From: Mumia quercus
Lineage (GTDB): Bacteria > Actinomycetota > Actinomycetes > Propionibacteriales > Nocardioidaceae
DNA: 64,000 bases
NCBI RefSeq assembly: GCF_025506335.1
Contig: NZ_JANZYO010000006.1
Coordinates: 226,349 to 290,348 of the forward strand
Reading direction: 5' to 3'
The notes under the pieces are model-generated. The model made no database searches and was not told the DNA's origin. It worked only from the letters and a program-made list of their open reading frames with translations. The position numbers and the translations under genes were made by a program. Each line of letters starts with the position of its first letter. Position 1 is the stretch's first letter. Shown here piece after piece: positions 1 through 64,000 of this stretch.

Positions 1-1
1 C

Positions 2-652
2 GTGGACGCGTTCAAGGGGCTGACCGCCAAGTCGGCAACCACTCCTGGGGCTCGCTATCACCTCGCCGCCCAGGCAGCCGTCCCTATGCTCGCGGCCTGG
101 GTTGAGCAATCCAACGAATCGGACCGAACGGCCGACCGGACTCGCTTTCAGATTGATGCCCCAGCAGTCGCGGGCAAGTCCTTCTTCGAGATGGTCACGT
201 TCATGCTGGCGGAGTTGCGGAGACTTCGTCACGAGGGCTTCGACGAGAACTACGCAGACCAGGGCAAGGCAAAGTCATGGGGCACCTTCGCCTCCACCGA
301 CGACGAGTTCCGCGAGCTGTCATCTCGGGCGAGATATCGATACGTCTCGGAGCTCTACCTAGCCGCGTTGCTGTATTACACGAACAAGTTCGGTGACACG
401 GAGATTCAAGAGACAAGGCACCGGCTGTTCAAATGGGCTTATAGCCTTCGGACGGCGTACCAGCGGCTCCAGCTCGCTACCGTCAACAACTACGCCAGTT
501 CATTGAACGACGGCCGATCCGCCTTCGTACTTCTTCGCAGCCTTGAGACTGCCACTGAGCTCCGCAGACTTCGCATCGAGGTCGAAGGGCGAGATGAAGA
601 TCCGGAGCACGAGAAAGATCTACTCCGCCTCTTGAACCAGCTGGTGGGCTGA
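2..652 (+). CDS. C-terminal part of a protein coupled to a DUF262 gene
   Basis: The reading frame is open from the window edge, so the gene is probably 5'-truncated by the window. About 216 residues are visible. They are mostly helical and charged, and no catalytic motif is recognisable. The stop codon overlaps the ATG of the next gene (TGATG), so the two are translationally coupled. DUF262 proteins often occur as adjacent pairs, and this is probably the C-terminal region of the partner. That identity is inferred from context only, because the N-terminal DUF262 motifs would lie outside the window. A GTG at position 2 could in principle be a real start. Confidence 0.6.
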   Translation: MDAFKGLTAKSATTPGARYHLAAQAAVPMLAAWVEQSNESDRTADRTRFQIDAPAVAGKSFFEMVTFMLAELRRLRHEGFDENYADQGKAKSWGTFASTDDEFRELSSRARYRYVSELYLAALLYYTNKFGDTEIQETRHRLFKWAYSLRTAYQRLQLATVNNYASSLNDGRSAFVLLRSLETATELRRLRIEVEGRDEDPEHEKDLLRLLNQLVG

Positions 653-2607
653 TGGTCACGAGCCTTGAAGCCACTCTGTTCGCCGTTAGCGACGTCTTCG
701 GCGAAGACGAAACGCACTACGAGATCCCCATCTACCAACGCAACTTCGCCTGGGGCGTCGAGCAGATCGAACAACTGATCGACGACGTGTGGGCCGCGGC
801 ACAGGCGGACGCAGACGACTACTTCTTGGGCAACCTGATCGTCGCCCGGAAGCCTCCAAAGCCTGACATGAAGCACGTGACCTTTGAGGTCGTTGATGGA
901 CAGCAACGGCTAACAACGCTTTTCATGCTGCTGACCTACCTCGGTGTCGATTCGAAGACGCGGTTGACCTACCAATCCAGAAGGAACGCGACCGACGCGC
1001 TGACCCGCCTCGCGACCTCGGACGACGACGAGGGGGCCGGCATCCACCTGGGCTTCAGAGTGATCGAGTCGCGCATGGGAAAGTTCGCGACCTCTGACGA
1101 ACGGAAGGCCTTCCAGGAGTTCCTGGGCGAACGCGTGCAGCTCGTGCGAGCGATCCTTCCGGAACGAACCGACCTCAACAAGTACTTCGAGATCATGAAC
1201 ACCCGCGGCCAGCAGCTGGAGCAAGTGGACATCGTCAAGGCCCGACTCATGAGCTACTTGCGCGATGAGGCAGGAGAAGTCGAGGCCGAAAGAGCCTGCC
1301 TCGCGTGGGTGTGGGATGCCTGCGCGGAGATGGAGTCATACGTTCAGATGGCCCTAACCCCAGGCGACACGGAGTTGCGAGACACGATCTTCAGCCCGAC
1401 CTGGGATCGACTTCAACTTTCGAAGTTCCATGAGTTGCTCGCGAAGCGGCCCCAGGCCGGAGATCGAAGGGGCACAAGCCGGAGCACGGGGGTCGGAGTC
1501 AGGGATGCGCTCCGGCTCTACGCCCAGGCCCCTGAGCAACCGATCGAGGAAGATTCGGAGAACCGTCGGTTCGAGTCACCGGTCAAGTTCCCGAACCTGC
1601 TGCTTCACGCGTTGAAAGTTCTTCGGGGTGCCGGTGACGGAGAGGACGTCGACGGTCATCTAGACGACAGCAAACTGATCAAGCTCTTCGAGGCCGAGTT
1701 CAAGCCGCTCACTGAGGTTCAACGGTCGGACCGTACTAAGGAGTTCGTCGAGGTTCTTCTGCGCTGCAAGTTCATTCTCGACAACTACGTCCTCAAGCGT
1801 GAGTTCACGGCCACGAATGGCGAGGACGGCGCCTGGTCGCTCAAGCGTCTCACTCGTGGAGAATCAGTGTCTCGACGAGAAGGACGGACCCGGGTCAACG
1901 CGCGATTCCCAAATGCCTTCTCGCCCACCAAGGAGGAGTGGGAAGACACTCCGGTCGACGACGCGACGCGCGAGGTGTTGTTGCTCCAGTCGATGTTCCG
2001 CGTCACCTACACGTCGCCGCGAACGATGCACTGGATCACGAGGGTCTTGCGCGAGCCGATCCTTGATACGCCGCGAGAGCACGCGGCGGCTTCGATGCGC
2101 CAGATCCTTCAGGACTACGCCCGCCGCAAGGTGCAGCAGGCCTACTTCGCAAAGGACCGCCCAGTTGGCTTCAACATCGAACGGATCGTGTTCACCTACC
2201 TCGACTACCTCCTGGCGAAGGGCGCATCACCCGACCTGGCGGCCGACCCAAACTTCACTTTCGTATACCGGAACTCGGTGGAACACTTCTTTCCCCAGTA
2301 CGCCAACCGGGACGACGAGGGTTGGGACCTCGTCACGCCTGATGACGAGGAACTCCACATGTTCGGAAACCTCGCGCTCGTGAGCGTCAGCACGAACTCC
2401 AAGTTCAGTAACAACCTGCCGCCGTACAAGGCGAACAAGACAGAGATTGTCAGGCAAAGCACCAAACTCCAACTGATGGCGAAGTTGGTCAAGAGTGGAA
2501 CCACCTGGGACCGCGCAGCAATCAAGCAGCACGACCAGGCGATGGTCGATGTGCTCTTGAAGGAGCTCCGGGAGGCTGGACACGACGTACAACATTCGCG
2601 CTACTGA
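652..2607 (+). CDS. DUF262/DUF1524 protein, GmrSD-like nuclease
   Basis: This 651-residue protein has the two-domain layout of GmrSD-type proteins. The N-terminal DUF262 domain shows the IPIYQRNFAW segment near residue 26 and the VVDGQQRLTT nucleotide-binding motif near residue 83. The C-terminal DUF1524 region shows VEHFFPQ followed by MFGNLALVS and a late Asn/Lys-rich segment, which is the HNH-like nuclease pattern. Characterised relatives are type IV restriction enzymes that cut modified phage DNA after NTP binding, and others act in defence pairs. The gene is coupled to the upstream one by a one-base stop/start overlap and converges on the transfer operon. Restriction of modified DNA is inferred from the family, and the substrate is unknown. 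Confidence 0.85.
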   Translation: MVTSLEATLFAVSDVFGEDETHYEIPIYQRNFAWGVEQIEQLIDDVWAAAQADADDYFLGNLIVARKPPKPDMKHVTFEVVDGQQRLTTLFMLLTYLGVDSKTRLTYQSRRNATDALTRLATSDDDEGAGIHLGFRVIESRMGKFATSDERKAFQEFLGERVQLVRAILPERTDLNKYFEIMNTRGQQLEQVDIVKARLMSYLRDEAGEVEAERACLAWVWDACAEMESYVQMALTPGDTELRDTIFSPTWDRLQLSKFHELLAKRPQAGDRRGTSRSTGVGVRDALRLYAQAPEQPIEEDSENRRFESPVKFPNLLLHALKVLRGAGDGEDVDGHLDDSKLIKLFEAEFKPLTEVQRSDRTKEFVEVLLRCKFILDNYVLKREFTATNGEDGAWSLKRLTRGESVSRREGRTRVNARFPNAFSPTKEEWEDTPVDDATREVLLLQSMFRVTYTSPRTMHWITRVLREPILDTPREHAAASMRQILQDYARRKVQQAYFAKDRPVGFNIERIVFTYLDYLLAKGASPDLAADPNFTFVYRNSVEHFFPQYANRDDEGWDLVTPDDEELHMFGNLALVSVSTNSKFSNNLPPYKANKTEIVRQSTKLQLMAKLVKSGTTWDRAAIKQHDQAMVDVLLKELREAGHDVQHSRY

Positions 2608-4302
2608 CGCCGCAATGCTGACTCGACCGCTGAGCGATCCGCACGGAGTTGCTTCACATCACGGCGGCCCGTCCAAGGCCGCAAGTCGGTGACCAGGGGC
2701 GGTGCACTGCGGAGCAGTACCAGCGCAGTGCCGAACGGCAGGGTGCGTATGACCTCGGGCGGCATGACCGCCACGCGCCGTACCGAGCGCTGCAATGAGT
2801 GGGAGCCGTAGTCGCCGACCGAGACGGTGTCGGTCTTCTCGTCGCGCTCACCGATCAGCGCGGACAGGTCTTGGAGGTCTCGTGCCGAGGAGGTACCGCC
2901 GAGAATGACCTTGATGATGGAGGCGTCCCAGATCGCGCCAGCCGCGTGGTCGCCCCACTTGTCGCGGGCCTGTGACAGCGATTGAAGGACCGGCATAGTC
3001 GTTATCCCAGTGCCGCCGCCTTCCGCCATTAGCACTGGCAGCGACGGCAGTGGCGAAAGGTTGCCGATCTCGTCGAGGGCCAACAGCAGTGGAGGATCGA
3101 GACGAGCGCCGGGTGAGGCGGCGGCCAGGTGCCGGGCCGTCTCGACCAAGTCCTCGATGAAGGCCGCGACCAGTGACCACGAGGCACCTGCTCCGGCTCC
3201 TGTGGCGAGCAGGTAGAGGGTGCCGTTGTTGGTGAGGAAGTGGACGGGGTCGAAGTGCTCGCCGGGCTTGGGTGAGACGGCGTCGAGGACGCGCGGGTCG
3301 GCCAGGCACGACAGGGCGAGGGAGACACTCATCCAGATGGAGTCGCGGGTGCGGGGGTCGGAGTGGATCATCGACTCCAGTGAGTCGGCCCAACCGGGTG
3401 CGGCCTTCCGGTTGCCCGACAGGACCGCCACCGCGTCCGCAGCAGCCGAGGGCGAGAGGGAGGGCGGTGCGGGTCTTGCCTTCCCAGAAGCCGCCGGACT
3501 CGACGCCTCCGGTCGACAGTCCGGTCGCGGAGGCGAGGCCGGTGGCTCGAATCATCGCTGTGAGAGGGTCCTCGCACCCGCGCACGGGCGACCAGCGGAG
3601 CCCGGCAGGCAGACCTTCGGCCAGGCATTGTGGGTCGAAGACCGCGACAGGGCCACGCTTCCCCTGGGCGGTGAGGGTGGCTGCGATGTTGTCCGGGCGG
3701 GTCGCCGTCGTGACAACAGCGCCGGGCGCGTCGAGGATCGCGTTGATGACGACGTGCAGACCCTTACCCGAGCGGGGCGGGCCCAGCAGCAGGATCGAGT
3801 CCTCGACGGACGCCCACACCCCCTGGCCACGGGAGCGGCCGAGCAGGTAGCCGATGTCGGACGGCTCGGGTTCGTCGAGCGACGGCCGCAAGGTCCGGCC
3901 GCGCGACAGCAGTGCCTTCTGTGAGGCCACAGACCGTACGTCGCGAACAGTCGCAACGCCGGCCAGGCGCCGCGGGTCGTGCGTGGTCTTGTGTTTGATC
4001 GAGCCGATGCGCCGCCACAACACCAGCGCACTCGCCACGACCGCTGCGACCATCAGGACGAGCACGAGCCAGTAGACCCATGCGGCGAGGCCGTCAGCGC
4101 CAAGCGCAGCAGCCGGGTCGCTCGGTTGGCTGAGAACGCGGAACCCGGCTTCCCAGGCACCGCTCGGCTGCCTGGCTCCCGATAGCCAGGCCGCTATCGA
4201 GCCGGCGAGCCGCAGAATCGCCGCGATCACGCCGACGGCAGCGATGAGGATGAGTCCGAGGTTGACCAGGTCGTCATCGACTCCCTGCCCACGAGGGTTC
4301 AT
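2601..4302 (-). pseudogene. VirD4/TraG-like type IV coupling protein, frameshifted
   Basis: Two reading frames together make one coupling ATPase. The first (4302 to about 3448) has two N-terminal membrane segments, the Walker A LLLGPPRSGKG near residue 172 and a GGFWEGKTRT motif near residue 270. The second (about 3446 to 2601) continues with AAADAVAVLSGN, APGWADSLESMIHSDPRTRD and the Walker B LLLALDEIGNL. They are one base out of phase. From memory of the family, about 20-25 residues normally found between GKTRT and AAADAV are also missing, so a small deletion with frameshift is more likely than a simple base error. It overlaps the upstream gene by ATGA. Without this ATPase the relaxosome cannot be delivered to the secretion channel. 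Confidence 0.8.
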
Positions 4303-4817
4303 GCCGCGCCGCCACTGACCAGGATGGTGCCGGACCTCTTGCCCATGAACACGACCAGCCCGGGGTGTGCTTCGAGTAACGCGGGGGGCAGACGAAGCCG
4401 GGCTGTGCCGTCAATGTTCGCGACCTGACGGGCGACCACGACCGCAACGGCGACTTCCTCGTGGGGCAGAAAACCACCGCCGGCCACCTCGCCGATCCGG
4501 GTCGTCGCCTCACGTTCGGGCTCGATCATCCGCAGTTTTGGACGCTCGGGCGTGACGATGTCGGTGAAGGTGGACTTGTCTTCCTCGCGGACCTCGACCC
4601 GCACCGCCGTACCGAGGTCGCCAGCGATGTCGTCAAGCACGCGCTTCAGGTCATCGCGCATCAGCGACCCGTCGGCCGAATACGGCTCTCGGTCGAGCGT
4701 GACGGTCAGGAAGCCGTCGTTGCCGACGTCGACTTCGACCAGCGGCATCACGACCGGGACGCGCATGGTCTGGCGGTCCTCACGCCGGTACCGCGCGGCG
4801 GCGTTAATCATGCTCAT
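4299..4817 (-). CDS. Conserved transfer-operon protein of unknown function
   Basis: This is a 172-residue soluble protein with no signal peptide, membrane segment or recognised motif. The start at 4817 was chosen over longer in-frame extensions because its ATG overlaps the stop of the upstream ArdC-like gene (ATGA). Its own stop overlaps the coupling-protein start in the same way. It therefore lies in one tightly coupled unit between the antirestriction and coupling protein genes. The acidic, beta-rich N-terminal half (VEVDVGNDGFLTVTLDREPY) and basic C-terminus give no function. A role in transfer is suggested only by position. Confidence 0.75.
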   Translation of the reverse strand: MSMINAAARYRREDRQTMRVPVVMPLVEVDVGNDGFLTVTLDREPYSADGSLMRDDLKRVLDDIAGDLGTAVRVEVREEDKSTFTDIVTPERPKLRMIEPEREATTRIGEVAGGGFLPHEEVAVAVVVARQVANIDGTARLRLPPALLEAHPGLVVFMGKRSGTILVSGGAA

Positions 4818-5869
4818 AGTCCGACCGTCTCCACCTGTCGCTGCGCGACCGCCTCCACCGGCGCCGCACGCCGACCGGCAGCAAGGGCTTCGCGGTCGAG
4901 TCCGGGCGGGTTGCCGTCCCCGACCTGTGAAGTGTCGAGCTTGTCGAGGATCGTGACCGCAGCGCCGCGCACTCGCTCGGCGGTCGACTGCACGATCTCG
5001 ACGGGGGTCTTGCCCGGCACACTGCTCGCCCACGAGGCGACGTACGGGATCGTGTAGTCGTCGGTCGCCAGCCCGTGTGCGGCGCCGACCATGAGGGCGA
5101 CGGACTCGGCCTCGACCTCGGCGATGCCTTGGTGCATGGCCGCGTCGGCGTTGTCCGGGCCGTGGAGCATGACGTGCCCGAGCTCGTGGGCGAGAGTCTT
5201 GACCTGGGCGGCGTCGTCCATGTCCATGCGCACCGACACCTCGCGGGTCATGTAGTCGGTCAGCCCGTTGGCCCCACCGATCGACCACGCGTTGGAGACC
5301 AGACGCAACTCGAAGCCGTACGCGGTGATCTGGTCGGCCAGCCCATCCCACAGACCCTCGGGCGCCTGGCCCTGCAACAGCGTCGGCCGCGGTGGCTCGG
5401 GGATCGGCTCACCGTCAGTTTGGGAGATGTCCCAGACATGCGCGGGTTTCAGCCCGATCAGCTTGGATCGGACAGCCTCCCCGAAGCCGGGCTTCTCGCC
5501 ACGGGCGAGACGCCGCCAAGAGTCCGGGTCGGCCGGGCTCGAGGAGGCGAACCTTGCCGTGACCGGAGCGAGGATCGCGTACCCCGACTGGCCCTTCATC
5601 ACCGAGCGGTTGAGGCTGAGCCACTGCTTGAAGCCGGCGACGTACGTCGGCATCGGCTCTGGGACCCGGCCTTGCTGGAACGCGGCGTAATGCTGGCCGT
5701 AGATCAGCATCGTGTTGTTGAAGGACCGCGAGCGGAACTTCGCCGCGAACTCCAACGCCCGCTTCCAGTCGTCGCCAGTCACGAGCGCGCCGACGGAATC
5801 GGTGAGCTTCTTCTGTAGTGCTTCAAGCTTCTCCTCGCGGGCCGCGAGGTCTCGGGTCTGGACTCTCAT
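4814..5869 (-). CDS. ArdC-like antirestriction protein with zinc metallopeptidase motif
   Basis: The 351-residue product has an ArdC-type N-terminal region (about residues 1-150), which binds single-stranded DNA in this family. It contains the FNNTMLIYGQ segment typical of that domain. A C-terminal ImmA/IrrE-like metallopeptidase domain carries the zinc motif HELGH near residue 226, with a downstream glutamate in AEVEAES. The start at 5869 has a good GGAGGAA ribosome site and overlaps the upstream VirB4-like stop as ATGA. ArdC proteins protect incoming single-stranded plasmid DNA from host restriction during conjugation. Placement inside the transfer operon fits that role. The protease target, if any, is unknown. 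Confidence 0.8.
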   Translation of the reverse strand: MRVQTRDLAAREEKLEALQKKLTDSVGALVTGDDWKRALEFAAKFRSRSFNNTMLIYGQHYAAFQQGRVPEPMPTYVAGFKQWLSLNRSVMKGQSGYAILAPVTARFASSSPADPDSWRRLARGEKPGFGEAVRSKLIGLKPAHVWDISQTDGEPIPEPPRPTLLQGQAPEGLWDGLADQITAYGFELRLVSNAWSIGGANGLTDYMTREVSVRMDMDDAAQVKTLAHELGHVMLHGPDNADAAMHQGIAEVEAESVALMVGAAHGLATDDYTIPYVASWASSVPGKTPVEIVQSTAERVRGAAVTILDKLDTSQVGDGNPPGLDREALAAGRRAAPVEAVAQRQVETVGL

Positions 5870-7395
5870 CGGATTCCTCCTGTCCCGGAAGGCAGGTGTG
5901 AAGCCGGTGCCACGCCGTTCATTCGGCCCGTGGTGTCGAAGAGTTCCAGCTCGGCCGGATGGAGCTGGTGCTGTACGACGAACGACCTGTGCTTGATCCG
6001 CCACAGACCCTGGCCGGTGCCCAGAGTCGGCAGTAGTGACTGCTCGGTGCCGGTCAGGCCGAGTGCGGCAGCCGTTGTGCCGAGCTGGTCGGACTCCTGC
6101 CGGTACACCACGCGCGTTTCGGCATTTGCCAGCAGTGACGAGGCCAGTGCACGCAGGACGGAGCCTTGGTCGCCGACGTTGTCGAGGTCTGAGAGCTTAT
6201 GGAAGATCAGCATGTTCGCGATGCCGTAGTGCCGCGCGAGCCGCCAGTGTGCGTCCATGCGACGCAGTAGGGCGGGGTGCGACATGAGCCGCCACGCCTC
6301 GTCGTAGACCACCCACCGCTGCCCACCGGCCGGGTCGAGTAGCGCGGACTCCATCCACGCCGACGCACACGTCATCAACACCGAGATCAGCGTCGCGTTC
6401 TCCGTAACCCGCGAGAGGTCGAGGGAGATCATCGGCAGGTTCGGGTCGAAGCGCACGGTGCTCGGGCCGTCGAACAGCCCGGCCAGGTCGCCTGCGACGA
6501 GACGACGAAGTGCGTGTCCGACGAGGCGGCCGTCCTCTGCGAGTCGACCATCGGTGTCCGTGGTCTCGTCAGGTGCGAGAAGCCGGTCGACCACCATCGG
6601 CAGCATGGGCACTTCGGCTATGCGGACTGCGTCGGCTAGGGCCACGTCGATCGCCGTGTGCTCTAGCGGAGTCAGTCTGCGGTCGAGCACGGTCTCTGCC
6701 AGCGCACCGACCAGCTCGCGTCGTCGGGCGGTCACCTGAGTTGCCCACTGGATGTCGTCGAGCCCTGCGGGCCGGTGTCCTTCGTCGAGCGGATTGAGCC
6801 GGTTGGCCATGCCGTGCCCAAGCAGGATGGCCTTGCCGCCGACCGCTTCGGCGACCGCGGTGTGCTCGCCCTTCGGATCACCGGGGACATAGACGCGGCG
6901 ACCGAACGGAATCGAGCGCGTGTAGAGGCTCTTCGCCAACGCCGACTTACCCGAGCCAACGATGCCCGCGAGCACGAGGTTCGGAGCGGTGATCAGACCA
7001 CGGGCGTAGAGAACCCACGGGTCGTAGACGAACGACGACCCGGAGTAGAGGTCTTGGCCGACGAAGACCCCGTCGCTCCCGAGGCCACCTTCGGCGAGGA
7101 ACGGGTAAGCACCCGCGAGCGTGGCCGAGGTGTCCTGATGACGCGGCAACCGCAGGCGACCGGGCGTGCGGAGAGCGGCGGGTCCGGGCTCGCCGGCCCT
7201 CGGCAACACGACGGTTGTGCGACTTTCGGCCGCGATTTCGTCGGCTCTGGCCTTCGCGACGGCCTTGCGGGAGTCCCGGTCCTCGGCGAGTAGGGACTTC
7301 GCCGCCGCTTTGCGAGCACGCCGGTCACGACGACGTTCGCGTCGAGGGGCGACGAGAACCGCGCTGTGCAGGCGGCCTTCGTTCCAGCCCTTCAC
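5866..7395 (-). CDS. VirB4/TraC-like conjugation ATPase
   Basis: The 509-residue protein is a type IV secretion ATPase expected at the cytoplasmic face of the inner membrane. It shows Walker A AGIVGSGKSALAKSL near residue 145, a following VPGDPKGEH segment, and Walker B WVVYDEAWRLM near residue 355 with the downstream helicase-like motif ANMLIFHKLSDL. The first 70 residues are very basic and rich in Arg and Ala. It is shorter than classical VirB4 (about 800 residues) because the N-terminal domain is reduced, as is common for actinobacterial versions. The GTG start at 7395 overlaps the previous stop (GTGA). It is co-transcribed with its neighbours on both sides. Confidence 0.85.
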   Translation of the reverse strand: MKGWNEGRLHSAVLVAPRRERRRDRRARKAAAKSLLAEDRDSRKAVAKARADEIAAESRTTVVLPRAGEPGPAALRTPGRLRLPRHQDTSATLAGAYPFLAEGGLGSDGVFVGQDLYSGSSFVYDPWVLYARGLITAPNLVLAGIVGSGKSALAKSLYTRSIPFGRRVYVPGDPKGEHTAVAEAVGGKAILLGHGMANRLNPLDEGHRPAGLDDIQWATQVTARRRELVGALAETVLDRRLTPLEHTAIDVALADAVRIAEVPMLPMVVDRLLAPDETTDTDGRLAEDGRLVGHALRRLVAGDLAGLFDGPSTVRFDPNLPMISLDLSRVTENATLISVLMTCASAWMESALLDPAGGQRWVVYDEAWRLMSHPALLRRMDAHWRLARHYGIANMLIFHKLSDLDNVGDQGSVLRALASSLLANAETRVVYRQESDQLGTTAAALGLTGTEQSLLPTLGTGQGLWRIKHRSFVVQHQLHPAELELFDTTGRMNGVAPASHLPSGTGGIR

Positions 7396-7799
7396 AGCGA
7401 TAGCCCGTGGTTGGCCGAGCGGTGTGGCGCGTCTGCGAAGGCCGGGAAGTCAGGATGGATGTAGGTGAGGCGGGACTCGGCGTTGTGAGCGCTGGCGATG
7501 GACTCGGAGACCTGGTGGAGGATCTCGCCCGCCCGGTGCAGCTCCCAGGACACCTGATAGGTCGCCGCGCGCCCGGCGCGGGAGTCGCCGGCCACCCACA
7601 CGCCCTTCTGGGCAGCGGCGTCGTGGAAGGCCGCGAGCTGGTGCAGTGATTGGCTCAGCGCCGCGACGGCCGACGTGAGAGACCCGAGCACCGAGTAGAT
7701 CTGGCGCGGGTCATCGATAGAGCGGGTCGCGTGGGCCAGGGCACGCAGGGCAGTTTGTACTTCGTCGGCGTCGGCCGACGGGTTCTCGAACGTGGGCAT
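7392..7799 (-). CDS. Small helical transfer-operon protein, function unknown
   Basis: This is a 135-residue protein of predicted helical character without membrane segments or known motifs. The start at 7799 follows a strong GAGGAGG ribosome site. The stop overlaps the GTG of the VirB4-like gene, so it is the first gene of the left half of the transfer operon. Its helical make-up (repeated Ala/His/Ser/Leu patterns) would suit a small structural or partner protein. It is divergent from the HTH-PIN-kinase cassette, which begins 171 bases away. No function can be assigned from sequence. Confidence 0.75.
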   Translation of the reverse strand: MPTFENPSADADEVQTALRALAHATRSIDDPRQIYSVLGSLTSAVAALSQSLHQLAAFHDAAAQKGVWVAGDSRAGRAATYQVSWELHRAGEILHQVSESIASAHNAESRLTYIHPDFPAFADAPHRSANHGLSL

Positions 7800-7896
7800 C
7801 GGAGCCTCCTCTTCGGTCTGGTCGAGATGAAGGTGTGCGTGCCTGCCCCGACGGGGGCCTGCCGTTTGACTGCAGGAGTCGCTACCGCGGCGGTTC

Positions 7897-7926
7897 TTGA
7901 CAGGTTGCACTTACGACACTTAGATT
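7897..7926 (+). promoter_or_regulatory. Putative promoter of the HTH/PIN-kinase cassette
   Basis: A perfect -35 hexamer TTGACA (7897-7902) is followed after 18 bases by TAGATT (7921-7926), a fair -10. Between it and the GTG start at 7971 lies the 8-base palindrome ACACGTGT, which could be an operator for the HTH protein encoded first in the cassette. AGGAGGAG just before 7971 is the ribosome site. Function is inferred from position and consensus only. Confidence 0.5.
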
Positions 7927-7970
7927 TCAGATGCGTCAGATACAGACACGTGTGACAGTTAGGAGGAGTC

Positions 7971-8387
7971 GTGGTCGGACACGTGGAACGTGCGATCCAG
8001 TCGGTCCGCGCGGCCTTGGCGGAGACCAACGATCCGGTCGCAGTCACGCTCTCGATCCCGCGCGACACTGCCCAGAAGCTCCTCGAACTACTGGAGGCCG
8101 AGGGCATCGCCGGTGCCGTGGTCGTCCCAGTCAAGGAGCAATTCACCACAACCGAGGCAGCCAAGATGCTTGGCATCTCGCGTCCCACCTTGATGAAGCT
8201 GATTGATTCCGGCGAGATCGACAGCGTCAAGGTCGCGAGTCACCACCGCATTCCCGCGCCAGCGATTGCTCGTTACGAGCACGCCCGCGCCGTGAGCCGA
8301 AGCCGTGCAGCGGAGGCCATCGAGGGGTTTGCCGACGACGTCAAGGCCGGCTTCCAGCAGAACGTCTCGTTTGGCGGGAATGATTAA
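7971..8387 (+). CDS. Excisionase-like HTH DNA-binding protein, antitoxin-like
   Basis: The 138-residue protein has a MerR/excisionase-type helix-turn-helix near residues 60-110 (FTTTEAAKMLGISRPTLMKLIDSGEI followed by HHRIP). An N-terminal helical region contains LSIPRDTAQKLLELLE. Proteins of this form commonly serve as DNA-binding antitoxins or autoregulators encoded before PIN-domain toxins. That is exactly the arrangement here, because its stop overlaps the ATG of the PIN-kinase gene (TAATG). The GTG start is preceded by AGGAGGAG. It probably represses its own promoter and may neutralise the PIN domain. The DNA-binding fold is well supported, and the antitoxin role is inferred from context. 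Confidence 0.75.
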   Translation: MVGHVERAIQSVRAALAETNDPVAVTLSIPRDTAQKLLELLEAEGIAGAVVVPVKEQFTTTEAAKMLGISRPTLMKLIDSGEIDSVKVASHHRIPAPAIARYEHARAVSRSRAAEAIEGFADDVKAGFQQNVSFGGND

Positions 8388-10759
8388 TGAGGGCCCCCAA
8401 GCGAGTGAACCCGCTCGACTTCGTTAGCCCCGGCGGGCGACTGCTCATCGACACGAGCGTCTTCATGGACGACCGACCCGAACGGCGAGGTGGCCTAAAG
8501 GCACTGCTCGAACGATGCGGCCAGCAGATTCGGCTCAATGACAACCCGATCGTGATCCCGACCGACGTGATCGAGGAGCTGACGAGGCAGAGCCGGAAGG
8601 TTGACCCGGACCGAGAAGAGGCGATCCGCCGTGCAGGCGTGGCACTTGGGTTCATCGAGGACGCCGCGGCCCTCAAGTTGATGCGCACCGACATCGGTCA
8701 CGATGCGACGCACTACGCGGACTCTGTCTTCGAGGCCATATTCACGCGTTACGCGAACCAGTACGACATGTGCCTCATCATCAACGACATCACGCCGCTG
8801 CTCCATGTCCGCTTGTTGTCGGCATCGAGCAGCAAGCAACTCGTCGCGGGATCACTCACGAGCGACGGACTCGTCGAAGTAGAGAGTGATCAGACCCTGT
8901 ACGAGCGAGGAGTGCGGAAACTTCGTCGCAAGCAGGACGAGGGAGATGCCCGCGAGGTTGCCGCGTTGAGCCCGCTCCTCGCCGACTTCAAGGGACAGTT
9001 CGGGACCGCAGAGCCGGTGGACCGTCGCCCGGGTGCGACTGCCGCCAGGGCGTCGATTGGGGTAGCGACCGTTCGGCGCCGCGTCGAGCCATTCGACGGA
9101 AACGCTCCGTTCAGGGGCGCGGACACGCCCATTGAGGTGGCCAGCATTCCGGGCCCCGGAGATAAGGTCCACCTCGAATCTCCGGCTGGCCGTGGATGGG
9201 TCGTTCTCGATGAGCTCCTCGGCGAGGGCGGCGAGGGTGCGGCATACGCAGTCGATGGCGACCGCGTCATCAAGATCTTCGACCGTGACCATGTCACGCG
9301 CCACCGCCAGGCGAAGGTCGAGCACTTCACCTCTAGGAGCCTGCACTCGGAAGGAATCTGCTTCCCCGAGGCAGTCGTCACAAATGAAGCGGGCGAGTTC
9401 GTCGGCTACATGATGCCTCGAGCCAGGGGCAACGAGTTCCGCGTGATCATGAATCCGCGACGATTCCTCAAGGCCTTCCCCGGCTGGACGAAGGCAGACC
9501 TCGTTGATGTCTGCATCTCCTTCCTGGAGAAGGTCTCCTACCTGCACTCGCTCAACGTGATCGTTGGTGACATCAACCCAAAGAACGTCGTCGTGGACGA
9601 GGCGAAGAATGTCTGGATGATCGACGCCGACTCCTGGCAGGTCGAGGGGTACCCGTGCCCAGTTGGGACTCCCATGTTCACAGCCGCGTCGGCACTTGGC
9701 CGACCGTACGCCGAGTCGCTTCGCACAATGGAAGAGGAGCTCTTCGCTGTCGCCACGATGCTCTTCATGGTCCTGATCACGGGTCAGTTCCCATACGCCC
9801 GATCGGGATCGGACGGGGACATTGCCCGTCTGGTCAAGGACGGCAACTTCGCCTTCCAGGTGGGTGAACGCTCAAACCGTGACCAGCCTGAAGGCAACTG
9901 GAAGTACATGTGGAGCCACATGCCGCGCGACCTCAAGGAGATGTTCTGGCACACATTCCACCGTGACGGCAATCGGTACACGTCGCCCCCGACCGCAGAC
10001 GAGTGGCTCCGAGCGTTTCGGAGGTATCGCTGGTGGCTCGGCAGCGACAAAAACTTCGACCCAATGTCGAACGATGTGTACCCATTCCGATTCAAGGCGT
10101 TCAAGCCTGATACGCCCATCCTCGACTGTCCCCAGTGCCGTCGTGCACACGCGCTCGTGGGTGAGTGGAGTGAAGCCACCCAGGAGCACAGCATCCCCGA
10201 CATGTGCTTCGACTGCCGCCAGCAGAACCGACCGAAGTGCTCCGACTGCGGGACCCCGCGACCGCCAGGGGCCCTGAAGAACGGACGCTGCCGAGAGTGC
10301 AATCGCAAACGCGACTTCGGCACCTGCGAACGTTGCGGCAAGGAGACGCCGCGTCGCTACCTCGTTGATGGCCGGTGTTCCAAGTGCCAGACGGGCACCT
10401 GCAAGAGCTGCAACAAGTCGGTTCTTAAGTCCGATCTCTCCTACGGCCGCTGCTCGGCTTGCGAGAAGCGAGCCAAGGCGCTCGACCCGTCCAGGCTGTG
10501 CACCGACTGTCGGCAACCGTTCATCGACTTTGACCACATCGAGTGGTTCAAGTCGAAAGGGCTTGAGGTGGCGAAATCCCACGCCGCCATCAAGAAGACG
10601 TGCCCGCCGACGACGGCAAGGGCCCGCGCGACGACGTCGTCCCGCACTCACCGTGCCCCGCGCACGTCTCCCTCGCCATCCAAGCCGACTGCATCGAAGC
10701 CCACTCTCCAGCAGCAGCCCAGCTTGTGGGGGCGCCTGCAGAAGTGGTGGAACAGTTGA
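8387..10759 (+). CDS. PIN nuclease-protein kinase-zinc ribbon fusion protein
   Basis: The 790-residue protein has three parts. Residues about 15-180 form a PIN-type ribonuclease domain with the expected acidic residues in LLIDTSVFM, TDVIEEL, YADSVFEA and IINDI. Residues about 265-560 form a Ser/Thr-kinase-like domain with a glycine-rich loop (LLGEGGEGAAY), VIKIF lysine, catalytic GDINPKN near 393 and MIDADSW near 411 in place of DFG. Residues about 580-715 hold a run of Cys-x2-Cys zinc ribbons, followed by a Ser/Thr/Pro-rich tail. The kinase is the kind found with TerY-type vWA and PP2C partners, which follow immediately. Fusion of a PIN nuclease to this kinase is unusual and suggests phosphorylation-controlled RNA cleavage, which is inferred. 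Confidence 0.8.
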   Translation: MRAPKRVNPLDFVSPGGRLLIDTSVFMDDRPERRGGLKALLERCGQQIRLNDNPIVIPTDVIEELTRQSRKVDPDREEAIRRAGVALGFIEDAAALKLMRTDIGHDATHYADSVFEAIFTRYANQYDMCLIINDITPLLHVRLLSASSSKQLVAGSLTSDGLVEVESDQTLYERGVRKLRRKQDEGDAREVAALSPLLADFKGQFGTAEPVDRRPGATAARASIGVATVRRRVEPFDGNAPFRGADTPIEVASIPGPGDKVHLESPAGRGWVVLDELLGEGGEGAAYAVDGDRVIKIFDRDHVTRHRQAKVEHFTSRSLHSEGICFPEAVVTNEAGEFVGYMMPRARGNEFRVIMNPRRFLKAFPGWTKADLVDVCISFLEKVSYLHSLNVIVGDINPKNVVVDEAKNVWMIDADSWQVEGYPCPVGTPMFTAASALGRPYAESLRTMEEELFAVATMLFMVLITGQFPYARSGSDGDIARLVKDGNFAFQVGERSNRDQPEGNWKYMWSHMPRDLKEMFWHTFHRDGNRYTSPPTADEWLRAFRRYRWWLGSDKNFDPMSNDVYPFRFKAFKPDTPILDCPQCRRAHALVGEWSEATQEHSIPDMCFDCRQQNRPKCSDCGTPRPPGALKNGRCRECNRKRDFGTCERCGKETPRRYLVDGRCSKCQTGTCKSCNKSVLKSDLSYGRCSACEKRAKALDPSRLCTDCRQPFIDFDHIEWFKSKGLEVAKSHAAIKKTCPPTTARARATTSSRTHRAPRTSPSPSKPTASKPTLQQQPSLWGRLQKWWNS

Positions 10760-10793
10760 AGATCTCAAACCCACCCAGAAAGGAATGCTGACC

Positions 10794-11474
10794 ATGGCAT
10801 TCGATATCCGAGCCGACGACCTAGTCGAGAACCCAACTCCAAGAGTCCCGGTTTCACTCTGCATCGACACGAGCGGCTCCATGGCCGGCGACAAGATCCG
10901 CGAGCTCATCGAGGGGATCGGACTATTCTACGCCGCCATCGATGAGGACGACGATGCCCACGACTCAGCCGAGGTCTGCGTCGTTGCTTTCAACTCGGGA
11001 GCTGACCTCGTTCAGGATTTCGCGAGCATCGAAGGGCTCCGACGAGACGTCTCGATTTCGCCCAGCGGTCTTACCCATATGGGCGAAGGCGTGAATCTCG
11101 CTCTCGACACACTTGAGAAGCGGAAGTCGCAGTACTCCGACACCGGCGTCCTGTACTACCAGCCGTGGCTCGTCCTCATGACCGACGGCCAGCCGAACGG
11201 CGATAGGGCCGCGTTGGAGCGGGCGATCGAGCGGGTGACAAGCATGGTCGACAGCAAGAAACTCACGGTCTTCCCGATCGGGATCGGAAGTGATGCAGAC
11301 CTCGATGTCCTTGGGAGATTCTCACCGGGGCGACCGCCGCTTCGCTTGCAGGGCCTGAACTTCAAAGAGTTCTTCGAGTGGCTATCGAAGTCCGTTTCCA
11401 AGGTCTCTCAGTCGATGCCAGGCGGCGAGCCCCCCATCGACTTTGGATCTATTCGAGGCATCGAGGATCTCTGA
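10794..11474 (+). CDS. TerY-like von Willebrand A domain protein
   Basis: The 226-residue protein is almost entirely a vWA domain. The metal-ion-dependent adhesion site is intact: DTSGSM near residue 25, the threonine in THMGEG, and LMTDGQPNGD. It resembles TerY, the vWA member of the vWA-kinase-PP2C triads described with tellurite-resistance and stress systems. The start at 10794 has an AAGGA ribosome site; longer in-frame extensions overlap the kinase gene and are rejected. It lies 34 bases after the kinase and directly before the phosphatase. It probably acts as a metal-dependent scaffold or as a substrate of the kinase/phosphatase pair. Confidence 0.85.
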   Translation: MAFDIRADDLVENPTPRVPVSLCIDTSGSMAGDKIRELIEGIGLFYAAIDEDDDAHDSAEVCVVAFNSGADLVQDFASIEGLRRDVSISPSGLTHMGEGVNLALDTLEKRKSQYSDTGVLYYQPWLVLMTDGQPNGDRAALERAIERVTSMVDSKKLTVFPIGIGSDADLDVLGRFSPGRPPLRLQGLNFKEFFEWLSKSVSKVSQSMPGGEPPIDFGSIRGIEDL

Positions 11475-11475
11475 G

Positions 11476-12228
11476 TTGTTCCGGGCGTTCCACTATCAGG
11501 TCAGAGGCCGTGGTCACGTCCTCGACGGCGTTCGTGGCCAAGACCGTACGGCCTACCTAGCGCGCAACAGGGTGCAGGTGATGTGCCTGTCGGACGGGGC
11601 AGGCTCCGCCACGCACGCAGAGTTCGGTGCCCAGGCTCTCGTCGACGCTGGATGCAGGCTGCTCGTGGAACGTTTCAGCGATTTCGTCGCCAGCCAGGAC
11701 GGCGCATCGCTGAAGCTTGAGATTGTGGAATACCTGCTCGAGCGTCTCGGGGACGTGGCCGAACGTCAGGGCGTTCAGATTCGGGACCTGGCAGCCACCT
11801 TCCTCGCTGTTGCTGCGGCGGGCGACAAGTTCCTGATCCTCCACGTCGGCGACGGAGTCATCGGATACGTGAAGGACGGAAGTGCACAGGTTGCTTCTGG
11901 CCCAGACAACTCAGAGTTCGCAAATCAGACCAGCTTCGTGACCTCGAAGACGGCAGCCGGCGCTATGAGGATTCTGCGCGGCGACCTTAACGGCGTCGAT
12001 GGTTTCATCATGATGAGCGACGGCACGGCGAACAGTCTCTACGACTCCCGAACCGAGGAACTTGCCCCAGCCTGCTTGAAGATCGTGGCACGCCTGTCAT
12101 CCGCTCCGACAACCCGAACCAAGAATCCCGAGTACAGAAAGCAGTTGCGCCGGCTAATCGACACGAAGGTCCGATTTGCTACTAAGGACGATTGCTCGAT
12201 CGGCGTCCTTGCGAGGAAGTCGGGGTAG
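11476..12228 (+). CDS. PP2C-type protein phosphatase of the TerY triad
   Basis: The 250-residue product carries the aspartate motifs of a metal-dependent PP2C phosphatase: CLSDGAGSA near residue 38, HVGDGVIGYV, MMSDGTANS and the C-terminal DDCSIGVL. The TTG start at 11476 was preferred because GAGGA lies eight bases upstream and it clears the preceding gene. An alternative TTG at 11443 would overlap the vWA gene by 32 bases. Together with the kinase and vWA protein it makes a complete phosphorylation-dephosphorylation triad. It should reverse phosphorylation by the PIN-kinase, and the substrate is unknown. It ends just before the oppositely oriented SCO6880-type gene. Confidence 0.82.
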   Translation: MFRAFHYQVRGRGHVLDGVRGQDRTAYLARNRVQVMCLSDGAGSATHAEFGAQALVDAGCRLLVERFSDFVASQDGASLKLEIVEYLLERLGDVAERQGVQIRDLAATFLAVAAAGDKFLILHVGDGVIGYVKDGSAQVASGPDNSEFANQTSFVTSKTAAGAMRILRGDLNGVDGFIMMSDGTANSLYDSRTEELAPACLKIVARLSSAPTTRTKNPEYRKQLRRLIDTKVRFATKDDCSIGVLARKSG

Positions 12229-12268
12229 CCGCCCCTGGTGAGAGGTGCAGTACGTTGCGCACGCGGAA

Positions 12269-13735
12269 TCAGACGTTCCGGCACAGGGGTAAGGCGGCGG
12301 CTGTAAATGCCTGGGCTTGCTGCCCCCAGAGCCGCCTGGTCTCGCAGGAGGCTTGGATGGCCGCTTGCTCGATGTCGGCCACGGCGCGTTCGAGCTCGTC
12401 AGGGTCTTGGGCGCTGACAGCGATGAGTCCCGTGGTGCGGAGGATGCCGTGGCCGGCGGTGAGGTCGGCCTCCTGCTGGAGGACGTCGCTGTACTCGGCC
12501 GACTGCTGGGCGTCCTCGATCTGGCCGATCCGCTGGCGCTGGGCGGCATCAGAGATGTACTCGGTCTTCTTCTTGCGGATGTCTCTCGCGGCCTGGTCGG
12601 TGCGCATGGGCGTGTAGATCAGAGTGAAGGTGCGGCGGATTCCCGACGACAGGAGCACGGGCGCGAGGAAGCCCGGGTAGACCAGGGAGCGCGGCCACTC
12701 GCTGATCCAGAGCACGCAGTGGTGCGCGGAGTCCGAGCGCACGCTCGACCAGTTCTCGGTGACGGCGACCGGCCCGGCGGAAGCGAGGTCGCGGCCGAGA
12801 TCGCCGTGGCGTTCCAACGCGCCGGCGACGACCGGGTCGTAGGCCGAACGCAGGATGACCGCCAGGTCACCAGGCTCCAGCCAACCGGACGGAGCGAGGT
12901 CAGCAGCTCGGAGCGCGGCGGTCATGGTCGACATCTCCTGCCGCAGCACGGCCGCGGCTCCTCGGTTGCCGCCACCAGCAGCGCGGATCGCGCGGCCAGC
13001 AGCCTTTATGTCGAGTGAGATCGAGACGGTGCTCGCGTGCCGTTCGCCCGCAGGGCCAGCGCGGTTGATGAGTTCGCCGTAAGTCGTCGACGTCCACGAG
13101 TCGTTCTGGCGACCGTGCTGGGACCACCACTCAGCGAGTCCCTTGCCGGAGTCAGGCAGGGTCTTCTCCATCACCTGCAACGAGGCGATGCGCCCGGAGC
13201 GGCAAGCGGTGGCGAGGACGCGCCCCCAGCTCGTGACCCGGCGCTGCTGTTCGAGGGGGTCGAGCAGGATGAACGCCGGGTGTGTGACGCCGACGATGGC
13301 GGTCAGCGTGGCGGCGTGTGGGTCGTGGACCATCACCGCCCCGCACTCGGGGTCGAACCATTGGCGAAGTCGAGCTGCATCGCCGGGCAACGACAGCGTT
13401 CCGGCCGGTCGTGGTTTGACGATGCGGCGGCGGAACAGGAGTTGCCCGCCGGTCGAGCGCCACATCCACTTGGTGACTACTGGGAGCCACTCGACGATCT
13501 TGCGGCCACCGATGGCGACGAACGAGAGGGCAGCGCAGAGCAGGAGGATCGGGACGACGTACATCAGTGACTCGCCGACGCCGAAGTAGAGGGCGAAGAC
13601 CAGGACGATCGCGCCGATGCCGACCACGACGAGCTGCGACCCGGAGAGTCCGAGGAGAACGCCACGTCGGGTGAGGCGGGAGAACTTGACCGGCGCGAGT
13701 TCGTAGTGGTGCGCGGTTGCTTGGCTTCTCATCAC
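12269..13735 (-). CDS. SCO6880-family (PrgI-like) conjugation protein
   Basis: The roughly 488-residue product has two membrane segments near residues 30-80 (LVVVGIGAIVLVFALYFGV and a second one). A large soluble domain without Walker motifs follows. This matches the actinobacterial SCO6880 family, which combines a PrgI-like membrane anchor with a VirB4-N-like domain. In these elements it probably completes the reduced VirB4 ATPase as a separate polypeptide. The GTG at 13735 directly abuts the previous stop, and an ATG three bases on is an equally good start. The operon is interrupted after this gene by the oppositely directed PIN-kinase cassette before it resumes at 7,799. Confidence 0.78.
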   Translation of the reverse strand: MMRSQATAHHYELAPVKFSRLTRRGVLLGLSGSQLVVVGIGAIVLVFALYFGVGESLMYVVPILLLCAALSFVAIGGRKIVEWLPVVTKWMWRSTGGQLLFRRRIVKPRPAGTLSLPGDAARLRQWFDPECGAVMVHDPHAATLTAIVGVTHPAFILLDPLEQQRRVTSWGRVLATACRSGRIASLQVMEKTLPDSGKGLAEWWSQHGRQNDSWTSTTYGELINRAGPAGERHASTVSISLDIKAAGRAIRAAGGGNRGAAAVLRQEMSTMTAALRAADLAPSGWLEPGDLAVILRSAYDPVVAGALERHGDLGRDLASAGPVAVTENWSSVRSDSAHHCVLWISEWPRSLVYPGFLAPVLLSSGIRRTFTLIYTPMRTDQAARDIRKKKTEYISDAAQRQRIGQIEDAQQSAEYSDVLQQEADLTAGHGILRTTGLIAVSAQDPDELERAVADIEQAAIQASCETRRLWGQQAQAFTAAALPLCRNV

Positions 13736-15034
13736 TCAGCCCTTCTTGCCGTTCGACTGGGCGGGGATCGAGTCCGCAACGTGAGGCGGCAGCGGTGTGC
13801 CTGAGGGTGTGGCGGGCATCTTCTGGGCGGCGTCGGTCTGTTCGGATGCAGCGCCACCGACCACCTTGCCTGTGCGCACCCCTGCGGTGGCGGCTTCCTT
13901 CGCCACTACGACCCCGGCGGCGACGCCTCCCGCAGCCGCGCCACCAGCGGCAGCGCCGCCTTTTCCAGAAGTCGCGCCAGCCGTGCCGGTCGATGGTCCC
14001 GACCCGGTAGTGGGAACAGGTGGCGTCGGGGAACCACCCGAGCCGCCGCCGCTGGACCCGCCATCGAGCACCTTGCTCGGCTGCGAACTTGGCGCGCGGT
14101 TCATCGGGATCGGCATTGGCCGGTTCAGCGCAGCCTTGCCCTCCTGCTCGGCCGACATCGCGTGGTACATGTCGAAGCCCATGAAGTTGATCGCCTTGTA
14201 AGTCATGTACGGCGCGAACCCGGCCATCAGCATCAGTACGACACCGGCGATCGGCTCTGACACCGACTGGATGTCGCTGTCGATGGGGGCGGAGACCTGT
14301 GCAGTGGCGAGCAGGAAGATCACTACCAGGACGACCTTCGAGAGGATGAGGGCGATCACGAACGATGCCCACTTGCTCACCCAGCCGCGCGTGTGGTCCC
14401 AGTTCGACCCGGCGAGGGCAATCGGAGCGAACACGATCGCGATGAGCAGGAGTGCCTTGCGGACCAGCAGGCTGATCCACACGATGCCTGCGGCGCCGAT
14501 GGCGAGGCCGGCGATGAAGATGGTCAGGATCGCGCCTGCGCCGGGCGCCGCGACGTTGAGCCCGACGAGCCCGGTGGTCAACAGGGCGATGCGATCGCCC
14601 ATCTCCTCCATGTTGGTCCCGGCCGCGTTGACGATGCCGACGCAGAGTTGATCGGTGATCTCCAGGGCGGTCGCAAGGAGCGCGAGAGCGACGAAGGAGC
14701 CGAGGATGGACTTCGCCAACCCGAGGGCGGCTCTCGACAGCGCGGAGGGTTCTCGTCGAACCATGCCGCCGATGACCTGGAGCATGAAGAAGCCGAGCAT
14801 GACGAAGACGGCGATGCCGAAGAGGATGTTGTAGACCTTCGTGTACTGGCTGCTGGTGACGTCGACCATCGTGGTCGAGTCGAAGACTTCCCACACCGCC
14901 TCGAACATCCAGCCCGCCGCGTGCCCCATGCCCTGAGCGAGCCAGTCGAAGGGCGCCGAGACCAGCGCCCCCGCCGCGTCACCCGCGACGTCGCACACAG
15001 GCGAGATGACGGGCACATCGCAGACGTCGACCAT
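13736..15034 (-). CDS. VirB6/TrbL-like polytopic conjugation channel protein
   Basis: The 432-residue membrane protein has six to seven hydrophobic segments between residues about 70 and 320. A C-terminal tail follows that is rich in Gly, Ala, Ser and Pro with low-complexity AAGGAAAGG runs. Size, topology and position match VirB6/TrbL-type inner-membrane channel components of type IV secretion. The start at 15034 is set by an AAAGGAA ribosome site; the longer in-frame extension is Arg-rich and is rejected. Cysteines near the N-terminus (CDVPVISPVC) suggest an exported loop with a disulfide. It is followed directly by the SCO6880-type gene. Confidence 0.8.
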   Translation of the reverse strand: MVDVCDVPVISPVCDVAGDAAGALVSAPFDWLAQGMGHAAGWMFEAVWEVFDSTTMVDVTSSQYTKVYNILFGIAVFVMLGFFMLQVIGGMVRREPSALSRAALGLAKSILGSFVALALLATALEITDQLCVGIVNAAGTNMEEMGDRIALLTTGLVGLNVAAPGAGAILTIFIAGLAIGAAGIVWISLLVRKALLLIAIVFAPIALAGSNWDHTRGWVSKWASFVIALILSKVVLVVIFLLATAQVSAPIDSDIQSVSEPIAGVVLMLMAGFAPYMTYKAINFMGFDMYHAMSAEQEGKAALNRPMPIPMNRAPSSQPSKVLDGGSSGGGSGGSPTPPVPTTGSGPSTGTAGATSGKGGAAAGGAAAGGVAAGVVVAKEAATAGVRTGKVVGGAASEQTDAAQKMPATPSGTPLPPHVADSIPAQSNGKKG

Positions 15035-15060
15035 CGAAGTTCCTTTCGTCCTCAGCCTGG

Positions 15061-15378
15061 TCAGACGGACTGGCCGACGTTCCAGAAGAAGTTGACGAGC
15101 GCGACGGACGCGCCGGTGACGATCGCTGCGCCTAGGCCGACGAGGACGCCGAACTTGCCTCGCCCGGCCAGGTGCGGGTTCGACGAGTTCGCGCCGAGCG
15201 CCCACACGATCGCGGAGATGATGAGAGCGAGGACGGCCAGGATCAGCCCAACGGTCATGGATGCGCCGACGATGGACTTGAGCTGATCGATGCCGGGTAG
15301 GCCGTTGGAGTTCGGACCGATGTTGATGTCCTGCGGCAGCAGCGACACGACTACCGCGGGTAGGCCAGGGCTGATCAT
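15061..15378 (-). CDS. DUF6112-type small membrane protein (VirB2-like candidate)
   Basis: The 105-residue protein has two hydrophobic segments (around residues 40-62 and 78-98) joined by a short charged loop with NPHLAGRGKFG. It matches the small DUF6112-like proteins that precede VirB6 in actinobacterial conjugative elements, and its size and topology resemble VirB2/TrbC pilin subunits. The start has a textbook GGAGGA ribosome site six bases upstream. A paralogue with the same layout is encoded at 16,956-17,249, beyond the inserted gene at 15.5 kb. Pilin function is an inference from topology and order. Confidence 0.78.
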   Translation of the reverse strand: MISPGLPAVVVSLLPQDINIGPNSNGLPGIDQLKSIVGASMTVGLILAVLALIISAIVWALGANSSNPHLAGRGKFGVLVGLGAAIVTGASVALVNFFWNVGQSV

Positions 15379-15506
15379 GATTCCTCCTGAGTGTGTGGAC
15401 GGTTCACTCGCTCAGGTGTTCGCCTCAGGGCCGTTCGGTCCTCTGGTCCGCGGCCGCGTGCGCCACCGCGCCGGGGTGAAGCAGGCCAGTGCGTAAGAAT
15501 GTGGCT

Positions 15507-16787
15507 ATGGACGAGCAGGAGGAACCGGAGGGCGGCGGCCTGGTTCCCGCAGAAGGCGGCGAGCACATCGTCATCAGTGACGGAGACGGTCTTGCCGTCA
15601 TCGGCGATCCTGGCGCAGTTGAGCAGTACCTCCGGCGCGAAGGTCTCTGGGAGGTGTCGACGAGCCTCGACCTCCGCTGGTTGCGTCCGCTACTCACGTT
15701 CGGTGCCGAGGCAGCCCATTCGGTCGCCGACGCTGCGGCGAGCTCCGGCCGATGGGTGAAGTTGACCAAAGAGTCAGCGGAGAACGCCAAAGAGCACGGA
15801 CTGATGGATACAAAGACTCCAGGTGTGCGTTGGTTGATGGCCGGGAAGCCCGGCGACATCAGCAAGTGGCTAGCGACCGAGACTGGGCCAATCGCATCCG
15901 CCGCTACTAACCCGCAAGCTCTGTCCGGCCTTGCCTCCCTCCTCTCTAACGCCGCAGGGGCTATGGCCCAGCTTGAGCGGAAGCAGGAGGTTCGCGAGAT
16001 CACGGAGTTCCTAGCCGTCATCGACGGAAAGCTCGATGATGTGCGACGGACCCAGCGGGACGCTGTCCTGGCAAAGCTGGACGGGGTCTCCTTCGCGATC
16101 AACGAAGCTATGAGCATCCGCGAGAAGACCGGCCACGTCTCCGCGCCATCGTGGTCGAAGGTTCAGCACCTCACAGGGGACATTGCGGAGATTGAATCGA
16201 ATGCCCTCCGTGCCCTTGATGCGCTCGCGTCGAAGGCAGGATCGGCCGCGAAGGTTCGGGCACTTGCAAAACTTGCACCGGAGATCGCCGGCGAGGTCGA
16301 CGTCTGGCTATCTGTCTTAGCCCGCTGTTTCCAGCTGCACGAGGAGGCCGCAGTTCTCGAACTCGATCATGTTCGAGAGGTGGCGCCCGAGGATCTCGAT
16401 GGCCACCGCCTCGCACTGAAGGAGTCGCGGGAGGGACTGCGCGAACGGATCACTCAAACGACTGTCGGTCTCGTGCGGAGGCTTGACCAAGCGGCCAGCG
16501 ACGCCGACCTGGAGATCCTGCTTCACTCGCGCAGCGTTCGAGCAGTGGTTGAGTCGAGCAATCGGGTGGGTGCCTCAGTCGATGCCTTTCACCAACCGAT
16601 TGGCATTGAGTCGGCGCATTCCGCGGTGTCTTCGATCGGATGGCGGGCAGCCCTGACAAAGCCTGATCAGTTGAAGGCAGCCGCGAAGGAGGCCGGCACG
16701 AAGGCCGCCGTGGGTGTCGGCGGAGTCGCTGTGGCGGCCGTGAGTGTCCTGGCTGCTCAGTCGGCCAAGGACAATCACAAGACCTAA
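15507..16787 (+). CDS. Unrecognised 426-residue cargo protein
   Basis: The protein is largely helical, with long charged stretches (residues about 150-370) and a C-terminal Ala/Gly/Val-rich hydrophobic segment (AAVGVGGVAVAAVSVLAAQ). That segment could insert in a membrane or mediate self-association. I do not recognise a family. The ATG at 15507 is used; a GTG 18 bases upstream is possible, and neither has a strong ribosome site. The gene sits on the plus strand between two paralogous DUF6112 genes of the minus-strand transfer operon, so it interrupts that operon. Such an isolated position in an island suggests a stand-alone accessory or defence role, but nothing in the sequence proves it. 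Confidence 0.7.
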   Translation: MDEQEEPEGGGLVPAEGGEHIVISDGDGLAVIGDPGAVEQYLRREGLWEVSTSLDLRWLRPLLTFGAEAAHSVADAAASSGRWVKLTKESAENAKEHGLMDTKTPGVRWLMAGKPGDISKWLATETGPIASAATNPQALSGLASLLSNAAGAMAQLERKQEVREITEFLAVIDGKLDDVRRTQRDAVLAKLDGVSFAINEAMSIREKTGHVSAPSWSKVQHLTGDIAEIESNALRALDALASKAGSAAKVRALAKLAPEIAGEVDVWLSVLARCFQLHEEAAVLELDHVREVAPEDLDGHRLALKESREGLRERITQTTVGLVRRLDQAASDADLEILLHSRSVRAVVESSNRVGASVDAFHQPIGIESAHSAVSSIGWRAALTKPDQLKAAAKEAGTKAAVGVGGVAVAAVSVLAAQSAKDNHKT

Positions 16788-16955
16788 GCCGAACCCGTGG
16801 CGCTCCTCGAGACCAACCTCGCCCGCATCAAGATGTCGGTCGCCGAGACCGATCCCTGGCGACCCAGGAGTCGGATCGGCTCCACCGGGAAGTCGGGCTT
16901 GCGACGGGGCTTGACGCCGTCGACGACCCCGTTCGAAGGGAGCTGCCCCCCTCGC

Positions 16956-17249
16956 TCACAATGTCGCTCCCACGTCGAGCAGCCAATTGGCCCAGGCGAG
17001 TGCCCCGCCCGTGAGGGCGGCGCCGCCGAGTGCGACGAACAATCCGGTTTTTCCTTTGCCTGCGGTCTGCCAGCTCCCTTGCGCCGAGCCGATCGCCCAC
17101 GTTGCCGCGCAGATGACCACCATCAGGACGGAGATGATGAGGCCGTAGGTCAGCAGCGCACCGACGATGGCGCGGAGCTGGCTGGAACCACCGACGGCAC
17201 CGAAGTCAGGGCCGACCATCGGGAGGGCTGTGTAGAGCTTCATGGTCAT
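16956..17249 (-). CDS. Second DUF6112-type small membrane protein
   Basis: The 97-residue product has two hydrophobic segments (around residues 30-52 and 70-90) separated by a Gly/Lys loop (AGKGKTG). It shares the RAIVGA/GLI pattern and overall layout of the 105-residue protein at 15,061. It starts seven bases after the stop of the peptidoglycan hydrolase gene in the same direction. Two paralogous small membrane proteins in one transfer operon could be major and minor pilin-like subunits, which is an inference. An in-frame ATG two codons on is an alternative start. Confidence 0.72.
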   Translation of the reverse strand: MTMKLYTALPMVGPDFGAVGGSSQLRAIVGALLTYGLIISVLMVVICAATWAIGSAQGSWQTAGKGKTGLFVALGGAALTGGALAWANWLLDVGATL

Positions 17250-17255
17250 CAGGTG

Positions 17256-18329
17256 TCACCCGGCCGCCGTGAAGTGGAGGTGGTCGTAGTGGCCGCCCGT
17301 CACGCTGGACGGGTCGTGCATCCCTCCGCCGCCGTACGGTCGCCATCCTTCGGAGGACCGTGCATCCGACCAGATGCGGCCTTGCCAGATGAGGTACTCG
17401 ACGCCGAGGGTCTCGGCGTTGTCCTTCAACCAGTTGGTGACTTTCCAGCCGTAGTCGAGCGCGTGGCCGGTCGCGGCGGTCCCGATGGAGTTGCCGAAGG
17501 TGCCGTCACAGGCGCGACCGAGCGGGTGCTCGGACTTAGTTCCTGGACGCTCGGACCAGCAGGCCCAGCGGGACTCGGGGAAGTTCTTCTGGACCTGGGC
17601 GAGGATGTGTGCGGTGCGCTCGGTGATCTGGCCTTCCGAGGTCGGGTCATCGACAAGGCCGTCGGGTTTGTTGCCGTCGTACGACGTCGCGGGGCCGGCC
17701 CAGTTGCAGCCCGCGTCACTGGCTTCTGCGCTTCCCTCGACGTCGGCCGCGCGGTTGGAGGCGAGCCACGGCTCCGGGTCGACGGGCGCGGCGTCAGCGC
17801 CACCGGGTCGGACCTCGAAGTGCAGGTGCGAGCCAGTGGAGTAGCCGTCGCTGCCGACGTCGGCGATGTACTGGCCAGCCTTCACCGTGTCGCCCGCCCT
17901 GACGTGGATGCCGTCGGCGTACATGTGCGCGTAGCCGGTGGCGACGCGCTGCCCACCCACCGTGTGCTCGATCACGATGAGGTGGCCGTAGCCCGTGGCT
18001 GGGCCGGCGAAGGCGACGCGACCGTCCGCCGCCGCGAGGGTGTGGGTGCCGGTCGAGGCAGCGAAGTCGACGCCCGTGTGGAGCTTGTACTCGCCGGTGA
18101 CCGGGTGGACGCGCATTCCGAAGCCGCTTGCCCTCACCCAAGTCCCGGCCGGGAGAGGGAATGCGACGCGAGCGGTCTCGGGTAGCGTCCCTTCGACGGT
18201 CGAGACCGATGACGTCGCCCGGAGGCACTGTGCTTGCGCCGCCGGGCTGAGCAGAGCACCGAGCCCGAGCAGCAGGCTCGCTGGCGCGAAGAGAAGCGTG
18301 ACCAGTCCGAGAACCGCCAGCTTGCCCAT
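17256..18329 (-). CDS. Secreted M23 peptidoglycan hydrolase of the transfer system
   Basis: The 357-residue protein begins with a signal peptide (hydrophobic stretch about residues 5-30 ending in AQAQC). An M23/LytM domain follows at about residues 55-170, with the zinc ligands in HTGVDF and the HLHFEV motif. A C-terminal region of about 150 residues ends in GGHYDHLHF and resembles the accessory domain found in actinobacterial conjugation hydrolases. It should open the thick cell wall for assembly of the secretion channel. The start at 18329 lies three bases after the ParB-like stop, and the gene is in the transfer operon. The enzyme class is clear; the role in conjugation is inferred from context. 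Confidence 0.85.
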   Translation of the reverse strand: MGKLAVLGLVTLLFAPASLLLGLGALLSPAAQAQCLRATSSVSTVEGTLPETARVAFPLPAGTWVRASGFGMRVHPVTGEYKLHTGVDFAASTGTHTLAAADGRVAFAGPATGYGHLIVIEHTVGGQRVATGYAHMYADGIHVRAGDTVKAGQYIADVGSDGYSTGSHLHFEVRPGGADAAPVDPEPWLASNRAADVEGSAEASDAGCNWAGPATSYDGNKPDGLVDDPTSEGQITERTAHILAQVQKNFPESRWACWSERPGTKSEHPLGRACDGTFGNSIGTAATGHALDYGWKVTNWLKDNAETLGVEYLIWQGRIWSDARSSEGWRPYGGGGMHDPSSVTGGHYDHLHFTAAG

Positions 18330-18332
18330 CGG

Positions 18333-19175
18333 TCAGTCCAAGGGCTTGTCGAGTAGCGACAATCGGAGCAGATGGCATTCGGGGTACGACGGCCCACACA
18401 CGATGAAGACCGTGAACGCGACGGTGTGCTCGGACGCGACCGGCTCGCCCAGCTCCAGCGCCTCGTCGAGGTCCTCGTCGACGCCATCGCCGTCGCCGGA
18501 CTTCATCAGCTCGGCCATTCGATGTGCCGCCTTCACCTTCTGGTAGCCCGGATCAACAGCCCCGCCGTTGCGGATCGCTGCTAGTTCGCCCTCGGCGATC
18601 TTCCGGAGGTCCTTCGGGAGACCGCGGTTGGCGGCGATGCGCTCCATTTCCAGGATCTGCTCCAGCCGGGCGTACGACGCCTTGCCGGTGACCATCTCGG
18701 CAGCACGTCGGCGGGCTGATCCGAGGCCGCCCTGCGGCCATGCTGATTCAGCATGGCCGGGCTGACCTGCGGGTTCTTCGTTCTCGTGCCCGAACTGGGT
18801 CGACCTCATTCGCCGTGCAGCGTCCTCGTCTATCAAGACCCGCAGCTCCGCGTAGAGCTTTGCCGCCTCCTCAGCGGCAAGGGGCTTGTGGGTCGTGTTC
18901 TCGTCGCGCTCCGCCAGGAGCCGGGTCAGCTCGTCGCTGATTCCGGACCTCACCCACACCCGCAAGGTGCTCCAACCGAGTTGTTTGGCCGCTTCGAGGC
19001 GGCGGTAGCCACAGATGAGGTAGCCGTCGGGCGTGATGGTGACGGGCTGGAGCAGTCCGACGCGCTTCATGGAGTCCATAAGTTGCGTGAGATCGCCTGC
19101 GTCGCGGCGGTGACGCTCGCCAACGACGATCGCGGTGATAGTCCGATCGAGTTCGACGTGTCCGCGGTCAGACAT
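18333..19175 (-). CDS. ParB-like nuclease/partition domain protein
   Basis: The 280-residue product has an N-terminal ParB/Srx domain (about residues 10-95). It is recognised by GERHRRDAGDLTQLMDSMKRVGLLQPVTI followed shortly by the box-II-like GYRRLEAAKQLGW. The rest is helical and charged, without a clear second ParB HTH. The ATG at 19175 overlaps the upstream stop by eight bases and is preferred to a GTG nine bases earlier. Position beside the primase suggests a role in maintenance or copy control of the excised element. No ParA partner is encoded nearby, so it may instead be a stand-alone regulator. Confidence 0.75.
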   Translation of the reverse strand: MSDRGHVELDRTITAIVVGERHRRDAGDLTQLMDSMKRVGLLQPVTITPDGYLICGYRRLEAAKQLGWSTLRVWVRSGISDELTRLLAERDENTTHKPLAAEEAAKLYAELRVLIDEDAARRMRSTQFGHENEEPAGQPGHAESAWPQGGLGSARRRAAEMVTGKASYARLEQILEMERIAANRGLPKDLRKIAEGELAAIRNGGAVDPGYQKVKAAHRMAELMKSGDGDGVDEDLDEALELGEPVASEHTVAFTVFIVCGPSYPECHLLRLSLLDKPLD

Positions 19176-20016
19176 GAATGTCACCCGGCTCTGTTATCGG
19201 GACCGGGGCCGCACGCTCGACTGCGTCGGCGAGAGCGTGATCGTGGAAGAGGTCGCCCAGGTCGTCACCCGAGCAGAGCCGTAGCAGCATCCCACGGCCC
19301 GCCGCCGTCCCTTCGTAGTCGGGATGCGGGTCGCCTAGGACCGCGCGGAGCACTGCCAACCAAGCGTCTTGTTCAATGTCGAGTTGGCCGGGACCGTTGC
19401 CCTCGCGGCGCAGAGATTGCAGCGCGATGCGGGGATCGCCACAGCGACTCAACCGCGCAGCGATGTACTCAAGCCCGAGCCGGGCCTCGCGATCCCGCCA
19501 GCCCAGTTCCTTGAAGAACGTCACTGCGTCAGCAAGTGCGAAGAAAGCGTTGGTCGGTTCCTTCTCCGGGGTCTCCGGCTTTGTCGCGTATGGGTCGGCC
19601 ATCATCGCGTGGCAGTGAAACGCCGGGTGGTAGTCGGCGATCTCGGAGTCGCGGTCGGCGAATCTCTCGGCATCGTGGTAGTCGAGGCCGGCCGTCTTGC
19701 GCGCCTGCCCGGTCGAGCAGAGCAGCCCCTCGGCCCGCGACTCGTAGATGAGGGTCAGCTCGACGGCGTGGGTGACGACCGCCCACGGGTCCTCGGCGAC
19801 GCGAGTGGAGCGCATGCGCATGACCTCGAAGGCGGCAGCCGCGGCGTCGGTCGGCTCCATGCCGTACTTGTGCGCCAGCCCGGCGTACTTCTCCATCGTG
19901 TAGGTCATCAGCTCGGCGGCTTCCGGGCTGGTCTGCCACGCACTCCGTCCGGCGTAGGCGAGATCGAGCAGGAGGAGCCGCAGCCCCTCGGCGGTTGCAA
20001 AGCTTGGTTGCTTCAT
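19168..20016 (-). CDS. Unknown island backbone protein
   Basis: The 282-residue soluble protein has no membrane segment and no catalytic motif I recognise. It is acidic and Ala-rich, with a His/Asp/Cys-containing central part (ADYHPAFHCHAMMADPY). The ATG overlaps the upstream stop (ATGA), and the 3' end overlaps the ParB-like start. It is therefore part of the replication-partition block between the primase and ParB-like genes. Conserved position suggests a replication or transfer accessory role, with no direct support. Confidence 0.72.
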   Translation of the reverse strand: MKQPSFATAEGLRLLLLDLAYAGRSAWQTSPEAAELMTYTMEKYAGLAHKYGMEPTDAAAAAFEVMRMRSTRVAEDPWAVVTHAVELTLIYESRAEGLLCSTGQARKTAGLDYHDAERFADRDSEIADYHPAFHCHAMMADPYATKPETPEKEPTNAFFALADAVTFFKELGWRDREARLGLEYIAARLSRCGDPRIALQSLRREGNGPGQLDIEQDAWLAVLRAVLGDPHPDYEGTAAGRGMLLRLCSGDDLGDLFHDHALADAVERAAPVPITEPGDIHV

Positions 20017-20390
20017 AGCCCGAGTCCTTCCTGATTGGTGATGCTCGGGCTTGCGGAGTCCGGTCGAGCGATCGAGGTGCGGGTGATGCGGCGTGACGCC
20101 TTCGAGACAGCAGCGCCAGGGGTGCGACGTGCGCGGCGAGTCAGCTCGGCCTGGAGGTCGATGCCGCGACGTACGAACTTGGAGCCGAGCAGGCTTGGCA
20201 TCTCACTAGGACGCACCCACGCCACGCCGGGCTGGGAGCGTTCGGCGGCCCCCTGCGTGGCCCCGGCGGTCGGCACGGAAGGGTCGCGATGTACGGCGAG
20301 GGCATCGACGGCCTTCTCGGCCTCGGGGGTCGGGGCAGGTTCGGGGAGGGTGCGGTCGAGGCGGCGCTCGTAGGGCTCTGGCGTGTTCAC
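20013..20390 (-). CDS. Small basic backbone protein, unknown
   Basis: The 125-residue protein is Pro/Ala-rich at its N-terminus and strongly basic at its C-terminus (RRARRTPGAAVSKASRRITR), which could bind nucleic acid. The GTG start overlaps the stop of the primase-polymerase gene (GTGA), and its own stop overlaps the next ATG. Its reality rests on this coupling rather than on any recognised domain. A role as a replication accessory is possible but unproven. Confidence 0.65.
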   Translation of the reverse strand: MNTPEPYERRLDRTLPEPAPTPEAEKAVDALAVHRDPSVPTAGATQGAAERSQPGVAWVRPSEMPSLLGSKFVRRGIDLQAELTRRARRTPGAAVSKASRRITRTSIARPDSASPSITNQEGLGL

Positions 20391-21304
20391 AGTCCCACCG
20401 CCTCAACCGCCTGCGTAGGGCGCGGCTGGTTCGCGGGCCCCAGCCGAGACGCGATCCGGTATGCCGACCTGATCGTCGCGATCGCCTCCCGCTCGGGCAG
20501 ACCAACGGCGTAAGCAGCCTCGCCGAGCAGGGAGGTCGTGGTGCTGAGGTCGTGGCCTTCCTCGGCCATCCGGCAGGCGGCCCAGAACAGGCCGCCGTTG
20601 CGGCCACCCTCGGGCCGGGACGCCACCCAGGCGGCGAGCTTGTGGGGGTGGGCGCCGATGGCAGGGACGTCGGTTGGGGGACGCATTGGCCGGGGCGGGT
20701 CTAGGAACCCGCGCAGGCCGTTGGCGTCGACCGACCACGGGTTGTGGTGCTCGGCGACCGCGATCGGCTGGTAGCTGCGGGTCACGCCGTCCTCACCGGT
20801 AACCCGGGAGGGCGGGACGATGATGTAGCCGCCGTCGCCCCGGAAGTCGATGTGCTTGCTCGGAACCTGCCACGACCGCTGTTCGCGCTCGGTGGTGCGG
20901 AGGAAGTAGGCGTGCAGGCCGCCCGACGGCGTGCGGACGAGCCAGGCCCAGCCTTCGACGAACCCGGCTCGCCGGGCGTGCTCGAAGGCGGCGTATCCGG
21001 AGCCGGCCTTGTGGATGTCGACGTCGACCACGTCGATGCCGCCGGCCGCGCCGGTCGGGACGCCGATGTTGGCGGCAGGCTGGCGACGCCACCAGAAGTT
21101 GATGCCGTCGGGGTCGGCGCTGGCGTCTCGGAAGCCGTGGGCGGTGAGCGGGCGCTTGCCGCCGGGGACGCATGGAAAGACCGGGATGCCTCTGGCTCCC
21201 AAATGCTCCGCCGCCCGCGCGAGATTGGGTGCGTTGACGATGTCGTTGATGAGCTGCGGACTCCACCGGATTGTCGCGGCTCCATGTTGGTGCAACTCGT
21301 TCAT
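20387..21304 (-). CDS. Bifunctional DNA primase/polymerase (replication protein)
   Basis: The 305-residue product has the prim-pol fold of plasmid and element replication proteins. The N-terminal part shows GIPVFPCVPGGKRPLT near residue 35 and IDVVDVDIHK, which supplies catalytic acidic residues, followed by TPSGGLHAYF. The C-terminal part (about residues 225-300) has the helical PriCT-like features GGRNGGLFWAACRMAEEGHD. The ATG at 21304 lies only nine bases from the end of the IS3 element and has no ribosome site. The insertion has therefore replaced the native upstream region, and it might have removed a few codons. The protein probably starts replication of the excised element. Confidence 0.78.
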   Translation of the reverse strand: MNELHQHGAATIRWSPQLINDIVNAPNLARAAEHLGARGIPVFPCVPGGKRPLTAHGFRDASADPDGINFWWRRQPAANIGVPTGAAGGIDVVDVDIHKAGSGYAAFEHARRAGFVEGWAWLVRTPSGGLHAYFLRTTEREQRSWQVPSKHIDFRGDGGYIIVPPSRVTGEDGVTRSYQPIAVAEHHNPWSVDANGLRGFLDPPRPMRPPTDVPAIGAHPHKLAAWVASRPEGGRNGGLFWAACRMAEEGHDLSTTTSLLGEAAYAVGLPEREAIATIRSAYRIASRLGPANQPRPTQAVEAVGL

Positions 21305-21313
21305 GCACGCGAC

Positions 21314-21341
21314 TGAATCGCCCCGGGTCTGATGGAGGCTC
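21314..21341 (+). repeat. Left terminal inverted repeat of the IS3 element
   Basis: This 28-base repeat matches the inverted repeat at the right end at 25 positions; the three differences lie in the middle. Its outer edge defines the IS boundary nine bases from the primase start codon. Confidence 0.9.
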
Positions 21342-21364
21342 TCAACCCATGGAGGATGAGAGTC

Positions 21365-21684
21365 ATGGCAGCACCCAGGAAGTACCCAGACGAGCTGCGT
21401 GAGCGTGCCACGAGGATGGCCGTCGAGCTGCGGCAGGATCCGGCGACGAAGCAGGGCGCGATCGCACGGGTGGCCGAGCAGCTCGGCATGCACCCCGAGA
21501 CCCTGCGGAACTGGGTCCGGCAGGCTGAGATCGATGGCGGTGTGCGCCCGGGCACGACAACGGCCGAGTCGGAGCGGATCGCGAGGCTCGAGCAGGAGAA
21601 CCGCGAGTTGCGTCGGGCCAACCACATTCTGAAGACGTCGGCGGCTTTCTTCGCGGCGGAGCTCGACCGCCCCACCAGCAGGTA

Positions 21685-21685
<1 letters not shown>
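21365..21685 (+). CDS. IS3-family transposase OrfA
   Basis: The 106-residue protein holds the helix-turn-helix of IS3 OrfA (PDELRERATRMAVELRQDP through GMHPETLRNWVRQAE). A leucine-zipper-like coiled coil follows (ERIARLEQENRELRRANHIL). In this family OrfA is joined to OrfB by a -1 ribosomal frameshift near its 3' end, giving the active fusion. The ATG at 21365 is chosen because OrfA proteins start with this MAAPRKY-type sequence. The gene looks intact. Confidence 0.9.
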
Positions 21686-22660
<975 letters not shown>

Positions 22661-22662
22661 CC

Positions 22663-22690
22663 GAGCCTCCACGAAACCCGGGGCGATTCA
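22663..22690 (-). repeat. Right terminal inverted repeat of the IS3 element
   Basis: Read on the minus strand, it begins TGAATCGCCCCGGGT and ends GGAGGCTC like the left copy. It ends 94 bases before the relaxase start. Confidence 0.9.
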
Positions 22691-22784
22691 GAGGGCGCCG
22701 TCGCCCGGAGCCTGTGGACAACTCGGCCCGAACTGGGGGCTGTGGAACGTCGCGCACACCTTCACGCCAAGGAGGTGTGCAGGG

Positions 22785-25700
22785 GTGACCGTTTCGATGA
22801 GAAAGATCGCGGCGGGCCGCGGCTACGACTACCTGCTCAAGAGCGTGGTCCGAGGGGACGCCAACATGGCCGATCCGAACCCGGTCACGCGGTACTACAC
22901 AGAGGCGGGCACCCCGCCGGGCCGTTGGATGGGTTCGGCCCTCCATGCCTTCGGCAGCGGCGAGATCAAGCGCGGGGACATGGTGACGCCGCAGCAGCTC
23001 CAGCTCCTGATCGGCGCGGGATTGGACCCGGTCACCGGCGAGAAGCTGGGCAGGGCGTTCCCCACGTTCCCGACCCTCAACAAGCGCATGGCCGACCGCG
23101 CGGCAGAACTCCCGTCCGACCTCACCGACGAGCAGCGTAAGGCTGCTCTTGCGCAGATCAAGGCCGAGGAGTCGAAGAAGCAGTCAGGCGGGGTGGCGGG
23201 CTTCGACTACACGTTCAGCGTGCCCAAGTCAGTCTCCGCACTGTGGGGTGTGGCCGACGCTGGCACCCAGGCGCTCATCGTCGAGGCCCACCACCAGGCC
23301 GTTGCCGAGGTGCTTGACTTCATGGAACGGGAAGTGGTCGCCACGAGGAGGGGCGTAGCAGCCGGCGACGGTGCCGTGATGCAGGCGGACATCGTCGGAG
23401 TTGCCGCCACGGCGTACGACCACTGGGACTCCCGGCTGGGCGATCCGCAGCTTCACACCCACGTCGTCATCTCCAGCAAGGTCAAGACGACGGAGGACGG
23501 ACGATGGCGCAGCCTGGACGGGCGACCGATGTTCGAGGCGAATGTCCCGATCTCCGAGCACTACAACGCGGTGCTGGCCGACGGCATGACCCGACTGCTC
23601 GGGGTTGCGTGGGAGCAGCGGGACCGGGGCAAGAACCATAACCTCGCTTGGGAGCTTGCGCCCGTCCCCGAGGAGCTGATCCACGAGTTCTCCAGCCGAG
23701 CCTCCCACATCGAGCAGGAGGCCGATCGACTGATCGCGGAGTACGAGGCCGCGCACGGGCATCGCCCGTCCAGGAAGGAGATCATCGTGATGCGGGCACA
23801 GGCGACTCGTGCCACACGACCCGACAAGGAGATCCACTCGCTGTTCGACCTCACCACCGAATGGCGACGACGGGCGCGGAAGATCCTGGGGAGGGACGCA
23901 GTCGATTGGGCGAAGGAGGTCACCTCCCTTCCCATCGCCAGTCCTACCCTCCGGGCCGACGATGTGCCTCTCGACGTGGTCGGCGACGTGGCCGTTTCCG
24001 TTGTCGGCGCGGTCGAGGAGAAGCGCTCGACCTGGAAACACTGGAACCTCTGGGCCGAGGCATCCCGGCAGACGATGGGCTGGCGCTTCGCCAGGGCCGA
24101 GGACCGCGAGGTCGTGGTCGGGATGATCGTCGACGCCGCGAAGCAGGAGTCTCTGACTCTGACCCCGCCGGAGTTGGTGACCACGCCCGAGGTCTTCCGC
24201 CGACCCGACGGTACGACGCGCTTCCGGCCACGGCACTCGGTCGTGTTCACCTCCGAGGCGCTGCTCGCGGCTGAGGACCGGCTGCTGGCTCGCGCGGAGG
24301 ACCTGTCGGCCCCGGAGGTCGACCTCGCCGTGATCGAGCGCGTGACCCGCAAGGAACACCTGTTGTCTGCCGAGCAGTCCAAGACGCTGGCCGGCATCGC
24401 CGTGTCCGGGCGGCAGGTCGACCTTCTCGTCGGCCCAGCTGGTGCAGGCAAGACCACCGCGATGCACGCGCTGAAGACAGCTTGGACGAGGGCCCACGGA
24501 AAAGGCAGTGTGGTCGGCCTCGCCCCGAGCGCAGTCGCGGCGCAGGTGCTGGCCGAGGACCTGGGCATCGGTTGCGAGAACACCGCGAAGTGGCTTCACG
24601 AGTTCGACCGTGGACGGGCGCAGTTCCGCAAGGGTCAGCTCGTCATCATCGACGAGGCCACCCTCGCCGGCACTCTGACCCTCGACCGGCTCACCGCGCT
24701 GGGGGCCGAGGCGGGCGCGAAGGTGCTGCTGGTCGGCGACTGGGCGCAGCTCCAGTCGGTCGACGCGGGCGGGGCGTTCAGCCTGCTGGCCTCCGCTCGT
24801 CCTGACACTCCCGAGCTCACCGAGGTCCACCGCTTCACCCACGAGTGGGAGAAGGCCGCCTCCCTCGGCCTGCGGCACGGACGGGCGGAGGTCATCAGCA
24901 CCTACATGGCCAAGGACCGGGTCCAGGAGGGCACGACCGACGAGATGATGGACGCCGCCTACCTCGCCTGGGCGGCTGACGTGAAGCGCGGGCGTACGTC
25001 GATCCTCGTCGCCGAGGCGATGGAGATGGTGACCCGTTTCAACCGGCGAGCACGCGCCGACCGCATCGTCGCCAACCCTGTCGGTGACCTCGAGGTCAAC
25101 CTTGCCGACGGCACCCAGGCGTCCGAGGGAGACCTCGTCATCACCAGGAACAACGACCGCCGCCTCCACCCCCTGCGCGGCGGCTGGGTCCGCAACGGTG
25201 ACCGCTGGACCGTCACCCGCGTCCACAAGGACGGCTCGATGCAGGTCCAGCGCCTCGGCGTCGACTTTGGCGGCACGGTCACCCTGCCTGCGGCGTACGT
25301 CGCCGAGCACGTCGACCTCGGCTATGCGGTCACCGCCCACCGAGCCCAAGGCCTGACCGTCGACACCTCACCTGTCGTGGTGACTGGCTCGACCACGCGG
25401 GAGAACTTCTACGTCGCCATGACCCGAGGCCGGGACTCTAACATCGCTTACGTCGCGCTCGACAAGCCCGACGAGGGCCACGCGCCTCCCGAGCCTGACG
25501 AGGTGAACGCGCACACCGTTCTCTACGGCGTTCTCCAGCACATCGGCGGAGAACTTTCGGCGCACGAGATGATCGTCGCGGAGCAGGAACGGTGGTCGTC
25601 CATAGCCCAACTCGCCGCGGAGTACGAAACCATCGGAGCGGTCGCCCAGCGCGACCGATGGGTAGCGGCGATCAGGAGCAGCGGCCTGACCGATGCCCAG

Positions 25701-26312
25701 GTCGAGCAGGTGATGATCTCGCAGTCGCTCGGACCCCTCACCGCTGAGTTGCGCCGGGCCGAGTCCGACCGCTACGACGTCGCCGGACGCCTGCCAGCCC
25801 TCGTCGCCCGAAGGTCTCTCGACGACGCCGAGGACATCGGTGCCGTTCTCATCAGCCGACTCCAGAAGGCAGCCCAACCGACGAAGAGCAAGCGTCGCCC
25901 GTCCCCGAAGCTGGTCGTCGGCTTGATCCCGGTCGCTGATGGCCCGATGAGTCCCGAAATGGCCAAGGTGCTCGGCGAGCTCGCCGACCTGATGGAAGGC
26001 CGGGCGATGACGCTGGCCGAGAGGGCGGTCGAGAACAAGGCGTCCTGGCTGAAGCGGCTGGGCACGCCGCCGACGACCGCGACAACCCGGCGTCGTTGGC
26101 TCCGCGAGGTCAGGACAGTCGCCGCCTACCGCGACCGGTACAAGGTGGAGGGGCGCAGGGCTCTCGGTGCGCCCGCGAACGAGGCGCAGAAGCTTGACGC
26201 AGCCCGCGCCGAGCAGGCGATTCGTCGTGCCCGGGCCATTGCCGAGGACGCCGCCAACGCCCAGGACGGGCGCCGCCGGGCGCTCGAGGCGAGGGGACGG
26301 GCGATCGGGTAG
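22785..26312 (+). CDS. MobF-type relaxase-helicase (TrwC/TraA-like)
   Basis: The 1175-residue protein has an N-terminal relaxase domain. It carries a Tyr-containing start (GRGYDYLLKSV and VTRYYTE), FSVPKSVSALWG, and the metal-binding HTHVVI motif near residue 223. The C-terminal half is a superfamily I helicase with GPAGAGKTT near residue 550, VIIDEATLAG, VGDWAQLQSV and YAVTAHRAQGLTVD. It should nick oriT, stay covalently bound to the strand and unwind it during transfer. The GTG start follows a very strong AAGGAGGTG ribosome site seven bases away. The length is typical of the family and no lesion is visible. The nick site has not been located. Confidence 0.92.
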   Translation: MTVSMRKIAAGRGYDYLLKSVVRGDANMADPNPVTRYYTEAGTPPGRWMGSALHAFGSGEIKRGDMVTPQQLQLLIGAGLDPVTGEKLGRAFPTFPTLNKRMADRAAELPSDLTDEQRKAALAQIKAEESKKQSGGVAGFDYTFSVPKSVSALWGVADAGTQALIVEAHHQAVAEVLDFMEREVVATRRGVAAGDGAVMQADIVGVAATAYDHWDSRLGDPQLHTHVVISSKVKTTEDGRWRSLDGRPMFEANVPISEHYNAVLADGMTRLLGVAWEQRDRGKNHNLAWELAPVPEELIHEFSSRASHIEQEADRLIAEYEAAHGHRPSRKEIIVMRAQATRATRPDKEIHSLFDLTTEWRRRARKILGRDAVDWAKEVTSLPIASPTLRADDVPLDVVGDVAVSVVGAVEEKRSTWKHWNLWAEASRQTMGWRFARAEDREVVVGMIVDAAKQESLTLTPPELVTTPEVFRRPDGTTRFRPRHSVVFTSEALLAAEDRLLARAEDLSAPEVDLAVIERVTRKEHLLSAEQSKTLAGIAVSGRQVDLLVGPAGAGKTTAMHALKTAWTRAHGKGSVVGLAPSAVAAQVLAEDLGIGCENTAKWLHEFDRGRAQFRKGQLVIIDEATLAGTLTLDRLTALGAEAGAKVLLVGDWAQLQSVDAGGAFSLLASARPDTPELTEVHRFTHEWEKAASLGLRHGRAEVISTYMAKDRVQEGTTDEMMDAAYLAWAADVKRGRTSILVAEAMEMVTRFNRRARADRIVANPVGDLEVNLADGTQASEGDLVITRNNDRRLHPLRGGWVRNGDRWTVTRVHKDGSMQVQRLGVDFGGTVTLPAAYVAEHVDLGYAVTAHRAQGLTVDTSPVVVTGSTTRENFYVAMTRGRDSNIAYVALDKPDEGHAPPEPDEVNAHTVLYGVLQHIGGELSAHEMIVAEQERWSSIAQLAAEYETIGAVAQRDRWVAAIRSSGLTDAQVEQVMISQSLGPLTAELRRAESDRYDVAGRLPALVARRSLDDAEDIGAVLISRLQKAAQPTKSKRRPSPKLVVGLIPVADGPMSPEMAKVLGELADLMEGRAMTLAERAVENKASWLKRLGTPPTTATTRRRWLREVRTVAAYRDRYKVEGRRALGAPANEAQKLDAARAEQAIRRARAIAEDAANAQDGRRRALEARGRAIG

Positions 26313-26426
26313 CGGTACACAGAGGCTGTTCCGACCGAGTTATCCCCATGACGGGCGATGGTGTGCGCGTCATGTCGGCCCGCGGGCGTAGCGAGGAGGT
26401 GAGCCCTCGACCTAAGGAGAACCGTC

Positions 26427-26777
26427 ATGCTCACCGCACTCTGGGACCTCAGCGCCGCGATCCGCGGCCACCTCCGCTTGTACATGCCCACCAACCGAGC
26501 CATCGAGTGGCTCCGCACCCCACGCGGCCTCAAGTGGGCGATCCCCGTGGGACTGGTCGCCACGCCCGCCTACCTCGGACTTACCGCCCTCGCGATCGAG
26601 TTCGCCATCCGTCCCGGTCTCGGCTTCCTCAACTTGTTGGTCTTCGTCTTCTTCTGGGACGCCGCGAAGTTCGCTTGGATGGCTGTCCTCAGTCCGCTGC
26701 TGTTCCTTGGGAGCGTCCTCGGCGGCCGTGTGACTTCCTCAGCGCTGAGAGGTGAGCTCGGAGCGGAGTCCGCCTGA
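26427..26777 (+). CDS. Small membrane protein downstream of the relaxase
   Basis: The 116-residue protein has two hydrophobic segments (about residues 38-58 and 65-90) and a basic amphipathic N-terminus. The start has an AAGGAG ribosome site. Proteins of this type often follow MobF relaxase genes in actinobacterial elements, and the function is unknown. The 3' end overlaps the end of the convergent DUF6884-type gene by 89 bases, which suggests that gene arrived later or that the two ends have grown together. Confidence 0.75.
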   Translation: MLTALWDLSAAIRGHLRLYMPTNRAIEWLRTPRGLKWAIPVGLVATPAYLGLTALAIEFAIRPGLGFLNLLVFVFFWDAAKFAWMAVLSPLLFLGSVLGGRVTSSALRGELGAESA

Positions 26778-28008
26778 CCTTGTCCAAGTTCAGCGGTGGA
26801 TCCAACTCCGCGAGGATCTCGGTCTCGACGTCCCCGAGCGTGTCAGCGTTGGCGAACGGGACCGCAACTAGGCGCAGGTGCTCGTGCATCCAGGCGGTCA
26901 GGGCCTCCTCGTCAATGTCGACCTCTCCGCGGGCCTCCGACAAGACCGATCCGAGGCTCAACCGGAACGTCGAGAACTCGTGGCGTCCGCCGAGGTGCAT
27001 CGATTTGATTCGGCCCCAGAGTGTGTTCTTCGACTTCCTGCCGCTCCGGGAGCGGGTGGCACCAGCTAACCCGGCGTAGATCAATCCGGGTCTGATGGGA
27101 TGGTTGAGTCCTCGACTCAAATCGGCGGCGCCTTCGTCATCGACCCACCAGCTGTAGAGGCCAGGCGAGCGCAGACCATCCCCGGCACCAGCCAGGAACG
27201 CGGCGGGAGTGATCGCTTCGTCGGCATGAGTGAGCCTGTCCAGCAGTTCGGCGACGCCTGCGTCGGGCATCTGCGGAGGAGTCACTGTGGACACTGGATC
27301 GCCCGCCGTTCCGTACCAGGAGAGCCGAGCACCCATCGTCAGCCCGGCGAGCGGCTCGATCACAGTGGCACCTTCGCCCGAGAGCAACCCCCGGATTGCA
27401 TCGGCATAGGCCGACCCTGCATGAACCTCAATCGTCCGCCCGTCGACGGTTCCGACAGCTTCACCGAGTTGCTTGACCACCCGTGCGCCCCAGGCTCGAC
27501 GGTAGTCACGCGAGGTCTTCGACAGTCGCAGGTCATAGGGCTCCAGGACCTGCTCGGGATCGACCAGTCCGTGCTCCGCCGACAGGACGAACCACCGTGC
27601 ACCGGCCTGCTCGGCGTAGGCACGCTCCTTGCGGAAGAGGGTCGATGTATAGAGGTCCTTGGCGGGCGCTGGGACATCGAGCTTCTTCTTGACGCAGCCC
27701 ACGAGGACCAGGTCTGGGGCAGAGTCGGGTGCTCTGACCGCCGGCGGACCTCCGTCCCCCGGCATTGTCGCGTTGGTGGTGGCACGCCGAACGAACGTCA
27801 CAGACTCGCCGACCTTCACCGACGATGTGGTGAAGCCGGGCCACCCGGATCGATAGCCCTTCCAGAACGCGCCGTGCTTGTACGCCGACTTCGGCAGTCC
27901 ACCGACCAAGGCGTCGAGCTCGTCCCAGGCGAGGGTCACCGACTCATCAACGTTGGCGAGCAATCTGCGCAGAGGACTCCAGTCGGCCATGAGGCGAGTC
28001 TCGCGCAT
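26689..28008 (-). CDS. DUF6884-GIY-YIG-like fusion protein
   Basis: The 439-residue protein appears to have three parts. Residues about 15-80 are a small domain (LDALVGGLPKSAYKHGAFW) with Trp/Gly-rich ends. Residues about 95-230 match the DUF6884 pattern (LVLVGCVKKKLDVPAPAKDL, then WFVLSAEHGLVDP). Residues about 295-420 look like a GIY-YIG endonuclease core (GLYSWWVDDE followed by GLIYAGLAGATRSRSGRKSK). Both ATG 28008 and ATG 27990 are possible starts. It sits between relaxase and BREX as island cargo. DNA damage or DNA modification defence is a reasonable guess for a GIY-YIG fusion, but no substrate can be named. Confidence 0.7.
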   Translation of the reverse strand: MRETRLMADWSPLRRLLANVDESVTLAWDELDALVGGLPKSAYKHGAFWKGYRSGWPGFTTSSVKVGESVTFVRRATTNATMPGDGGPPAVRAPDSAPDLVLVGCVKKKLDVPAPAKDLYTSTLFRKERAYAEQAGARWFVLSAEHGLVDPEQVLEPYDLRLSKTSRDYRRAWGARVVKQLGEAVGTVDGRTIEVHAGSAYADAIRGLLSGEGATVIEPLAGLTMGARLSWYGTAGDPVSTVTPPQMPDAGVAELLDRLTHADEAITPAAFLAGAGDGLRSPGLYSWWVDDEGAADLSRGLNHPIRPGLIYAGLAGATRSRSGRKSKNTLWGRIKSMHLGGRHEFSTFRLSLGSVLSEARGEVDIDEEALTAWMHEHLRLVAVPFANADTLGDVETEILAELDPPLNLDKVRRTPLRAHLSALRKSHGRRGRSQGTAAD

Positions 28009-28104
28009 GACGCCGACATTCGACCCAACTCGGGACGCTCACGGACCGCGCACTGGGCGAGGCTATTTGTCAGCCTTCGCGGGTTGCTCCGTAGCCTTGA
28101 GCAC

Positions 28105-28422
28105 GTGTCAGACGACCTGCCCCTGTTCGGAGACGACGAGCCGAGCGAGCCGGCGCCGCTCGTTCGCCCCGTGACGCCGATCGCCGACTGGCAGGTCGAG
28201 TTGCTCCGAAGGGCCCTCGATGCCCGGAACCTCACCGACATGTCAGACCGACGACAGCAAATCGAGGACCTCTCGGGCCGGCCCGTCGCAAGTCTTCGGG
28301 AGCTCACCGCGGACGAGGCGATGACCGTTCTAGCGGCCCTGGGACGTACGCCGCCTGCCGCGCGACCATCGGGCTCCAGCTGGGACGACAGGGACGAAGA
28401 CACCTGGATTGATCGGCTCTGA
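28105..28422 (+). CDS. Small acidic protein upstream of BREX, unknown
   Basis: This is a 105-residue acidic protein with a Pro-rich N-terminus (DDEPSEPAPLVRPVTPIADW) and a helical centre (QVELLRRALDARNLTDM). It has no known motif. The GTG at 28105 is the most plausible start; the long upstream extension in the same frame overlaps the divergent DUF6884 gene and has shadow-type composition. It precedes the BREX operon by 266 bases and could be an accessory or regulator of it, or of the divergent gene. That is inferred from position only. Confidence 0.55.
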   Translation: MSDDLPLFGDDEPSEPAPLVRPVTPIADWQVELLRRALDARNLTDMSDRRQQIEDLSGRPVASLRELTADEAMTVLAALGRTPPAARPSGSSWDDRDEDTWIDRL

Positions 28423-28688
28423 GCGAGTCGCCCCAGGCGGTCAGCCTTCGTTCTTTTCCTGGGGGACTCTGACCGGAGACCACAGTCGATTGCCGCTAAC
28501 GATGGCAGGAGATTTCGGTGCAGAGAATAGAGAGCTGTCCAGCCGCAGCGCCGAACTGCAGCCTGCCTCCCGCAATAGTCCTGCGCCGATTCGTACCTTC
28601 TGTGAGGATTGAGGGGCAGTCGGTCATCCACGCACGCGCGTGGGTACCGTCGTCAGGGAGCGGCGAACGGAGAACCTCGGAGGGGCGT

Positions 28689-29159
28689 GTGTCTGTCTGG
28701 CCAGATGCGGGCCTCGCTGTGTGGAGTGAACTGGAGCGGTCACCTGGGCGCTTTGCCCTCATCTCAGGTGCCGGGGCCGACGAGACAGCCGATTTGTTGG
28801 CTGAGTTGCGCGGAACGGTCCCGGTGCACGTCGGCCGCCTTCTGACTCAAGCTGAGAGCCGACCCAGTGAGGCCGCCATCCGTGGACGGCTGGCAGGAAG
28901 CTCCGTGCTGGTGGGGGCGGAGATCCTCTTCGACCCGGTCCTTAGCCTCGACCCGATCCGACTCCTGGCGACCCTGGCGAGAGTCCAGCCCGTCATTGCT
29001 GTCTGGCCGGTGGACACGGAGGTGCAGCCCCTCACCTTTCCGCCCGGTGTCGGTGGGTCAAGACATACTGATCAAGACTTACAGGGAAGCCTGCTTCTCC
29101 GGACGAAGGCCACCATCTTCGCGGACGAGGCTCCATTCATCTCAGAGAGGTTCAGCTGA
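28689..29159 (+). CDS. brxF: BREX type 3 protein BrxF
   Basis: The 156-residue product has the length and position of BrxF, the small P-loop-type protein that opens type 3 BREX operons. The segment where a Walker A would be expected reads ALISGAGADETADLL, which lacks the GKT/S core, so ATP binding may be lost or the alignment imperfect. The GTG at 28689 has GGAGG five bases upstream; an in-frame ATG 57 codons earlier has no ribosome site and gives an N-terminal extension unlike the family. Its stop overlaps the brxC start (TGATG). Identification rests mainly on operon order. Confidence 0.65.
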   Translation: MSVWPDAGLAVWSELERSPGRFALISGAGADETADLLAELRGTVPVHVGRLLTQAESRPSEAAIRGRLAGSSVLVGAEILFDPVLSLDPIRLLATLARVQPVIAVWPVDTEVQPLTFPPGVGGSRHTDQDLQGSLLLRTKATIFADEAPFISERFS

Positions 29160-32100
29160 TGCGTTACCGCGACCTGGTTCATTTCGAGCCTGTCGAGAGC
29201 GTCAAGCAACTCCGCGCCGCCGACAGCGCCGATCAGGCGCGCGAGGACGTTCGCACCTTCATCATCTCCGAGACGATGCGGGAGCAGTTGACGCAAGTAG
29301 TGCTGCCGAACTTGAGGTTTGACAATCCCGATTTCGATCACAAGGGTCTGCTGCTCATCGCGACTTACGGCACAGGCAAGACCCACCTGATGAGCTGTCT
29401 GTCGGCTGTTGCGGAGAACGCCGACTTGGTTTCGGACCTGACTGACGAAGCCACGGCCGAGGCGGCGGCACCAGTCGCCGGGCGCTTCAAGGTCATTCGA
29501 GTCGAGATCGGCGCGGTACAAATGGGCTTGCGCGACCTTCTCGCCTCGGAACTCCAGGACGGTCTGGCCAAGCTGGGAGTCACCTACGAGTTTCCTCCCC
29601 TCGACAAGGTGACGAACAACAAGCGTCCCCTCCAGGAGATGATGGCTCTCTTCGAGGCGGCGTACCCCGACCACGGGCTGCTCCTTGTCGTCGACGAGTT
29701 GCTCGACTTCCTCCGAACCCGCAGGGACAGCGAGATCATCCTCGACCTCGGGTTCCTGCGCGAGATGGGCGAGTTCTGCCGCGACGGTCGGTTCCGACTC
29801 ATGGCCGGTGTCCAAGAGACGATCTTCGACAATCCTCGGTTCGCCGCTGCGCAGGACGAGGTTCGTCGCGTCCGGGAGCGGTATCAGTCGTTCCGCATCG
29901 CGCGAGAAGATGTGGCGTACGTCGTGCAGGGTCGAATTCTTGGCAAGGACGCTGAGCAGAAGAACCTCATCCGGGAGCACTTGGCAAAGTTCGCTCCAGC
30001 CTTCGAGTCGCTTGGGCGCGACCTGGAGTCGTTCGTGGACCTCTTCCCCGTGCACCCCGCGTACCTCAAGACGTTCGAGGCCCTGACCATTGTCGAGAAG
30101 CGTCGCATCCTCTCGAGCCTCACCGCGCAGATCAGGCAACGACTGGATGACGAGGTCCCAGATGACGCGCCCGGAGTCATCTGCTTCGACAGCTACCGCA
30201 GCGAACTCGACGCCGACCCGGCGAATCGGGTGATTCCGGAAGTTCGCACGGTTCTTGAACGAACCCGTGTTCTGCGGGACCAGGTCGAGCGCAACATCGA
30301 CGTTCCTGGCGACGTGCAGCCGGCGCTCAGGATCGTCGATGCTTTGGCGGTCCACCGCCTGACGACCGACGACCTGGATGCGCCCATCGGCCTTACCGTC
30401 GACGACCTGCGGGACGACCTGTGCTTGCTGCCGCCCGACACCCCTGAACTCGACGCGGCGTTCATTGCCGGCTCGATCGAGACGCTGGTACGGGAGATCA
30501 GCAAGGCGGTCTCGGGGCAGTTCCTCTCCACGAACGAAGCCAACGGTCAGGTGTACCTCGACCTGAAGAAGGACGTCGACTACGAACAGCAAGTCAACGA
30601 GCGGGCCGTCACCCTCGACGAGGATCAGCTCGACAATGCGTACTACCGGGCGCTTGAACAGTTGCTCGAGGTTTCCGCTAGCCCTTACGTAGCGGGGTAT
30701 CGAATCTGGACCTACGAGCTGCCGTGGGCCGCGAAGAAGGTAACCCGCCTGGGGTACCTGTTCATGGGAGCTCCGAACGAACGTTCGACTGCGCAACCGC
30801 CTCGTGACTTCTATCTCTACTTCCTTCAGCCGTATGCCCCGCCGAAGTTTGACGACCCCATGAACCCAGACGAAGTCTTTCTCCGGCTGGAGGATCCCGA
30901 CGAGGGTTTCACTACGTCTCTGCGCCGCTATGCCGCCTCGCTGCTGAAGGCGCAGGAGACAACGAGCCAGCATCGTTCAGCCTTCGAGTCCCGCGCGGCG
31001 AAGCATCTCAACGAGATGGTCGCCTGGTTGCGCGCGAATCTCGTGAACAACATGAAGGTGACCTATCAAGGCGAGCAGAAGACGATCGCGCAGTGGCTTG
31101 CGGGGGTCCAGGGTGGCCGCAAGAGCCTCAAGGAGCAGCTTGACACTATTGCCTCCAACGCTCTCGCCACACATTTCGCCACCAGGTATCCGGGCTACCC
31201 CTTGTTTAGCGACCAACTGACCTCAAGCAACCTGTTCAACGCGGCACAGGCCGCACTGGCGCAGCTTTCCGGCAAGGACACGGCCCTAGGCCGCGCGACC
31301 CTCGGGGCGCTGCAGTTGCGCGACTTGGACGAGAACATCGTCGAGTCCGGTACGTACGCCGCTGCCCTCGTCGGCACCCTCAATGCCGCCGGCGGTGCAG
31401 CCGTGAATGATTCCGACCTCTTGGTGGAGCGCGACCCGGGGGTTCGAACGTGGGGTACGTGGCACCTGGAACCTCTGTGGCTCGTGGTTGTCGCCGCTGC
31501 GCTCAGTTATCTCGGAAGGGCTGAGCTGGGCTTCGCAGGTGGCCAGAAGATCACTGCCTCCAACCTCGACGACCTGAGCAGGATGTCCCAGGTCGATCTC
31601 GAGCGACTGTCGTTCATCACCACCCCCGCCGGGGTGGACGCCGCCGGGCTCACGCGAGTCGCGACCCTGCTCGGGCTTCCGCCCGCGCTTGGACAGGGAG
31701 AGGTTACGAACGAGGTCGCCGCCAGATTCGTGGCCGAGGCGGACGCGACGCACGCTACGGCGAGTGAGTTGAAGGCGTACGTGCAGTCGGCGCCTCGGCT
31801 TTGGGGCGAGGAGTTGTTCGATGATCCCGCTGGGCGGCTTGCTCGGATCGCAGCCTTCGTCGATGTCGTCGCCGACGTGCGGACCCGGAACAACGTCGGA
31901 AAGCTCAAGCGACTGAATCTTGATCAAGCGAAGCTGGACGCTGCTGCCGAGGGGAAGAAGGAGCTGGCCCGAGTCGATGAGCTTCGCAGGGTCAACGACC
32001 AATTCAGCCCGATCGTGCGCTACTTGGAGGATGCGGGGAACGTTCTGGGCGCGAACGACCCATACGCGGAAGATGCGACCCACGCTCGGGCCCAGCTCCG

Positions 32101-32845
32101 TGACGTTCTGAGGGCGCCCGCACTGGACAAGAACGCGGCAGCTGCCGCCCGACGCGCAGCTGAGGACATGCGCGTCCAGTACCGCACCTTCGCGGTCGAG
32201 CGACACACCGCAGAAAGGCTGCCGGCCTCAGGGGACACCGAGAAGCAAGAGCTCGTCAACGGCCCAGCCTGGCGCGATCTGACCACGCTGTCGACCATTG
32301 AGCTCCTGCCGAGCGGACAATTCGGGGACCTGGATGCGCGGCTCCTGGGTCTGGTCGCGTGCAAGCAGTTCAGCCCGAGCGACTACGACAACACCTACAC
32401 CTGTCCGCACTGCAGTTACCGGCCGTCGCCTGCCTCGGGTGAGTCGGCTCAGCAGCGGCTCAAGTCCGTTGCGGACCGTGTGAACGAACTGTGGACCGAG
32501 TGGGTTGCAGCCCTTCGGGACTCCGTACGGGCTCCGGAGATCCACCAGCAGCTCGAGGTACTGCAGACGGAGGAGCGAGCGCGAGTCGAGGAGTTGCTGG
32601 ACGACAAGCTCGCGGTGGGGGAGATCAGTCAGCAGCTTGTGTCGACCGTCAAGCAGCTCCTCAACAAGTTCTCGATCGTTCACGTCGCCCCCCGTGAACT
32701 CGTCGACGCGGTGTTCCCGGCCGGTCGGGCAACAACAGTGGCTGACGCTGCGCAGGCTTTCGAGACCTGGCTCAATGGGCTGGCCCAGAAGGCCGGGGGA
32801 GACCCGGCAAGCATCCGTCTCGTGGCCGATGGAGATGATCAGTGA
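29159..32845 (+). CDS. brxC: BREX type 3 ATPase BrxC (DUF6079-like)
   Basis: The 1228-residue AAA-type ATPase is the largest BREX component. Walker A is ATYGTGKTHLMS near residues 68-78 and Walker B is LLLVVDELLDFL near residue 177. A long helical middle and a late zinc-knuckle-like CPHCSY near residue 1081 follow. BrxC is thought to power or gate the methylation and exclusion complex on DNA. The ATG overlaps the brxF stop, and the 3' end overlaps the methyltransferase start by four bases. The gene is full-length and undamaged. Confidence 0.88.
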   Translation: MRYRDLVHFEPVESVKQLRAADSADQAREDVRTFIISETMREQLTQVVLPNLRFDNPDFDHKGLLLIATYGTGKTHLMSCLSAVAENADLVSDLTDEATAEAAAPVAGRFKVIRVEIGAVQMGLRDLLASELQDGLAKLGVTYEFPPLDKVTNNKRPLQEMMALFEAAYPDHGLLLVVDELLDFLRTRRDSEIILDLGFLREMGEFCRDGRFRLMAGVQETIFDNPRFAAAQDEVRRVRERYQSFRIAREDVAYVVQGRILGKDAEQKNLIREHLAKFAPAFESLGRDLESFVDLFPVHPAYLKTFEALTIVEKRRILSSLTAQIRQRLDDEVPDDAPGVICFDSYRSELDADPANRVIPEVRTVLERTRVLRDQVERNIDVPGDVQPALRIVDALAVHRLTTDDLDAPIGLTVDDLRDDLCLLPPDTPELDAAFIAGSIETLVREISKAVSGQFLSTNEANGQVYLDLKKDVDYEQQVNERAVTLDEDQLDNAYYRALEQLLEVSASPYVAGYRIWTYELPWAAKKVTRLGYLFMGAPNERSTAQPPRDFYLYFLQPYAPPKFDDPMNPDEVFLRLEDPDEGFTTSLRRYAASLLKAQETTSQHRSAFESRAAKHLNEMVAWLRANLVNNMKVTYQGEQKTIAQWLAGVQGGRKSLKEQLDTIASNALATHFATRYPGYPLFSDQLTSSNLFNAAQAALAQLSGKDTALGRATLGALQLRDLDENIVESGTYAAALVGTLNAAGGAAVNDSDLLVERDPGVRTWGTWHLEPLWLVVVAAALSYLGRAELGFAGGQKITASNLDDLSRMSQVDLERLSFITTPAGVDAAGLTRVATLLGLPPALGQGEVTNEVAARFVAEADATHATASELKAYVQSAPRLWGEELFDDPAGRLARIAAFVDVVADVRTRNNVGKLKRLNLDQAKLDAAAEGKKELARVDELRRVNDQFSPIVRYLEDAGNVLGANDPYAEDATHARAQLRDVLRAPALDKNAAAAARRAAEDMRVQYRTFAVERHTAERLPASGDTEKQELVNGPAWRDLTTLSTIELLPSGQFGDLDARLLGLVACKQFSPSDYDNTYTCPHCSYRPSPASGESAQQRLKSVADRVNELWTEWVAALRDSVRAPEIHQQLEVLQTEERARVEELLDDKLAVGEISQQLVSTVKQLLNKFSIVHVAPRELVDAVFPAGRATTVADAAQAFETWLNGLAQKAGGDPASIRLVADGDDQ

Positions 32846-35451
32846 GCGACCACCTCTTCGACGGCGACAAGGAGGGCCGCGCCGACCTGACGGCGTCTGC
32901 GACTGAGCAGCTGCGCAAGGAGCTGGAGTCAGGCAACCTGCCCCTCGCATCTGGACAGAGTGTGGCGTCGATCCTCGAGATGTCGAGCGCGCCGTGGCAC
33001 AGCGCCACCACGAATCCCTTCGTGCGCGAGTGGGTCGCGGCTTCGATGCCAAACAACGATGCGCGTGAGGACCCGGGTCCCTACCTCGACGATGTCCAAG
33101 GTTCGAAGAACACCCTCCAGTACAAAGCGCACGCCTATCCCACGAAGGTGCCCCCAGAGGTCATTGTTCGGTTGCTCTTGCATTACACAAAGCCCGGTGA
33201 CGTCGTGCTCGATGGCTTTGCCGGCTCGGGCATGACCGGCGTTGCGGCCCAGATGTGCGCAACGCCGAACAGAGAGATCGAGACCGAGTTCAAGAGGCAC
33301 GGCAAGTCGCCGCTATGGGGAGCTCGCCGCGCGGTACTTAACGATCTTGCTCCTAACGCCACCTTCCTCGCGTCGGGCGTCACCCTGCCTGTCGATCCAG
33401 CCGAGTTCGACAGGGCGAGTGACAGGCTGCTGGCGCGCCTCGATGACGAGCTTGGCTGGATGTATAAGACCAAGACGCCCGAAGGCCTCGAGGCGGACAT
33501 TGACTACACCGTGTGGTCGGAGGTCTTCACCTGCCCGCATTGTGCTGCGGCGGTCGTCTACTACGAGGGGGCATTCGACAAGGCGACGCTCAAGGTGAAC
33601 GAAGTCTTCCCATGTCCAGGTTGTGGAGCGACCGTCGGCAAGCGGAGCTCCCCGCAACTTGTACGACGTAAGACGACCGTGAGAGTTCTAACGGGAGAAC
33701 TCATAGAGCGTGTGGAATTGCGGCCGGTGCGAATCCACTACCGCTGGCGTAGCGGTAAGGCGATCGTTACGGGAAGCAAGGCGCCTGATAAGGAGGACCT
33801 TGAGGTTCTCGGTCGAATCGCGTCTCTGACCGCACCGGGAGCGCCGACGGCGTCTCTGCCGATCGAGAACATGGTGCATGGCTCACGTCTCGCGCCGAAG
33901 GGGTTTACTGCCGTCCAACATCTCTACTCGGATCGGTCGCTCGCGGCGCTCTCGAGACTCTGGTCCTGGGCAAAGGAAGAGGAAGAGCCTTCCCTTCGGA
34001 GAGCGCTGAAGTTCTGGGTGGAACAGTGCTTCTGGGGATTGTCGTGGATGAACCGATACAAGGCCACCGATCATTCACAAGTGAATCGCAATCAGAATGG
34101 CGTGTACTACGTATCTTCACTTATTTCCGAGTGCTCTCCCAGGTACAACCTTGAGGGTAGCCAGCCATCGAGAGGGAAGAAGAAGACCCTCGTCAAGCTC
34201 TGGCAGTCGATCCCTAAGACGGCCGATATCCGAATCTCCACCGGTGACGCCGCCAACCTCCCTCTCGACGACGCGACAGTCGACTACATCTTCGTCGATC
34301 CCCCGTTCGGCGAGAACATCCCCTACTCCGACCTTGCGCAAGTGATTGAGGGTTGGCACGGGGTTCTGACGCAGGTCGAGCGTGAAGCGATCGTTGACAG
34401 GCCACGGGGTAAGGGGAATCGCGAGTACGCAGACTTGATGACGGCATGCTTCAACGAGTTCGCCCGCGTGCTCAAGCCCGGTCGATGGATGACCGTTGAG
34501 TTCTCGAACAGCTCCAACGAAGTCTGGGCTGCTCTGCAGGAGGCACTCGGCGCCGCAGGGTTTGTCGTCGCCGACACCCGGGTTCTCGACAAGACCCAAG
34601 ACAGTTATCGACAGGCGACGGCGGTGAACGCTGTCAAGCAGGACCTGATGATTTCCTGCTACAAGCCGGACGCCTCAACAAGCGAAGCGGTTGCAGGCAG
34701 CGGTGGCGCCTCCGTTTGGGCGTTCGTAGGTGAGCACCTCAAGCATCTGCCGATCGTGGAGGACACAGGGAGTCACGTCCGGGCCGTTCGCGAACGGCAT
34801 CCCGACCGCATCTACCACCGCGTCGTCTCGTACTACGTCAGCGCAGGCTTGCCCGTACCCATGACGGCCGGAGAGTTCTATGCCGGTCTCGAATCGCACT
34901 ACAACGAACGAGACGGGATGTACTTCCGGCCAGACCAGGTCGAGACCTATGAGCGGAAGAAGCTCACGTTCAAGGCCCTGGCTGACGTGGAACTGTTCGT
35001 GACTGACGAGAAGTCCGCCGTCGCGTGGCTGCGCCAGCAACTCAAGCGCAAGCCCCAATCCATGGCTGGAATCCAGCCTGAGTACCTCAAGGAGGTCGCT
35101 ACCACCGGGGAACGTCCCGACCAGCTCCCCGACCTGCGCGAACTCCTCGAGCAGAACTTCATACAAGAATCCAACGGAGCCTGGGCAGTTCCCGACCCAC
35201 GCAAGGTTGAGCACCTAGAGCAACTCCGCAACCGCGACCTTCTGCGTACCTTTGACAGCTACGCCGCCGGTAGTGGACCACTGCGCCGCTTCCGCGGGGA
35301 AGCCGTTCTCGCCGGCTTTAAGAAGGCCTGGGCCGATAGTGACTACAACACGATTGTGAAGGTCGGGGCCCGGCTTCCCCAGGACTACCTCGTCGAGTTG
35401 CCCGCGGTGCTGGCGTACGTTCGTAACGCTCGATCCCGGCTGAGCAGGTGA
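32842..35451 (+). CDS. pglX: BREX type 3 DNA methyltransferase PglX (zinc-ribbon type)
   Basis: The 869-residue amino-methyltransferase has the SAM-binding motif VLDGFAGSGMTG near residue 122 and the catalytic VDPPFGEN motif near residue 485. The order fits beta-class-like enzymes with zinc ribbons: Cys-x2-Cys pairs lie in CPHC near residue 230 and CPGC near residue 257. In BREX the methyltransferase marks host DNA and is needed for exclusion of unmarked phage. The type 3 enzyme (PglXI) is of this zinc-ribbon form rather than the type 1 form. It overlaps both brxC and the helicase gene by ATGA. The target site cannot be read from sequence. Confidence 0.87.
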   Translation: MSDHLFDGDKEGRADLTASATEQLRKELESGNLPLASGQSVASILEMSSAPWHSATTNPFVREWVAASMPNNDAREDPGPYLDDVQGSKNTLQYKAHAYPTKVPPEVIVRLLLHYTKPGDVVLDGFAGSGMTGVAAQMCATPNREIETEFKRHGKSPLWGARRAVLNDLAPNATFLASGVTLPVDPAEFDRASDRLLARLDDELGWMYKTKTPEGLEADIDYTVWSEVFTCPHCAAAVVYYEGAFDKATLKVNEVFPCPGCGATVGKRSSPQLVRRKTTVRVLTGELIERVELRPVRIHYRWRSGKAIVTGSKAPDKEDLEVLGRIASLTAPGAPTASLPIENMVHGSRLAPKGFTAVQHLYSDRSLAALSRLWSWAKEEEEPSLRRALKFWVEQCFWGLSWMNRYKATDHSQVNRNQNGVYYVSSLISECSPRYNLEGSQPSRGKKKTLVKLWQSIPKTADIRISTGDAANLPLDDATVDYIFVDPPFGENIPYSDLAQVIEGWHGVLTQVEREAIVDRPRGKGNREYADLMTACFNEFARVLKPGRWMTVEFSNSSNEVWAALQEALGAAGFVVADTRVLDKTQDSYRQATAVNAVKQDLMISCYKPDASTSEAVAGSGGASVWAFVGEHLKHLPIVEDTGSHVRAVRERHPDRIYHRVVSYYVSAGLPVPMTAGEFYAGLESHYNERDGMYFRPDQVETYERKKLTFKALADVELFVTDEKSAVAWLRQQLKRKPQSMAGIQPEYLKEVATTGERPDQLPDLRELLEQNFIQESNGAWAVPDPRKVEHLEQLRNRDLLRTFDSYAAGSGPLRRFRGEAVLAGFKKAWADSDYNTIVKVGARLPQDYLVELPAVLAYVRNARSRLSR

Positions 35452-37847
35452 TGGAAGCAACTTGGCGATGGTGGCCTGGAGGACGGGAAGTCGTCCAGAT
35501 CCTCAGCGAGCAGCACCTCTTTGGCCAGACCATTCTCGACATCTACTCCCCTGCTGAGGGACGCGTCCATACCGTGTCCGCGGAGGACGTGGTTGACCTC
35601 GAACGGCGCCGATGGGGGCCCCACGAGCTGGCTGAGAGGGCCCTGGCTCTGCGGGTTCTTGCTGAGGCGAGCACTGGGCATCCGATAGCTGCAGGCGCCC
35701 GCGTCGATCTCCTTCCCCACCAAGCCGCGATCCTGCAGCGTGCTTTGCGACTCGAGCCGGTTCGACTCGCAGTCTGTTGCGAAGTCGGGCTTGGGAAGAC
35801 AATGACCGCTGGCGCGGTTGCGACTGAGTTGCTTGCCCGTGGTCGAATTCGCCGAGTCCTTGTCGTTGCTCCTAAAGGCGTGCAGTTGCAGTGGGTCGCC
35901 GAGATGAAGGAGAAGTTCGGCCTCGACTTTGTCCGGATCGGACCCGAGGGCGTTCCCATCGACGCCAGTGGGGCCGTCTGGCGCGCGTTCGACCTCGCGG
36001 TGACCAGCGTCGACGCGATCAAGCCTCTCCGTCGTCGCGTGGGATGGAACCAGCAGCAGCTCGAAGCTCACAACGCTGCTCGAGCTCGCGGAGTGTCCGC
36101 AGCCGACTGGGACCTTGTCATCATTGATGAGGCGCACCACGTCGCCGGCTCACGTGTCGATGTTGCCCGGCACCAGCTGGCCCTCGACTTGGCCGCCACC
36201 ACCGACCACCTGCTCTTACTGACGGCGACCCCACACTCCGGTAAGTCCGAGTCCTTCCGGCGCTTCCTCGGCTTGCTTGACCCAGGCTTCCAGGACGGCC
36301 GCGACATCAACGCCAGCACGGTGGCTGCCGTCGTGGCGCGAAGTGACAAACGCACCGCCGTCGACCACGCGGGCCAGCCACTCTTTCACCCGCGCACCAC
36401 CCAGCTCGAGATCGTCCCGTGGCACGATCACCCCCTGCATCGCGAGCTGTATGACGCCGTGACGGACTACGTCCGAGAGGGCTACCTCAGCGCCCGTGCT
36501 GCTGGGGACACGGCCCGCAGCTTCCTGATGCTGCTCTTCCAGCGGCTTGTCGCAAGCTCCACCGCGGCCATCGTTGCAGCTCTCGAGCGGCGACTTGAGA
36601 CGTTGCGCAGAGCGCCAGAAAGTGAGTCGGACCAGTTGGCCTGGGACGAGCTTGATGACGAGGAGAGCATCCTCCTGCTTGAGCGATCAGGTGCCTCGTT
36701 TACGGACCAGACCGACCTCGCCCGTCTCGTCGACCTGGCTAGGCGCACGCTCAGCGCCGAGCCTGACCCGAAGACAGCGCACTTCCTGAGGCTGCTGCGG
36801 GCCCTGCAGCGAGACGAGCAGGACCCCGAAGTCAAGATCCTGGTCTTCACCCAGTTCCGGGCGACACAGAGGGCCGTCGTGAACGTGCTCGAGGCCCAGG
36901 GCGTTCGGACTGCCACCGTGGACGGGACCATGGGCCTGGCCGAGCGCGCCGAAGCCCAGGCCGCCTTCCGTGACAAGGCCCAGATCCTTGTGTCGACTGA
37001 CGCCGGCGGTGAAGGGGTCAACCTACAGTTCGCCCACGTGGTTGTGAATTGGGATCTCCCCTGGACCCCGACTCTCGTAGAGCAGCGAATCGGTCGCGTT
37101 GACCGCATCGGCCAGCGGGTGCCTGTCAGGGCCTTCAGCTTCGCCCTGGAGGACAGCGTGGATCAACGGGTCCTAGAAGTGCTGGAATCCAAACTTGCAG
37201 TGATCCTTCGAGAACTCGGGGTCGACAAGCGCGGAGATGTTCTAGCGACGGTCGATGGCCTGACCGACTCCCTGTACGTGACAGCGATTCTGAATCCTGA
37301 AGGCCTCGACGAAGCAGGCGAGGCCTTCGCGGCCGCGACCCGCACCGAGCTGCAGGCGACCAGCGGAGAGCGGGCGATTCTGGGCGAGATCGCGATCACC
37401 GCGCCAAAGCCGGCGCCCTCCCCGGTCCCGGGCCTGATCGAGCGACTCAACGACGAGACCGACGGAGCGGCAAACGCTGCACTGCGCCGCACCAGTGTCA
37501 TAGTCCCTGGTGAACCGGTACCTCAGGTGAGACTGGATGGCGCGCGCGGGTGGTTGGCGGTCGCGAGAGTCGCACAGGGCGACAGGGATGGTGCAAGTGC
37601 GGCGTTCGCCGTGTTCGTCCCAGATGACGGCGGGCGACCCGACCCACGCCAGGGTCGTATCCTCTTGGACTCGCTGGCCAACAAGAGAATCACCAGTCTC
37701 GACCTGATTCCGATTCCAGCAGACGTGCACGCGGCACTTACGCGAGCTCTCAGCGACTTCAGTTACCAGCATCTGCGCGAACTCGGCGGAGGAAGCCTGC
37801 CTCGGCTGCCCAGCCTGCGCATTGCCCTCGCGGTCAGATGCACATGA
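35448..37847 (+). CDS. brxHII: BREX type 3 helicase BrxHII (SNF2/RapA-like)
   Basis: The 799-residue superfamily II helicase has motif I CCEVGLGKTMTAGAV near residue 114 and motif II IIDEAHH near residue 226. Motif III is LLTATPHSGKSE, and motifs V-VI are STDAGGEGVNLQF and QRIGRVDRIGQ near residue 545. This SNF2-like layout is that of BrxHII, the helicase of type 3 (and 5) BREX. It probably translocates on DNA without strand separation. The start overlaps pglX by ATGA. The end overlaps the pglZ start by ten bases, consistent with coupled translation. Confidence 0.87.
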   Translation: MMEATWRWWPGGREVVQILSEQHLFGQTILDIYSPAEGRVHTVSAEDVVDLERRRWGPHELAERALALRVLAEASTGHPIAAGARVDLLPHQAAILQRALRLEPVRLAVCCEVGLGKTMTAGAVATELLARGRIRRVLVVAPKGVQLQWVAEMKEKFGLDFVRIGPEGVPIDASGAVWRAFDLAVTSVDAIKPLRRRVGWNQQQLEAHNAARARGVSAADWDLVIIDEAHHVAGSRVDVARHQLALDLAATTDHLLLLTATPHSGKSESFRRFLGLLDPGFQDGRDINASTVAAVVARSDKRTAVDHAGQPLFHPRTTQLEIVPWHDHPLHRELYDAVTDYVREGYLSARAAGDTARSFLMLLFQRLVASSTAAIVAALERRLETLRRAPESESDQLAWDELDDEESILLLERSGASFTDQTDLARLVDLARRTLSAEPDPKTAHFLRLLRALQRDEQDPEVKILVFTQFRATQRAVVNVLEAQGVRTATVDGTMGLAERAEAQAAFRDKAQILVSTDAGGEGVNLQFAHVVVNWDLPWTPTLVEQRIGRVDRIGQRVPVRAFSFALEDSVDQRVLEVLESKLAVILRELGVDKRGDVLATVDGLTDSLYVTAILNPEGLDEAGEAFAAATRTELQATSGERAILGEIAITAPKPAPSPVPGLIERLNDETDGAANAALRRTSVIVPGEPVPQVRLDGARGWLAVARVAQGDRDGASAAFAVFVPDDGGRPDPRQGRILLDSLANKRITSLDLIPIPADVHAALTRALSDFSYQHLRELGGGSLPRLPSLRIALAVRCT

Positions 37848-39655
37848 CTACCAGGTTGCTGAGCACCACATGGCACACCCTCGTGGGGGAACTCCAATTG
37901 GATCCGGGGGAGTTCCTGCTGTATCTCGACCCTCATGGTCTCGATGACGTTGAGAGCGAGAACGGGGAGATCGTGACCGTCGACGATCGTTGGCAGTTCC
38001 GCCGCCTCCTTGAACGGCGCCTGCGACGATTCGGGCCGTCGGAGCCCCCGCTGCTCATACATCTGCGCATTCCTGACCTTGCTTCTGCGCACGACCTTCC
38101 TTTCGACGCTCGCTCGTTCCCGCACCGCGTCCTCGATGTCCGGCTCCCTCCGCAAGCCCTGATGGATGTCCGCCAACTGCCGCCGCACGCTGTTGAGATC
38201 CTGACCCTCAATCGATCGGTACAGGAACGACTCACTGCGCTGGCTCGCGAGCTCACTGGGCTGGCTTGGCCCCCCGCCTCCGATATGTCAGTAACAGCGG
38301 CCGTTCGCCTGGCTCGCTCACTGGGGCCTGGCCTTCGGCAGCTCCTTGGCCCGACCTGCCCGCCGGGAGCAGCCCTCAGGATCCTGGAGGCCGATGACCC
38401 AATGGTTGCTGTCGGGCAGCTCCTGACCGAGTGGAGCCAGCTCGGCATGAACCACCCCGACGACACGGCTCTGAGGGCTGCGGCCGAAGATCTCAGCCAC
38501 CTAGTTGAAGAGCAGCAGACCACCGTCTTCGCCGTGCCCCTGCCTGAGAGCCTGCCGAAGGTTCTGAGGGACGCGGTCAGGGAGGCAGATGCTGCGCCTG
38601 AGGTCGTTCGCCTCTTAGATGCGTTGCCAACGGACGGCACCTCGCTGGAGTCCTGGATCTCCGTGAGCGAGGCCTGGGCGCGAGTCCGATGGTCTCTTGC
38701 CGCGCTTCCGCCGACCCCGGAGACTTCTGCTCTCGCACAGCGCGTCTGGGCTAGGTGGGATGCCCTCGACGGTCCTTGGAACGCCTGGTTGAGGAGCAAT
38801 TACGGCCTTCTGCTTACCAGGAATGTGCTCCACCCCGCCAGCGTGCATCAGGTGGCGCCATTCCTCGCCTCTCAGGTTGTTGCGCGTGGGTCGAAGGTTC
38901 TGCTGCTGGTTCTCGATGGTCTAGGGGTGGCGCAGTGGCAGCATCTCGTCTCGAGCCTGTCTCTCAAGGCTCTTGACGACCGTCGCGTGCTGGCCTGCCT
39001 GCCGACGATGACTACGGTGAGCCGACAGGCGATCTTTGCCGGCGCACTCCCAAGCACCTTCGCCGAGACCATTGAGCGAACAGATGTCGAGAAGACCCAT
39101 TGGCGCAGCTTCTGGGTGGCCCAGGGGCTGGCACCTGAACAGATTCACTACTACAGAACAGACGGGGCCTCGAACGTGGGATGGTCCGACCCACCGGACG
39201 ATGCTGTCGCGATCGGCGTAGCGGTTAATGCTGTCGACAACCTGATGCACGGCGTCGCGGTCAACGGAGACCACCAGTTCCATGCCGGACTGCGGACCTG
39301 GCTAGACGCGGGGTTCCTCGAACGCGCCCTGGACTGGGCTGCACGCCGAAGTGCCCAGCTGTGGATAACTTCGGACCACGGCAACCTGCCCTGCCTAGGG
39401 TTAGACCTGCCAGTGCCAGACGAAGGGGTGAGGGTGACGGGGAGAGGCAAGCGGGCCCGGATCTACCGGACTGAGGCCCAACGGACCGTCGCCGCTGTGC
39501 CCGGTTCCGAGTGGACCCCGCCGGGATTCCCAGAGGTAGCGGGGGCTCCTCTCTTTGCCCCCGGCCGCACCTTCTATCAGCGCACCGGAGGAGCAATTAC
39601 CCACGGAGGCCTGAGTCTCGATGAAGTTATCGTCCCGCTCTCAAGGATCATGTGA
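37838..39655 (+). CDS. pglZ: BREX alkaline-phosphatase-like protein PglZ
   Basis: The 605-residue protein carries the alkaline phosphatase superfamily core that defines PglZ. LLVLDGLGVAQW near residue 356 gives the first metal aspartate, TTVSRQAIFAG near residue 391 the Thr/Ser nucleophile region, and WITSDHGNLPC near residue 512 the second metal site. PglZ is present in every BREX type and is essential for defence; its phosphohydrolase target is not settled. About 340 residues of helical N-terminal domain precede the core. The gene overlaps its neighbours on both sides and is intact. Confidence 0.9.
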   Translation: MHMTTRLLSTTWHTLVGELQLDPGEFLLYLDPHGLDDVESENGEIVTVDDRWQFRRLLERRLRRFGPSEPPLLIHLRIPDLASAHDLPFDARSFPHRVLDVRLPPQALMDVRQLPPHAVEILTLNRSVQERLTALARELTGLAWPPASDMSVTAAVRLARSLGPGLRQLLGPTCPPGAALRILEADDPMVAVGQLLTEWSQLGMNHPDDTALRAAAEDLSHLVEEQQTTVFAVPLPESLPKVLRDAVREADAAPEVVRLLDALPTDGTSLESWISVSEAWARVRWSLAALPPTPETSALAQRVWARWDALDGPWNAWLRSNYGLLLTRNVLHPASVHQVAPFLASQVVARGSKVLLLVLDGLGVAQWQHLVSSLSLKALDDRRVLACLPTMTTVSRQAIFAGALPSTFAETIERTDVEKTHWRSFWVAQGLAPEQIHYYRTDGASNVGWSDPPDDAVAIGVAVNAVDNLMHGVAVNGDHQFHAGLRTWLDAGFLERALDWAARRSAQLWITSDHGNLPCLGLDLPVPDEGVRVTGRGKRARIYRTEAQRTVAAVPGSEWTPPGFPEVAGAPLFAPGRTFYQRTGGAITHGGLSLDEVIVPLSRIM

Positions 39656-40356
39656 TGGGTGACGCAATCCTTGACCGCGATCTCAAGGTTGAGTGGCTAG
39701 ACGCTGCGCTCCGCGTCGCTCGGAAACGGCTTTCGGTGGCCGAAGCTCGGACCCAACTTCGCGATGAGCTCGTGCACGAGCCCTTGGGAGCTGCGGCGCT
39801 CACCAAGACGGTAACTGCTCTCACCCGGATCTGGCTGGCTCCGGGCACGACGCAGCTGAGCCACGTCCAGTGGGCGTTGGCCTATGCAGATCGAACCGCC
39901 GATTGGCGCCCCCTGCACTTGGGAGCCCTCTTGGTCAGCGAGCCGTTCATTCGTAGCCTGCTGGACGCTTGTGGACGCGAGGTGATTGCACGTGGCGAAG
40001 TGGACACCGTGGTGCTGCGCGATCGAATGCGAAGGCTCTACGGCCCGCGACGGAGCATCGACATCTCCACTCAACGCGGAGTCAAGACCTTGCGCGGCTT
40101 GGGGCTACTCGAGGGTGAGCCGTCCGCTTCGGTAAGTACACGCGGCTGCCTCTCAGTTGCCGAAGGTGCCCTGGCAGCCTGGCTTATCCGGTGTCTTCTC
40201 CTTGGGCGAGCTGCGGAGTCAATCGCGCTCGATGACCTGGGACACGCTCCTGAGTTCTTTGCAGTGAAGCTTCCCGCCGTTCTCCCGAGGCGGGCCGCGG
40301 GCGTGAGCAAGCACACGGAAGGCGTCGGACGAACAGTGATGGCGCTGGACATATGA
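39652..40356 (+). CDS. brxA: BREX protein BrxA (DUF1819-like)
   Basis: The 234-residue helical protein occupies the last position of the type 3 operon, as expected for BrxA. The family is a NusB-like DNA-binding protein of about 200 residues. The segment RDRMRRLYGPRRSIDISTQR followed by GVKTLRGLGLLEG matches the typical DUF1819 pattern of a winged-helix-like region. The GTG at 39652 overlaps the pglZ stop as GTGA, and an ATG one codon later is equivalent. The stop overlaps the next ATG (ATGA), so a seventh gene is coupled to the operon. Confidence 0.75.
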   Translation: MMGDAILDRDLKVEWLDAALRVARKRLSVAEARTQLRDELVHEPLGAAALTKTVTALTRIWLAPGTTQLSHVQWALAYADRTADWRPLHLGALLVSEPFIRSLLDACGREVIARGEVDTVVLRDRMRRLYGPRRSIDISTQRGVKTLRGLGLLEGEPSASVSTRGCLSVAEGALAAWLIRCLLLGRAAESIALDDLGHAPEFFAVKLPAVLPRRAAGVSKHTEGVGRTVMALDI

Positions 40357-40886
40357 CCAGATCGACGCAGTCCGCAGATCTCTGTGTGGTGCTGTTGACC
40401 CCCCCGCTCACCTCGGGAACTCGAACCATCGGTGCAGTCCGCCGCGGAGCTAAGATCCTGGGCCACGAGGACTTTCAGATCGCGAATCTGATGAGCACAG
40501 CGACGCAACATGCGCGAGATGCTGCAGTCGTCGGCGCGGACGAGAAGCCATGGCTCAGCGCGCGGGCGGAGCTTAGCCGCGGGACGAGACAATCGAGGAA
40601 GCTACTTCTTGCGTGGGGCGTCTTGCGCCACCTCGGTCCCGCGCGCCGACACGCCGAGTCACAGGTTCAGTGGCTGCTGGACGTCGCCGAGGACTCCGGA
40701 CACTTAGGCGCCTGGTCCGTCGGCGACGACGTCAGGCACCCCTCGCGGTGGCATCAATTCACTGCGGACCGACATGGGCGCACGGAGGGTGGCGACGGAA
40801 TCGAGAGGTTACGACAGGTCCTCGCTTACCGCGAGCTCGACGAACTTCGCCGGTGCCTCCTTGGCGGCACTCGCTCTGATCGTTAG
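40353..40886 (+). CDS. BREX-coupled protein, DUF1643-like
   Basis: The 177-residue protein starts inside the brxA stop (ATGA) and so is co-translated with the BREX operon, although it is not one of the six core type 3 genes. The order of segments (VVLLTPPLTSGTRTIGAVRR, then FQIANLMSTATQHARD, then SRKLLLAWGVL) resembles DUF1643 proteins. In those, an LNPSTAD-type start, a central VNLF and a late W-G motif recur. The match is weak and was made from memory. DUF1643 has no established activity. The remaining C-terminal part (HPSRWHQFTADRHGRTEGG) shows no motif. Confidence 0.55.
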   Translation: MTRSTQSADLCVVLLTPPLTSGTRTIGAVRRGAKILGHEDFQIANLMSTATQHARDAAVVGADEKPWLSARAELSRGTRQSRKLLLAWGVLRHLGPARRHAESQVQWLLDVAEDSGHLGAWSVGDDVRHPSRWHQFTADRHGRTEGGDGIERLRQVLAYRELDELRRCLLGGTRSDR

Positions 40887-40916
40887 ATGCAGGATCCGGG
40901 GCCGAGTAGTCGGAGC

Positions 40917-42030
40917 TCAGCCGATCTCAGGGGCCAGAGTCGCCACGATCGGATCGCCGGCGTCGAGGTCCACGTCTGATCGATGAGTACTGGCGAGCCG
41001 ATCCATGACCGAGGTCGAGATTCCCAGGCGCCGGGAGATCTCTGCCTTCCTGATCCCGAGGTCGAGCAGTTTTCGCACGGCTGTGGCGTACCGCGCCTCC
41101 CGGGTTGCCGAGTACAGATCAGCCTCAATGCTCACGAGTTCCCGCAGGACATGGTGCTTCCGGTGGTCAGGCAGTTCGTCGTCGAGGTATGGGCTGACGA
41201 TCTGCAGTCGGGTCGCGTTCTTGGACGCGAAACCCAACTGATCGCGAACCAAGGGGGGAATCCGCTCGAGCATCTGTCGAGCGGATTGCGCGATCTCGCG
41301 CTCGGCCTTGCGCGCGAGACCACTTTCTCGGGCGTAGCCGGGGAGTTCCCGCTGGAGACGCGTCAACACCCGCGGGTCCTCCTCAGCTACTCGCGCGCTG
41401 AGGAAGTCGTGGAGGTCATCGCCCCAAGCCAGGGGATCGAACGCAGGATCGACAGCGAGGTCGGCAACGAGTTGCTGCGCTCGGTTGTCGAGCTTCTTGC
41501 CTACAGTCTCGTTGAAGACCCTGGCCGCCACACTTCGAACCGTCTCTGCGTCTTCTGCGTCGAGGTGTGAGGTGAACTCGGCACACAGTCGCCGACTCTG
41601 GTGTCCGTCGAAGCGTTCGTCCGCCACAATTCTGTCGACCAGCTCGCGAAGCTCGCCCTCGATGGTCCGCCCGCTGCGGTAGTCGTAGTACGGATTGGAG
41701 TAGTCCGCCATCGACACAGAAAAGCCGTACTTCGTCACCTTCGTCGACGTCGGCGCCTTCCGCCACCGGGTCGTCGACGAGCCGTTGTCGCAGATCGGCG
41801 CTCGGGAATGCATGTATGACGCCATTGGCGGCGAATCCCAGGACAGCGCCATCGTCCTCCAAGTAGAGAATGCGGGCGCCAACACGCTGGAGCACGTCCA
41901 AGTAGCCCTTTAGGTCTTCGGCGGCAGGCCAGACTACGGTCGCGCCGCCCCAGGGGAATGACTCCCAGACAATCAGTTCTCGTTCGGCCGCGAACGCCCG
42001 CGCCGCCGCTCCGATCTCAGCACTTTCCAT
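40917..42030 (-). pseudogene. Frameshifted gene with C-terminal HTH, repair-operon member
   Basis: Two frames combine to one protein of about 370 residues. The first runs from the ATG at 42030 (MESAEIGAAARAF) to about 41,740 and then turns into Arg-rich shadow sequence. The second is shadow-like until about 41,740 and then reads TKYGFSVSMADYSNPYYDY onward to the stop at 40917. One extra base near 41,712-41,745 would explain it. The C-terminus has a helix-turn-helix-like GIRKAEISRRLGISTSVMDR. The start overlaps the stop of the NurA-like gene. An independent start at ATG 41712 would give a 265-residue protein but has no ribosome site. The function is unknown. Confidence 0.7.
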
Positions 42031-42980
42031 CAGGAGCCTCCTCTACTGGCGGCGACCAGACCCCGGTGGAGCTTTGTCGGGTCGCCCAGACGGTGCCGTA
42101 ACAGCTTCTCGAGTCCTCCGATGGGAATCAGATTCTGCGGGGCGCGAGGGTCCTTGTGTGGGCGGCTTGCGAGCCCCGGGAGAAGAGCTGTTGTTGCGTC
42201 AGCCAGTCTGACGGCCTCGTCGCGAGAGAGACTGTCGGCGCACTCACACCGGACGACACCGGACCAGGGCGCGTCGGAGGCGACGGGCAATCTGACGTAC
42301 CACGTGTGGCGCGACCAGGACGTGCCGATGGTGAATACGGGCGTCCGCTGGCCTGGCCGGAGGGCGGCTACCACCGTGTTGAGTTCTGTCGGTAGGTATG
42401 CCGCGTGGTGGGTCTTGATGTAGCCCACGGTCCGGGGGATGGTCGTGCGTCCGCGCAGCGGACCGTCCAGGAGGAGCAGGTCGTTGTTGCTGGATCTGGT
42501 GGAGTGGGCGACTAGAAGTTCGAGGTCGCGCATCTGCTGCTGCAGGGTCAATGACAGGGCGTCCGGATCCCCGCCGGCGCTGTGAATGATCGGGTATGTC
42601 GTCAGAGGTGCCCGGATCTCGGTCGCCGTGGGACAGGCGGTGAAGATGGCGCGTCGGACCTGGGCCTCTGCGAGCGCGGCCCGGCCGTTGATCCGAACCA
42701 CGCCCGCCGCGAAGCTGCCGGCCAACCCAAGGGTCGGTGCTGGCTGTCCGTCGACGATGAACCACACCCTGGCGTCGACTCGGCGGATGCCGTCGACCAG
42801 CAGCACCTCATCCGGCTGCCACACAGACTCAGGGGGGTCCTGCGGCGCCCACCGGTCTCCCGGCACCTCGAAGTCGAGGGTCAGTCGAGCCGTCGACTCC
42901 TCCATCGCGGCTTCTCCCATGGGTGTGCCGTACGACGGATCCCAGGGGTCGACCGCGATCCGGGGTGCGGTCATGTCCAC
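42030..42980 (-). CDS. NurA-like nuclease domain protein
   Basis: The 316-residue protein has the spacing of acidic motifs found in NurA nucleases: VLLVDGIRRVDARVWF near residue 58, LLLLDGPL near residue 170, and a downstream YIKTHHAAYLPTE segment. NurA acts with the HerA translocase in DNA end resection, and in bacteria it also forms HerA-NurA type defence modules. Here no HerA is present. The partner upstream is instead a truncated SbcC/Rad50-like ATPase, and the gene overlaps it by ten bases. The assignment is by motif pattern and is moderately secure. Nuclease activity may be orphaned. Confidence 0.6.
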   Translation of the reverse strand: MDMTAPRIAVDPWDPSYGTPMGEAAMEESTARLTLDFEVPGDRWAPQDPPESVWQPDEVLLVDGIRRVDARVWFIVDGQPAPTLGLAGSFAAGVVRINGRAALAEAQVRRAIFTACPTATEIRAPLTTYPIIHSAGGDPDALSLTLQQQMRDLELLVAHSTRSSNNDLLLLDGPLRGRTTIPRTVGYIKTHHAAYLPTELNTVVAALRPGQRTPVFTIGTSWSRHTWYVRLPVASDAPWSGVVRCECADSLSRDEAVRLADATTALLPGLASRPHKDPRAPQNLIPIGGLEKLLRHRLGDPTKLHRGLVAASRGGS

Positions 42981-44287
42981 ACCTTCTCGACGCGGGATCT
43001 CGAGCCCTCGCGGGTGACCTGGAACCGCACCGGAACCCGGTCGGCGAGCGCCGCCACGTGCGTCACCAGACCAACGGTCCGCTCACCACCGCCGGAGAGC
43101 TGCTCGAGGGTCGAGGCGACGACGTCGAGGGTCGAGGCATCCAGGGTGCCGAACCCCTCGTCGAGCAGGATGGTGTCGAGCTGACCGCCGCCCGAGGAGA
43201 GGCTCGCGATCTGAGAGCTCAGCGCCAGCGCCAGCGCCAGCGAGGCCTGGAAGGTCTCCCCGCCGGAGAGGGTCTGGACCGGCCGTTGGCTGCTCGCGTC
43301 GTTGTGGTCGACCACTAAGAGGTCCTGTTTCGAGTCGACGGTGAGCTCGAACTGACCGTTGGAGAGCTCGTTGAGGGTTGCCGAAGCCTCGATCACCATG
43401 GACTGGAGGGCCTCTTCGACCATCCAGCGCTCAAAGTTCCTGGCGCTCAGCAGCAGGCCCAGGCCCTTGTTAAGTCGCTCGGTCTGTTCGGCCTCCGCAA
43501 CGTCGGCCACCAGCTGTGCCACGTGCGCTCGACGTTCCTCTACCCGCTGGACCGCCAGCTGTCCCGCGGTGAGGGCGTTGGCCACGGTCGTGCTCACGCT
43601 CACCTCGGTCAGCGACGGTGGGGCAGCAATGCCTCCCGAGGCCAGGAACTCCATCACCTTGTCTCGTTGCCGGTCCGCGACCAGCTCGGCCCGCTTCATC
43701 TCCTGGGCGCGTTCCGACACCTTCGCTTCCAGCGTGGCACCCGTCTCCTGGACCCAGTCCATGAAGACGTCCCAGTCGACCACGTGGTCGCCGGTGAGGG
43801 CGGGGGGCCGTTGCTCGGCGAAGCGGTCGCGGAGCTGGCCCAGCGTCCGCCCGGCCACGGTGTAGCGCTCCTCGAGTTCCTTCAGCTCCTTTTCGGCCTT
43901 GCGCTGGCTTTCGAGGGCGGCCCGCGATGCTTTGCGTGCGGCGGTGAGGCTGGCGTGCGCCCGTGTCGCCAGCTCTAGCAGCTGTGACGCCTCGGCGGCT
44001 GCAGGTTCACCGTCAAGGCTCGCTTGAACCTGGTCGAGCTCGGTCCGGAGCCGGTCGCCTTCGTCCTCCGCCTTGCCGTGCTCGCGTTCCGCCTGGCTCA
44101 GACCGCGCGCTGCCGTGCTTGCCGCCGTCTTGGCATCCCTCAGGGCGGCCTCGGCTTCGGCGATGCCCTGGTGATGCGGGCGCAGTGGCACGACCGGGAC
44201 TTGTTGCAGGCAGACCGGGCAATCCTCGCCGGCCACGAGGGAGTGGGCGAGCTCGTCGGCCCCAAACCGGGAAACTGTCGCCGCCCC
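42971..44287 (-). pseudogene. SbcC/Rad50-like ATPase, N-terminal half missing
   Basis: The frame holds only the second half of a Rad50-type SMC protein. It begins at the zinc hook (ELAHSLVAGEDCPVC), then has a coiled coil of about 250 residues (AEAALRDAKT onward), and ends with the ABC signature LSGGETFQASL, Walker B TILLDEGFGTLD and H-loop VTHVAAL. The Walker A domain and the first coil, normally about 450 residues, are absent. The open frame runs upstream only to a TAG at about 44,287, just before the Wadjet operon on the other strand. The ATG at 44236 could still yield a 421-residue product but it would lack ATP binding. This is the scar of a replacement or insertion event. Confidence 0.8.
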
Positions 44288-44303
44288 TCTCTAGGCTTGC
44301 GTC

Positions 44304-45746
44304 GTGGAGTACGAGGCGATCGACGCACTACGAGAGAAGCACGCCGCATGGCGACTTCTGCGTGCGGGCAATGCAAGCCTCATCCTGTCGTTCCTCGGCC
44401 ACTTCTTCGTCGAAGGCAACCGCGGAGCCTGTGCCGCCAGCGAGCTCGCGGCTGCACTCGACGACCACCTCTACTCCCTGAATGCCGCCATCCACACTGA
44501 CAGCGGTGAACCGCGATACCCCAAGCCGCCCAAGACCTACCTGGAGGACTGGGCGGCACCCGACGCTGGCTACCTGCGCCGCTTCTACCCGGCCGGCGAC
44601 GATGAGGTGCACTACGAGATCACCCCTGCCTTTGAGAAGGCATACGCATGGGTCGAGTCCTTGAAGACTCGCCCATTCGTCGCCACCGAGTCCCGACTGC
44701 ACACGGCCGTCGAGCTGTTGCGGCAGATCGTGCACGGCACCGACAACGACCCGCAGCGCCGCCTGACCGAACTACGTCGCCGACGCGACGAGCTCGACGC
44801 GGAGATCGCAGCCGTCGAGAGCGGCGAACTGCCACTGCTCGCACCTGCGAGCGTGCGCGATCGCTTCCAACAGTTCACCACCACCGCCCGCGAGCTGCTG
44901 TCCGACTTTCGTGAGGTCGAGGAGAACTTCCGTCGCCTGGACCGCGCAGCCCGGGAACGGATTGCGACCTGGGACGACGCCAAAGGCGAGCTGCTGAACG
45001 AACTCGTCGGCAGTCGCTCGGAGATCACCAACTCAGACCAAGGGCACAGCTTCCAGGCCTTCCACGACTTCCTCCTCTCCGCGTCACGACAGCAGGAACT
45101 GACCGACCTGCTCGATCGGGTCACCGGCCTCGACGCCGTCGACGCCGATCGGCGGGTGAAAGGCGTCCACCACGAATGGTCGGAGGCAGCCGAACGAGCA
45201 CAAAGAACCGTCCGCCAGATCTCCGAACAGCTGCGGCGATTCCTGGATGATCAAGTGTGGTTGGAGAACCGACGGGTGCTTGACCTCGTCCGCGACGTCG
45301 AGAGCGCCGCGCTATCCGTCCGGGACAACCCGCCCGCCCACGGGCTCACCGTGGACGAACCCGGCATCGCGATCGCTCTGCCCTTCGAACGGCCGCTCTA
45401 CACCCCGCCCGCAGCCGCCGAAGTGGAAAGCCTCATCCCACCCACGGTCGCCGAAGTCGACTCCGATGTGCTGTTCGCCCAGACGTTCATCGACCAGACC
45501 CGGCTTCTGGACAACATCCGCGCCGTCCTGCCTGCACATTCGACCGCCCTCCTGTCCGACATCGTGGCGATGTATCCCGTTGAGCACGGCGCGGCCGAGA
45601 TCGTCAGCTACCTAGCGCTTGCCGACGACGAGGTCGACATCGAGATGGACGACAGCGACGTCACGATCCTCGACTACCCCAACCCGGAAGACCCCGAGAA
45701 AGCCAACCGCGCACGACTGCCGAAGGTCACGGTGAAGCGACGATGA
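44304..45746 (+). CDS. jetA: Wadjet type I protein JetA (DUF3375)
   Basis: The 480-residue protein matches DUF3375, the kleisin-like subunit of Wadjet. Its start (ALREKHAAWRLLRAGNASLILSF) and the later ETRPF-like SLKTRPFVATESRLHTAVELL segment are typical of the family. A central coiled coil (RRLTELRRRRDELDAEIAAV) follows. Wadjet recognises and cleaves small circular DNA such as plasmids, with JetA bridging the SMC heads. The GTG at 44304 has no ribosome site. A TAGGCT hexamer seven bases before it would suit leaderless transcription. The gene overlaps jetB by ATGA and is intact. Confidence 0.9.
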   Translation: MEYEAIDALREKHAAWRLLRAGNASLILSFLGHFFVEGNRGACAASELAAALDDHLYSLNAAIHTDSGEPRYPKPPKTYLEDWAAPDAGYLRRFYPAGDDEVHYEITPAFEKAYAWVESLKTRPFVATESRLHTAVELLRQIVHGTDNDPQRRLTELRRRRDELDAEIAAVESGELPLLAPASVRDRFQQFTTTARELLSDFREVEENFRRLDRAARERIATWDDAKGELLNELVGSRSEITNSDQGHSFQAFHDFLLSASRQQELTDLLDRVTGLDAVDADRRVKGVHHEWSEAAERAQRTVRQISEQLRRFLDDQVWLENRRVLDLVRDVESAALSVRDNPPAHGLTVDEPGIAIALPFERPLYTPPAAAEVESLIPPTVAEVDSDVLFAQTFIDQTRLLDNIRAVLPAHSTALLSDIVAMYPVEHGAAEIVSYLALADDEVDIEMDDSDVTILDYPNPEDPEKANRARLPKVTVKRR

Positions 45747-46324
45747 GCGACGAACGAGCGGTCGCCAGCGCCATCATCCGACTGATGCAGGGCGTGATCT
45801 ACCGCGAAGCAGACGAGGACACCTGGCGCACTCTGGAACGTGCCGGAGCCAGCGTCCGTGATCACTTCGCGACCATCGGGGTCGACGTCGTCATCGATGA
45901 GGACGAGGGCTATGCCTACCTCCGCACCAAGCCGGACGAAGAGGGCGAGGATGATCCACTGCCGAGACTCGTGCGTCGCCGATCTCTGACCTACCCGGTC
46001 AGCCTGCTGCTGGTCCTCCTGCGCAAACGCCTCGTCGAGTTCGAGACGGCAGGGGGCGAAGGACGCCTGGTGCTCACCACCGAGCAGATCACCGAGATGC
46101 TCAGACTCTTCCAAGCAGAGTCGACCAACGAAGCACGCATCGTCGACAACGTTGAGACCACCATCAAGAAGGCTGCTGAGCTGGGCTTCCTACGCCTGCT
46201 GCGTGGGCACAGCGACCACTGGGAAGTCCGGCGCATCCTCAAGGCGTACGTCGACGCCCAGACGCTGGCGGACTTCGCCAGCAAGCTCCGCGAATACGCA
46301 GGCACGGTGGCCTCCGATGGCTGA
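45743..46324 (+). CDS. jetB: Wadjet type I protein JetB (DUF4194)
   Basis: The 193-residue protein corresponds to DUF4194, the winged-helix KITE-like subunit that sits on JetA in the Wadjet complex. Typical features are the acidic-aromatic EDEGYAYLRTKPDEEGEDD and the following LPRLVRRRSLTYPVSLLLVLLR. A C-terminal winged-helix region contains NEARIVDNVETTIKKAAELG. The start overlaps jetA (ATGA). The stop overlaps the chosen jetC ATG by eight bases, so all are co-translated. Confidence 0.88.
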   Translation: MSDERAVASAIIRLMQGVIYREADEDTWRTLERAGASVRDHFATIGVDVVIDEDEGYAYLRTKPDEEGEDDPLPRLVRRRSLTYPVSLLLVLLRKRLVEFETAGGEGRLVLTTEQITEMLRLFQAESTNEARIVDNVETTIKKAAELGFLRLLRGHSDHWEVRRILKAYVDAQTLADFASKLREYAGTVASDG

Positions 46325-49300
46325 CGGCCTCTTCTCCCGCACCGAACTGGCAAGCCCCGGGCGGGCCGGCTACCGACTCCAGCACCTCGAGGTCTTCAAC
46401 TGGGGAACGTTCGACGGCCACGTCTGGCGCTTCACCGCTGACGGCGAGACAGCCCTCCTCACCGGTGACATCGGCTCGGGCAAGTCCACCCTGGTCGACG
46501 CATTGACAACCCTTCTCATGCCCGCCCATCGGATCGCCTACAACAAGGCAGCAGGCGCCGATGCGCGCGAACGCACGCTCCGCTCCTACGTCGAGGGCCA
46601 CTTCAAGTCCGAACGCAACGAGTCGACCGGCAGGTCACGCCCGATCGGCCTGCGAACTGGCGGGCGAACCTACTCGGTGATCGTCGGCGTCTTCGCCAAC
46701 GACGGATACGACGAGACCGTCACCCTCGCCCAGGTCTTCCAGCAACGCGACTCGGCGGGCCAGCCCTATCGCTTCTTCGTCACGGCCCAAAAGGCGTTGT
46801 CGATCACCACAGACTTCGCCGACTTCGGGACGGATCTGCGCGACCTGCGCAAGCGCCTGCGCGCATCCGGAGCCGAGATCTTCGACGAGTTCCCGAAGTA
46901 CGCCGTCTCACTCAAGAGACACCTGGGGGTTCGCTCCGACCAAGCCCTCGAACTCTTCCACCAGACGGTCTCCATGAAGTCGGTCGGCAACCTCAACGAC
47001 TTCGTCCGCGACCACATGCTCGAACCGAGCGACTCAGGCGACCGGGTCCGCGACATGATCAGCCACTTCGACGACCTCACCAAGGCCCACGACGCGGTCA
47101 AACGCGCCCGCGAACAACTCGAAGCACTTGAGCCCGTCGTCACCACCGTCCAGAAGTACGACGCCACCCTGGCCGAACGAGGCACCGCCGAGAGCGAGCG
47201 ACGCGCGGTCCGGCTCTTCACCGCCGAACTCCGCGCGAATCTCCTCGCGGACGAGCTTGCTCGACTCGACGTCGAGGTCAATCGACTGCAACACGGACAG
47301 CGCGAGGCACGTGGCCAGCAGCAACGCCTGACCGACCAGCGCGAGGTGCTGATCGAGGAACGCGCGAAGGCTGGAGGCGACCGCATCGGCGAGTTGGAGC
47401 GACTCGCGAGAGAGGCGCGCTCCCAGGCTGAACAACGCCACCAGAACCGCCTCCGCTTCGACACTGCCGTCTCCGAAGCCGGGTTCGATGCAATCGACGG
47501 ACCAGATGCCTTCGCCACACTCACGTCCCTCGCTGCCGACGAGCGACCCCGTCTCATCGCCCAGAAGCGGGAACTCGACTCGGCAGGGGCCGCGGCGATT
47601 GCGCGCGAGAAGGACTTCGAGAAGCGCCGCGATCTCGTGGCCGCAGAGCTTGGCAGCCTGGAGCAACGGACCAGCAACCTTCCCTCCGAGCAGGTCGACA
47701 TCCGTGCTCAACTGTGCGACGACCTCGCCCTCACCCCGGACGACCTGCCCTACGCGGGCGAACTCCTCGACATTCACGAGGAGCACACCGAGTGGCGTGG
47801 CGCCGCCGAGCGCGTCCTGAGAGGTTTCGCGCTCTCCCTACTCGTCCCGCAAGGCCACTACGACGCAGTCGCAGCCTGGGTGAACGCGCGTCGCCTCACC
47901 GTCCGCGGACGCGGCGACCGGCTAGTGGGCGCGCGCCTCACCTATGAACGAGTCCCAGACCGACGGCTGCCGATCCAGCCCAGCTCCTCCGGCGCGCTCC
48001 TCCTGGCCGACTGCATCGAAGTCAAGGACGGTCCGTTCGGCAACTACCTCGCCAACGAGCTCGCCAGACGCGCCGACTACACATGCGCCGCGACCCTCGA
48101 GGAATTTCGATCCGCGCGGAAGTCCGTCACGCGCGAAGGACAGGTCCGTTCCGGCGAGCGCCACGACAAGGACGATCGCCACCGCGTCGACGACCCTCGG
48201 CGCTGGGTGCTCGGGTGGGCCAACGAGCGCAAGATCGCCGCACTGCGGGCAGAGGTCGACGAACTCGAAGCCGGACGGGCACAGGCCGCACAGGACTACG
48301 CCGAGGTCGACAGGAACCGTGAACGCGTCCAGGCGCGGCGCGAAGCCATTGCGCGATTGGAGGGATTCCGGTCCTGGGAGGAACTCGACGCCGACGAGGC
48401 AAGAGCACGAGCGAACTCGCACGACGACGAGCGCAAGCGCATCGAGTCAGGCTCCTCCCGCATCGCGGAGATCACCAAGGCGATGCAACTCAACACCGAC
48501 CAATCAGGCGTGGTCGCCGCGCGAATCGAGGACCTCGCCGGGGACCTGAAGGCCACCGCCCGAGCACACGAACAAGCCCAACGAGACAAGCAACGCGACG
48601 ACGAGCTCATCGCAGACCAAAGCGAGGATGACCTCGACCTCGCGCGGACGGCCTATGCCGCACTCACCGACCGCCTCGGCTCAAGTCTGCCCACCCGCGC
48701 CGAACAGTGCGCTCCCGTCGAGTCGGCGCTCTCCGACGAGCTGTCCAAGCAGATCGAGCATCTCGGACGCGAGCTGGGCGGCTTCGGCCAGAGCCTGGTT
48801 CAGTACATGAGTGAAGTGCTGCGGCGCTGGCCCGAGCTGCGTGCAGACCTCGATGCCAGCGTCGAGTCGCGAGCTGAGTTTCTCGCATTCCGGGAGCGGG
48901 TCGCCACCGACGACCTGCCGAGGTTCGAAGACGAGTTCAAGGAACAGCTCAACAAGAACGCAATCCAGGAGCTCGCCGGATTCAACAACTGGCTGAACCG
49001 GCAGGCCGCCGCCATCGACGAACGGGTCGACCGCATCAACGACGCCCTCGGTGCGGTGCCCTACAACCCCGGCCGCTACATCAAGCTAGAGAAGGAACCG
49101 ACTACGAGCCAGGAGATCGTGCAGTTCCGTGCGGAGTTGCGCAACCTGACCAACGACAGCCTCGCAGCCGACGGGGACCAGTACTCCGAGCAACGCTTCC
49201 TCGACGTCAAGCGGATCATCGAACGATTCCGCGGCCGGGACGGGTATGCCGACGCGGACAAGACATGGACCAGGCGGGTAACCGACGTACGGAACTGGTT

Positions 49301-49715
49301 CGTGTTCTCCGCTTCCGAGCGCGACCTCGAGACGCACGATGAGTGGGAGCACTACAGCGACTCCGACGGAAAGTCCGGCGGACAGAAGGAGAAGCTCGCC
49401 TACACCATCCTCGCCGCATCGCTCGCCTACCAGTTCGGCCTGGAGTGGGGTGCAGTCAAGTCCAAGGACTTCCGATTCGCCGTCATCGACGAGGCCTTCG
49501 GGCGCGGATCGGAGGACTCCGCCCGATACGCGCTCGACCTGTTCGCCAAGCTCGGTCTGCAGGTCCTCGTCGTCACGCCGCTTCAAAAGATCCATGTCAT
49601 CGAGCCCTACGTCAGCGCCATCGGATTCGTCGCCAATCCGACCGGAACCTCGTCACAGCTGCAGACGATGACGATCGAGGAGTACCGCACGCGTCGGGAC
49701 GGACGTCAGACATGA
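46317..49715 (+). CDS. jetC: Wadjet type I SMC-like ATPase JetC
   Basis: The 1132-residue SMC-like ATPase has Walker A TGDIGSGKSTLVDAL near residue 48 and long coiled coils (about 280-420 and 620-860) flanking a hinge-like globular region. It ends with the ABC signature SDGKSGGQKEKLAY near residue 1019 and Walker B FAVIDEAFGRG near residue 1056. JetC extrudes DNA loops and so senses the size of circular DNA. The ATG at 46317 is chosen because it overlaps the jetB stop and the protein then begins just before the conserved LQHLEVFNWGTF; an extension of 55 codons inside jetB is rejected. The gene is intact. Confidence 0.92.
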   Translation: MADGLFSRTELASPGRAGYRLQHLEVFNWGTFDGHVWRFTADGETALLTGDIGSGKSTLVDALTTLLMPAHRIAYNKAAGADARERTLRSYVEGHFKSERNESTGRSRPIGLRTGGRTYSVIVGVFANDGYDETVTLAQVFQQRDSAGQPYRFFVTAQKALSITTDFADFGTDLRDLRKRLRASGAEIFDEFPKYAVSLKRHLGVRSDQALELFHQTVSMKSVGNLNDFVRDHMLEPSDSGDRVRDMISHFDDLTKAHDAVKRAREQLEALEPVVTTVQKYDATLAERGTAESERRAVRLFTAELRANLLADELARLDVEVNRLQHGQREARGQQQRLTDQREVLIEERAKAGGDRIGELERLAREARSQAEQRHQNRLRFDTAVSEAGFDAIDGPDAFATLTSLAADERPRLIAQKRELDSAGAAAIAREKDFEKRRDLVAAELGSLEQRTSNLPSEQVDIRAQLCDDLALTPDDLPYAGELLDIHEEHTEWRGAAERVLRGFALSLLVPQGHYDAVAAWVNARRLTVRGRGDRLVGARLTYERVPDRRLPIQPSSSGALLLADCIEVKDGPFGNYLANELARRADYTCAATLEEFRSARKSVTREGQVRSGERHDKDDRHRVDDPRRWVLGWANERKIAALRAEVDELEAGRAQAAQDYAEVDRNRERVQARREAIARLEGFRSWEELDADEARARANSHDDERKRIESGSSRIAEITKAMQLNTDQSGVVAARIEDLAGDLKATARAHEQAQRDKQRDDELIADQSEDDLDLARTAYAALTDRLGSSLPTRAEQCAPVESALSDELSKQIEHLGRELGGFGQSLVQYMSEVLRRWPELRADLDASVESRAEFLAFRERVATDDLPRFEDEFKEQLNKNAIQELAGFNNWLNRQAAAIDERVDRINDALGAVPYNPGRYIKLEKEPTTSQEIVQFRAELRNLTNDSLAADGDQYSEQRFLDVKRIIERFRGRDGYADADKTWTRRVTDVRNWFVFSASERDLETHDEWEHYSDSDGKSGGQKEKLAYTILAASLAYQFGLEWGAVKSKDFRFAVIDEAFGRGSEDSARYALDLFAKLGLQVLVVTPLQKIHVIEPYVSAIGFVANPTGTSSQLQTMTIEEYRTRRDGRQT

Positions 49716-49725
49716 GTCCTCCGAC

Positions 49726-50871
49726 ATGAGTAGGTCGTGGTCTACACCCGCGGATGTCGTTGCGAAGGTCCGCCGGCGATGGGACGACGGCACTCTCCTT
49801 CGCTCCTACGCCCAGGCGCTGGAGTTCGATGTCATCGACGTGCCCCTGCGAGGTCCCAAGGCATCCGAAATCGGCGACGACCTGTCAGCGGTACGGGCCT
49901 GGATCGACCAACTCGACGTCGGGCGTCGCAATGATCGCCGCTACACACTGACGTGGCAGACCATCGGAGGGCGTCACATCGGTCGCAACCAGATACCCGT
50001 CCGTGCCATCGTCGCGACGTATCCCCAAGCTTGGGCGCTCCTGGGCGTCGCCGACAAAGTGGCGTGCTTCGATCGAATCCTGACGACCGTGGGCGGGCAT
50101 CCCGCCGTCCGAGACTGGACGGTCGCACACCCGCACCGGGCACTCGACCTCAGCGGCGAGATGGCGAGGATCGTCGCCGCATACGAATGGCTCAACGGGC
50201 ACCGGGGCTCCAACCGGTACTTGCGTGAGATCAGTGCTCCGGGCGTCGACACCAAGTTCGCCGAACACCATCGCTCCGTGCTCGCAGCCATCCTCGGGGT
50301 GTCAGGCGCGGCAGCAGGGTTCCTGGCAGATCTAGGCCTGCGAGCGAAACCCGAGCTCGTCCGCATCCGACCGGCGCCAGGACTCGGGCTACCGCCGCAA
50401 GTCACCGAAGTGGCGTTGCGCTCCGCAGAGCTTGCCCAACTCCCGATCACCCCTCGCGTCGCCGTCGTCATCGAGAACGAAATCACCTACCTGAGCGTCG
50501 ATGTCCCTGACGACGGGGTCGTCATCTGGGGCAAAGGCTTCGAGGTCGACCGAGTCGGCCGGCTGCCGTGGCTTGCGAACGCCGACGTCGTCTACTGGGG
50601 CGACATCGACACACATGGTTTCGCCATCCTCGACCGACTCCGCGCATGGCTGCCGCAAACCCGCTCGATCCTGATGGATCTACAAACGCTGTTGGCCCAC
50701 CGCGACCGCTGGGTGACCGACGACCGGCCCGCAACCTCGTCGCTGCGCCGCCTGACTACGACCGAACGCGAGCTCTATGCCGACCTCGTTGGCGACGTCC
50801 TCGGGCCCAAGGTGCGACTGGAACAGGAGCGGATCGACTGGGCCTGGGTCAATGACCGGATGCAACCATGA
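49726..50871 (+). CDS. jetD: Wadjet type I Toprim nuclease JetD
   Basis: The 381-residue protein combines an N-terminal DUF3322 region with a C-terminal DUF2220/Toprim domain. The Toprim glutamate is in VVIENEITYLSV near residue 248 and the DxD motif in YWGDIDTHGFAIL near residue 293. JetD makes the double-strand cut once JetABC has completed loop extrusion around a small circle. It starts ten bases after jetC and ends the operon. All four genes are present with their key residues, so the system is predicted functional. Confidence 0.9.
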   Translation: MSRSWSTPADVVAKVRRRWDDGTLLRSYAQALEFDVIDVPLRGPKASEIGDDLSAVRAWIDQLDVGRRNDRRYTLTWQTIGGRHIGRNQIPVRAIVATYPQAWALLGVADKVACFDRILTTVGGHPAVRDWTVAHPHRALDLSGEMARIVAAYEWLNGHRGSNRYLREISAPGVDTKFAEHHRSVLAAILGVSGAAAGFLADLGLRAKPELVRIRPAPGLGLPPQVTEVALRSAELAQLPITPRVAVVIENEITYLSVDVPDDGVVIWGKGFEVDRVGRLPWLANADVVYWGDIDTHGFAILDRLRAWLPQTRSILMDLQTLLAHRDRWVTDDRPATSSLRRLTTTERELYADLVGDVLGPKVRLEQERIDWAWVNDRMQP

Positions 50872-51096
50872 GCGCAGCCGGTAGGTGATCGAAAACGGGC
50901 GCCAGAGCCGTGCCGCTTCCTTCCATCTGAGGCGACCCACTCCGCGAGTCGGCGCGGGCTTTCACGGACATGCCGACGGGTGCGTCACATCGCCCAGAAT
51001 GACTCGCCACCCACAGATCGCCTGAGGAGTCGCTTCCCCTTCGGCGGGCACGCCCCGACAAGATCGTCCTGGAGACTGTCGGTGGCGTCGGACAAG

Positions 51097-51729
51097 ATGG
51101 GCGACATGGACAGCGAGCACTCGGCGGACCACCGGCCAGACGAGCCGTGGGTCATGCCGCGTGAGTACGAAATCGGCGGGGTGCGCTGGTTCAGCGAGGC
51201 ATCCAGGGAGATGGCCCGCGCTCTCCACCCGCTGCTGGCTCAGGTGACGCGCAGCGAACTGGCTGAGGGGCCACCACCGCAGCCCGAGGGCGCTCCGCTC
51301 CCGAGCGAGGCATCGTCGCTGTACCGCCCCATGGCCGTCCGGCACGAGTGGACGGTGTCGATCGAGGACGTGGCCGCCTTCAACTTGGACCAGTTTCTGG
51401 CAGATCTGCATGCTCTGGCCGACGCCATGGGCGGTCAGATGGTCCGCGGCATGCTGGAGCACATCTCGGCCGTCACCGAGGAGTACGGCAACACCCTCGA
51501 CGCCTCGGGCCGCGACTTCTTCGACGTCTTCGCCGACGCCCTGGAGACCATTGACACGACCTTCGACGAGGAGGGCCGCCCCAACCTCACGATCGTTATG
51601 CACCCCGACCAGATGGAGAAACTGCGCGACAAGCAACCAACGCCCGAACAGGAAGCGCGCATCAACGCGATCCTGGACCGCCGAAGGGAGGAGTGGCTTG
51701 CTTCGCGACGTCGTCGGGACCTTCCTTGA
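51097..51729 (+). CDS. Unknown protein coupled to an Mrr-like nuclease
   Basis: The protein is 210 residues from ATG 51097, with ATG 51106 as an alternative. It is acidic, helical and without a known domain; a central LDQFLADLHALADAMGG and a C-terminal Arg-rich end (RRREEWLASRRRRDLP) can be seen. Its last 32 bases overlap the next gene, whose ribosome site lies inside this one, so the two products are made together. It may be an inhibitor, sensor or specificity partner of the nuclease. That is an inference from coupling only. Confidence 0.65.
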   Translation: MGDMDSEHSADHRPDEPWVMPREYEIGGVRWFSEASREMARALHPLLAQVTRSELAEGPPPQPEGAPLPSEASSLYRPMAVRHEWTVSIEDVAAFNLDQFLADLHALADAMGGQMVRGMLEHISAVTEEYGNTLDASGRDFFDVFADALETIDTTFDEEGRPNLTIVMHPDQMEKLRDKQPTPEQEARINAILDRRREEWLASRRRRDLP

Positions 51730-53224
51730 CACCCTCACCGAGCGCGAGTTCGACGGCCCACTGTTGGCGGTGCTCGGCGCGCGTGGCTTCACGGACATTC
51801 ACTTCATCCACGGTGCGTTCGAGTTCGGGAAGGACGTGCTGGCTAAGAAGACCGACGCGGACACGGGCGAAACGAGGCAGTACGTCATCCAGTCCAAGGC
51901 GGGGGACATCGGTCAGCCCGAGTGGCGAGCGGTTCGCCCGCAGTTAGAGGAGTGCGAGTACAACACCATCGGGCACCCGTCGTTCGACGCGGACCTTCCA
52001 CGCGTCGCGGTGCTGGTAACCACTGGCCGCCTCAAGGGTGCAGCCCCGGCCGACGTCACCGAGTACCGCAAGTCTGTCGAGGCCCGTGGTCTTGCGGACC
52101 TTGAGATCTGGGAGAGGTCCGACATCGTTGAGTGGCTCTGCGACGACCCGGTCGTCGGCGTAGCCGGGGAGAGGGTGCAGGCTGACCTGATGGGGACGCT
52201 GACCGCCGTCATGGACGGCGGCATCACGGATCGGCGCATCGAGGTGTACACACGGCGCTGGCTCCCGGACGCGGGCAGCGCCTCGCGCGCGGCGGTCGAG
52301 GCCGCGATCCTCGTGAACGCGTTGCTGCGGACCAAGCGTCTCGATCTTGCGCTGAGTGTCGGGCTGCAGTTGATCCGGGCGATCGAGCAGGACCCGGCTG
52401 CTTCCGACAACGCGAAGTCGGCGGCGAAGAGACTGCTCCTCGGGTTGGCCTCACAGATCTGTGACCAGGCCGAGCCCTTGCTGAAGGATCCGCTCGACTT
52501 CGTCCGGCACACGGTGGGGCAGCTGGCCTTGCTGACGTACCCGGTGATCTGTTGCCGGGTGGCCGAGGCTCTTGCCCTCGGGCTGGCGCTGGCGCGGGAC
52601 GTCGAGGACGAAGACGCCGCAGCCCGATTCCAAGAGGTGCTGCGTACCTTCGTTGACCAACCCGGTGCTGCCCGACCCCCCGGTGACCTGTTCGCCCCCT
52701 CGATCGTCGCGGTCACCGTCATGCTCGGAACCTTTGACCCGGAGGCAGCCAAGTCCTACCTGGGTCGAGTGGCCCAGTGGGTGCTCGATCGGTACGACGA
52801 GGACCTGGCCGGCCTGGGCCTGGCCTCTCTCGCCGAGGACGAGGAGACGACTGCCGAGCGCTTGCTCGCGGGCTCGCTGGCGAGCACCACGATGGACCGC
52901 CGAACATCCAGTTACCTCGCGACCGCCGTGCTCGATCTCGCCCTTCACCTTAGAGAGAAGGAGTTGTACGACGCGGTGCGCGACAACCTCAACGCGCTCC
53001 GAATCGTCCCCGAGGCCGCAAGCGCCGACGAGGAGAAGGCCCGGTGGGCTCGGGGCGGCGCCGACGTGTGGCCGGTGCCCCGGGTGGAGTTCGAACCGTG
53101 GGATGTGCAGAGCGCGCAGGCTCTCTCGGGCGCTCCAACAGGGCCGGTGTTGTCTCTGGTACTCGCCGCAGCTTGTCGCTCGCGGCACTACCCCGGTGGA
53201 TGGGGCGGCTTGGCCAGCGGCTGA
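51698..53224 (+). CDS. Mrr-like PD-(D/E)xK nuclease with helical C-terminus
   Basis: The 508-residue protein has an N-terminal restriction-endonuclease-like domain (about residues 5-140). FDGPLLAVLGARGFTDIHF is followed by FEFGKDVLAKK, which supplies the catalytic aspartate, and YVIQSKAGDIG, which supplies the Gln-x-Lys. This is the pattern of Mrr-type nucleases. The rest (about residues 200-500) is a helical array resembling a TPR or HEAT-type repeat region that could sense a ligand or bind the upstream protein. The TTG start at 51698 has GGAGG six bases before it and is much better than upstream candidates. It is probably a defence nuclease. Confidence 0.72.
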   Translation: MLRDVVGTFLDTLTEREFDGPLLAVLGARGFTDIHFIHGAFEFGKDVLAKKTDADTGETRQYVIQSKAGDIGQPEWRAVRPQLEECEYNTIGHPSFDADLPRVAVLVTTGRLKGAAPADVTEYRKSVEARGLADLEIWERSDIVEWLCDDPVVGVAGERVQADLMGTLTAVMDGGITDRRIEVYTRRWLPDAGSASRAAVEAAILVNALLRTKRLDLALSVGLQLIRAIEQDPAASDNAKSAAKRLLLGLASQICDQAEPLLKDPLDFVRHTVGQLALLTYPVICCRVAEALALGLALARDVEDEDAAARFQEVLRTFVDQPGAARPPGDLFAPSIVAVTVMLGTFDPEAAKSYLGRVAQWVLDRYDEDLAGLGLASLAEDEETTAERLLAGSLASTTMDRRTSSYLATAVLDLALHLREKELYDAVRDNLNALRIVPEAASADEEKARWARGGADVWPVPRVEFEPWDVQSAQALSGAPTGPVLSLVLAAACRSRHYPGGWGGLASG

Positions 53225-53316
53225 CGGCCCAGCGCCACCCTTCCCAATTCTTTGCGGATGCAACGCCGGCATCGCTCACTTAAGGTGGCTTCCCACTTTC
53301 TGCACAGGGGGTTCGC

Positions 53317-55203
53317 ATGAGTTTGGAGGAGTCGAGCATCGACCCGTCCTGGTGGGCGGACGCGTTTGCCGATGCCGATGATGACGGGCCGCGACGCGTT
53401 GTTGAACTCGCCAGCATGCGAATCGCGGACCTCGCGAAGGTCGCCCCCGCTGGCAGCCTCCAAAGCGAACTCCTGACCGCCTTGCACCTAGCGACGTCGG
53501 CGATGCTGCGCCCCGAAGACTGGGATGAGCCGTTCAAGCCGATGATGATGTGGGACGGCCAACGCTCCGCGCTGCCTGACGATCTCAACGGGACGCAGCT
53601 GGACCTGCTGCGCCGTACGCTCCCGCTGGTCGAACAGCGGCCCATGCGAGCAAGGCTCGCAGATGTCCTTTGGATGGCCGACCGCTCAGATCACACCATG
53701 CTCGGACTGGCAATCGACTCGTACCGCGCCGCCTCTCTAGAGCCCGACACCTGGCACCGAACCGGACACACCGAGTGGCAACGCGCAGTCGAGCTCGCGC
53801 GCCGACGCGGTCGTGCGGAACTGGCGAGGCTCCAGGAGATGAGCGACACTCTCCTCGCTCGCGTCCTCAGCGGTGACCTGAGCGACGGGTTCGTGCTGTG
53901 CGACATGTCCGACATCCTGAAGCGATGCGCCACTATGGAGGCAGCTGAACGCACCGCCTTGGCCGCGAAGTTCGTTGAACTCGCCGCTGACGCCGCTGAC
54001 GCCGCTGACGCCGCTGAGGACAAGGCCCGCCTGTCACGGCACCTGGAGCGTACGGCCCAGCAATGGCTGGCGACGGTGGACGACCAAGGGGGCCTGCACG
54101 CGTCCGTGGAGCGCGTCGCCGAGCTGTACGTCGCGGAGGCCGAAGAACGCTTGGCAGCCGGCAGTGGGGCAGCGCTCGCTGCCGACCACTTTCTCGAGAA
54201 GGCGATCGCGACACTGCGAACGCTTCCGCGCAGCTACCGGCTCCAACAAGGACACGACCAACGGCTCAAGGACCTGCGGCAGCGTTTGGACGACAGCCGC
54301 GAACACGCACTGGAATCCATGATGCGGATCACGACCGACCCCATCGACCTCACCGAAGCGGTCGCTGAGACCCGGCGCCGGGTATCCGGTCTCGCCAAGT
54401 TCGACGCCCTAGTGGCCATGGCGACCATCTACCCGCTCACGGACGTTGCACGCGCACGCGCGCAGGCCGAAGAACTTGCTGAGGGCTCGCTTCGGCACCT
54501 ACTCGGCAACGTCACCTACAGCTCTGATGGGCGGAAGGTCGCCTCTTCCGACGGCGCCCTTGACCACGCAGAAGCGGCCATCCAATCGGACATGATCCGG
54601 GGCCTCCAGATGACCGCCGGGATCGTGGCCACCGGCTTCATCATCCCTGCACACGAGGTTGTGACTTTCGAGCACCGGTACGACCTGGGCTTCCTGCAGC
54701 GCGTCTGCGTCGAGTCCCCCCTCGTGCCGCCAGGACACGAGGACCTCTGGGCCCGCGGCCTCCGCCACGGCCTGAACGGCGACTTCGCCTCCGCTGCAGC
54801 CGTCCTGATCCCCCAGATGGAACAACTGGTGCGCGGAGTCCTCAAGCGGCGAGGCGTGCACACACTGTTTGTCGACTCCTACGGCGTGGAGTCGGAGAAG
54901 AGCCTGCCCTCGCTGCTCGCAATGTCGGAGACAGCGCAGATCCTGGGCGAGTCCCTGCAGTTCGAACTCCAGGCAATGCTGGTCGACCAGCATGGGCCCA
55001 ACCTGCGGCACAACACCGCCCATGGGCTCCTTGACGACAACCAAGCGTGGAGCGCATCGTCGCTCTACGTCTGGTGGCTGTGCGTGAGATTGGTGATCGT
55101 GCCACTGTGGAGCATGACGCGGTCGCCCGACGACGAGGCGTCTGACGACGGGGATGCCCCAGCGCCGCCTGCCGACGCTTCGGGCACGCCGTCGCCGCAG
55201 TAG
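53317..55203 (+). CDS. DUF4209/HEPN-like protein, candidate RNase effector
   Basis: The 628-residue protein ends in a DUF4209-like domain (about residues 480-600). It contains GPNLRHNTAHGLLDD, an Arg-x4-His motif as in HEPN ribonucleases, followed by a Trp-rich helix (SSLYVWWLCVRLV). The N-terminal 450 residues are helical, with an Ala/Asp run from a 9-base tandem repeat at 53,983-54,017. HEPN proteins often cleave RNA in abortive defence, and DUF4209 itself is uncharacterised to my knowledge. It starts 93 bases after the Mrr-like gene in the same direction and may belong to the same system. Confidence 0.7.
   Translation: MSLEESSIDPSWWADAFADADDDGPRRVVELASMRIADLAKVAPAGSLQSELLTALHLATSAMLRPEDWDEPFKPMMMWDGQRSALPDDLNGTQLDLLRRTLPLVEQRPMRARLADVLWMADRSDHTMLGLAIDSYRAASLEPDTWHRTGHTEWQRAVELARRRGRAELARLQEMSDTLLARVLSGDLSDGFVLCDMSDILKRCATMEAAERTALAAKFVELAADAADAADAAEDKARLSRHLERTAQQWLATVDDQGGLHASVERVAELYVAEAEERLAAGSGAALAADHFLEKAIATLRTLPRSYRLQQGHDQRLKDLRQRLDDSREHALESMMRITTDPIDLTEAVAETRRRVSGLAKFDALVAMATIYPLTDVARARAQAEELAEGSLRHLLGNVTYSSDGRKVASSDGALDHAEAAIQSDMIRGLQMTAGIVATGFIIPAHEVVTFEHRYDLGFLQRVCVESPLVPPGHEDLWARGLRHGLNGDFASAAAVLIPQMEQLVRGVLKRRGVHTLFVDSYGVESEKSLPSLLAMSETAQILGESLQFELQAMLVDQHGPNLRHNTAHGLLDDNQAWSASSLYVWWLCVRLVIVPLWSMTRSPDDEASDDGDAPAPPADASGTPSPQ
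53983..54017 (+). repeat. Tandem repeat of a 9-base unit inside the DUF4209 gene
   Basis: About 3.9 copies of GCCGCTGAC encode an Ala-Ala-Asp run. The unit is a multiple of three, so copy changes keep the frame. It may vary between strains. Confidence 0.85.
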
Positions 55204-55532
55204 TGCTCCCGCGTCGGTTGCGCAAGTCTTCACTGCCCGCCACCCCGGCGCCCGGTAACACAACCCGTGTCTTGTAAAGCCTCCCATCTTGCAAGATGCC
55301 ATGACACGCGAAGCTCGTCGATCTCGGCGTACACACGCGCCGCGACTCCTAGCGCGTCGCCCACCGGCTGCAGCCCCCGGCAGGGTCAAGGCGAGAGGTA
55401 ATCGTCGTGCACGTGTACCGTCCCGGACTCCAGCAGCCGCGATTCGGCCGCCTACTCTTCTCCACATCTGCGGCGAATCGCGCTGTACGAGCGTGACCCA
55501 TTCCGCCGCTGAAGCCCATCGGGACTTGGAGA
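55204..55532. other. Intergenic stretch without visible gene
   Basis: These 329 bases between the DUF4209 gene and the small gene at 55,557 hold no reading frame with a convincing start or composition. No long palindrome or clear promoter was seen. Confidence 0.6.
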
Positions 55533-55556
55533 GTGACTACTTCTAGCATCGATGGC

Positions 55557-55742
55557 ATGAACAACAAGCCGAACGTGATTCTGCGCGGTGGACCTGCCGA
55601 CGGCGAGGTGACGTACTATCCGGCGCTCGGCGAACCGATGCCGTTCGAGGACGTAGGTGGAGGGTCAATCACCTACGTCGACACGGACGAGCTTGCCGAG
55701 CGCGACGGGATCATGTTGCGCGTCTATGAGCCCGAGCAGTAG
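55557..55742 (+). CDS. Small hypothetical protein, 61 residues
   Basis: The product has a compact beta-rich sequence (NVILRGGPADGEVTYYPALG, then GGSITYVDTDELAERDG). Similar short RGGPADGE-type proteins are common in actinobacteria and phages, with unknown function. The ATG at 55557 is used; a GTG 24 bases upstream is an alternative with a poorly spaced ribosome site. It appears to stand alone between the defence genes and the island end. Confidence 0.6.
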   Translation: MNNKPNVILRGGPADGEVTYYPALGEPMPFEDVGGGSITYVDTDELAERDGIMLRVYEPEQ

Positions 55743-55788
55743 CCACCCCCGGATCGAGTTCAACGCTGCGTCTCACCGGCGCGACTGC

Positions 55789-55998
55789 CTATCCCATGCG
55801 GCCGGGGCGCTTCTCTCTGCTCCAGCTCGGAGTTTGACTCTTCGACTTCGAGGTCAGGTGCCAGGCTTTGCAGAGGCCGCACCAGTAGGACCCCGTTGGA
55901 GCCTTTCGACCATGGAACCGGCGGGATGCCTGAATCGCATGCAGGGCGCGTTCCGCGGCCCACTGGCTTGGATAGGCGTTCTTCGAGCAGTCGAGCAC
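55789..55998 (-). CDS. Small zinc-ribbon-like protein, 69 residues
   Basis: The sequence pattern is C-x2-K-x-AYPS early, AERALHAIQASRR in the centre and YWCGLCKAWHLTS late. It resembles short actinobacterial and phage proteins with one Cys-x2-Cys knuckle followed by WHLTS. The GTG start at 55998 has AAGGA nine bases upstream. It may bind nucleic acid. Longer frames covering it on either strand have shadow-type composition. Confidence 0.55.
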   Translation of the reverse strand: MLDCSKNAYPSQWAAERALHAIQASRRFHGRKAPTGSYWCGLCKAWHLTSKSKSQTPSWSREKRPGRMG

Positions 55999-56369
55999 GG
56001 CGACCGTTCCTTGGGACGCGTGCTCAGCTGGCTTATATCCAGCCCGGCATCATGGGTTCGCGGCTGAAGTCGCTCGGCCCGGTTCGGAGCGTGTATGTCT
56101 CCGTCTGATGAGATGAGGTTACCGAGCAACGTGCTTCGATGGCCAGCCTTCAGGGCCACGAGCGCGGCGTCCTCCCGCCGCCAACGGGTGCGGGTGGTCC
56201 GTTCCCGGCCGGACTCGATCGAGGTCCATTTAGTGTCCAGATTGAACCCGCTCGAGTCCGCACCAAGCGGGTATCCTGAGTTCGGAAGCGAGGGCGAATC
56301 CCTCACCACACCGAAGGAATCGGTACTTTCCGGCCCGACTCCGTAGCACTCGCGACGAGCCGATCTCGT
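55999..56369. other. Intergenic end of the island
   Basis: No convincing gene lies in these 371 bases just inside the right end of the island. An integrase arm-binding region would be expected here, but no repeated sites could be recognised by eye. Confidence 0.5.
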
Positions 56370-56405
56370 CCAGAGGTCGCAGGTTCAAATCCTGCCCCCG
56401 CTACA
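56370..56405 (+). other. Attachment site: 3' end of a tRNA gene (probable initiator tRNA)
   Basis: The stretch holds a perfect T-arm (stem GCAGG / CCTGC around the loop TTCAAAT, 56,379-56,395). It is followed by the acceptor 3' strand CCCCGCT and the discriminator A. The preceding CAGAGGTC fits the end of the anticodon arm and variable loop. No D-arm or anticodon stem can be folded from the bases upstream, so this is a fragment and not a full tRNA. The sequence resembles actinobacterial initiator tRNA-Met. It is the duplicated 3' end expected at one end of an element integrated in a tRNA gene; the intact gene should be at the other end, outside the window. Confidence 0.75.
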
Positions 56406-56408
56406 AAG

Positions 56409-56443
56409 ATCAGGCCCGGATCCCTCAGGGATCCGGGCCTGAT
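56409..56443 (+). terminator. Strong stem-loop terminator after the tRNA fragment
   Basis: A perfect 16-base stem (ATCAGGCCCGGATCCC and its complement) with a three-base TCA loop lies four bases after the tRNA fragment. No long U tract follows, as is common in high-GC actinobacteria. It is probably the native terminator of the tRNA gene, now separated from the gene body by the island. Confidence 0.82.
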
Positions 56444-56461
56444 GCATTTCGGTGACGTGCA

Positions 56462-56758
56462 GGTGGTCGAGTAGCCCGAGCCGCTGGGCGAGGGCGTATC
56501 GGGACCCTCGTCCAGGTCTCGATACGGGCTCCGCTGGCGCTCCGCCCTACTCGACCGGCAAGGCGTTGTGGGTGGTCGAGTAGCCCGAGCCGCTGGGCGA
56601 GGGCGTATCGGGACCCTCGTCCAGGTCTCGATACGGGCTCCGCTGGCGCTCCGCCCTACTCGACCGGCAAGGCGTTGTGGGTGGTCGAGTAGGCCGAGCC
56701 GCTGGGCGCGGGCGTATCGAGACCACCGGGTCAGCGCCTCGCCCGCTACTCGACCAAC
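56462..56758 (+). repeat. 109-bp tandem palindromic repeat, two full and one partial copy
   Basis: Copies begin at 56,462, 56,571 and 56,680, exactly 109 bases apart. The first two are nearly identical, and the third diverges and is shortened. Each unit is itself a large imperfect inverted repeat, with GGTCGAGTAG at one side and CTACTCGACC at the other. It lies between the tRNA terminator and the TetR gene. Such units are dispersed in some actinobacterial genomes as extragenic palindromes. Confidence 0.9.
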
Positions 56759-56790
56759 CATGGCTGGGGTCGGGCCTAGGGTGGTTCCTC

Positions 56791-57438
56791 GTGACGGATG
56801 CCCAGACGCCTGCGGCCCGCGGGTCACGCCGCCGGGAGCGCACACGTACGCTCCTGCTCGAGGCGGCCGAGCAGCTGCTGTCGGAGCGAGCGCCCGAGGA
56901 GATCAGGATCGAGGACGTCGCCGCGCAGGCGGGAATCTCGCCGGCCTCGGTGTACGTCCACTTCGGCACGAAGGACGGCTTGCTGGCGGCCGTGGCCGAG
57001 CGGGTGCTGGCCGTGGCGACGGACGCGCTGCGGTCGGCGTACGCATCTCAGGCGCCCCCGCTCGAGCGCTTTGCCGGCGTCGGCATCGCGTACCTGAGGC
57101 TCCTTCTCGATCACCCTGCCCTGCTGCGCTACCTCACGGTCACTGGGGAGCGTGGTCCTCGCAGCCCCGTCGAGGAGGAGGTCGTCGCGCGCTTCACCGA
57201 GCTGCGGCAGGAGTTCGAGCAGAGCATCCGCGAGGCCGTGGAGGCAGGTGCGATCCGTCGAGTCGATCCGGAGCTCCTGTCGTACATGCTGTTCGGCGCC
57301 TGGAACGGTGTCGCGGCGCTGACGTTGCGCCGCGACGCGTTGAGGCTCCCGTCGGAGCGCGTCGAGCAGGCGGCGACGGAGGCGGGAGTGGCCCTTCTTG
57401 ACGGGTTGACGCGGCGCGAGGACCTCGGATCGAGTTAA
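56791..57438 (+). CDS. TetR-family transcriptional regulator
   Basis: The 215-residue protein has a TetR N-terminal helix-turn-helix at about residues 15-65 (RTLLLEAAEQLLSERAPEEI followed by AAQAGISPASVYVHFGTKDG) and a helical ligand domain. The GTG at 56791 is used because the domain begins just after it; the upstream extension runs into the tandem repeat. It precedes the flavoprotein gene by 42 bases in the same direction. A perfect 7-3-7 palindrome lies between them, so it probably controls that gene. Confidence 0.88.
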   Translation: MTDAQTPAARGSRRRERTRTLLLEAAEQLLSERAPEEIRIEDVAAQAGISPASVYVHFGTKDGLLAAVAERVLAVATDALRSAYASQAPPLERFAGVGIAYLRLLLDHPALLRYLTVTGERGPRSPVEEEVVARFTELRQEFEQSIREAVEAGAIRRVDPELLSYMLFGAWNGVAALTLRRDALRLPSERVEQAATEAGVALLDGLTRREDLGSS

Positions 57439-57455
57439 CTAGAGTCTCACTCTAG
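57439..57455. promoter_or_regulatory. Palindromic operator candidate for the TetR regulator
   Basis: CTAGAGTCTCACTCTAG is a perfect inverted repeat of seven bases around CTC, starting right at the end of the tetR gene and 26 bases before the flavoprotein ATG. Size and symmetry suit a TetR dimer. An internal promoter for the downstream gene would overlap it. Confidence 0.6.
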
Positions 57456-57480
57456 ATCTCGTCCCGAAAGTGATCCTCCG

Positions 57481-59178
57481 ATGACACAGACCGCGCCGCC
57501 TCCGACGCCCACGAGCGAGACTGAACCCGAGGTCTGGGACGCCGTGGTCGTGGGGGCTGGCCCTGGAGGCCTGACGACCGCTGCGTACCTGGCGGCCAAC
57601 GGCAAGCGTGTGCTGGTGCTTGAGGCCAATCAGGTCGTCGGCGGGAGCACCCAGGTCTTCCGCCGAGCTGGCAACAAGTTCGAGTTCGACGTCGGCACGC
57701 ACTACGTGGGCGAGTGCGGTCCGGGCGGCCGGATGCAGACCACGCTCTCCGGTCTGGCCTTGACCGAGCGGATCAAGTGGCTGCGTCAGCGCCCGGAGGG
57801 GCACTGCCAGATCATGGTCCCGGGCACCACCTTCCAGACGCCGACCGGGTGGGACACCTACCTCGAGCGCCTGATCGCCGCCTTCCCTGACGAGGAGGCC
57901 GGGTTGCGTCGCTGCGTCACGATCATGCGCGGGATCGCCACGAACGACCGCCGGTTCAAGCGTCCGTTCGCCCTGCTCCGCTGGGGTCTGCGGCCGATCA
58001 CCACGCTGATGAAGGCGTGCGGGCTGAGCGCAGACGCGCAGGCGGTGATCCTCGCGGAGAACGGCGACTACACGTGGCCGCCGCACCGCACGCCGGCGGC
58101 GTTCCACGCCGGGTTCCTCGACCACTACCTCCAGGCGGGTGCGTACTACCCCCGTGGCGGCGGACAGATGATCGGCGCGCACCTCACCGACGTGATCCAG
58201 ACCCACGGCGGGAAGGTCCGGACCAAGACGCGGGTCGCGAAGATCCTGATCGAGGACGGACGCGCGGTCGGCGTGCGGGTACGCGGTGGTGAGGAGATCC
58301 GCTGCGACGTCGTCGTGTCGGCGGCCGACTTCAAGAAGACGTGGGCGGAGCTCGTCGGCGACGAGCACCTGACCCGGCGGCTGCGCCGGCGGTTGAAGAA
58401 CCTCGAGATGACGCTGCCGATGTTCGCCGTCTACGTCGCACTCGACGTGGACCTGCGCGAGCGAGACACCCCGCCGCTGGCCTGGGTGTGGCCGACCAAC
58501 GACATCGACGGCTACTACCGCGAGGTGGCGGCCGGCCGTTGCCCCGACAGGATGCCCGTCGGCATCAGCTGTCCCACGGCCAAGGACCCGCAGGGGACGC
58601 ACTCGGCGCCGCCGGGGTACTCGACCTTGGAGCTGGTCAGCTGGGCGCCCAAGGAGTACGCGTTCTGGAACGTCAAGACCGGACCGGCCGACGGCGGCAG
58701 CTACGGGCGTGACGAGCGTTACCTGCAGCTCAAGGACGAGCTCACCCAGCGCGTGCTGGACACCGCCGAGCTGATGATCCCCGACATCCGGCAGCGCATG
58801 GTGTTCTGCGAGGCTTCCACGCCGATCACGCAGGAACGCTTCACCCTCACCTCAGACGGGAGCTGCTACGGCATCGCGCCGCTGCTGAAGAACCTCGGCC
58901 CGTTCCGACCGCGGGTCACCACCCACATTCCGGGCCTGTTCCTTGCCGGCAACAGCACGGAGCACCTCTTCGGCATCAACGCCACGATGTGCGGCGGCAT
59001 GGGCACGGCGGGCGCTGTCCTCGGCCGTGACCTGGCGCAGGAGGTGCGCGACGGTGCGGTCTTCGTGGACGAGAGCAAGCTGACTCCGGTGAGCGAGGAC
59101 TTCGACCCGCTGCTCGCGTCGAAGCCCGGCTCGGTCATCCGCCGCGCCGTACGACGTCGACCCCCCACGCACGCCTGA
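57481..59178 (+). CDS. CrtI/RetSat-like FAD-dependent oxidoreductase
   Basis: The 565-residue flavoprotein has the dinucleotide-binding motif VVVGAGPGGLTTAAYLAANG near residue 22 with the following VLVLEA. A C-terminal FAD-contact segment reads IPGLFLAGNSTEHLFGIN. The arrangement is that of phytoene desaturase/carotene isomerase and retinol saturase-like enzymes, which act on long hydrophobic polyenes or related lipids. No carotenoid genes are nearby, so the substrate is uncertain. It follows a TetR gene and an operator-like palindrome, which points to induction by a hydrophobic ligand. Confidence 0.82.
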   Translation: MTQTAPPPTPTSETEPEVWDAVVVGAGPGGLTTAAYLAANGKRVLVLEANQVVGGSTQVFRRAGNKFEFDVGTHYVGECGPGGRMQTTLSGLALTERIKWLRQRPEGHCQIMVPGTTFQTPTGWDTYLERLIAAFPDEEAGLRRCVTIMRGIATNDRRFKRPFALLRWGLRPITTLMKACGLSADAQAVILAENGDYTWPPHRTPAAFHAGFLDHYLQAGAYYPRGGGQMIGAHLTDVIQTHGGKVRTKTRVAKILIEDGRAVGVRVRGGEEIRCDVVVSAADFKKTWAELVGDEHLTRRLRRRLKNLEMTLPMFAVYVALDVDLRERDTPPLAWVWPTNDIDGYYREVAAGRCPDRMPVGISCPTAKDPQGTHSAPPGYSTLELVSWAPKEYAFWNVKTGPADGGSYGRDERYLQLKDELTQRVLDTAELMIPDIRQRMVFCEASTPITQERFTLTSDGSCYGIAPLLKNLGPFRPRVTTHIPGLFLAGNSTEHLFGINATMCGGMGTAGAVLGRDLAQEVRDGAVFVDESKLTPVSEDFDPLLASKPGSVIRRAVRRRPPTHA

Positions 59179-59221
59179 GGACTGGGACGATGAGCACCCG
59201 AAAATGCTCAGGAGGAGCCGA

Positions 59222-60163
59222 ATGTCCGTGCAGGTGAATGTCGACAACTTCGTCGAGGCCGAGAACGCGCGCATGTTCCATGACCTGCAGGCCGAGGCAG
59301 GCGCGGTCAATACGTTCTCGCACGTCAGGGAGCCCTCGCCGATCGACAACCAGCTCGTGGTGCGGCTCAACCGGGACACCCTCTACAGCTTCGCGGTGGT
59401 CGACCTGGCCCAGGACGCGACGCTGACCCTGCCCGACTGCGGGGAGCGTTACCTGTCGGCGATGATCGTCAACGAAGGGCACTTCGTCCCCCTGGTGCTG
59501 CACGATGCGGGGACTCACCGGCTGACCCAGGCCGATGTGGGCAGTCGCTATGCCGCAGTGGCCATCCGGATCCTCGTGGACTCCCAGAACCCCGACGACG
59601 TCGCCGAGGTCAACCGGCTGCAGGACGCGGTGGTGCTCGAGGCGGGGTCCGCCGAACCCTTCACCATGGCCGACTACGACCGCGCCAGCTTTGACGCCAC
59701 CCGGGACGCCCTTCTCCAGCTGGCGAGCGGCCTCACCGGGTTCGACCGGATGTTCGGCCGTCCCGAGGACGTCGACCCGGTCCGCCACCTGCTCGGCGCG
59801 GCCGCCGGCTGGGGCGGCCTGCCCACCTCGGAGGCGATGTACGTCGGAGTCCAGCCGCCTGGGGAGGGGCCCTTCGAGCTCACGATGAGGGATGTCCCCG
59901 TCGACGGCTTCTGGTCGATCTCCGTCTACGACGCGAAGGGCTTCTTCGTCAAGAACGACCGTGACTCCTACACCCTCAACAACATCACGGCCGTCGCGGA
60001 CGAGGACGGTTCGGTGACGGTGCGGTTCGGCGACTTCGGCGCCGACGTCACGAACGTGATCCCCACTCCGGCCGGGTGGAACTTCCTGGTCCGCCTCTAC
60101 CGACCGCGCACCGAGGTGCGTGACGGTACGTGGCAGGTGTCCGAGCTCGTCCCCGTCACCTGA
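59222..60163 (+). CDS. DUF1254/DUF1214 domain protein
   Basis: The 313-residue protein has the DUF1254 pattern in the N-terminal half (NRDTLYSFAVVDLAQDATLT, VNEGHFVPLVLHD) and DUF1214 in the C-terminal half (GFWSISVYDAKGFFVKNDRDSY, then NFLVRLYRP). The family is widespread with unknown activity. No signal peptide is visible here, unlike many secreted members. The ATG at 59222 has an AGGAGG ribosome site. It lies 43 bases after the flavoprotein gene and may share its TetR control. Confidence 0.82.
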   Translation: MSVQVNVDNFVEAENARMFHDLQAEAGAVNTFSHVREPSPIDNQLVVRLNRDTLYSFAVVDLAQDATLTLPDCGERYLSAMIVNEGHFVPLVLHDAGTHRLTQADVGSRYAAVAIRILVDSQNPDDVAEVNRLQDAVVLEAGSAEPFTMADYDRASFDATRDALLQLASGLTGFDRMFGRPEDVDPVRHLLGAAAGWGGLPTSEAMYVGVQPPGEGPFELTMRDVPVDGFWSISVYDAKGFFVKNDRDSYTLNNITAVADEDGSVTVRFGDFGADVTNVIPTPAGWNFLVRLYRPRTEVRDGTWQVSELVPVT

Positions 60164-60190
60164 CCGACGAGCGCCATCCGCGCTGGTCGC

Positions 60191-61756
60191 GTGCACACCC
60201 GGATCGAGCCGCCGGCACACCTGCCGCCGGGGGGCGTACCGTCCGCCACGTACGATCCCGGGGTGCACGATCAGCCCGGCATTGACCCCGACGACCTCGC
60301 GACCACCCTCAAGGTCCTTCGGCAGCTCCCCACGCTCCACCCCGACCACCCGGACCTCCGGACGGTCAAGCGGGAGGCGTCGTTCATGTACAAGCTGATC
60401 AAGAAGGCGCGCCGCCAGGAGATCCGCCAGGAACGGCAGCGCCACGACCAGGAGATCATCGAGAAGACGGCGACCGGGTCTCCGATGCGCATCGACGACG
60501 AGACGGCCGGCATCCCGCTCGTCTCGCAGGCGGCCGGCGCCTTCGCCGGTGAGCTGATCACCGCGCGCGGCTGCTACATCTGCAAGGAGGACTTCACCCT
60601 CGTCGACGCCTTCTACCACTGGCTGTGCCCGCGCTGCGCGGCGATGTCCCACGCCAAGCGTGACCAGCGCACCGACCTCACGGGCAGGCGTGCGCTGCTG
60701 ACCGGCGGCCGGGCAAAGATCGGCATGTACATCGCGTTGCGGCTGCTCCGCGACGGCGCGCACACGACGATCACCACCCGCTTCCCCAAGGACGCGGTAC
60801 GCCGGTTCTCCTCGATGGAGGACTCGGGGGAGTGGCTTCACCGGCTCAAGGTCGTGGGGATCGATCTGCGTGACCCGGCACAGGTCGTCAGCCTCGCCGA
60901 CGACGTGGCCGCCGACGGCCCGCTCGACATCCTGATCAACAACGCCTGCCAGACCGTGCGGCGCACGCCGGGGGCGTACGCGCAGCTGGTCGAGGGCGAG
61001 GACGCCCCGCTGCCGACGCACGTCGCGCTCCCCGAGATGGTCTCCTTCGACGGCATCTCCGAAGCGCACCCGGCCGCGATCGCCGGTGCCCTGTCTGCCG
61101 CCGCGGTCGCCCACCACGAGGGCGAGTCGCGCGAGGTCGCCGCCGCCGCGCACACGGCCGCGTCGATGACGGCGCTGGCCCTCCAGGCAGGATCGGCGTC
61201 CCTGGCCGCCCACCTCGACGGGACCGCCGTCGACGCCGGTGGCCTGCTGCCGGACCTCCAGACGACGAACTCGTGGACGCAGGTCGTCGACCAGGTCGAC
61301 CCGCTCGAGCTCCTCGAGGTCCAGCTCTGCAACGCGATCGCACCGTTCCTGCTGGTCTCCCGCCTCCGCCCGGCGATGCGCGCGGCCGTCCAGGCGGGCG
61401 CGCGGCGGGCGTACGTCGTCAACGTCTCGGCGATGGAGGGGCAGTTCTCCCGGCGCTACAAGGGCGCCGGGCATCCGCACACGAACATGGCCAAGGCGGC
61501 GCTCAACATGATGACCCGGACGAGCGCCGGCGAGATGTTCGAGACCGACAAGATCCTCATGACCGCCGTCGACACGGGCTGGATCACCGACGAGCGACCG
61601 CACCAGGAGAAGCTGCGAATCGCCGCCGAGGGATGGCACGCGCCGCTCGACCTGGTCGACGGGGCCGCCCGCGTGTACGACCCGATCGTGCGGGGCGAGC
61701 GCGGTGAGGACCTGTACGGGTGCTTCGTGAAGGACTACGAGCCGTCGCCCTGGTGA
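60191..61756 (+). CDS. Short-chain dehydrogenase with N-terminal zinc ribbon
   Basis: The 521-residue protein has a basic helical N-terminus (about residues 55-95) and a four-cysteine zinc-ribbon-like segment (CYICKEDF and CPRC near residues 127-153). A Rossmann-type SDR domain follows, beginning with TGGRAKIGMYIALRLL near residue 170 and including ILINNACQT. The catalytic serine is in NVSAMEG, but the usual Tyr-x3-Lys is replaced by THTNMAK-like sequence (HTNMAKAAL), so Tyr is missing at its standard place. The GTG at 60191 lies 27 bases after the previous gene; a GTG at 60263 is an alternative start. Substrate unknown. Confidence 0.78.
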   Translation: MHTRIEPPAHLPPGGVPSATYDPGVHDQPGIDPDDLATTLKVLRQLPTLHPDHPDLRTVKREASFMYKLIKKARRQEIRQERQRHDQEIIEKTATGSPMRIDDETAGIPLVSQAAGAFAGELITARGCYICKEDFTLVDAFYHWLCPRCAAMSHAKRDQRTDLTGRRALLTGGRAKIGMYIALRLLRDGAHTTITTRFPKDAVRRFSSMEDSGEWLHRLKVVGIDLRDPAQVVSLADDVAADGPLDILINNACQTVRRTPGAYAQLVEGEDAPLPTHVALPEMVSFDGISEAHPAAIAGALSAAAVAHHEGESREVAAAAHTAASMTALALQAGSASLAAHLDGTAVDAGGLLPDLQTTNSWTQVVDQVDPLELLEVQLCNAIAPFLLVSRLRPAMRAAVQAGARRAYVVNVSAMEGQFSRRYKGAGHPHTNMAKAALNMMTRTSAGEMFETDKILMTAVDTGWITDERPHQEKLRIAAEGWHAPLDLVDGAARVYDPIVRGERGEDLYGCFVKDYEPSPW

Positions 61757-61768
61757 CGCGCGCCCGCC

Positions 61769-62779
61769 TCAGTCGGTGAACAGGGCGCTGTAGGCGTTGA
61801 GCGCGGGTTGCCCTCCGAGATGGGCGTAGAGCACGTTCGACTCCGCGGGGATGTCCCCGTTCGTCACCAGGTCGACGAGGCCGGCCATCGACTTCCCCTC
61901 GTACACCGGGTCGAGGATCACGCCTTCCAGGCGGCCGGTGAGCCTGATCGCGGCGAGTGTCGACTCCACGGGAACGCCGTAGCGCTCACCTGCCCACCCT
62001 TCGAGGACGGTGATCTCGTCGTCGGTGAGGTCGCGTCGAAGACCGAGGAGGTCTGCGGTGCTGCGGGCGATGCGGGCGACCTGTGACCTCGTCGCCTCGA
62101 TCTCCGCCGAGGCGTCGACGCCGATCACGCGGCGCGGGCGGTCCTGCAGGGCGAAGCCGGCGATCATGCCGGCCTGGGTGGAGCCGGTGACGGCACAGAC
62201 GACGATCGTGTCGAAGAAGACGCCGAGCTCCTGCTCATGCTGCCGGACCTCCGCCGCCCAGCGTGCGAACCCCAACCCGCCGAGCCGGTGGTCCGACGCG
62301 CCGGCGGGGATGCCGTACGGCGTGCCGCCGCGTCGGCGGACGTCCTCGAGCGCCTGCTCCCAGCTGCTCTTGATGCCGATGCCGAAGCCCGCGGGGTCGA
62401 GACGCACCTCCGCGCCCATGATCCGCGACAGCATGATGTTACCGACCCGGTCGTTGAGGGGATCAGGCCAGTCGACCCAACGCTCCTGCACGAGGACGGC
62501 CTCGAGGCCGAGATGGGCGGCGACCGCGGCGACCTGACGCGTGTGGTTGGACTGGTAGCCGCCGAGCGTCACGAGAGTGTCGGCGCCCTGCTCCACAATG
62601 TCAGGCACCAGGTATTCGAGCTTGCGCGTCTTGTTCCCGCCGTACGCGAGCCCCGAGCTGCAGTCCTCGCGCTTCGCCCAGATCTGTGCGCCGCCGAGGT
62701 GGGCAGTCAGGCGGTCGAGCCGGTGGACCGGGCTCGGTCCGAAGAGCAGCGGATAGCGGGGGAAGTCCTCCAGCGACAT
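61769..62779 (-). CDS. acdS: 1-aminocyclopropane-1-carboxylate deaminase
   Basis: The 336-residue PLP enzyme carries the lysine of the cofactor Schiff base in [10 protein letters not shown] near residue 51, the serine in [10 protein letters not shown], the Tyr-Glu pair in [12 protein letters not shown] and the leucine in AHLGGQPAL. These residues separate true ACC deaminases from D-cysteine desulfhydrases. It converts ACC, the precursor of plant ethylene, to ammonia and 2-oxobutanoate, a trait of soil and plant-associated bacteria. The ATG at 62779 is used; a GTG one codon upstream is equivalent. It is divergent from the GntR regulator gene, which probably controls it. Confidence 0.88.
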
Positions 62780-62836
62780 CACGCACGCTCCTCGTCTGCG
62801 GACAAAAGCGTTGCCGGATCGGTGACCCGCAGTGTG

Positions 62837-62842
62837 TAATAT
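62837..62842 (+). promoter_or_regulatory. -10 element of a probably leaderless gntR promoter
   Basis: TAATAT ends five bases before the ATG of the GntR gene. With the usual distance to the transcription start, the message would begin at or next to the ATG. No ribosome site is present, which fits. The AT-rich GTGTAATATAT could also be part of an operator for the regulator. Confidence 0.45.
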
Positions 62843-62847
62843 ATCGC

Positions 62848-63525
62848 ATGCCGCGCCGGGACGACACGTTCACGATCGACCGTCGCCTTCTCCGCGACGA
62901 CGTCTATCGGCGCCTGCGCGACGCGATCGTCGACGGTGCGCTTGCTCCGGGCGAGCAACTTCGCGACGCCGACCTGGCGGAGCGCCTGGGGGTCAGCCGC
63001 ACACCTGTCCGCGAGGCGCTGCTGCGACTGGCGGAGGCCGGCCTGGTCGTGGCGCGCCCTGGCAGATCCACCACGGTGAGCTCGCTCCATGCGCAGGACA
63101 TCAACGATGCCCGCGTCGTGGTCGCCGCCATGCACGCGGCGGCCGTCCGCGAGGCGATCGACCGCTTCACGCCCTTCGACCTGGAGGAGATGCGCGAGGC
63201 CAACCGCCGGTTCGCAGAGGCGATCGCGAGGGGCGACGTGGTCGAGGCGCTGCAGGCCGACGACGCGTTGCACGGCGTCCCTGTGCGGGTGGCCGGCAAC
63301 CGCGCACTGACGGCGGTGCTCGAGCAGTACGTGCCCGTCCTGCGGCGAGCCGAGCGGCTGCGGTTCTCGTCGTCGGCAGCCCGCGAGTCGGTCGCGCGCC
63401 ACGACCACCTCATCGCGCTGTGCGAGTCCGGGGACGGCGAGGGCGCCGGCGCGATCGAGTACAGCACGTTCGCCAGCCTGGCCGTCGAGATCGAGGCGGA
63501 GGTCGCAGCAGCGGACGAGGAATGA
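62848..63525 (+). CDS. GntR-family (FCD-type) regulator
   Basis: The 225-residue protein has a winged helix of the GntR type at about residues 15-80 ([40 protein letters not shown]). A helical FCD ligand-binding domain follows, with a metal-type histidine arrangement ([10 protein letters not shown] and RHDHLIAL). It is divergent from acdS with 68 bases between them. GntR/FCD proteins usually repress a neighbouring catabolic gene until its substrate binds, so acdS is the likely target. The ATG at 62848 is the first methionine before the HTH; upstream frame is shadow of acdS. Confidence 0.88.
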
Positions 63526-63586
63526 GCCCGCCGCGGCACGTTCGGCGGGCGAGCCCATGGAGCGTGTCGACCGAGGGGGACCACCG

Positions 63587-64000
63587 ATGGGGGAACACGA
63601 CGTCACACCGCCGCTGTTGGTCGGACGTCGCCGGGAGTGCGCGAGGCTCGACGATCTCGTCGCGGACGCGAGAGCGGGCCGTAGCAGCGCCATGGTGCTC
63701 ACCGGCGAACCAGGCATCGGGAAGACGGCTCTGCTCGAGCACGTCGCAAACGCCGCGGGCGCCGCGGAAGGCCGCGTACTGAGGGCGGTGGGCGCACAGG
63801 CGGAGAACGACCTGCCGTACGCCGGTCTTCACCAGCTCTGCCACCCTCTGCTCGATCTCAGAGACCGCCTGCCGGCGCCCCAGGCCCAGGCGCTGGGCGT
63901 CGCGTTCGGACTCTGCAGCGGGCCGGCGCCTGAGAGGTTGATGGTCGGCCTCGCCACGTTGTCGCTGCTCACCGAGGCAGCGCGAGACCAGCCGCTCGTG
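63587..64000 (+). CDS. Large AAA-type (LuxR/MalT-like) regulator, N-terminal part
   Basis: The frame is open to the window end, giving 138 residues. It begins with LLVGRRRECARLDDLV and has Walker A LTGEPGIGKTALLEHV near residue 42 and the segment AENDLPYAGLHQLCHPLLD. This is the typical start of actinobacterial regulators of about 900 residues that combine an AAA/STAND ATPase, TPR-like repeats and a C-terminal LuxR helix-turn-helix. The C-terminal HTH lies outside the window. It starts 61 bases after gntR in the same direction. Confidence 0.82.
   Translation, partial: MGEHDVTPPLLVGRRRECARLDDLVADARAGRSSAMVLTGEPGIGKTALLEHVANAAGAAEGRVLRAVGAQAENDLPYAGLHQLCHPLLDLRDRLPAPQAQALGVAFGLCSGPAPERLMVGLATLSLLTEAARDQPLV

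Follow-up and report, generated by a model that had tools for sequence, protein, structure and literature searches.

A TerY-P-like triad of Mumia quercus with a predicted PIN ribonuclease fused to its kinase and an antitoxin-type HTH gene in front

What would a TerY-P triad do with a nuclease domain fused to its kinase? The question is raised by a locus of Mumia quercus within a window of 64,000 nucleotides (the whole stretch of DNA analysed here). TerY-P triads were described by Anantharaman et al. (2012) and found to be antiphage by Gao et al. (2020), as recounted in PMC11090510, PMC7699616 and PMC10889362; they block T7-like phages (PMC7699616, PMC10889362) and have been hypothesised to be metal-sensing phosphorylation switches (PMC11090510). 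At positions 7,971-12,228 of the window, four plus-strand genes encode an HTH_17 protein, a 790-residue protein joining PIN, kinase and zinc-knuckle parts, a TerY-like vWA protein and a PP2C phosphatase (Table 1). An earlier note on this DNA had delimited the same cassette, with coordinates and gene order that proved right, and had suggested a phospho-switched, RNA-cleaving defence system.

Table 1. Features of the cassette and its flanks (positions in the window).
Feature	Position	Strand	Details
Small conserved conjugation-cluster gene (flank)	7392..7802	-	start trimmed by homology
Promoter-like site TTGACA-18-TAGATT	7897..7926	+	upstream of cassette
Operator-like CASTT(A) direct repeats	7908..7960	+	repeats at 7908, 7917, 7956; inside promoter, reaching ribosome-binding site
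HTH_17/excisionase-family protein	7971..8387	+	138 aa; Pfam/NCBIfam
PIN-kinase-zinc-knuckle fusion protein	8387..10759	+	790 aa; start overlapping HTH stop
PIN nuclease domain	8387..9001	+	residues 1-205; predicted catalytic D22 (8450), E64 (8576), D112 (8720), D134 (8786)
Ser/Thr kinase domain	9203..10096	+	residues 273-570; GEGGEG loop, K296, GD395INPKN400, D413xD415
Zinc-knuckle region	10127..10510	+	nine CxxC motifs, residues 581-708; then linker and Trp-rich tail
TerY-like vWA protein	10794..11474	+	226 aa; corrected start ATG 10794; Pfam VWA and alignment
PP2C phosphatase	11476..12228	+	about 250 aa; PP2C_2 and alignment; start by homology with relatives L002 and L003
SCO6880/PrgI-like conjugation protein (flank)	12269..13735	-	cassette lies between this gene and the small gene

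The genes are tightly packed: the HTH stop codon overlaps the start of the PIN-kinase gene (TAATG), and the later gaps measure 34 and 1 nt. A survey for this gene order, as the earlier note had proposed, returned the identical arrangement at five further loci, so that the grouping is not due to chance. In two more loci, one from a Fusobacterium and one from a Lysinibacillus, the genes for PIN-kinase, vWA and PP2C are retained but the HTH gene of the cassette is missing. At three actinobacterial loci, where a cassette-type HTH gene is likewise absent, the PIN has a gene of its own, which overlaps that of the kinase. The PIN part thus always stands directly before the kinase, fused to it in 8 loci and split from it in 3; the eight unbroken fused reading frames and three overlapping pairs rule out a chance fusion of reading frames or a gene-merging artefact. 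PIN-bearing triads were found in Actinomycetota, Bacillota and Fusobacteriota, phyla other than that of the window having been sampled through plasmids and one genome scan. Across those cassette domains for which it could be computed, dN/dS was approximately 0.03-0.13. A phage-borne origin was rejected: no relative was found on viral contigs in either of two scans, and the phage collection yielded a single weak fragment, of the kinase part alone. A megablast search against E. coli gave no match.

By itself, the PIN domain of the window protein matches Pfam below threshold (PIN_4, 0.004-0.04). The profile searches proposed earlier were positive for kinase, vWA and PP2C and sub-threshold for the window PIN, although two relatives, from Fusobacterium (5e-6) and Paenarthrobacter, pass the PIN_4 cut-off. 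Within the family, PIN_4 is matched by 8 of 12 members and PIN_12 by 6 of 12, and a profile built from 12 members matches the PIN protein Utp24 (E 0.007). For residues 1-270, a low-confidence AlphaFold model (pLDDT 62) had the PIN structure 3ix7 as its top Foldseek match, with a probability of 0.96 but an E-value no better than 0.07; the model of the whole 790-residue protein was uninformative (pLDDT 44). The acidic residues, on whose conservation the earlier reading had been staked, are kept: D22, E64 and D134 in 12/12 aligned domains and D112 in 11/12, in fused and stand-alone forms alike and down to 13% identity between loci. The sole copy without D112 is an extra one, in a Fusobacterium HTH fusion. 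The dN/dS of the PIN domain was approximately 0.07-0.10. Some relatives carry additional RNA- or translation-related domains: L003 has S1 (4e-8) and L029 has IF2_N (6e-7), which is also matched weakly by L030.

The kinase domain matches Pfam Pkinase at 8e-7 in the window protein and at up to 5e-15 among relatives. Lys296, Asp395, Asn400 and Asp413 are invariant in all 11 aligned sequences; an alpha-C glutamate lacks such conservation. The kinase is also the most conserved part of the cassette (93% identity and dN/dS 0.03 between the window and relative L002), and, taken together with the divergent sequence of the PIN domain and the existence of kinase-driven antiphage modules (PMC11341870), this would fit a kinase that is itself the effector, toxicity or defence arising when it phosphorylates proteins of host or phage in the manner suggested for KKP, with the PIN as a non-catalytic RNA-binding or docking domain bringing it to ribosomes or RNA. 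We consider this quite unlikely, given that the four PIN acids persist in both fused and free-standing forms at such low identity, and that the single copy to have lost D112 is a supernumerary one, as expected of a relaxed, non-catalytic duplicate.

The two downstream proteins complete the hallmarks of TerY-P, i.e. a vWA protein with intact MIDAS, a PP2C phosphatase in the same operon and a Ser/Thr kinase with C-terminal zinc ribbon. The vWA protein matches Pfam VWA (1e-8), and its MIDAS (DTSGS...T...D) is intact in the alignment. The phosphatase matches PP2C_2 (4e-40), has its probable start at a TTG codon and retains the metal-binding aspartates (QDR, DGAGS, GDG, SDG, DDCS). In the vWA tree, all 11 PIN-bearing triads fall on one side of a branch with support of 90/93, a clustering of the PIN label that was matched by 0 of 500 shuffles. 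Gene order differs as well: it is (PIN)kinase-vWA-PP2C in the PIN-bearing triads and vWA-PP2C-kinase in the 10 PIN-less triads compared, the latter order being typical but no requirement of the published definition of TerY-P (PMC11090510). None of the PADLOC models recognises the vWA protein of the cassette.

The first gene had been described as excisionase-like, and its product indeed matches Pfam HTH_17 (4e-11) and NCBIfam 'excise' (1e-12). In each of the 12 plasmids sampled, a relative of this protein is encoded immediately ahead of a PIN gene, and HTH_17 directly precedes the PIN protein in the window and the five further cassettes; for the former reason a role as the excisionase of the element was rejected as the main reading. 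Upstream lies the only promoter-like site in positions 7700-12500 (shuffles predict 0.5), overlapped by direct repeats. A phased 9/10-bp CASTT array precedes all six cassettes (6/6): in 6×110 bp the motif occurs 24 times on the coding strand, against 1.4 expected, and never on the other, and the autocorrelation of its positions has maxima at spacings of 9, 19 and 28 bp (z 6.7, 7.6 and 4.3). Repeats of CACTT or TTTCGTTT likewise stand before HTH-PIN pairs. The array thus suggests an operator of the autoregulation type, and by analogy with its relatives the HTH protein would be an antitoxin-type autorepressor. Whether it would also neutralise the PIN domain is less sure, because the latter is not detectably PIN_3, the usual partner of this HTH family: comparison with a profile of the PIN_3 (PF13470) partners gave no significant match (P 0.036), and the domain resembles PIN_4/PIN_12. 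A recent fusion of a PIN_3 toxin onto the kinase is accordingly unsupported.

Such an operator, together with the zinc knuckles, the MIDAS and the metal-sensing hypothesis for TerY-P triads (PMC11090510), might also be expected of an ordinary triad for metal or tellurite stress, in which PIN and HTH served only for feedback on their own mRNA and promoter. This we hold to be very improbable: a scan of the proteins encoded on either side of the cassette revealed no ter genes, and an RNase acting purely on itself would leave unexplained a family-wide partnership with PIN that is kept across phyla in cargo positions.

The cassette is cargo of an integrative/conjugative element, since it interrupts conjugation genes, has a lower GC content than its flanks (0.60-0.63 versus 0.66-0.69) and shares the window with BREX and GmrSD defence systems. 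On Microbacterium plasmid L044, the SCO6880 gene is followed at a distance of 54 nt by a homologue of the small flanking gene, the two being neighbours with no cassette between them. Relatives of the cassette are also plasmid-borne. From this neighbourhood we infer that the cassette is associated with defence, and the toxin-antitoxin-like position of the HTH gene before the PIN, proposed at the outset, is supported by the conserved PIN acids, the occurrence of split and fused forms, the partnership of its family, the operator-like repeats and the cargo setting. Some of these observations, namely an HTH family regularly paired with PIN genes on plasmids, location in a mobile element and a toxin-antitoxin-like operator, would also suit an addiction or stability module in which HTH and PIN-kinase punish loss of the element, and kinase, vWA and PP2C tune toxicity with no dedicated anti-phage role. 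We give some weight to this possibility but judge it unlikely; antiphage activity of the triad has been demonstrated in other hosts, the window also contains complete BREX and GmrSD systems, which suggests a cargo of defence genes, and two fused relatives lack such an HTH gene.

Compared with known systems, the cassette resembles TerY-P in its three components and in its mobile-element and defence-island setting, and departs from it in the PIN, which is either joined to the kinase or encoded immediately ahead of it, the antitoxin-type first gene, the gene order and its own branch of the vWA tree. With the HTH_17/PIN_3 pairs of plasmids it shares a homologous HTH directly upstream of a PIN and short-repeat operators before the HTH gene; unlike in these pairs, the PIN is PIN_4/PIN_12-like, forms the N-terminal domain of a kinase and is followed by two more triad genes. 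The KKP module, described as a mobile-element-borne tripartite toxin-antitoxin with antiphage effect (PMC11341870), similarly balances kinase activity by a PP2C phosphatase, but consists of two kinases and PP2C without vWA, zinc knuckles, PIN or HTH. CoCoNuT systems of types II and III-A (PMC11090510) also tie a TerY-P triad to predicted RNA-targeting nucleases (HEPN), whereas here no McrB-type GTPase, helicase or HEPN lies in or beside the cassette, the neighbours are conjugation genes, and the nuclease is a PIN fused to the kinase itself. The GAP1-N2 and vWA-MoxR conflict systems (PMC7159879) likewise combine genes for a kinase with zinc ribbon, PP2C and vWA, and PIN or S1 effectors have been reported from related vWA systems; the cassette differs in having no adjoining MoxR AAA+ ATPase, VMAP or DO-GTPase and in that its PIN belongs to the kinase and not to the vWA component. 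No description of TerY-P joined with PIN was found in the literature searched. Because antiphage activity has already been validated for TerY-P triads, what is new lies in the built-in PIN and HTH and not in the triad.

On balance, and with somewhat better than even confidence, we read the cassette from its sequence as a TerY-P triad with a built-in effector, a PIN ribonuclease that forms one protein with the kinase and lies behind an antitoxin-type HTH gene, which suggests a ribonuclease under phosphorylation control. That it represents a class of its own, a toxin-antitoxin defence gated by phosphorylation, with a PIN RNase hard-wired to the TerY-P kinase, a transcriptional antitoxin drawn from HTH-PIN pairs and PP2C as reset, is a more tentative proposal, to which we grant slightly less than an even chance. 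In the working that we propose, the HTH protein would bind the phased CASTT array and repress the operon, and may, by analogy with its relatives, also keep the PIN domain in an inactive state. The vWA protein would assemble the complex, and PP2C would hold the kinase or the PIN-kinase linker dephosphorylated, the fast-evolving linker of residues 206-272 being the candidate for carrying phosphosites. The balance of kinase and phosphatase would be shifted by nucleic acid of an invader or by a signal of infection, perhaps sensed via the zinc knuckles or the vWA protein, upon which the PIN domain would cut RNA, probably in the translation machinery, and so arrest the cell or the invader.

No output of TerY-P signalling is established in the literature searched. 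An effector carried on the kinase would make this output testable, by asking whether the balance of kinase and phosphatase is the switch of an RNase. If our reading is true, the target of the TerY-P signal would be revealed as an RNase in cis, a single toxin would be secured twice, by repression and independently by dephosphorylation, and toxin-antitoxin modules and phosphorylation-based defence would meet in one operon of approximately 4.3 kb.

We found the four-gene plus-strand cassette described in the earlier note to be a tight operon, the order of which recurs elsewhere: the stop codon of the HTH gene overlaps the start of the fusion gene (TAATG), and the remaining intergenic gaps measure 34 and 1 nt. 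The cassette is a TerY-P triad, because all three genes agree with the published definition (PMC11090510). The triad itself is already known; the cassette departs from TerY-P as described by a PIN domain, which in this family is fused or adjacent to the kinase, by an antitoxin-type HTH gene, and by the gene order. PIN was not mentioned alongside TerY-P in the literature searched (the 2012 founding paper lies outside that search).

Features of the cassette and its surroundings in the window
Feature	Position	Strand	Size	Evidence or remark
Four-gene cassette	7971-12228	+		tight operon
HTH gene		+	138 aa	HTH_17 4e-11, 'excise' 1e-12
Fusion gene (PIN, kinase, CxxC knuckles)		+	790 aa	Pkinase 8e-7
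vWA gene	ATG 10794	+	226 aa	VWA 1e-8
PP2C gene	TTG 11476 (probable)	+	about 250 aa	PP2C_2 4e-40
Promoter-like site TTGACA-18-TAGATT	7897-7926			upstream of cassette; sole such site detected in stretch examined
BREX operon (BrxF, BrxC/PglY, PglX, BrxHI, PglZ, BrxA)	28518-40353	+		about 16 kb from cassette, same conjugative element
GmrSD-type type IV restriction gene	652-2604	+		near left window edge
VirD4-like coupling protein	2601-4302	-	484-aa frame	frame apparently broken near 3440

The PIN assignment rested on family members and not on the window protein alone, whose own Pfam match fell below threshold. PIN_4 was matched by eight of 12 aligned members and PIN_12 by six (E 0.05 or better), the Fusobacterium and Paenarthrobacter proteins passed the PIN_4 cut-off, the family profile of the PIN part matched Utp24, and PIN structure 3ix7 was the first match for a low-confidence model of residues 1-270. 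The earlier note had left conservation of the PIN acids to be checked; D22, E64 and D134 proved invariant in the alignment of 12 PIN domains and D112 is kept in 11. The exception belongs to an additional gene in the Fusobacterium locus (L005:4304-5212), a fusion of an Xre-type HTH with a second PIN lacking the D112-position acid, which lies directly before the PIN-kinase gene. In the kinase, K296, D395, N400 and D413 are invariant (11/11), though an alpha-C glutamate is not conserved; nine CxxC knuckles follow C-terminally. Compared between the window and L002, its Arthrobacter relative, the PIN part has a dN/dS of 0.07-0.10, against 0.03 in the kinase and 0.25-0.47 in the linker joining them. 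In a possible alternative reading, the kinase acts as effector. A short Trp-rich tail (e.g. KWWNS, DWFWN, EWWRLS) ends the fusions of the window, L002, L004, L029 and L030 and the split PINs of L026-L028.

The same four-gene order was present at five further loci: L002 (Arthrobacter NtRootA1, 82% identity), L003 (a contig filed under Stenotrophomonas), L004 (a conjugative Paenarthrobacter plasmid), and L029 and L030 (two genomes from the window's own family). Fusobacterium (L005) and a Lysinibacillus plasmid (L006) carry PIN-kinase, vWA and PP2C, and at L026, L027 and L028 a separate PIN gene of 210-215 aa overlaps the kinase gene, followed by vWA and PP2C. The cassette is rare, occurring in 4 of 397 genomes of the window's order (its own genome counted); the phylum sample without that genome gave strong matches at only two loci, where PIN and kinase are split. 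In a vWA tree comparing 11 PIN-associated rows with 10 PIN-less triads, all 11 fell on one side of a branch (support 90/93), and gene order differs between the two groups without exception. Extra domains in relatives, S1 in L003 (4e-8) and IF2_N in L029 (6e-7), point to an RNA or translation link.

The gene before PIN in the split loci (L026:7780-9492, L027:8883-9536, L028:4767-5543) differs, at 217-570 aa, with a conserved C-terminal stretch of ~40 aa common to L026 and L027 and a weak match between L027 and L028; it may replace the HTH partner. The cassette and TrwC-type relaxase gene of L003, filed as Stenotrophomonas maltophilia, resemble those of Micrococcales, which is probably explained by mis-binning of the contig or by recent transfer. 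In L006 a fourth gene after the triad (9415-10071) encodes a protein with a DnaJ-like domain at its C-terminus, matched weakly in Pfam (9e-4).

A separate PIN gene lies directly downstream of the HTH relative in all 12 plasmid relatives examined, and all four PIN proteins scanned from such pairs are of PIN_3 type. Because this type was not detectable for the cassette PIN when compared with these partners, the HTH of the cassette seems to be a partner that was borrowed or diverged long ago. A CASTT repeat array precedes all six cassettes (24 observed on the coding strand vs 1.4 expected in 660 bp; 0 on the other strand); spacing alternates between 9 and 10 bp in L003, and an autocorrelation that assumes no motif has its peaks at 9, 19 and 28 bp. 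The 64-kb window has a single copy of the tandem CASTTRNNNCASTTR, located at 7908-7922 (0/100 shuffles). Upstream of their HTH gene, most HTH-PIN pairs have either inverted repeats (CACTT/AAGTG) or repeats resembling TTTCGTTT at a spacing of 9 or 18 bp. Such putative operators would be expected of an antitoxin that controls its own expression.

T4SS genes, TrwC relaxase, primase-polymerase and ParB identify the window as a conjugative element. A Microbacterium plasmid (L044) has the same cluster; there an SCO6880 gene lies 54 nt from a small gene, followed by VirB4, and in the window the cassette sits between the SCO6880 gene and the small gene. Its GC content is 0.60-0.63 vs 0.66-0.69 on either side. 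In the VirD4-like frame the T4SS-DNA_transf match ends at residue 225, and reading seems to resume in the overlapping frame 2601-3431. Given this cargo setting and the antitoxin-type gene, the cassette is possibly an addiction module for its element.

With the parts, conserved catalytic residues, constant linkage, putative operator and cargo status established, we propose that the HTH protein would repress and possibly also neutralise, that PP2C and kinase would set the state of the PIN-kinase, and that a signal relayed by vWA or zinc knuckles would release RNA cleavage. We give weight to a role in defence on two grounds: the TerY-P triad is active against T7-like phages (PMC7699616, PMC10889362), and published work (PMC11341870) describes a module of kinase and PP2C, KKP, as a tripartite toxin-antitoxin.
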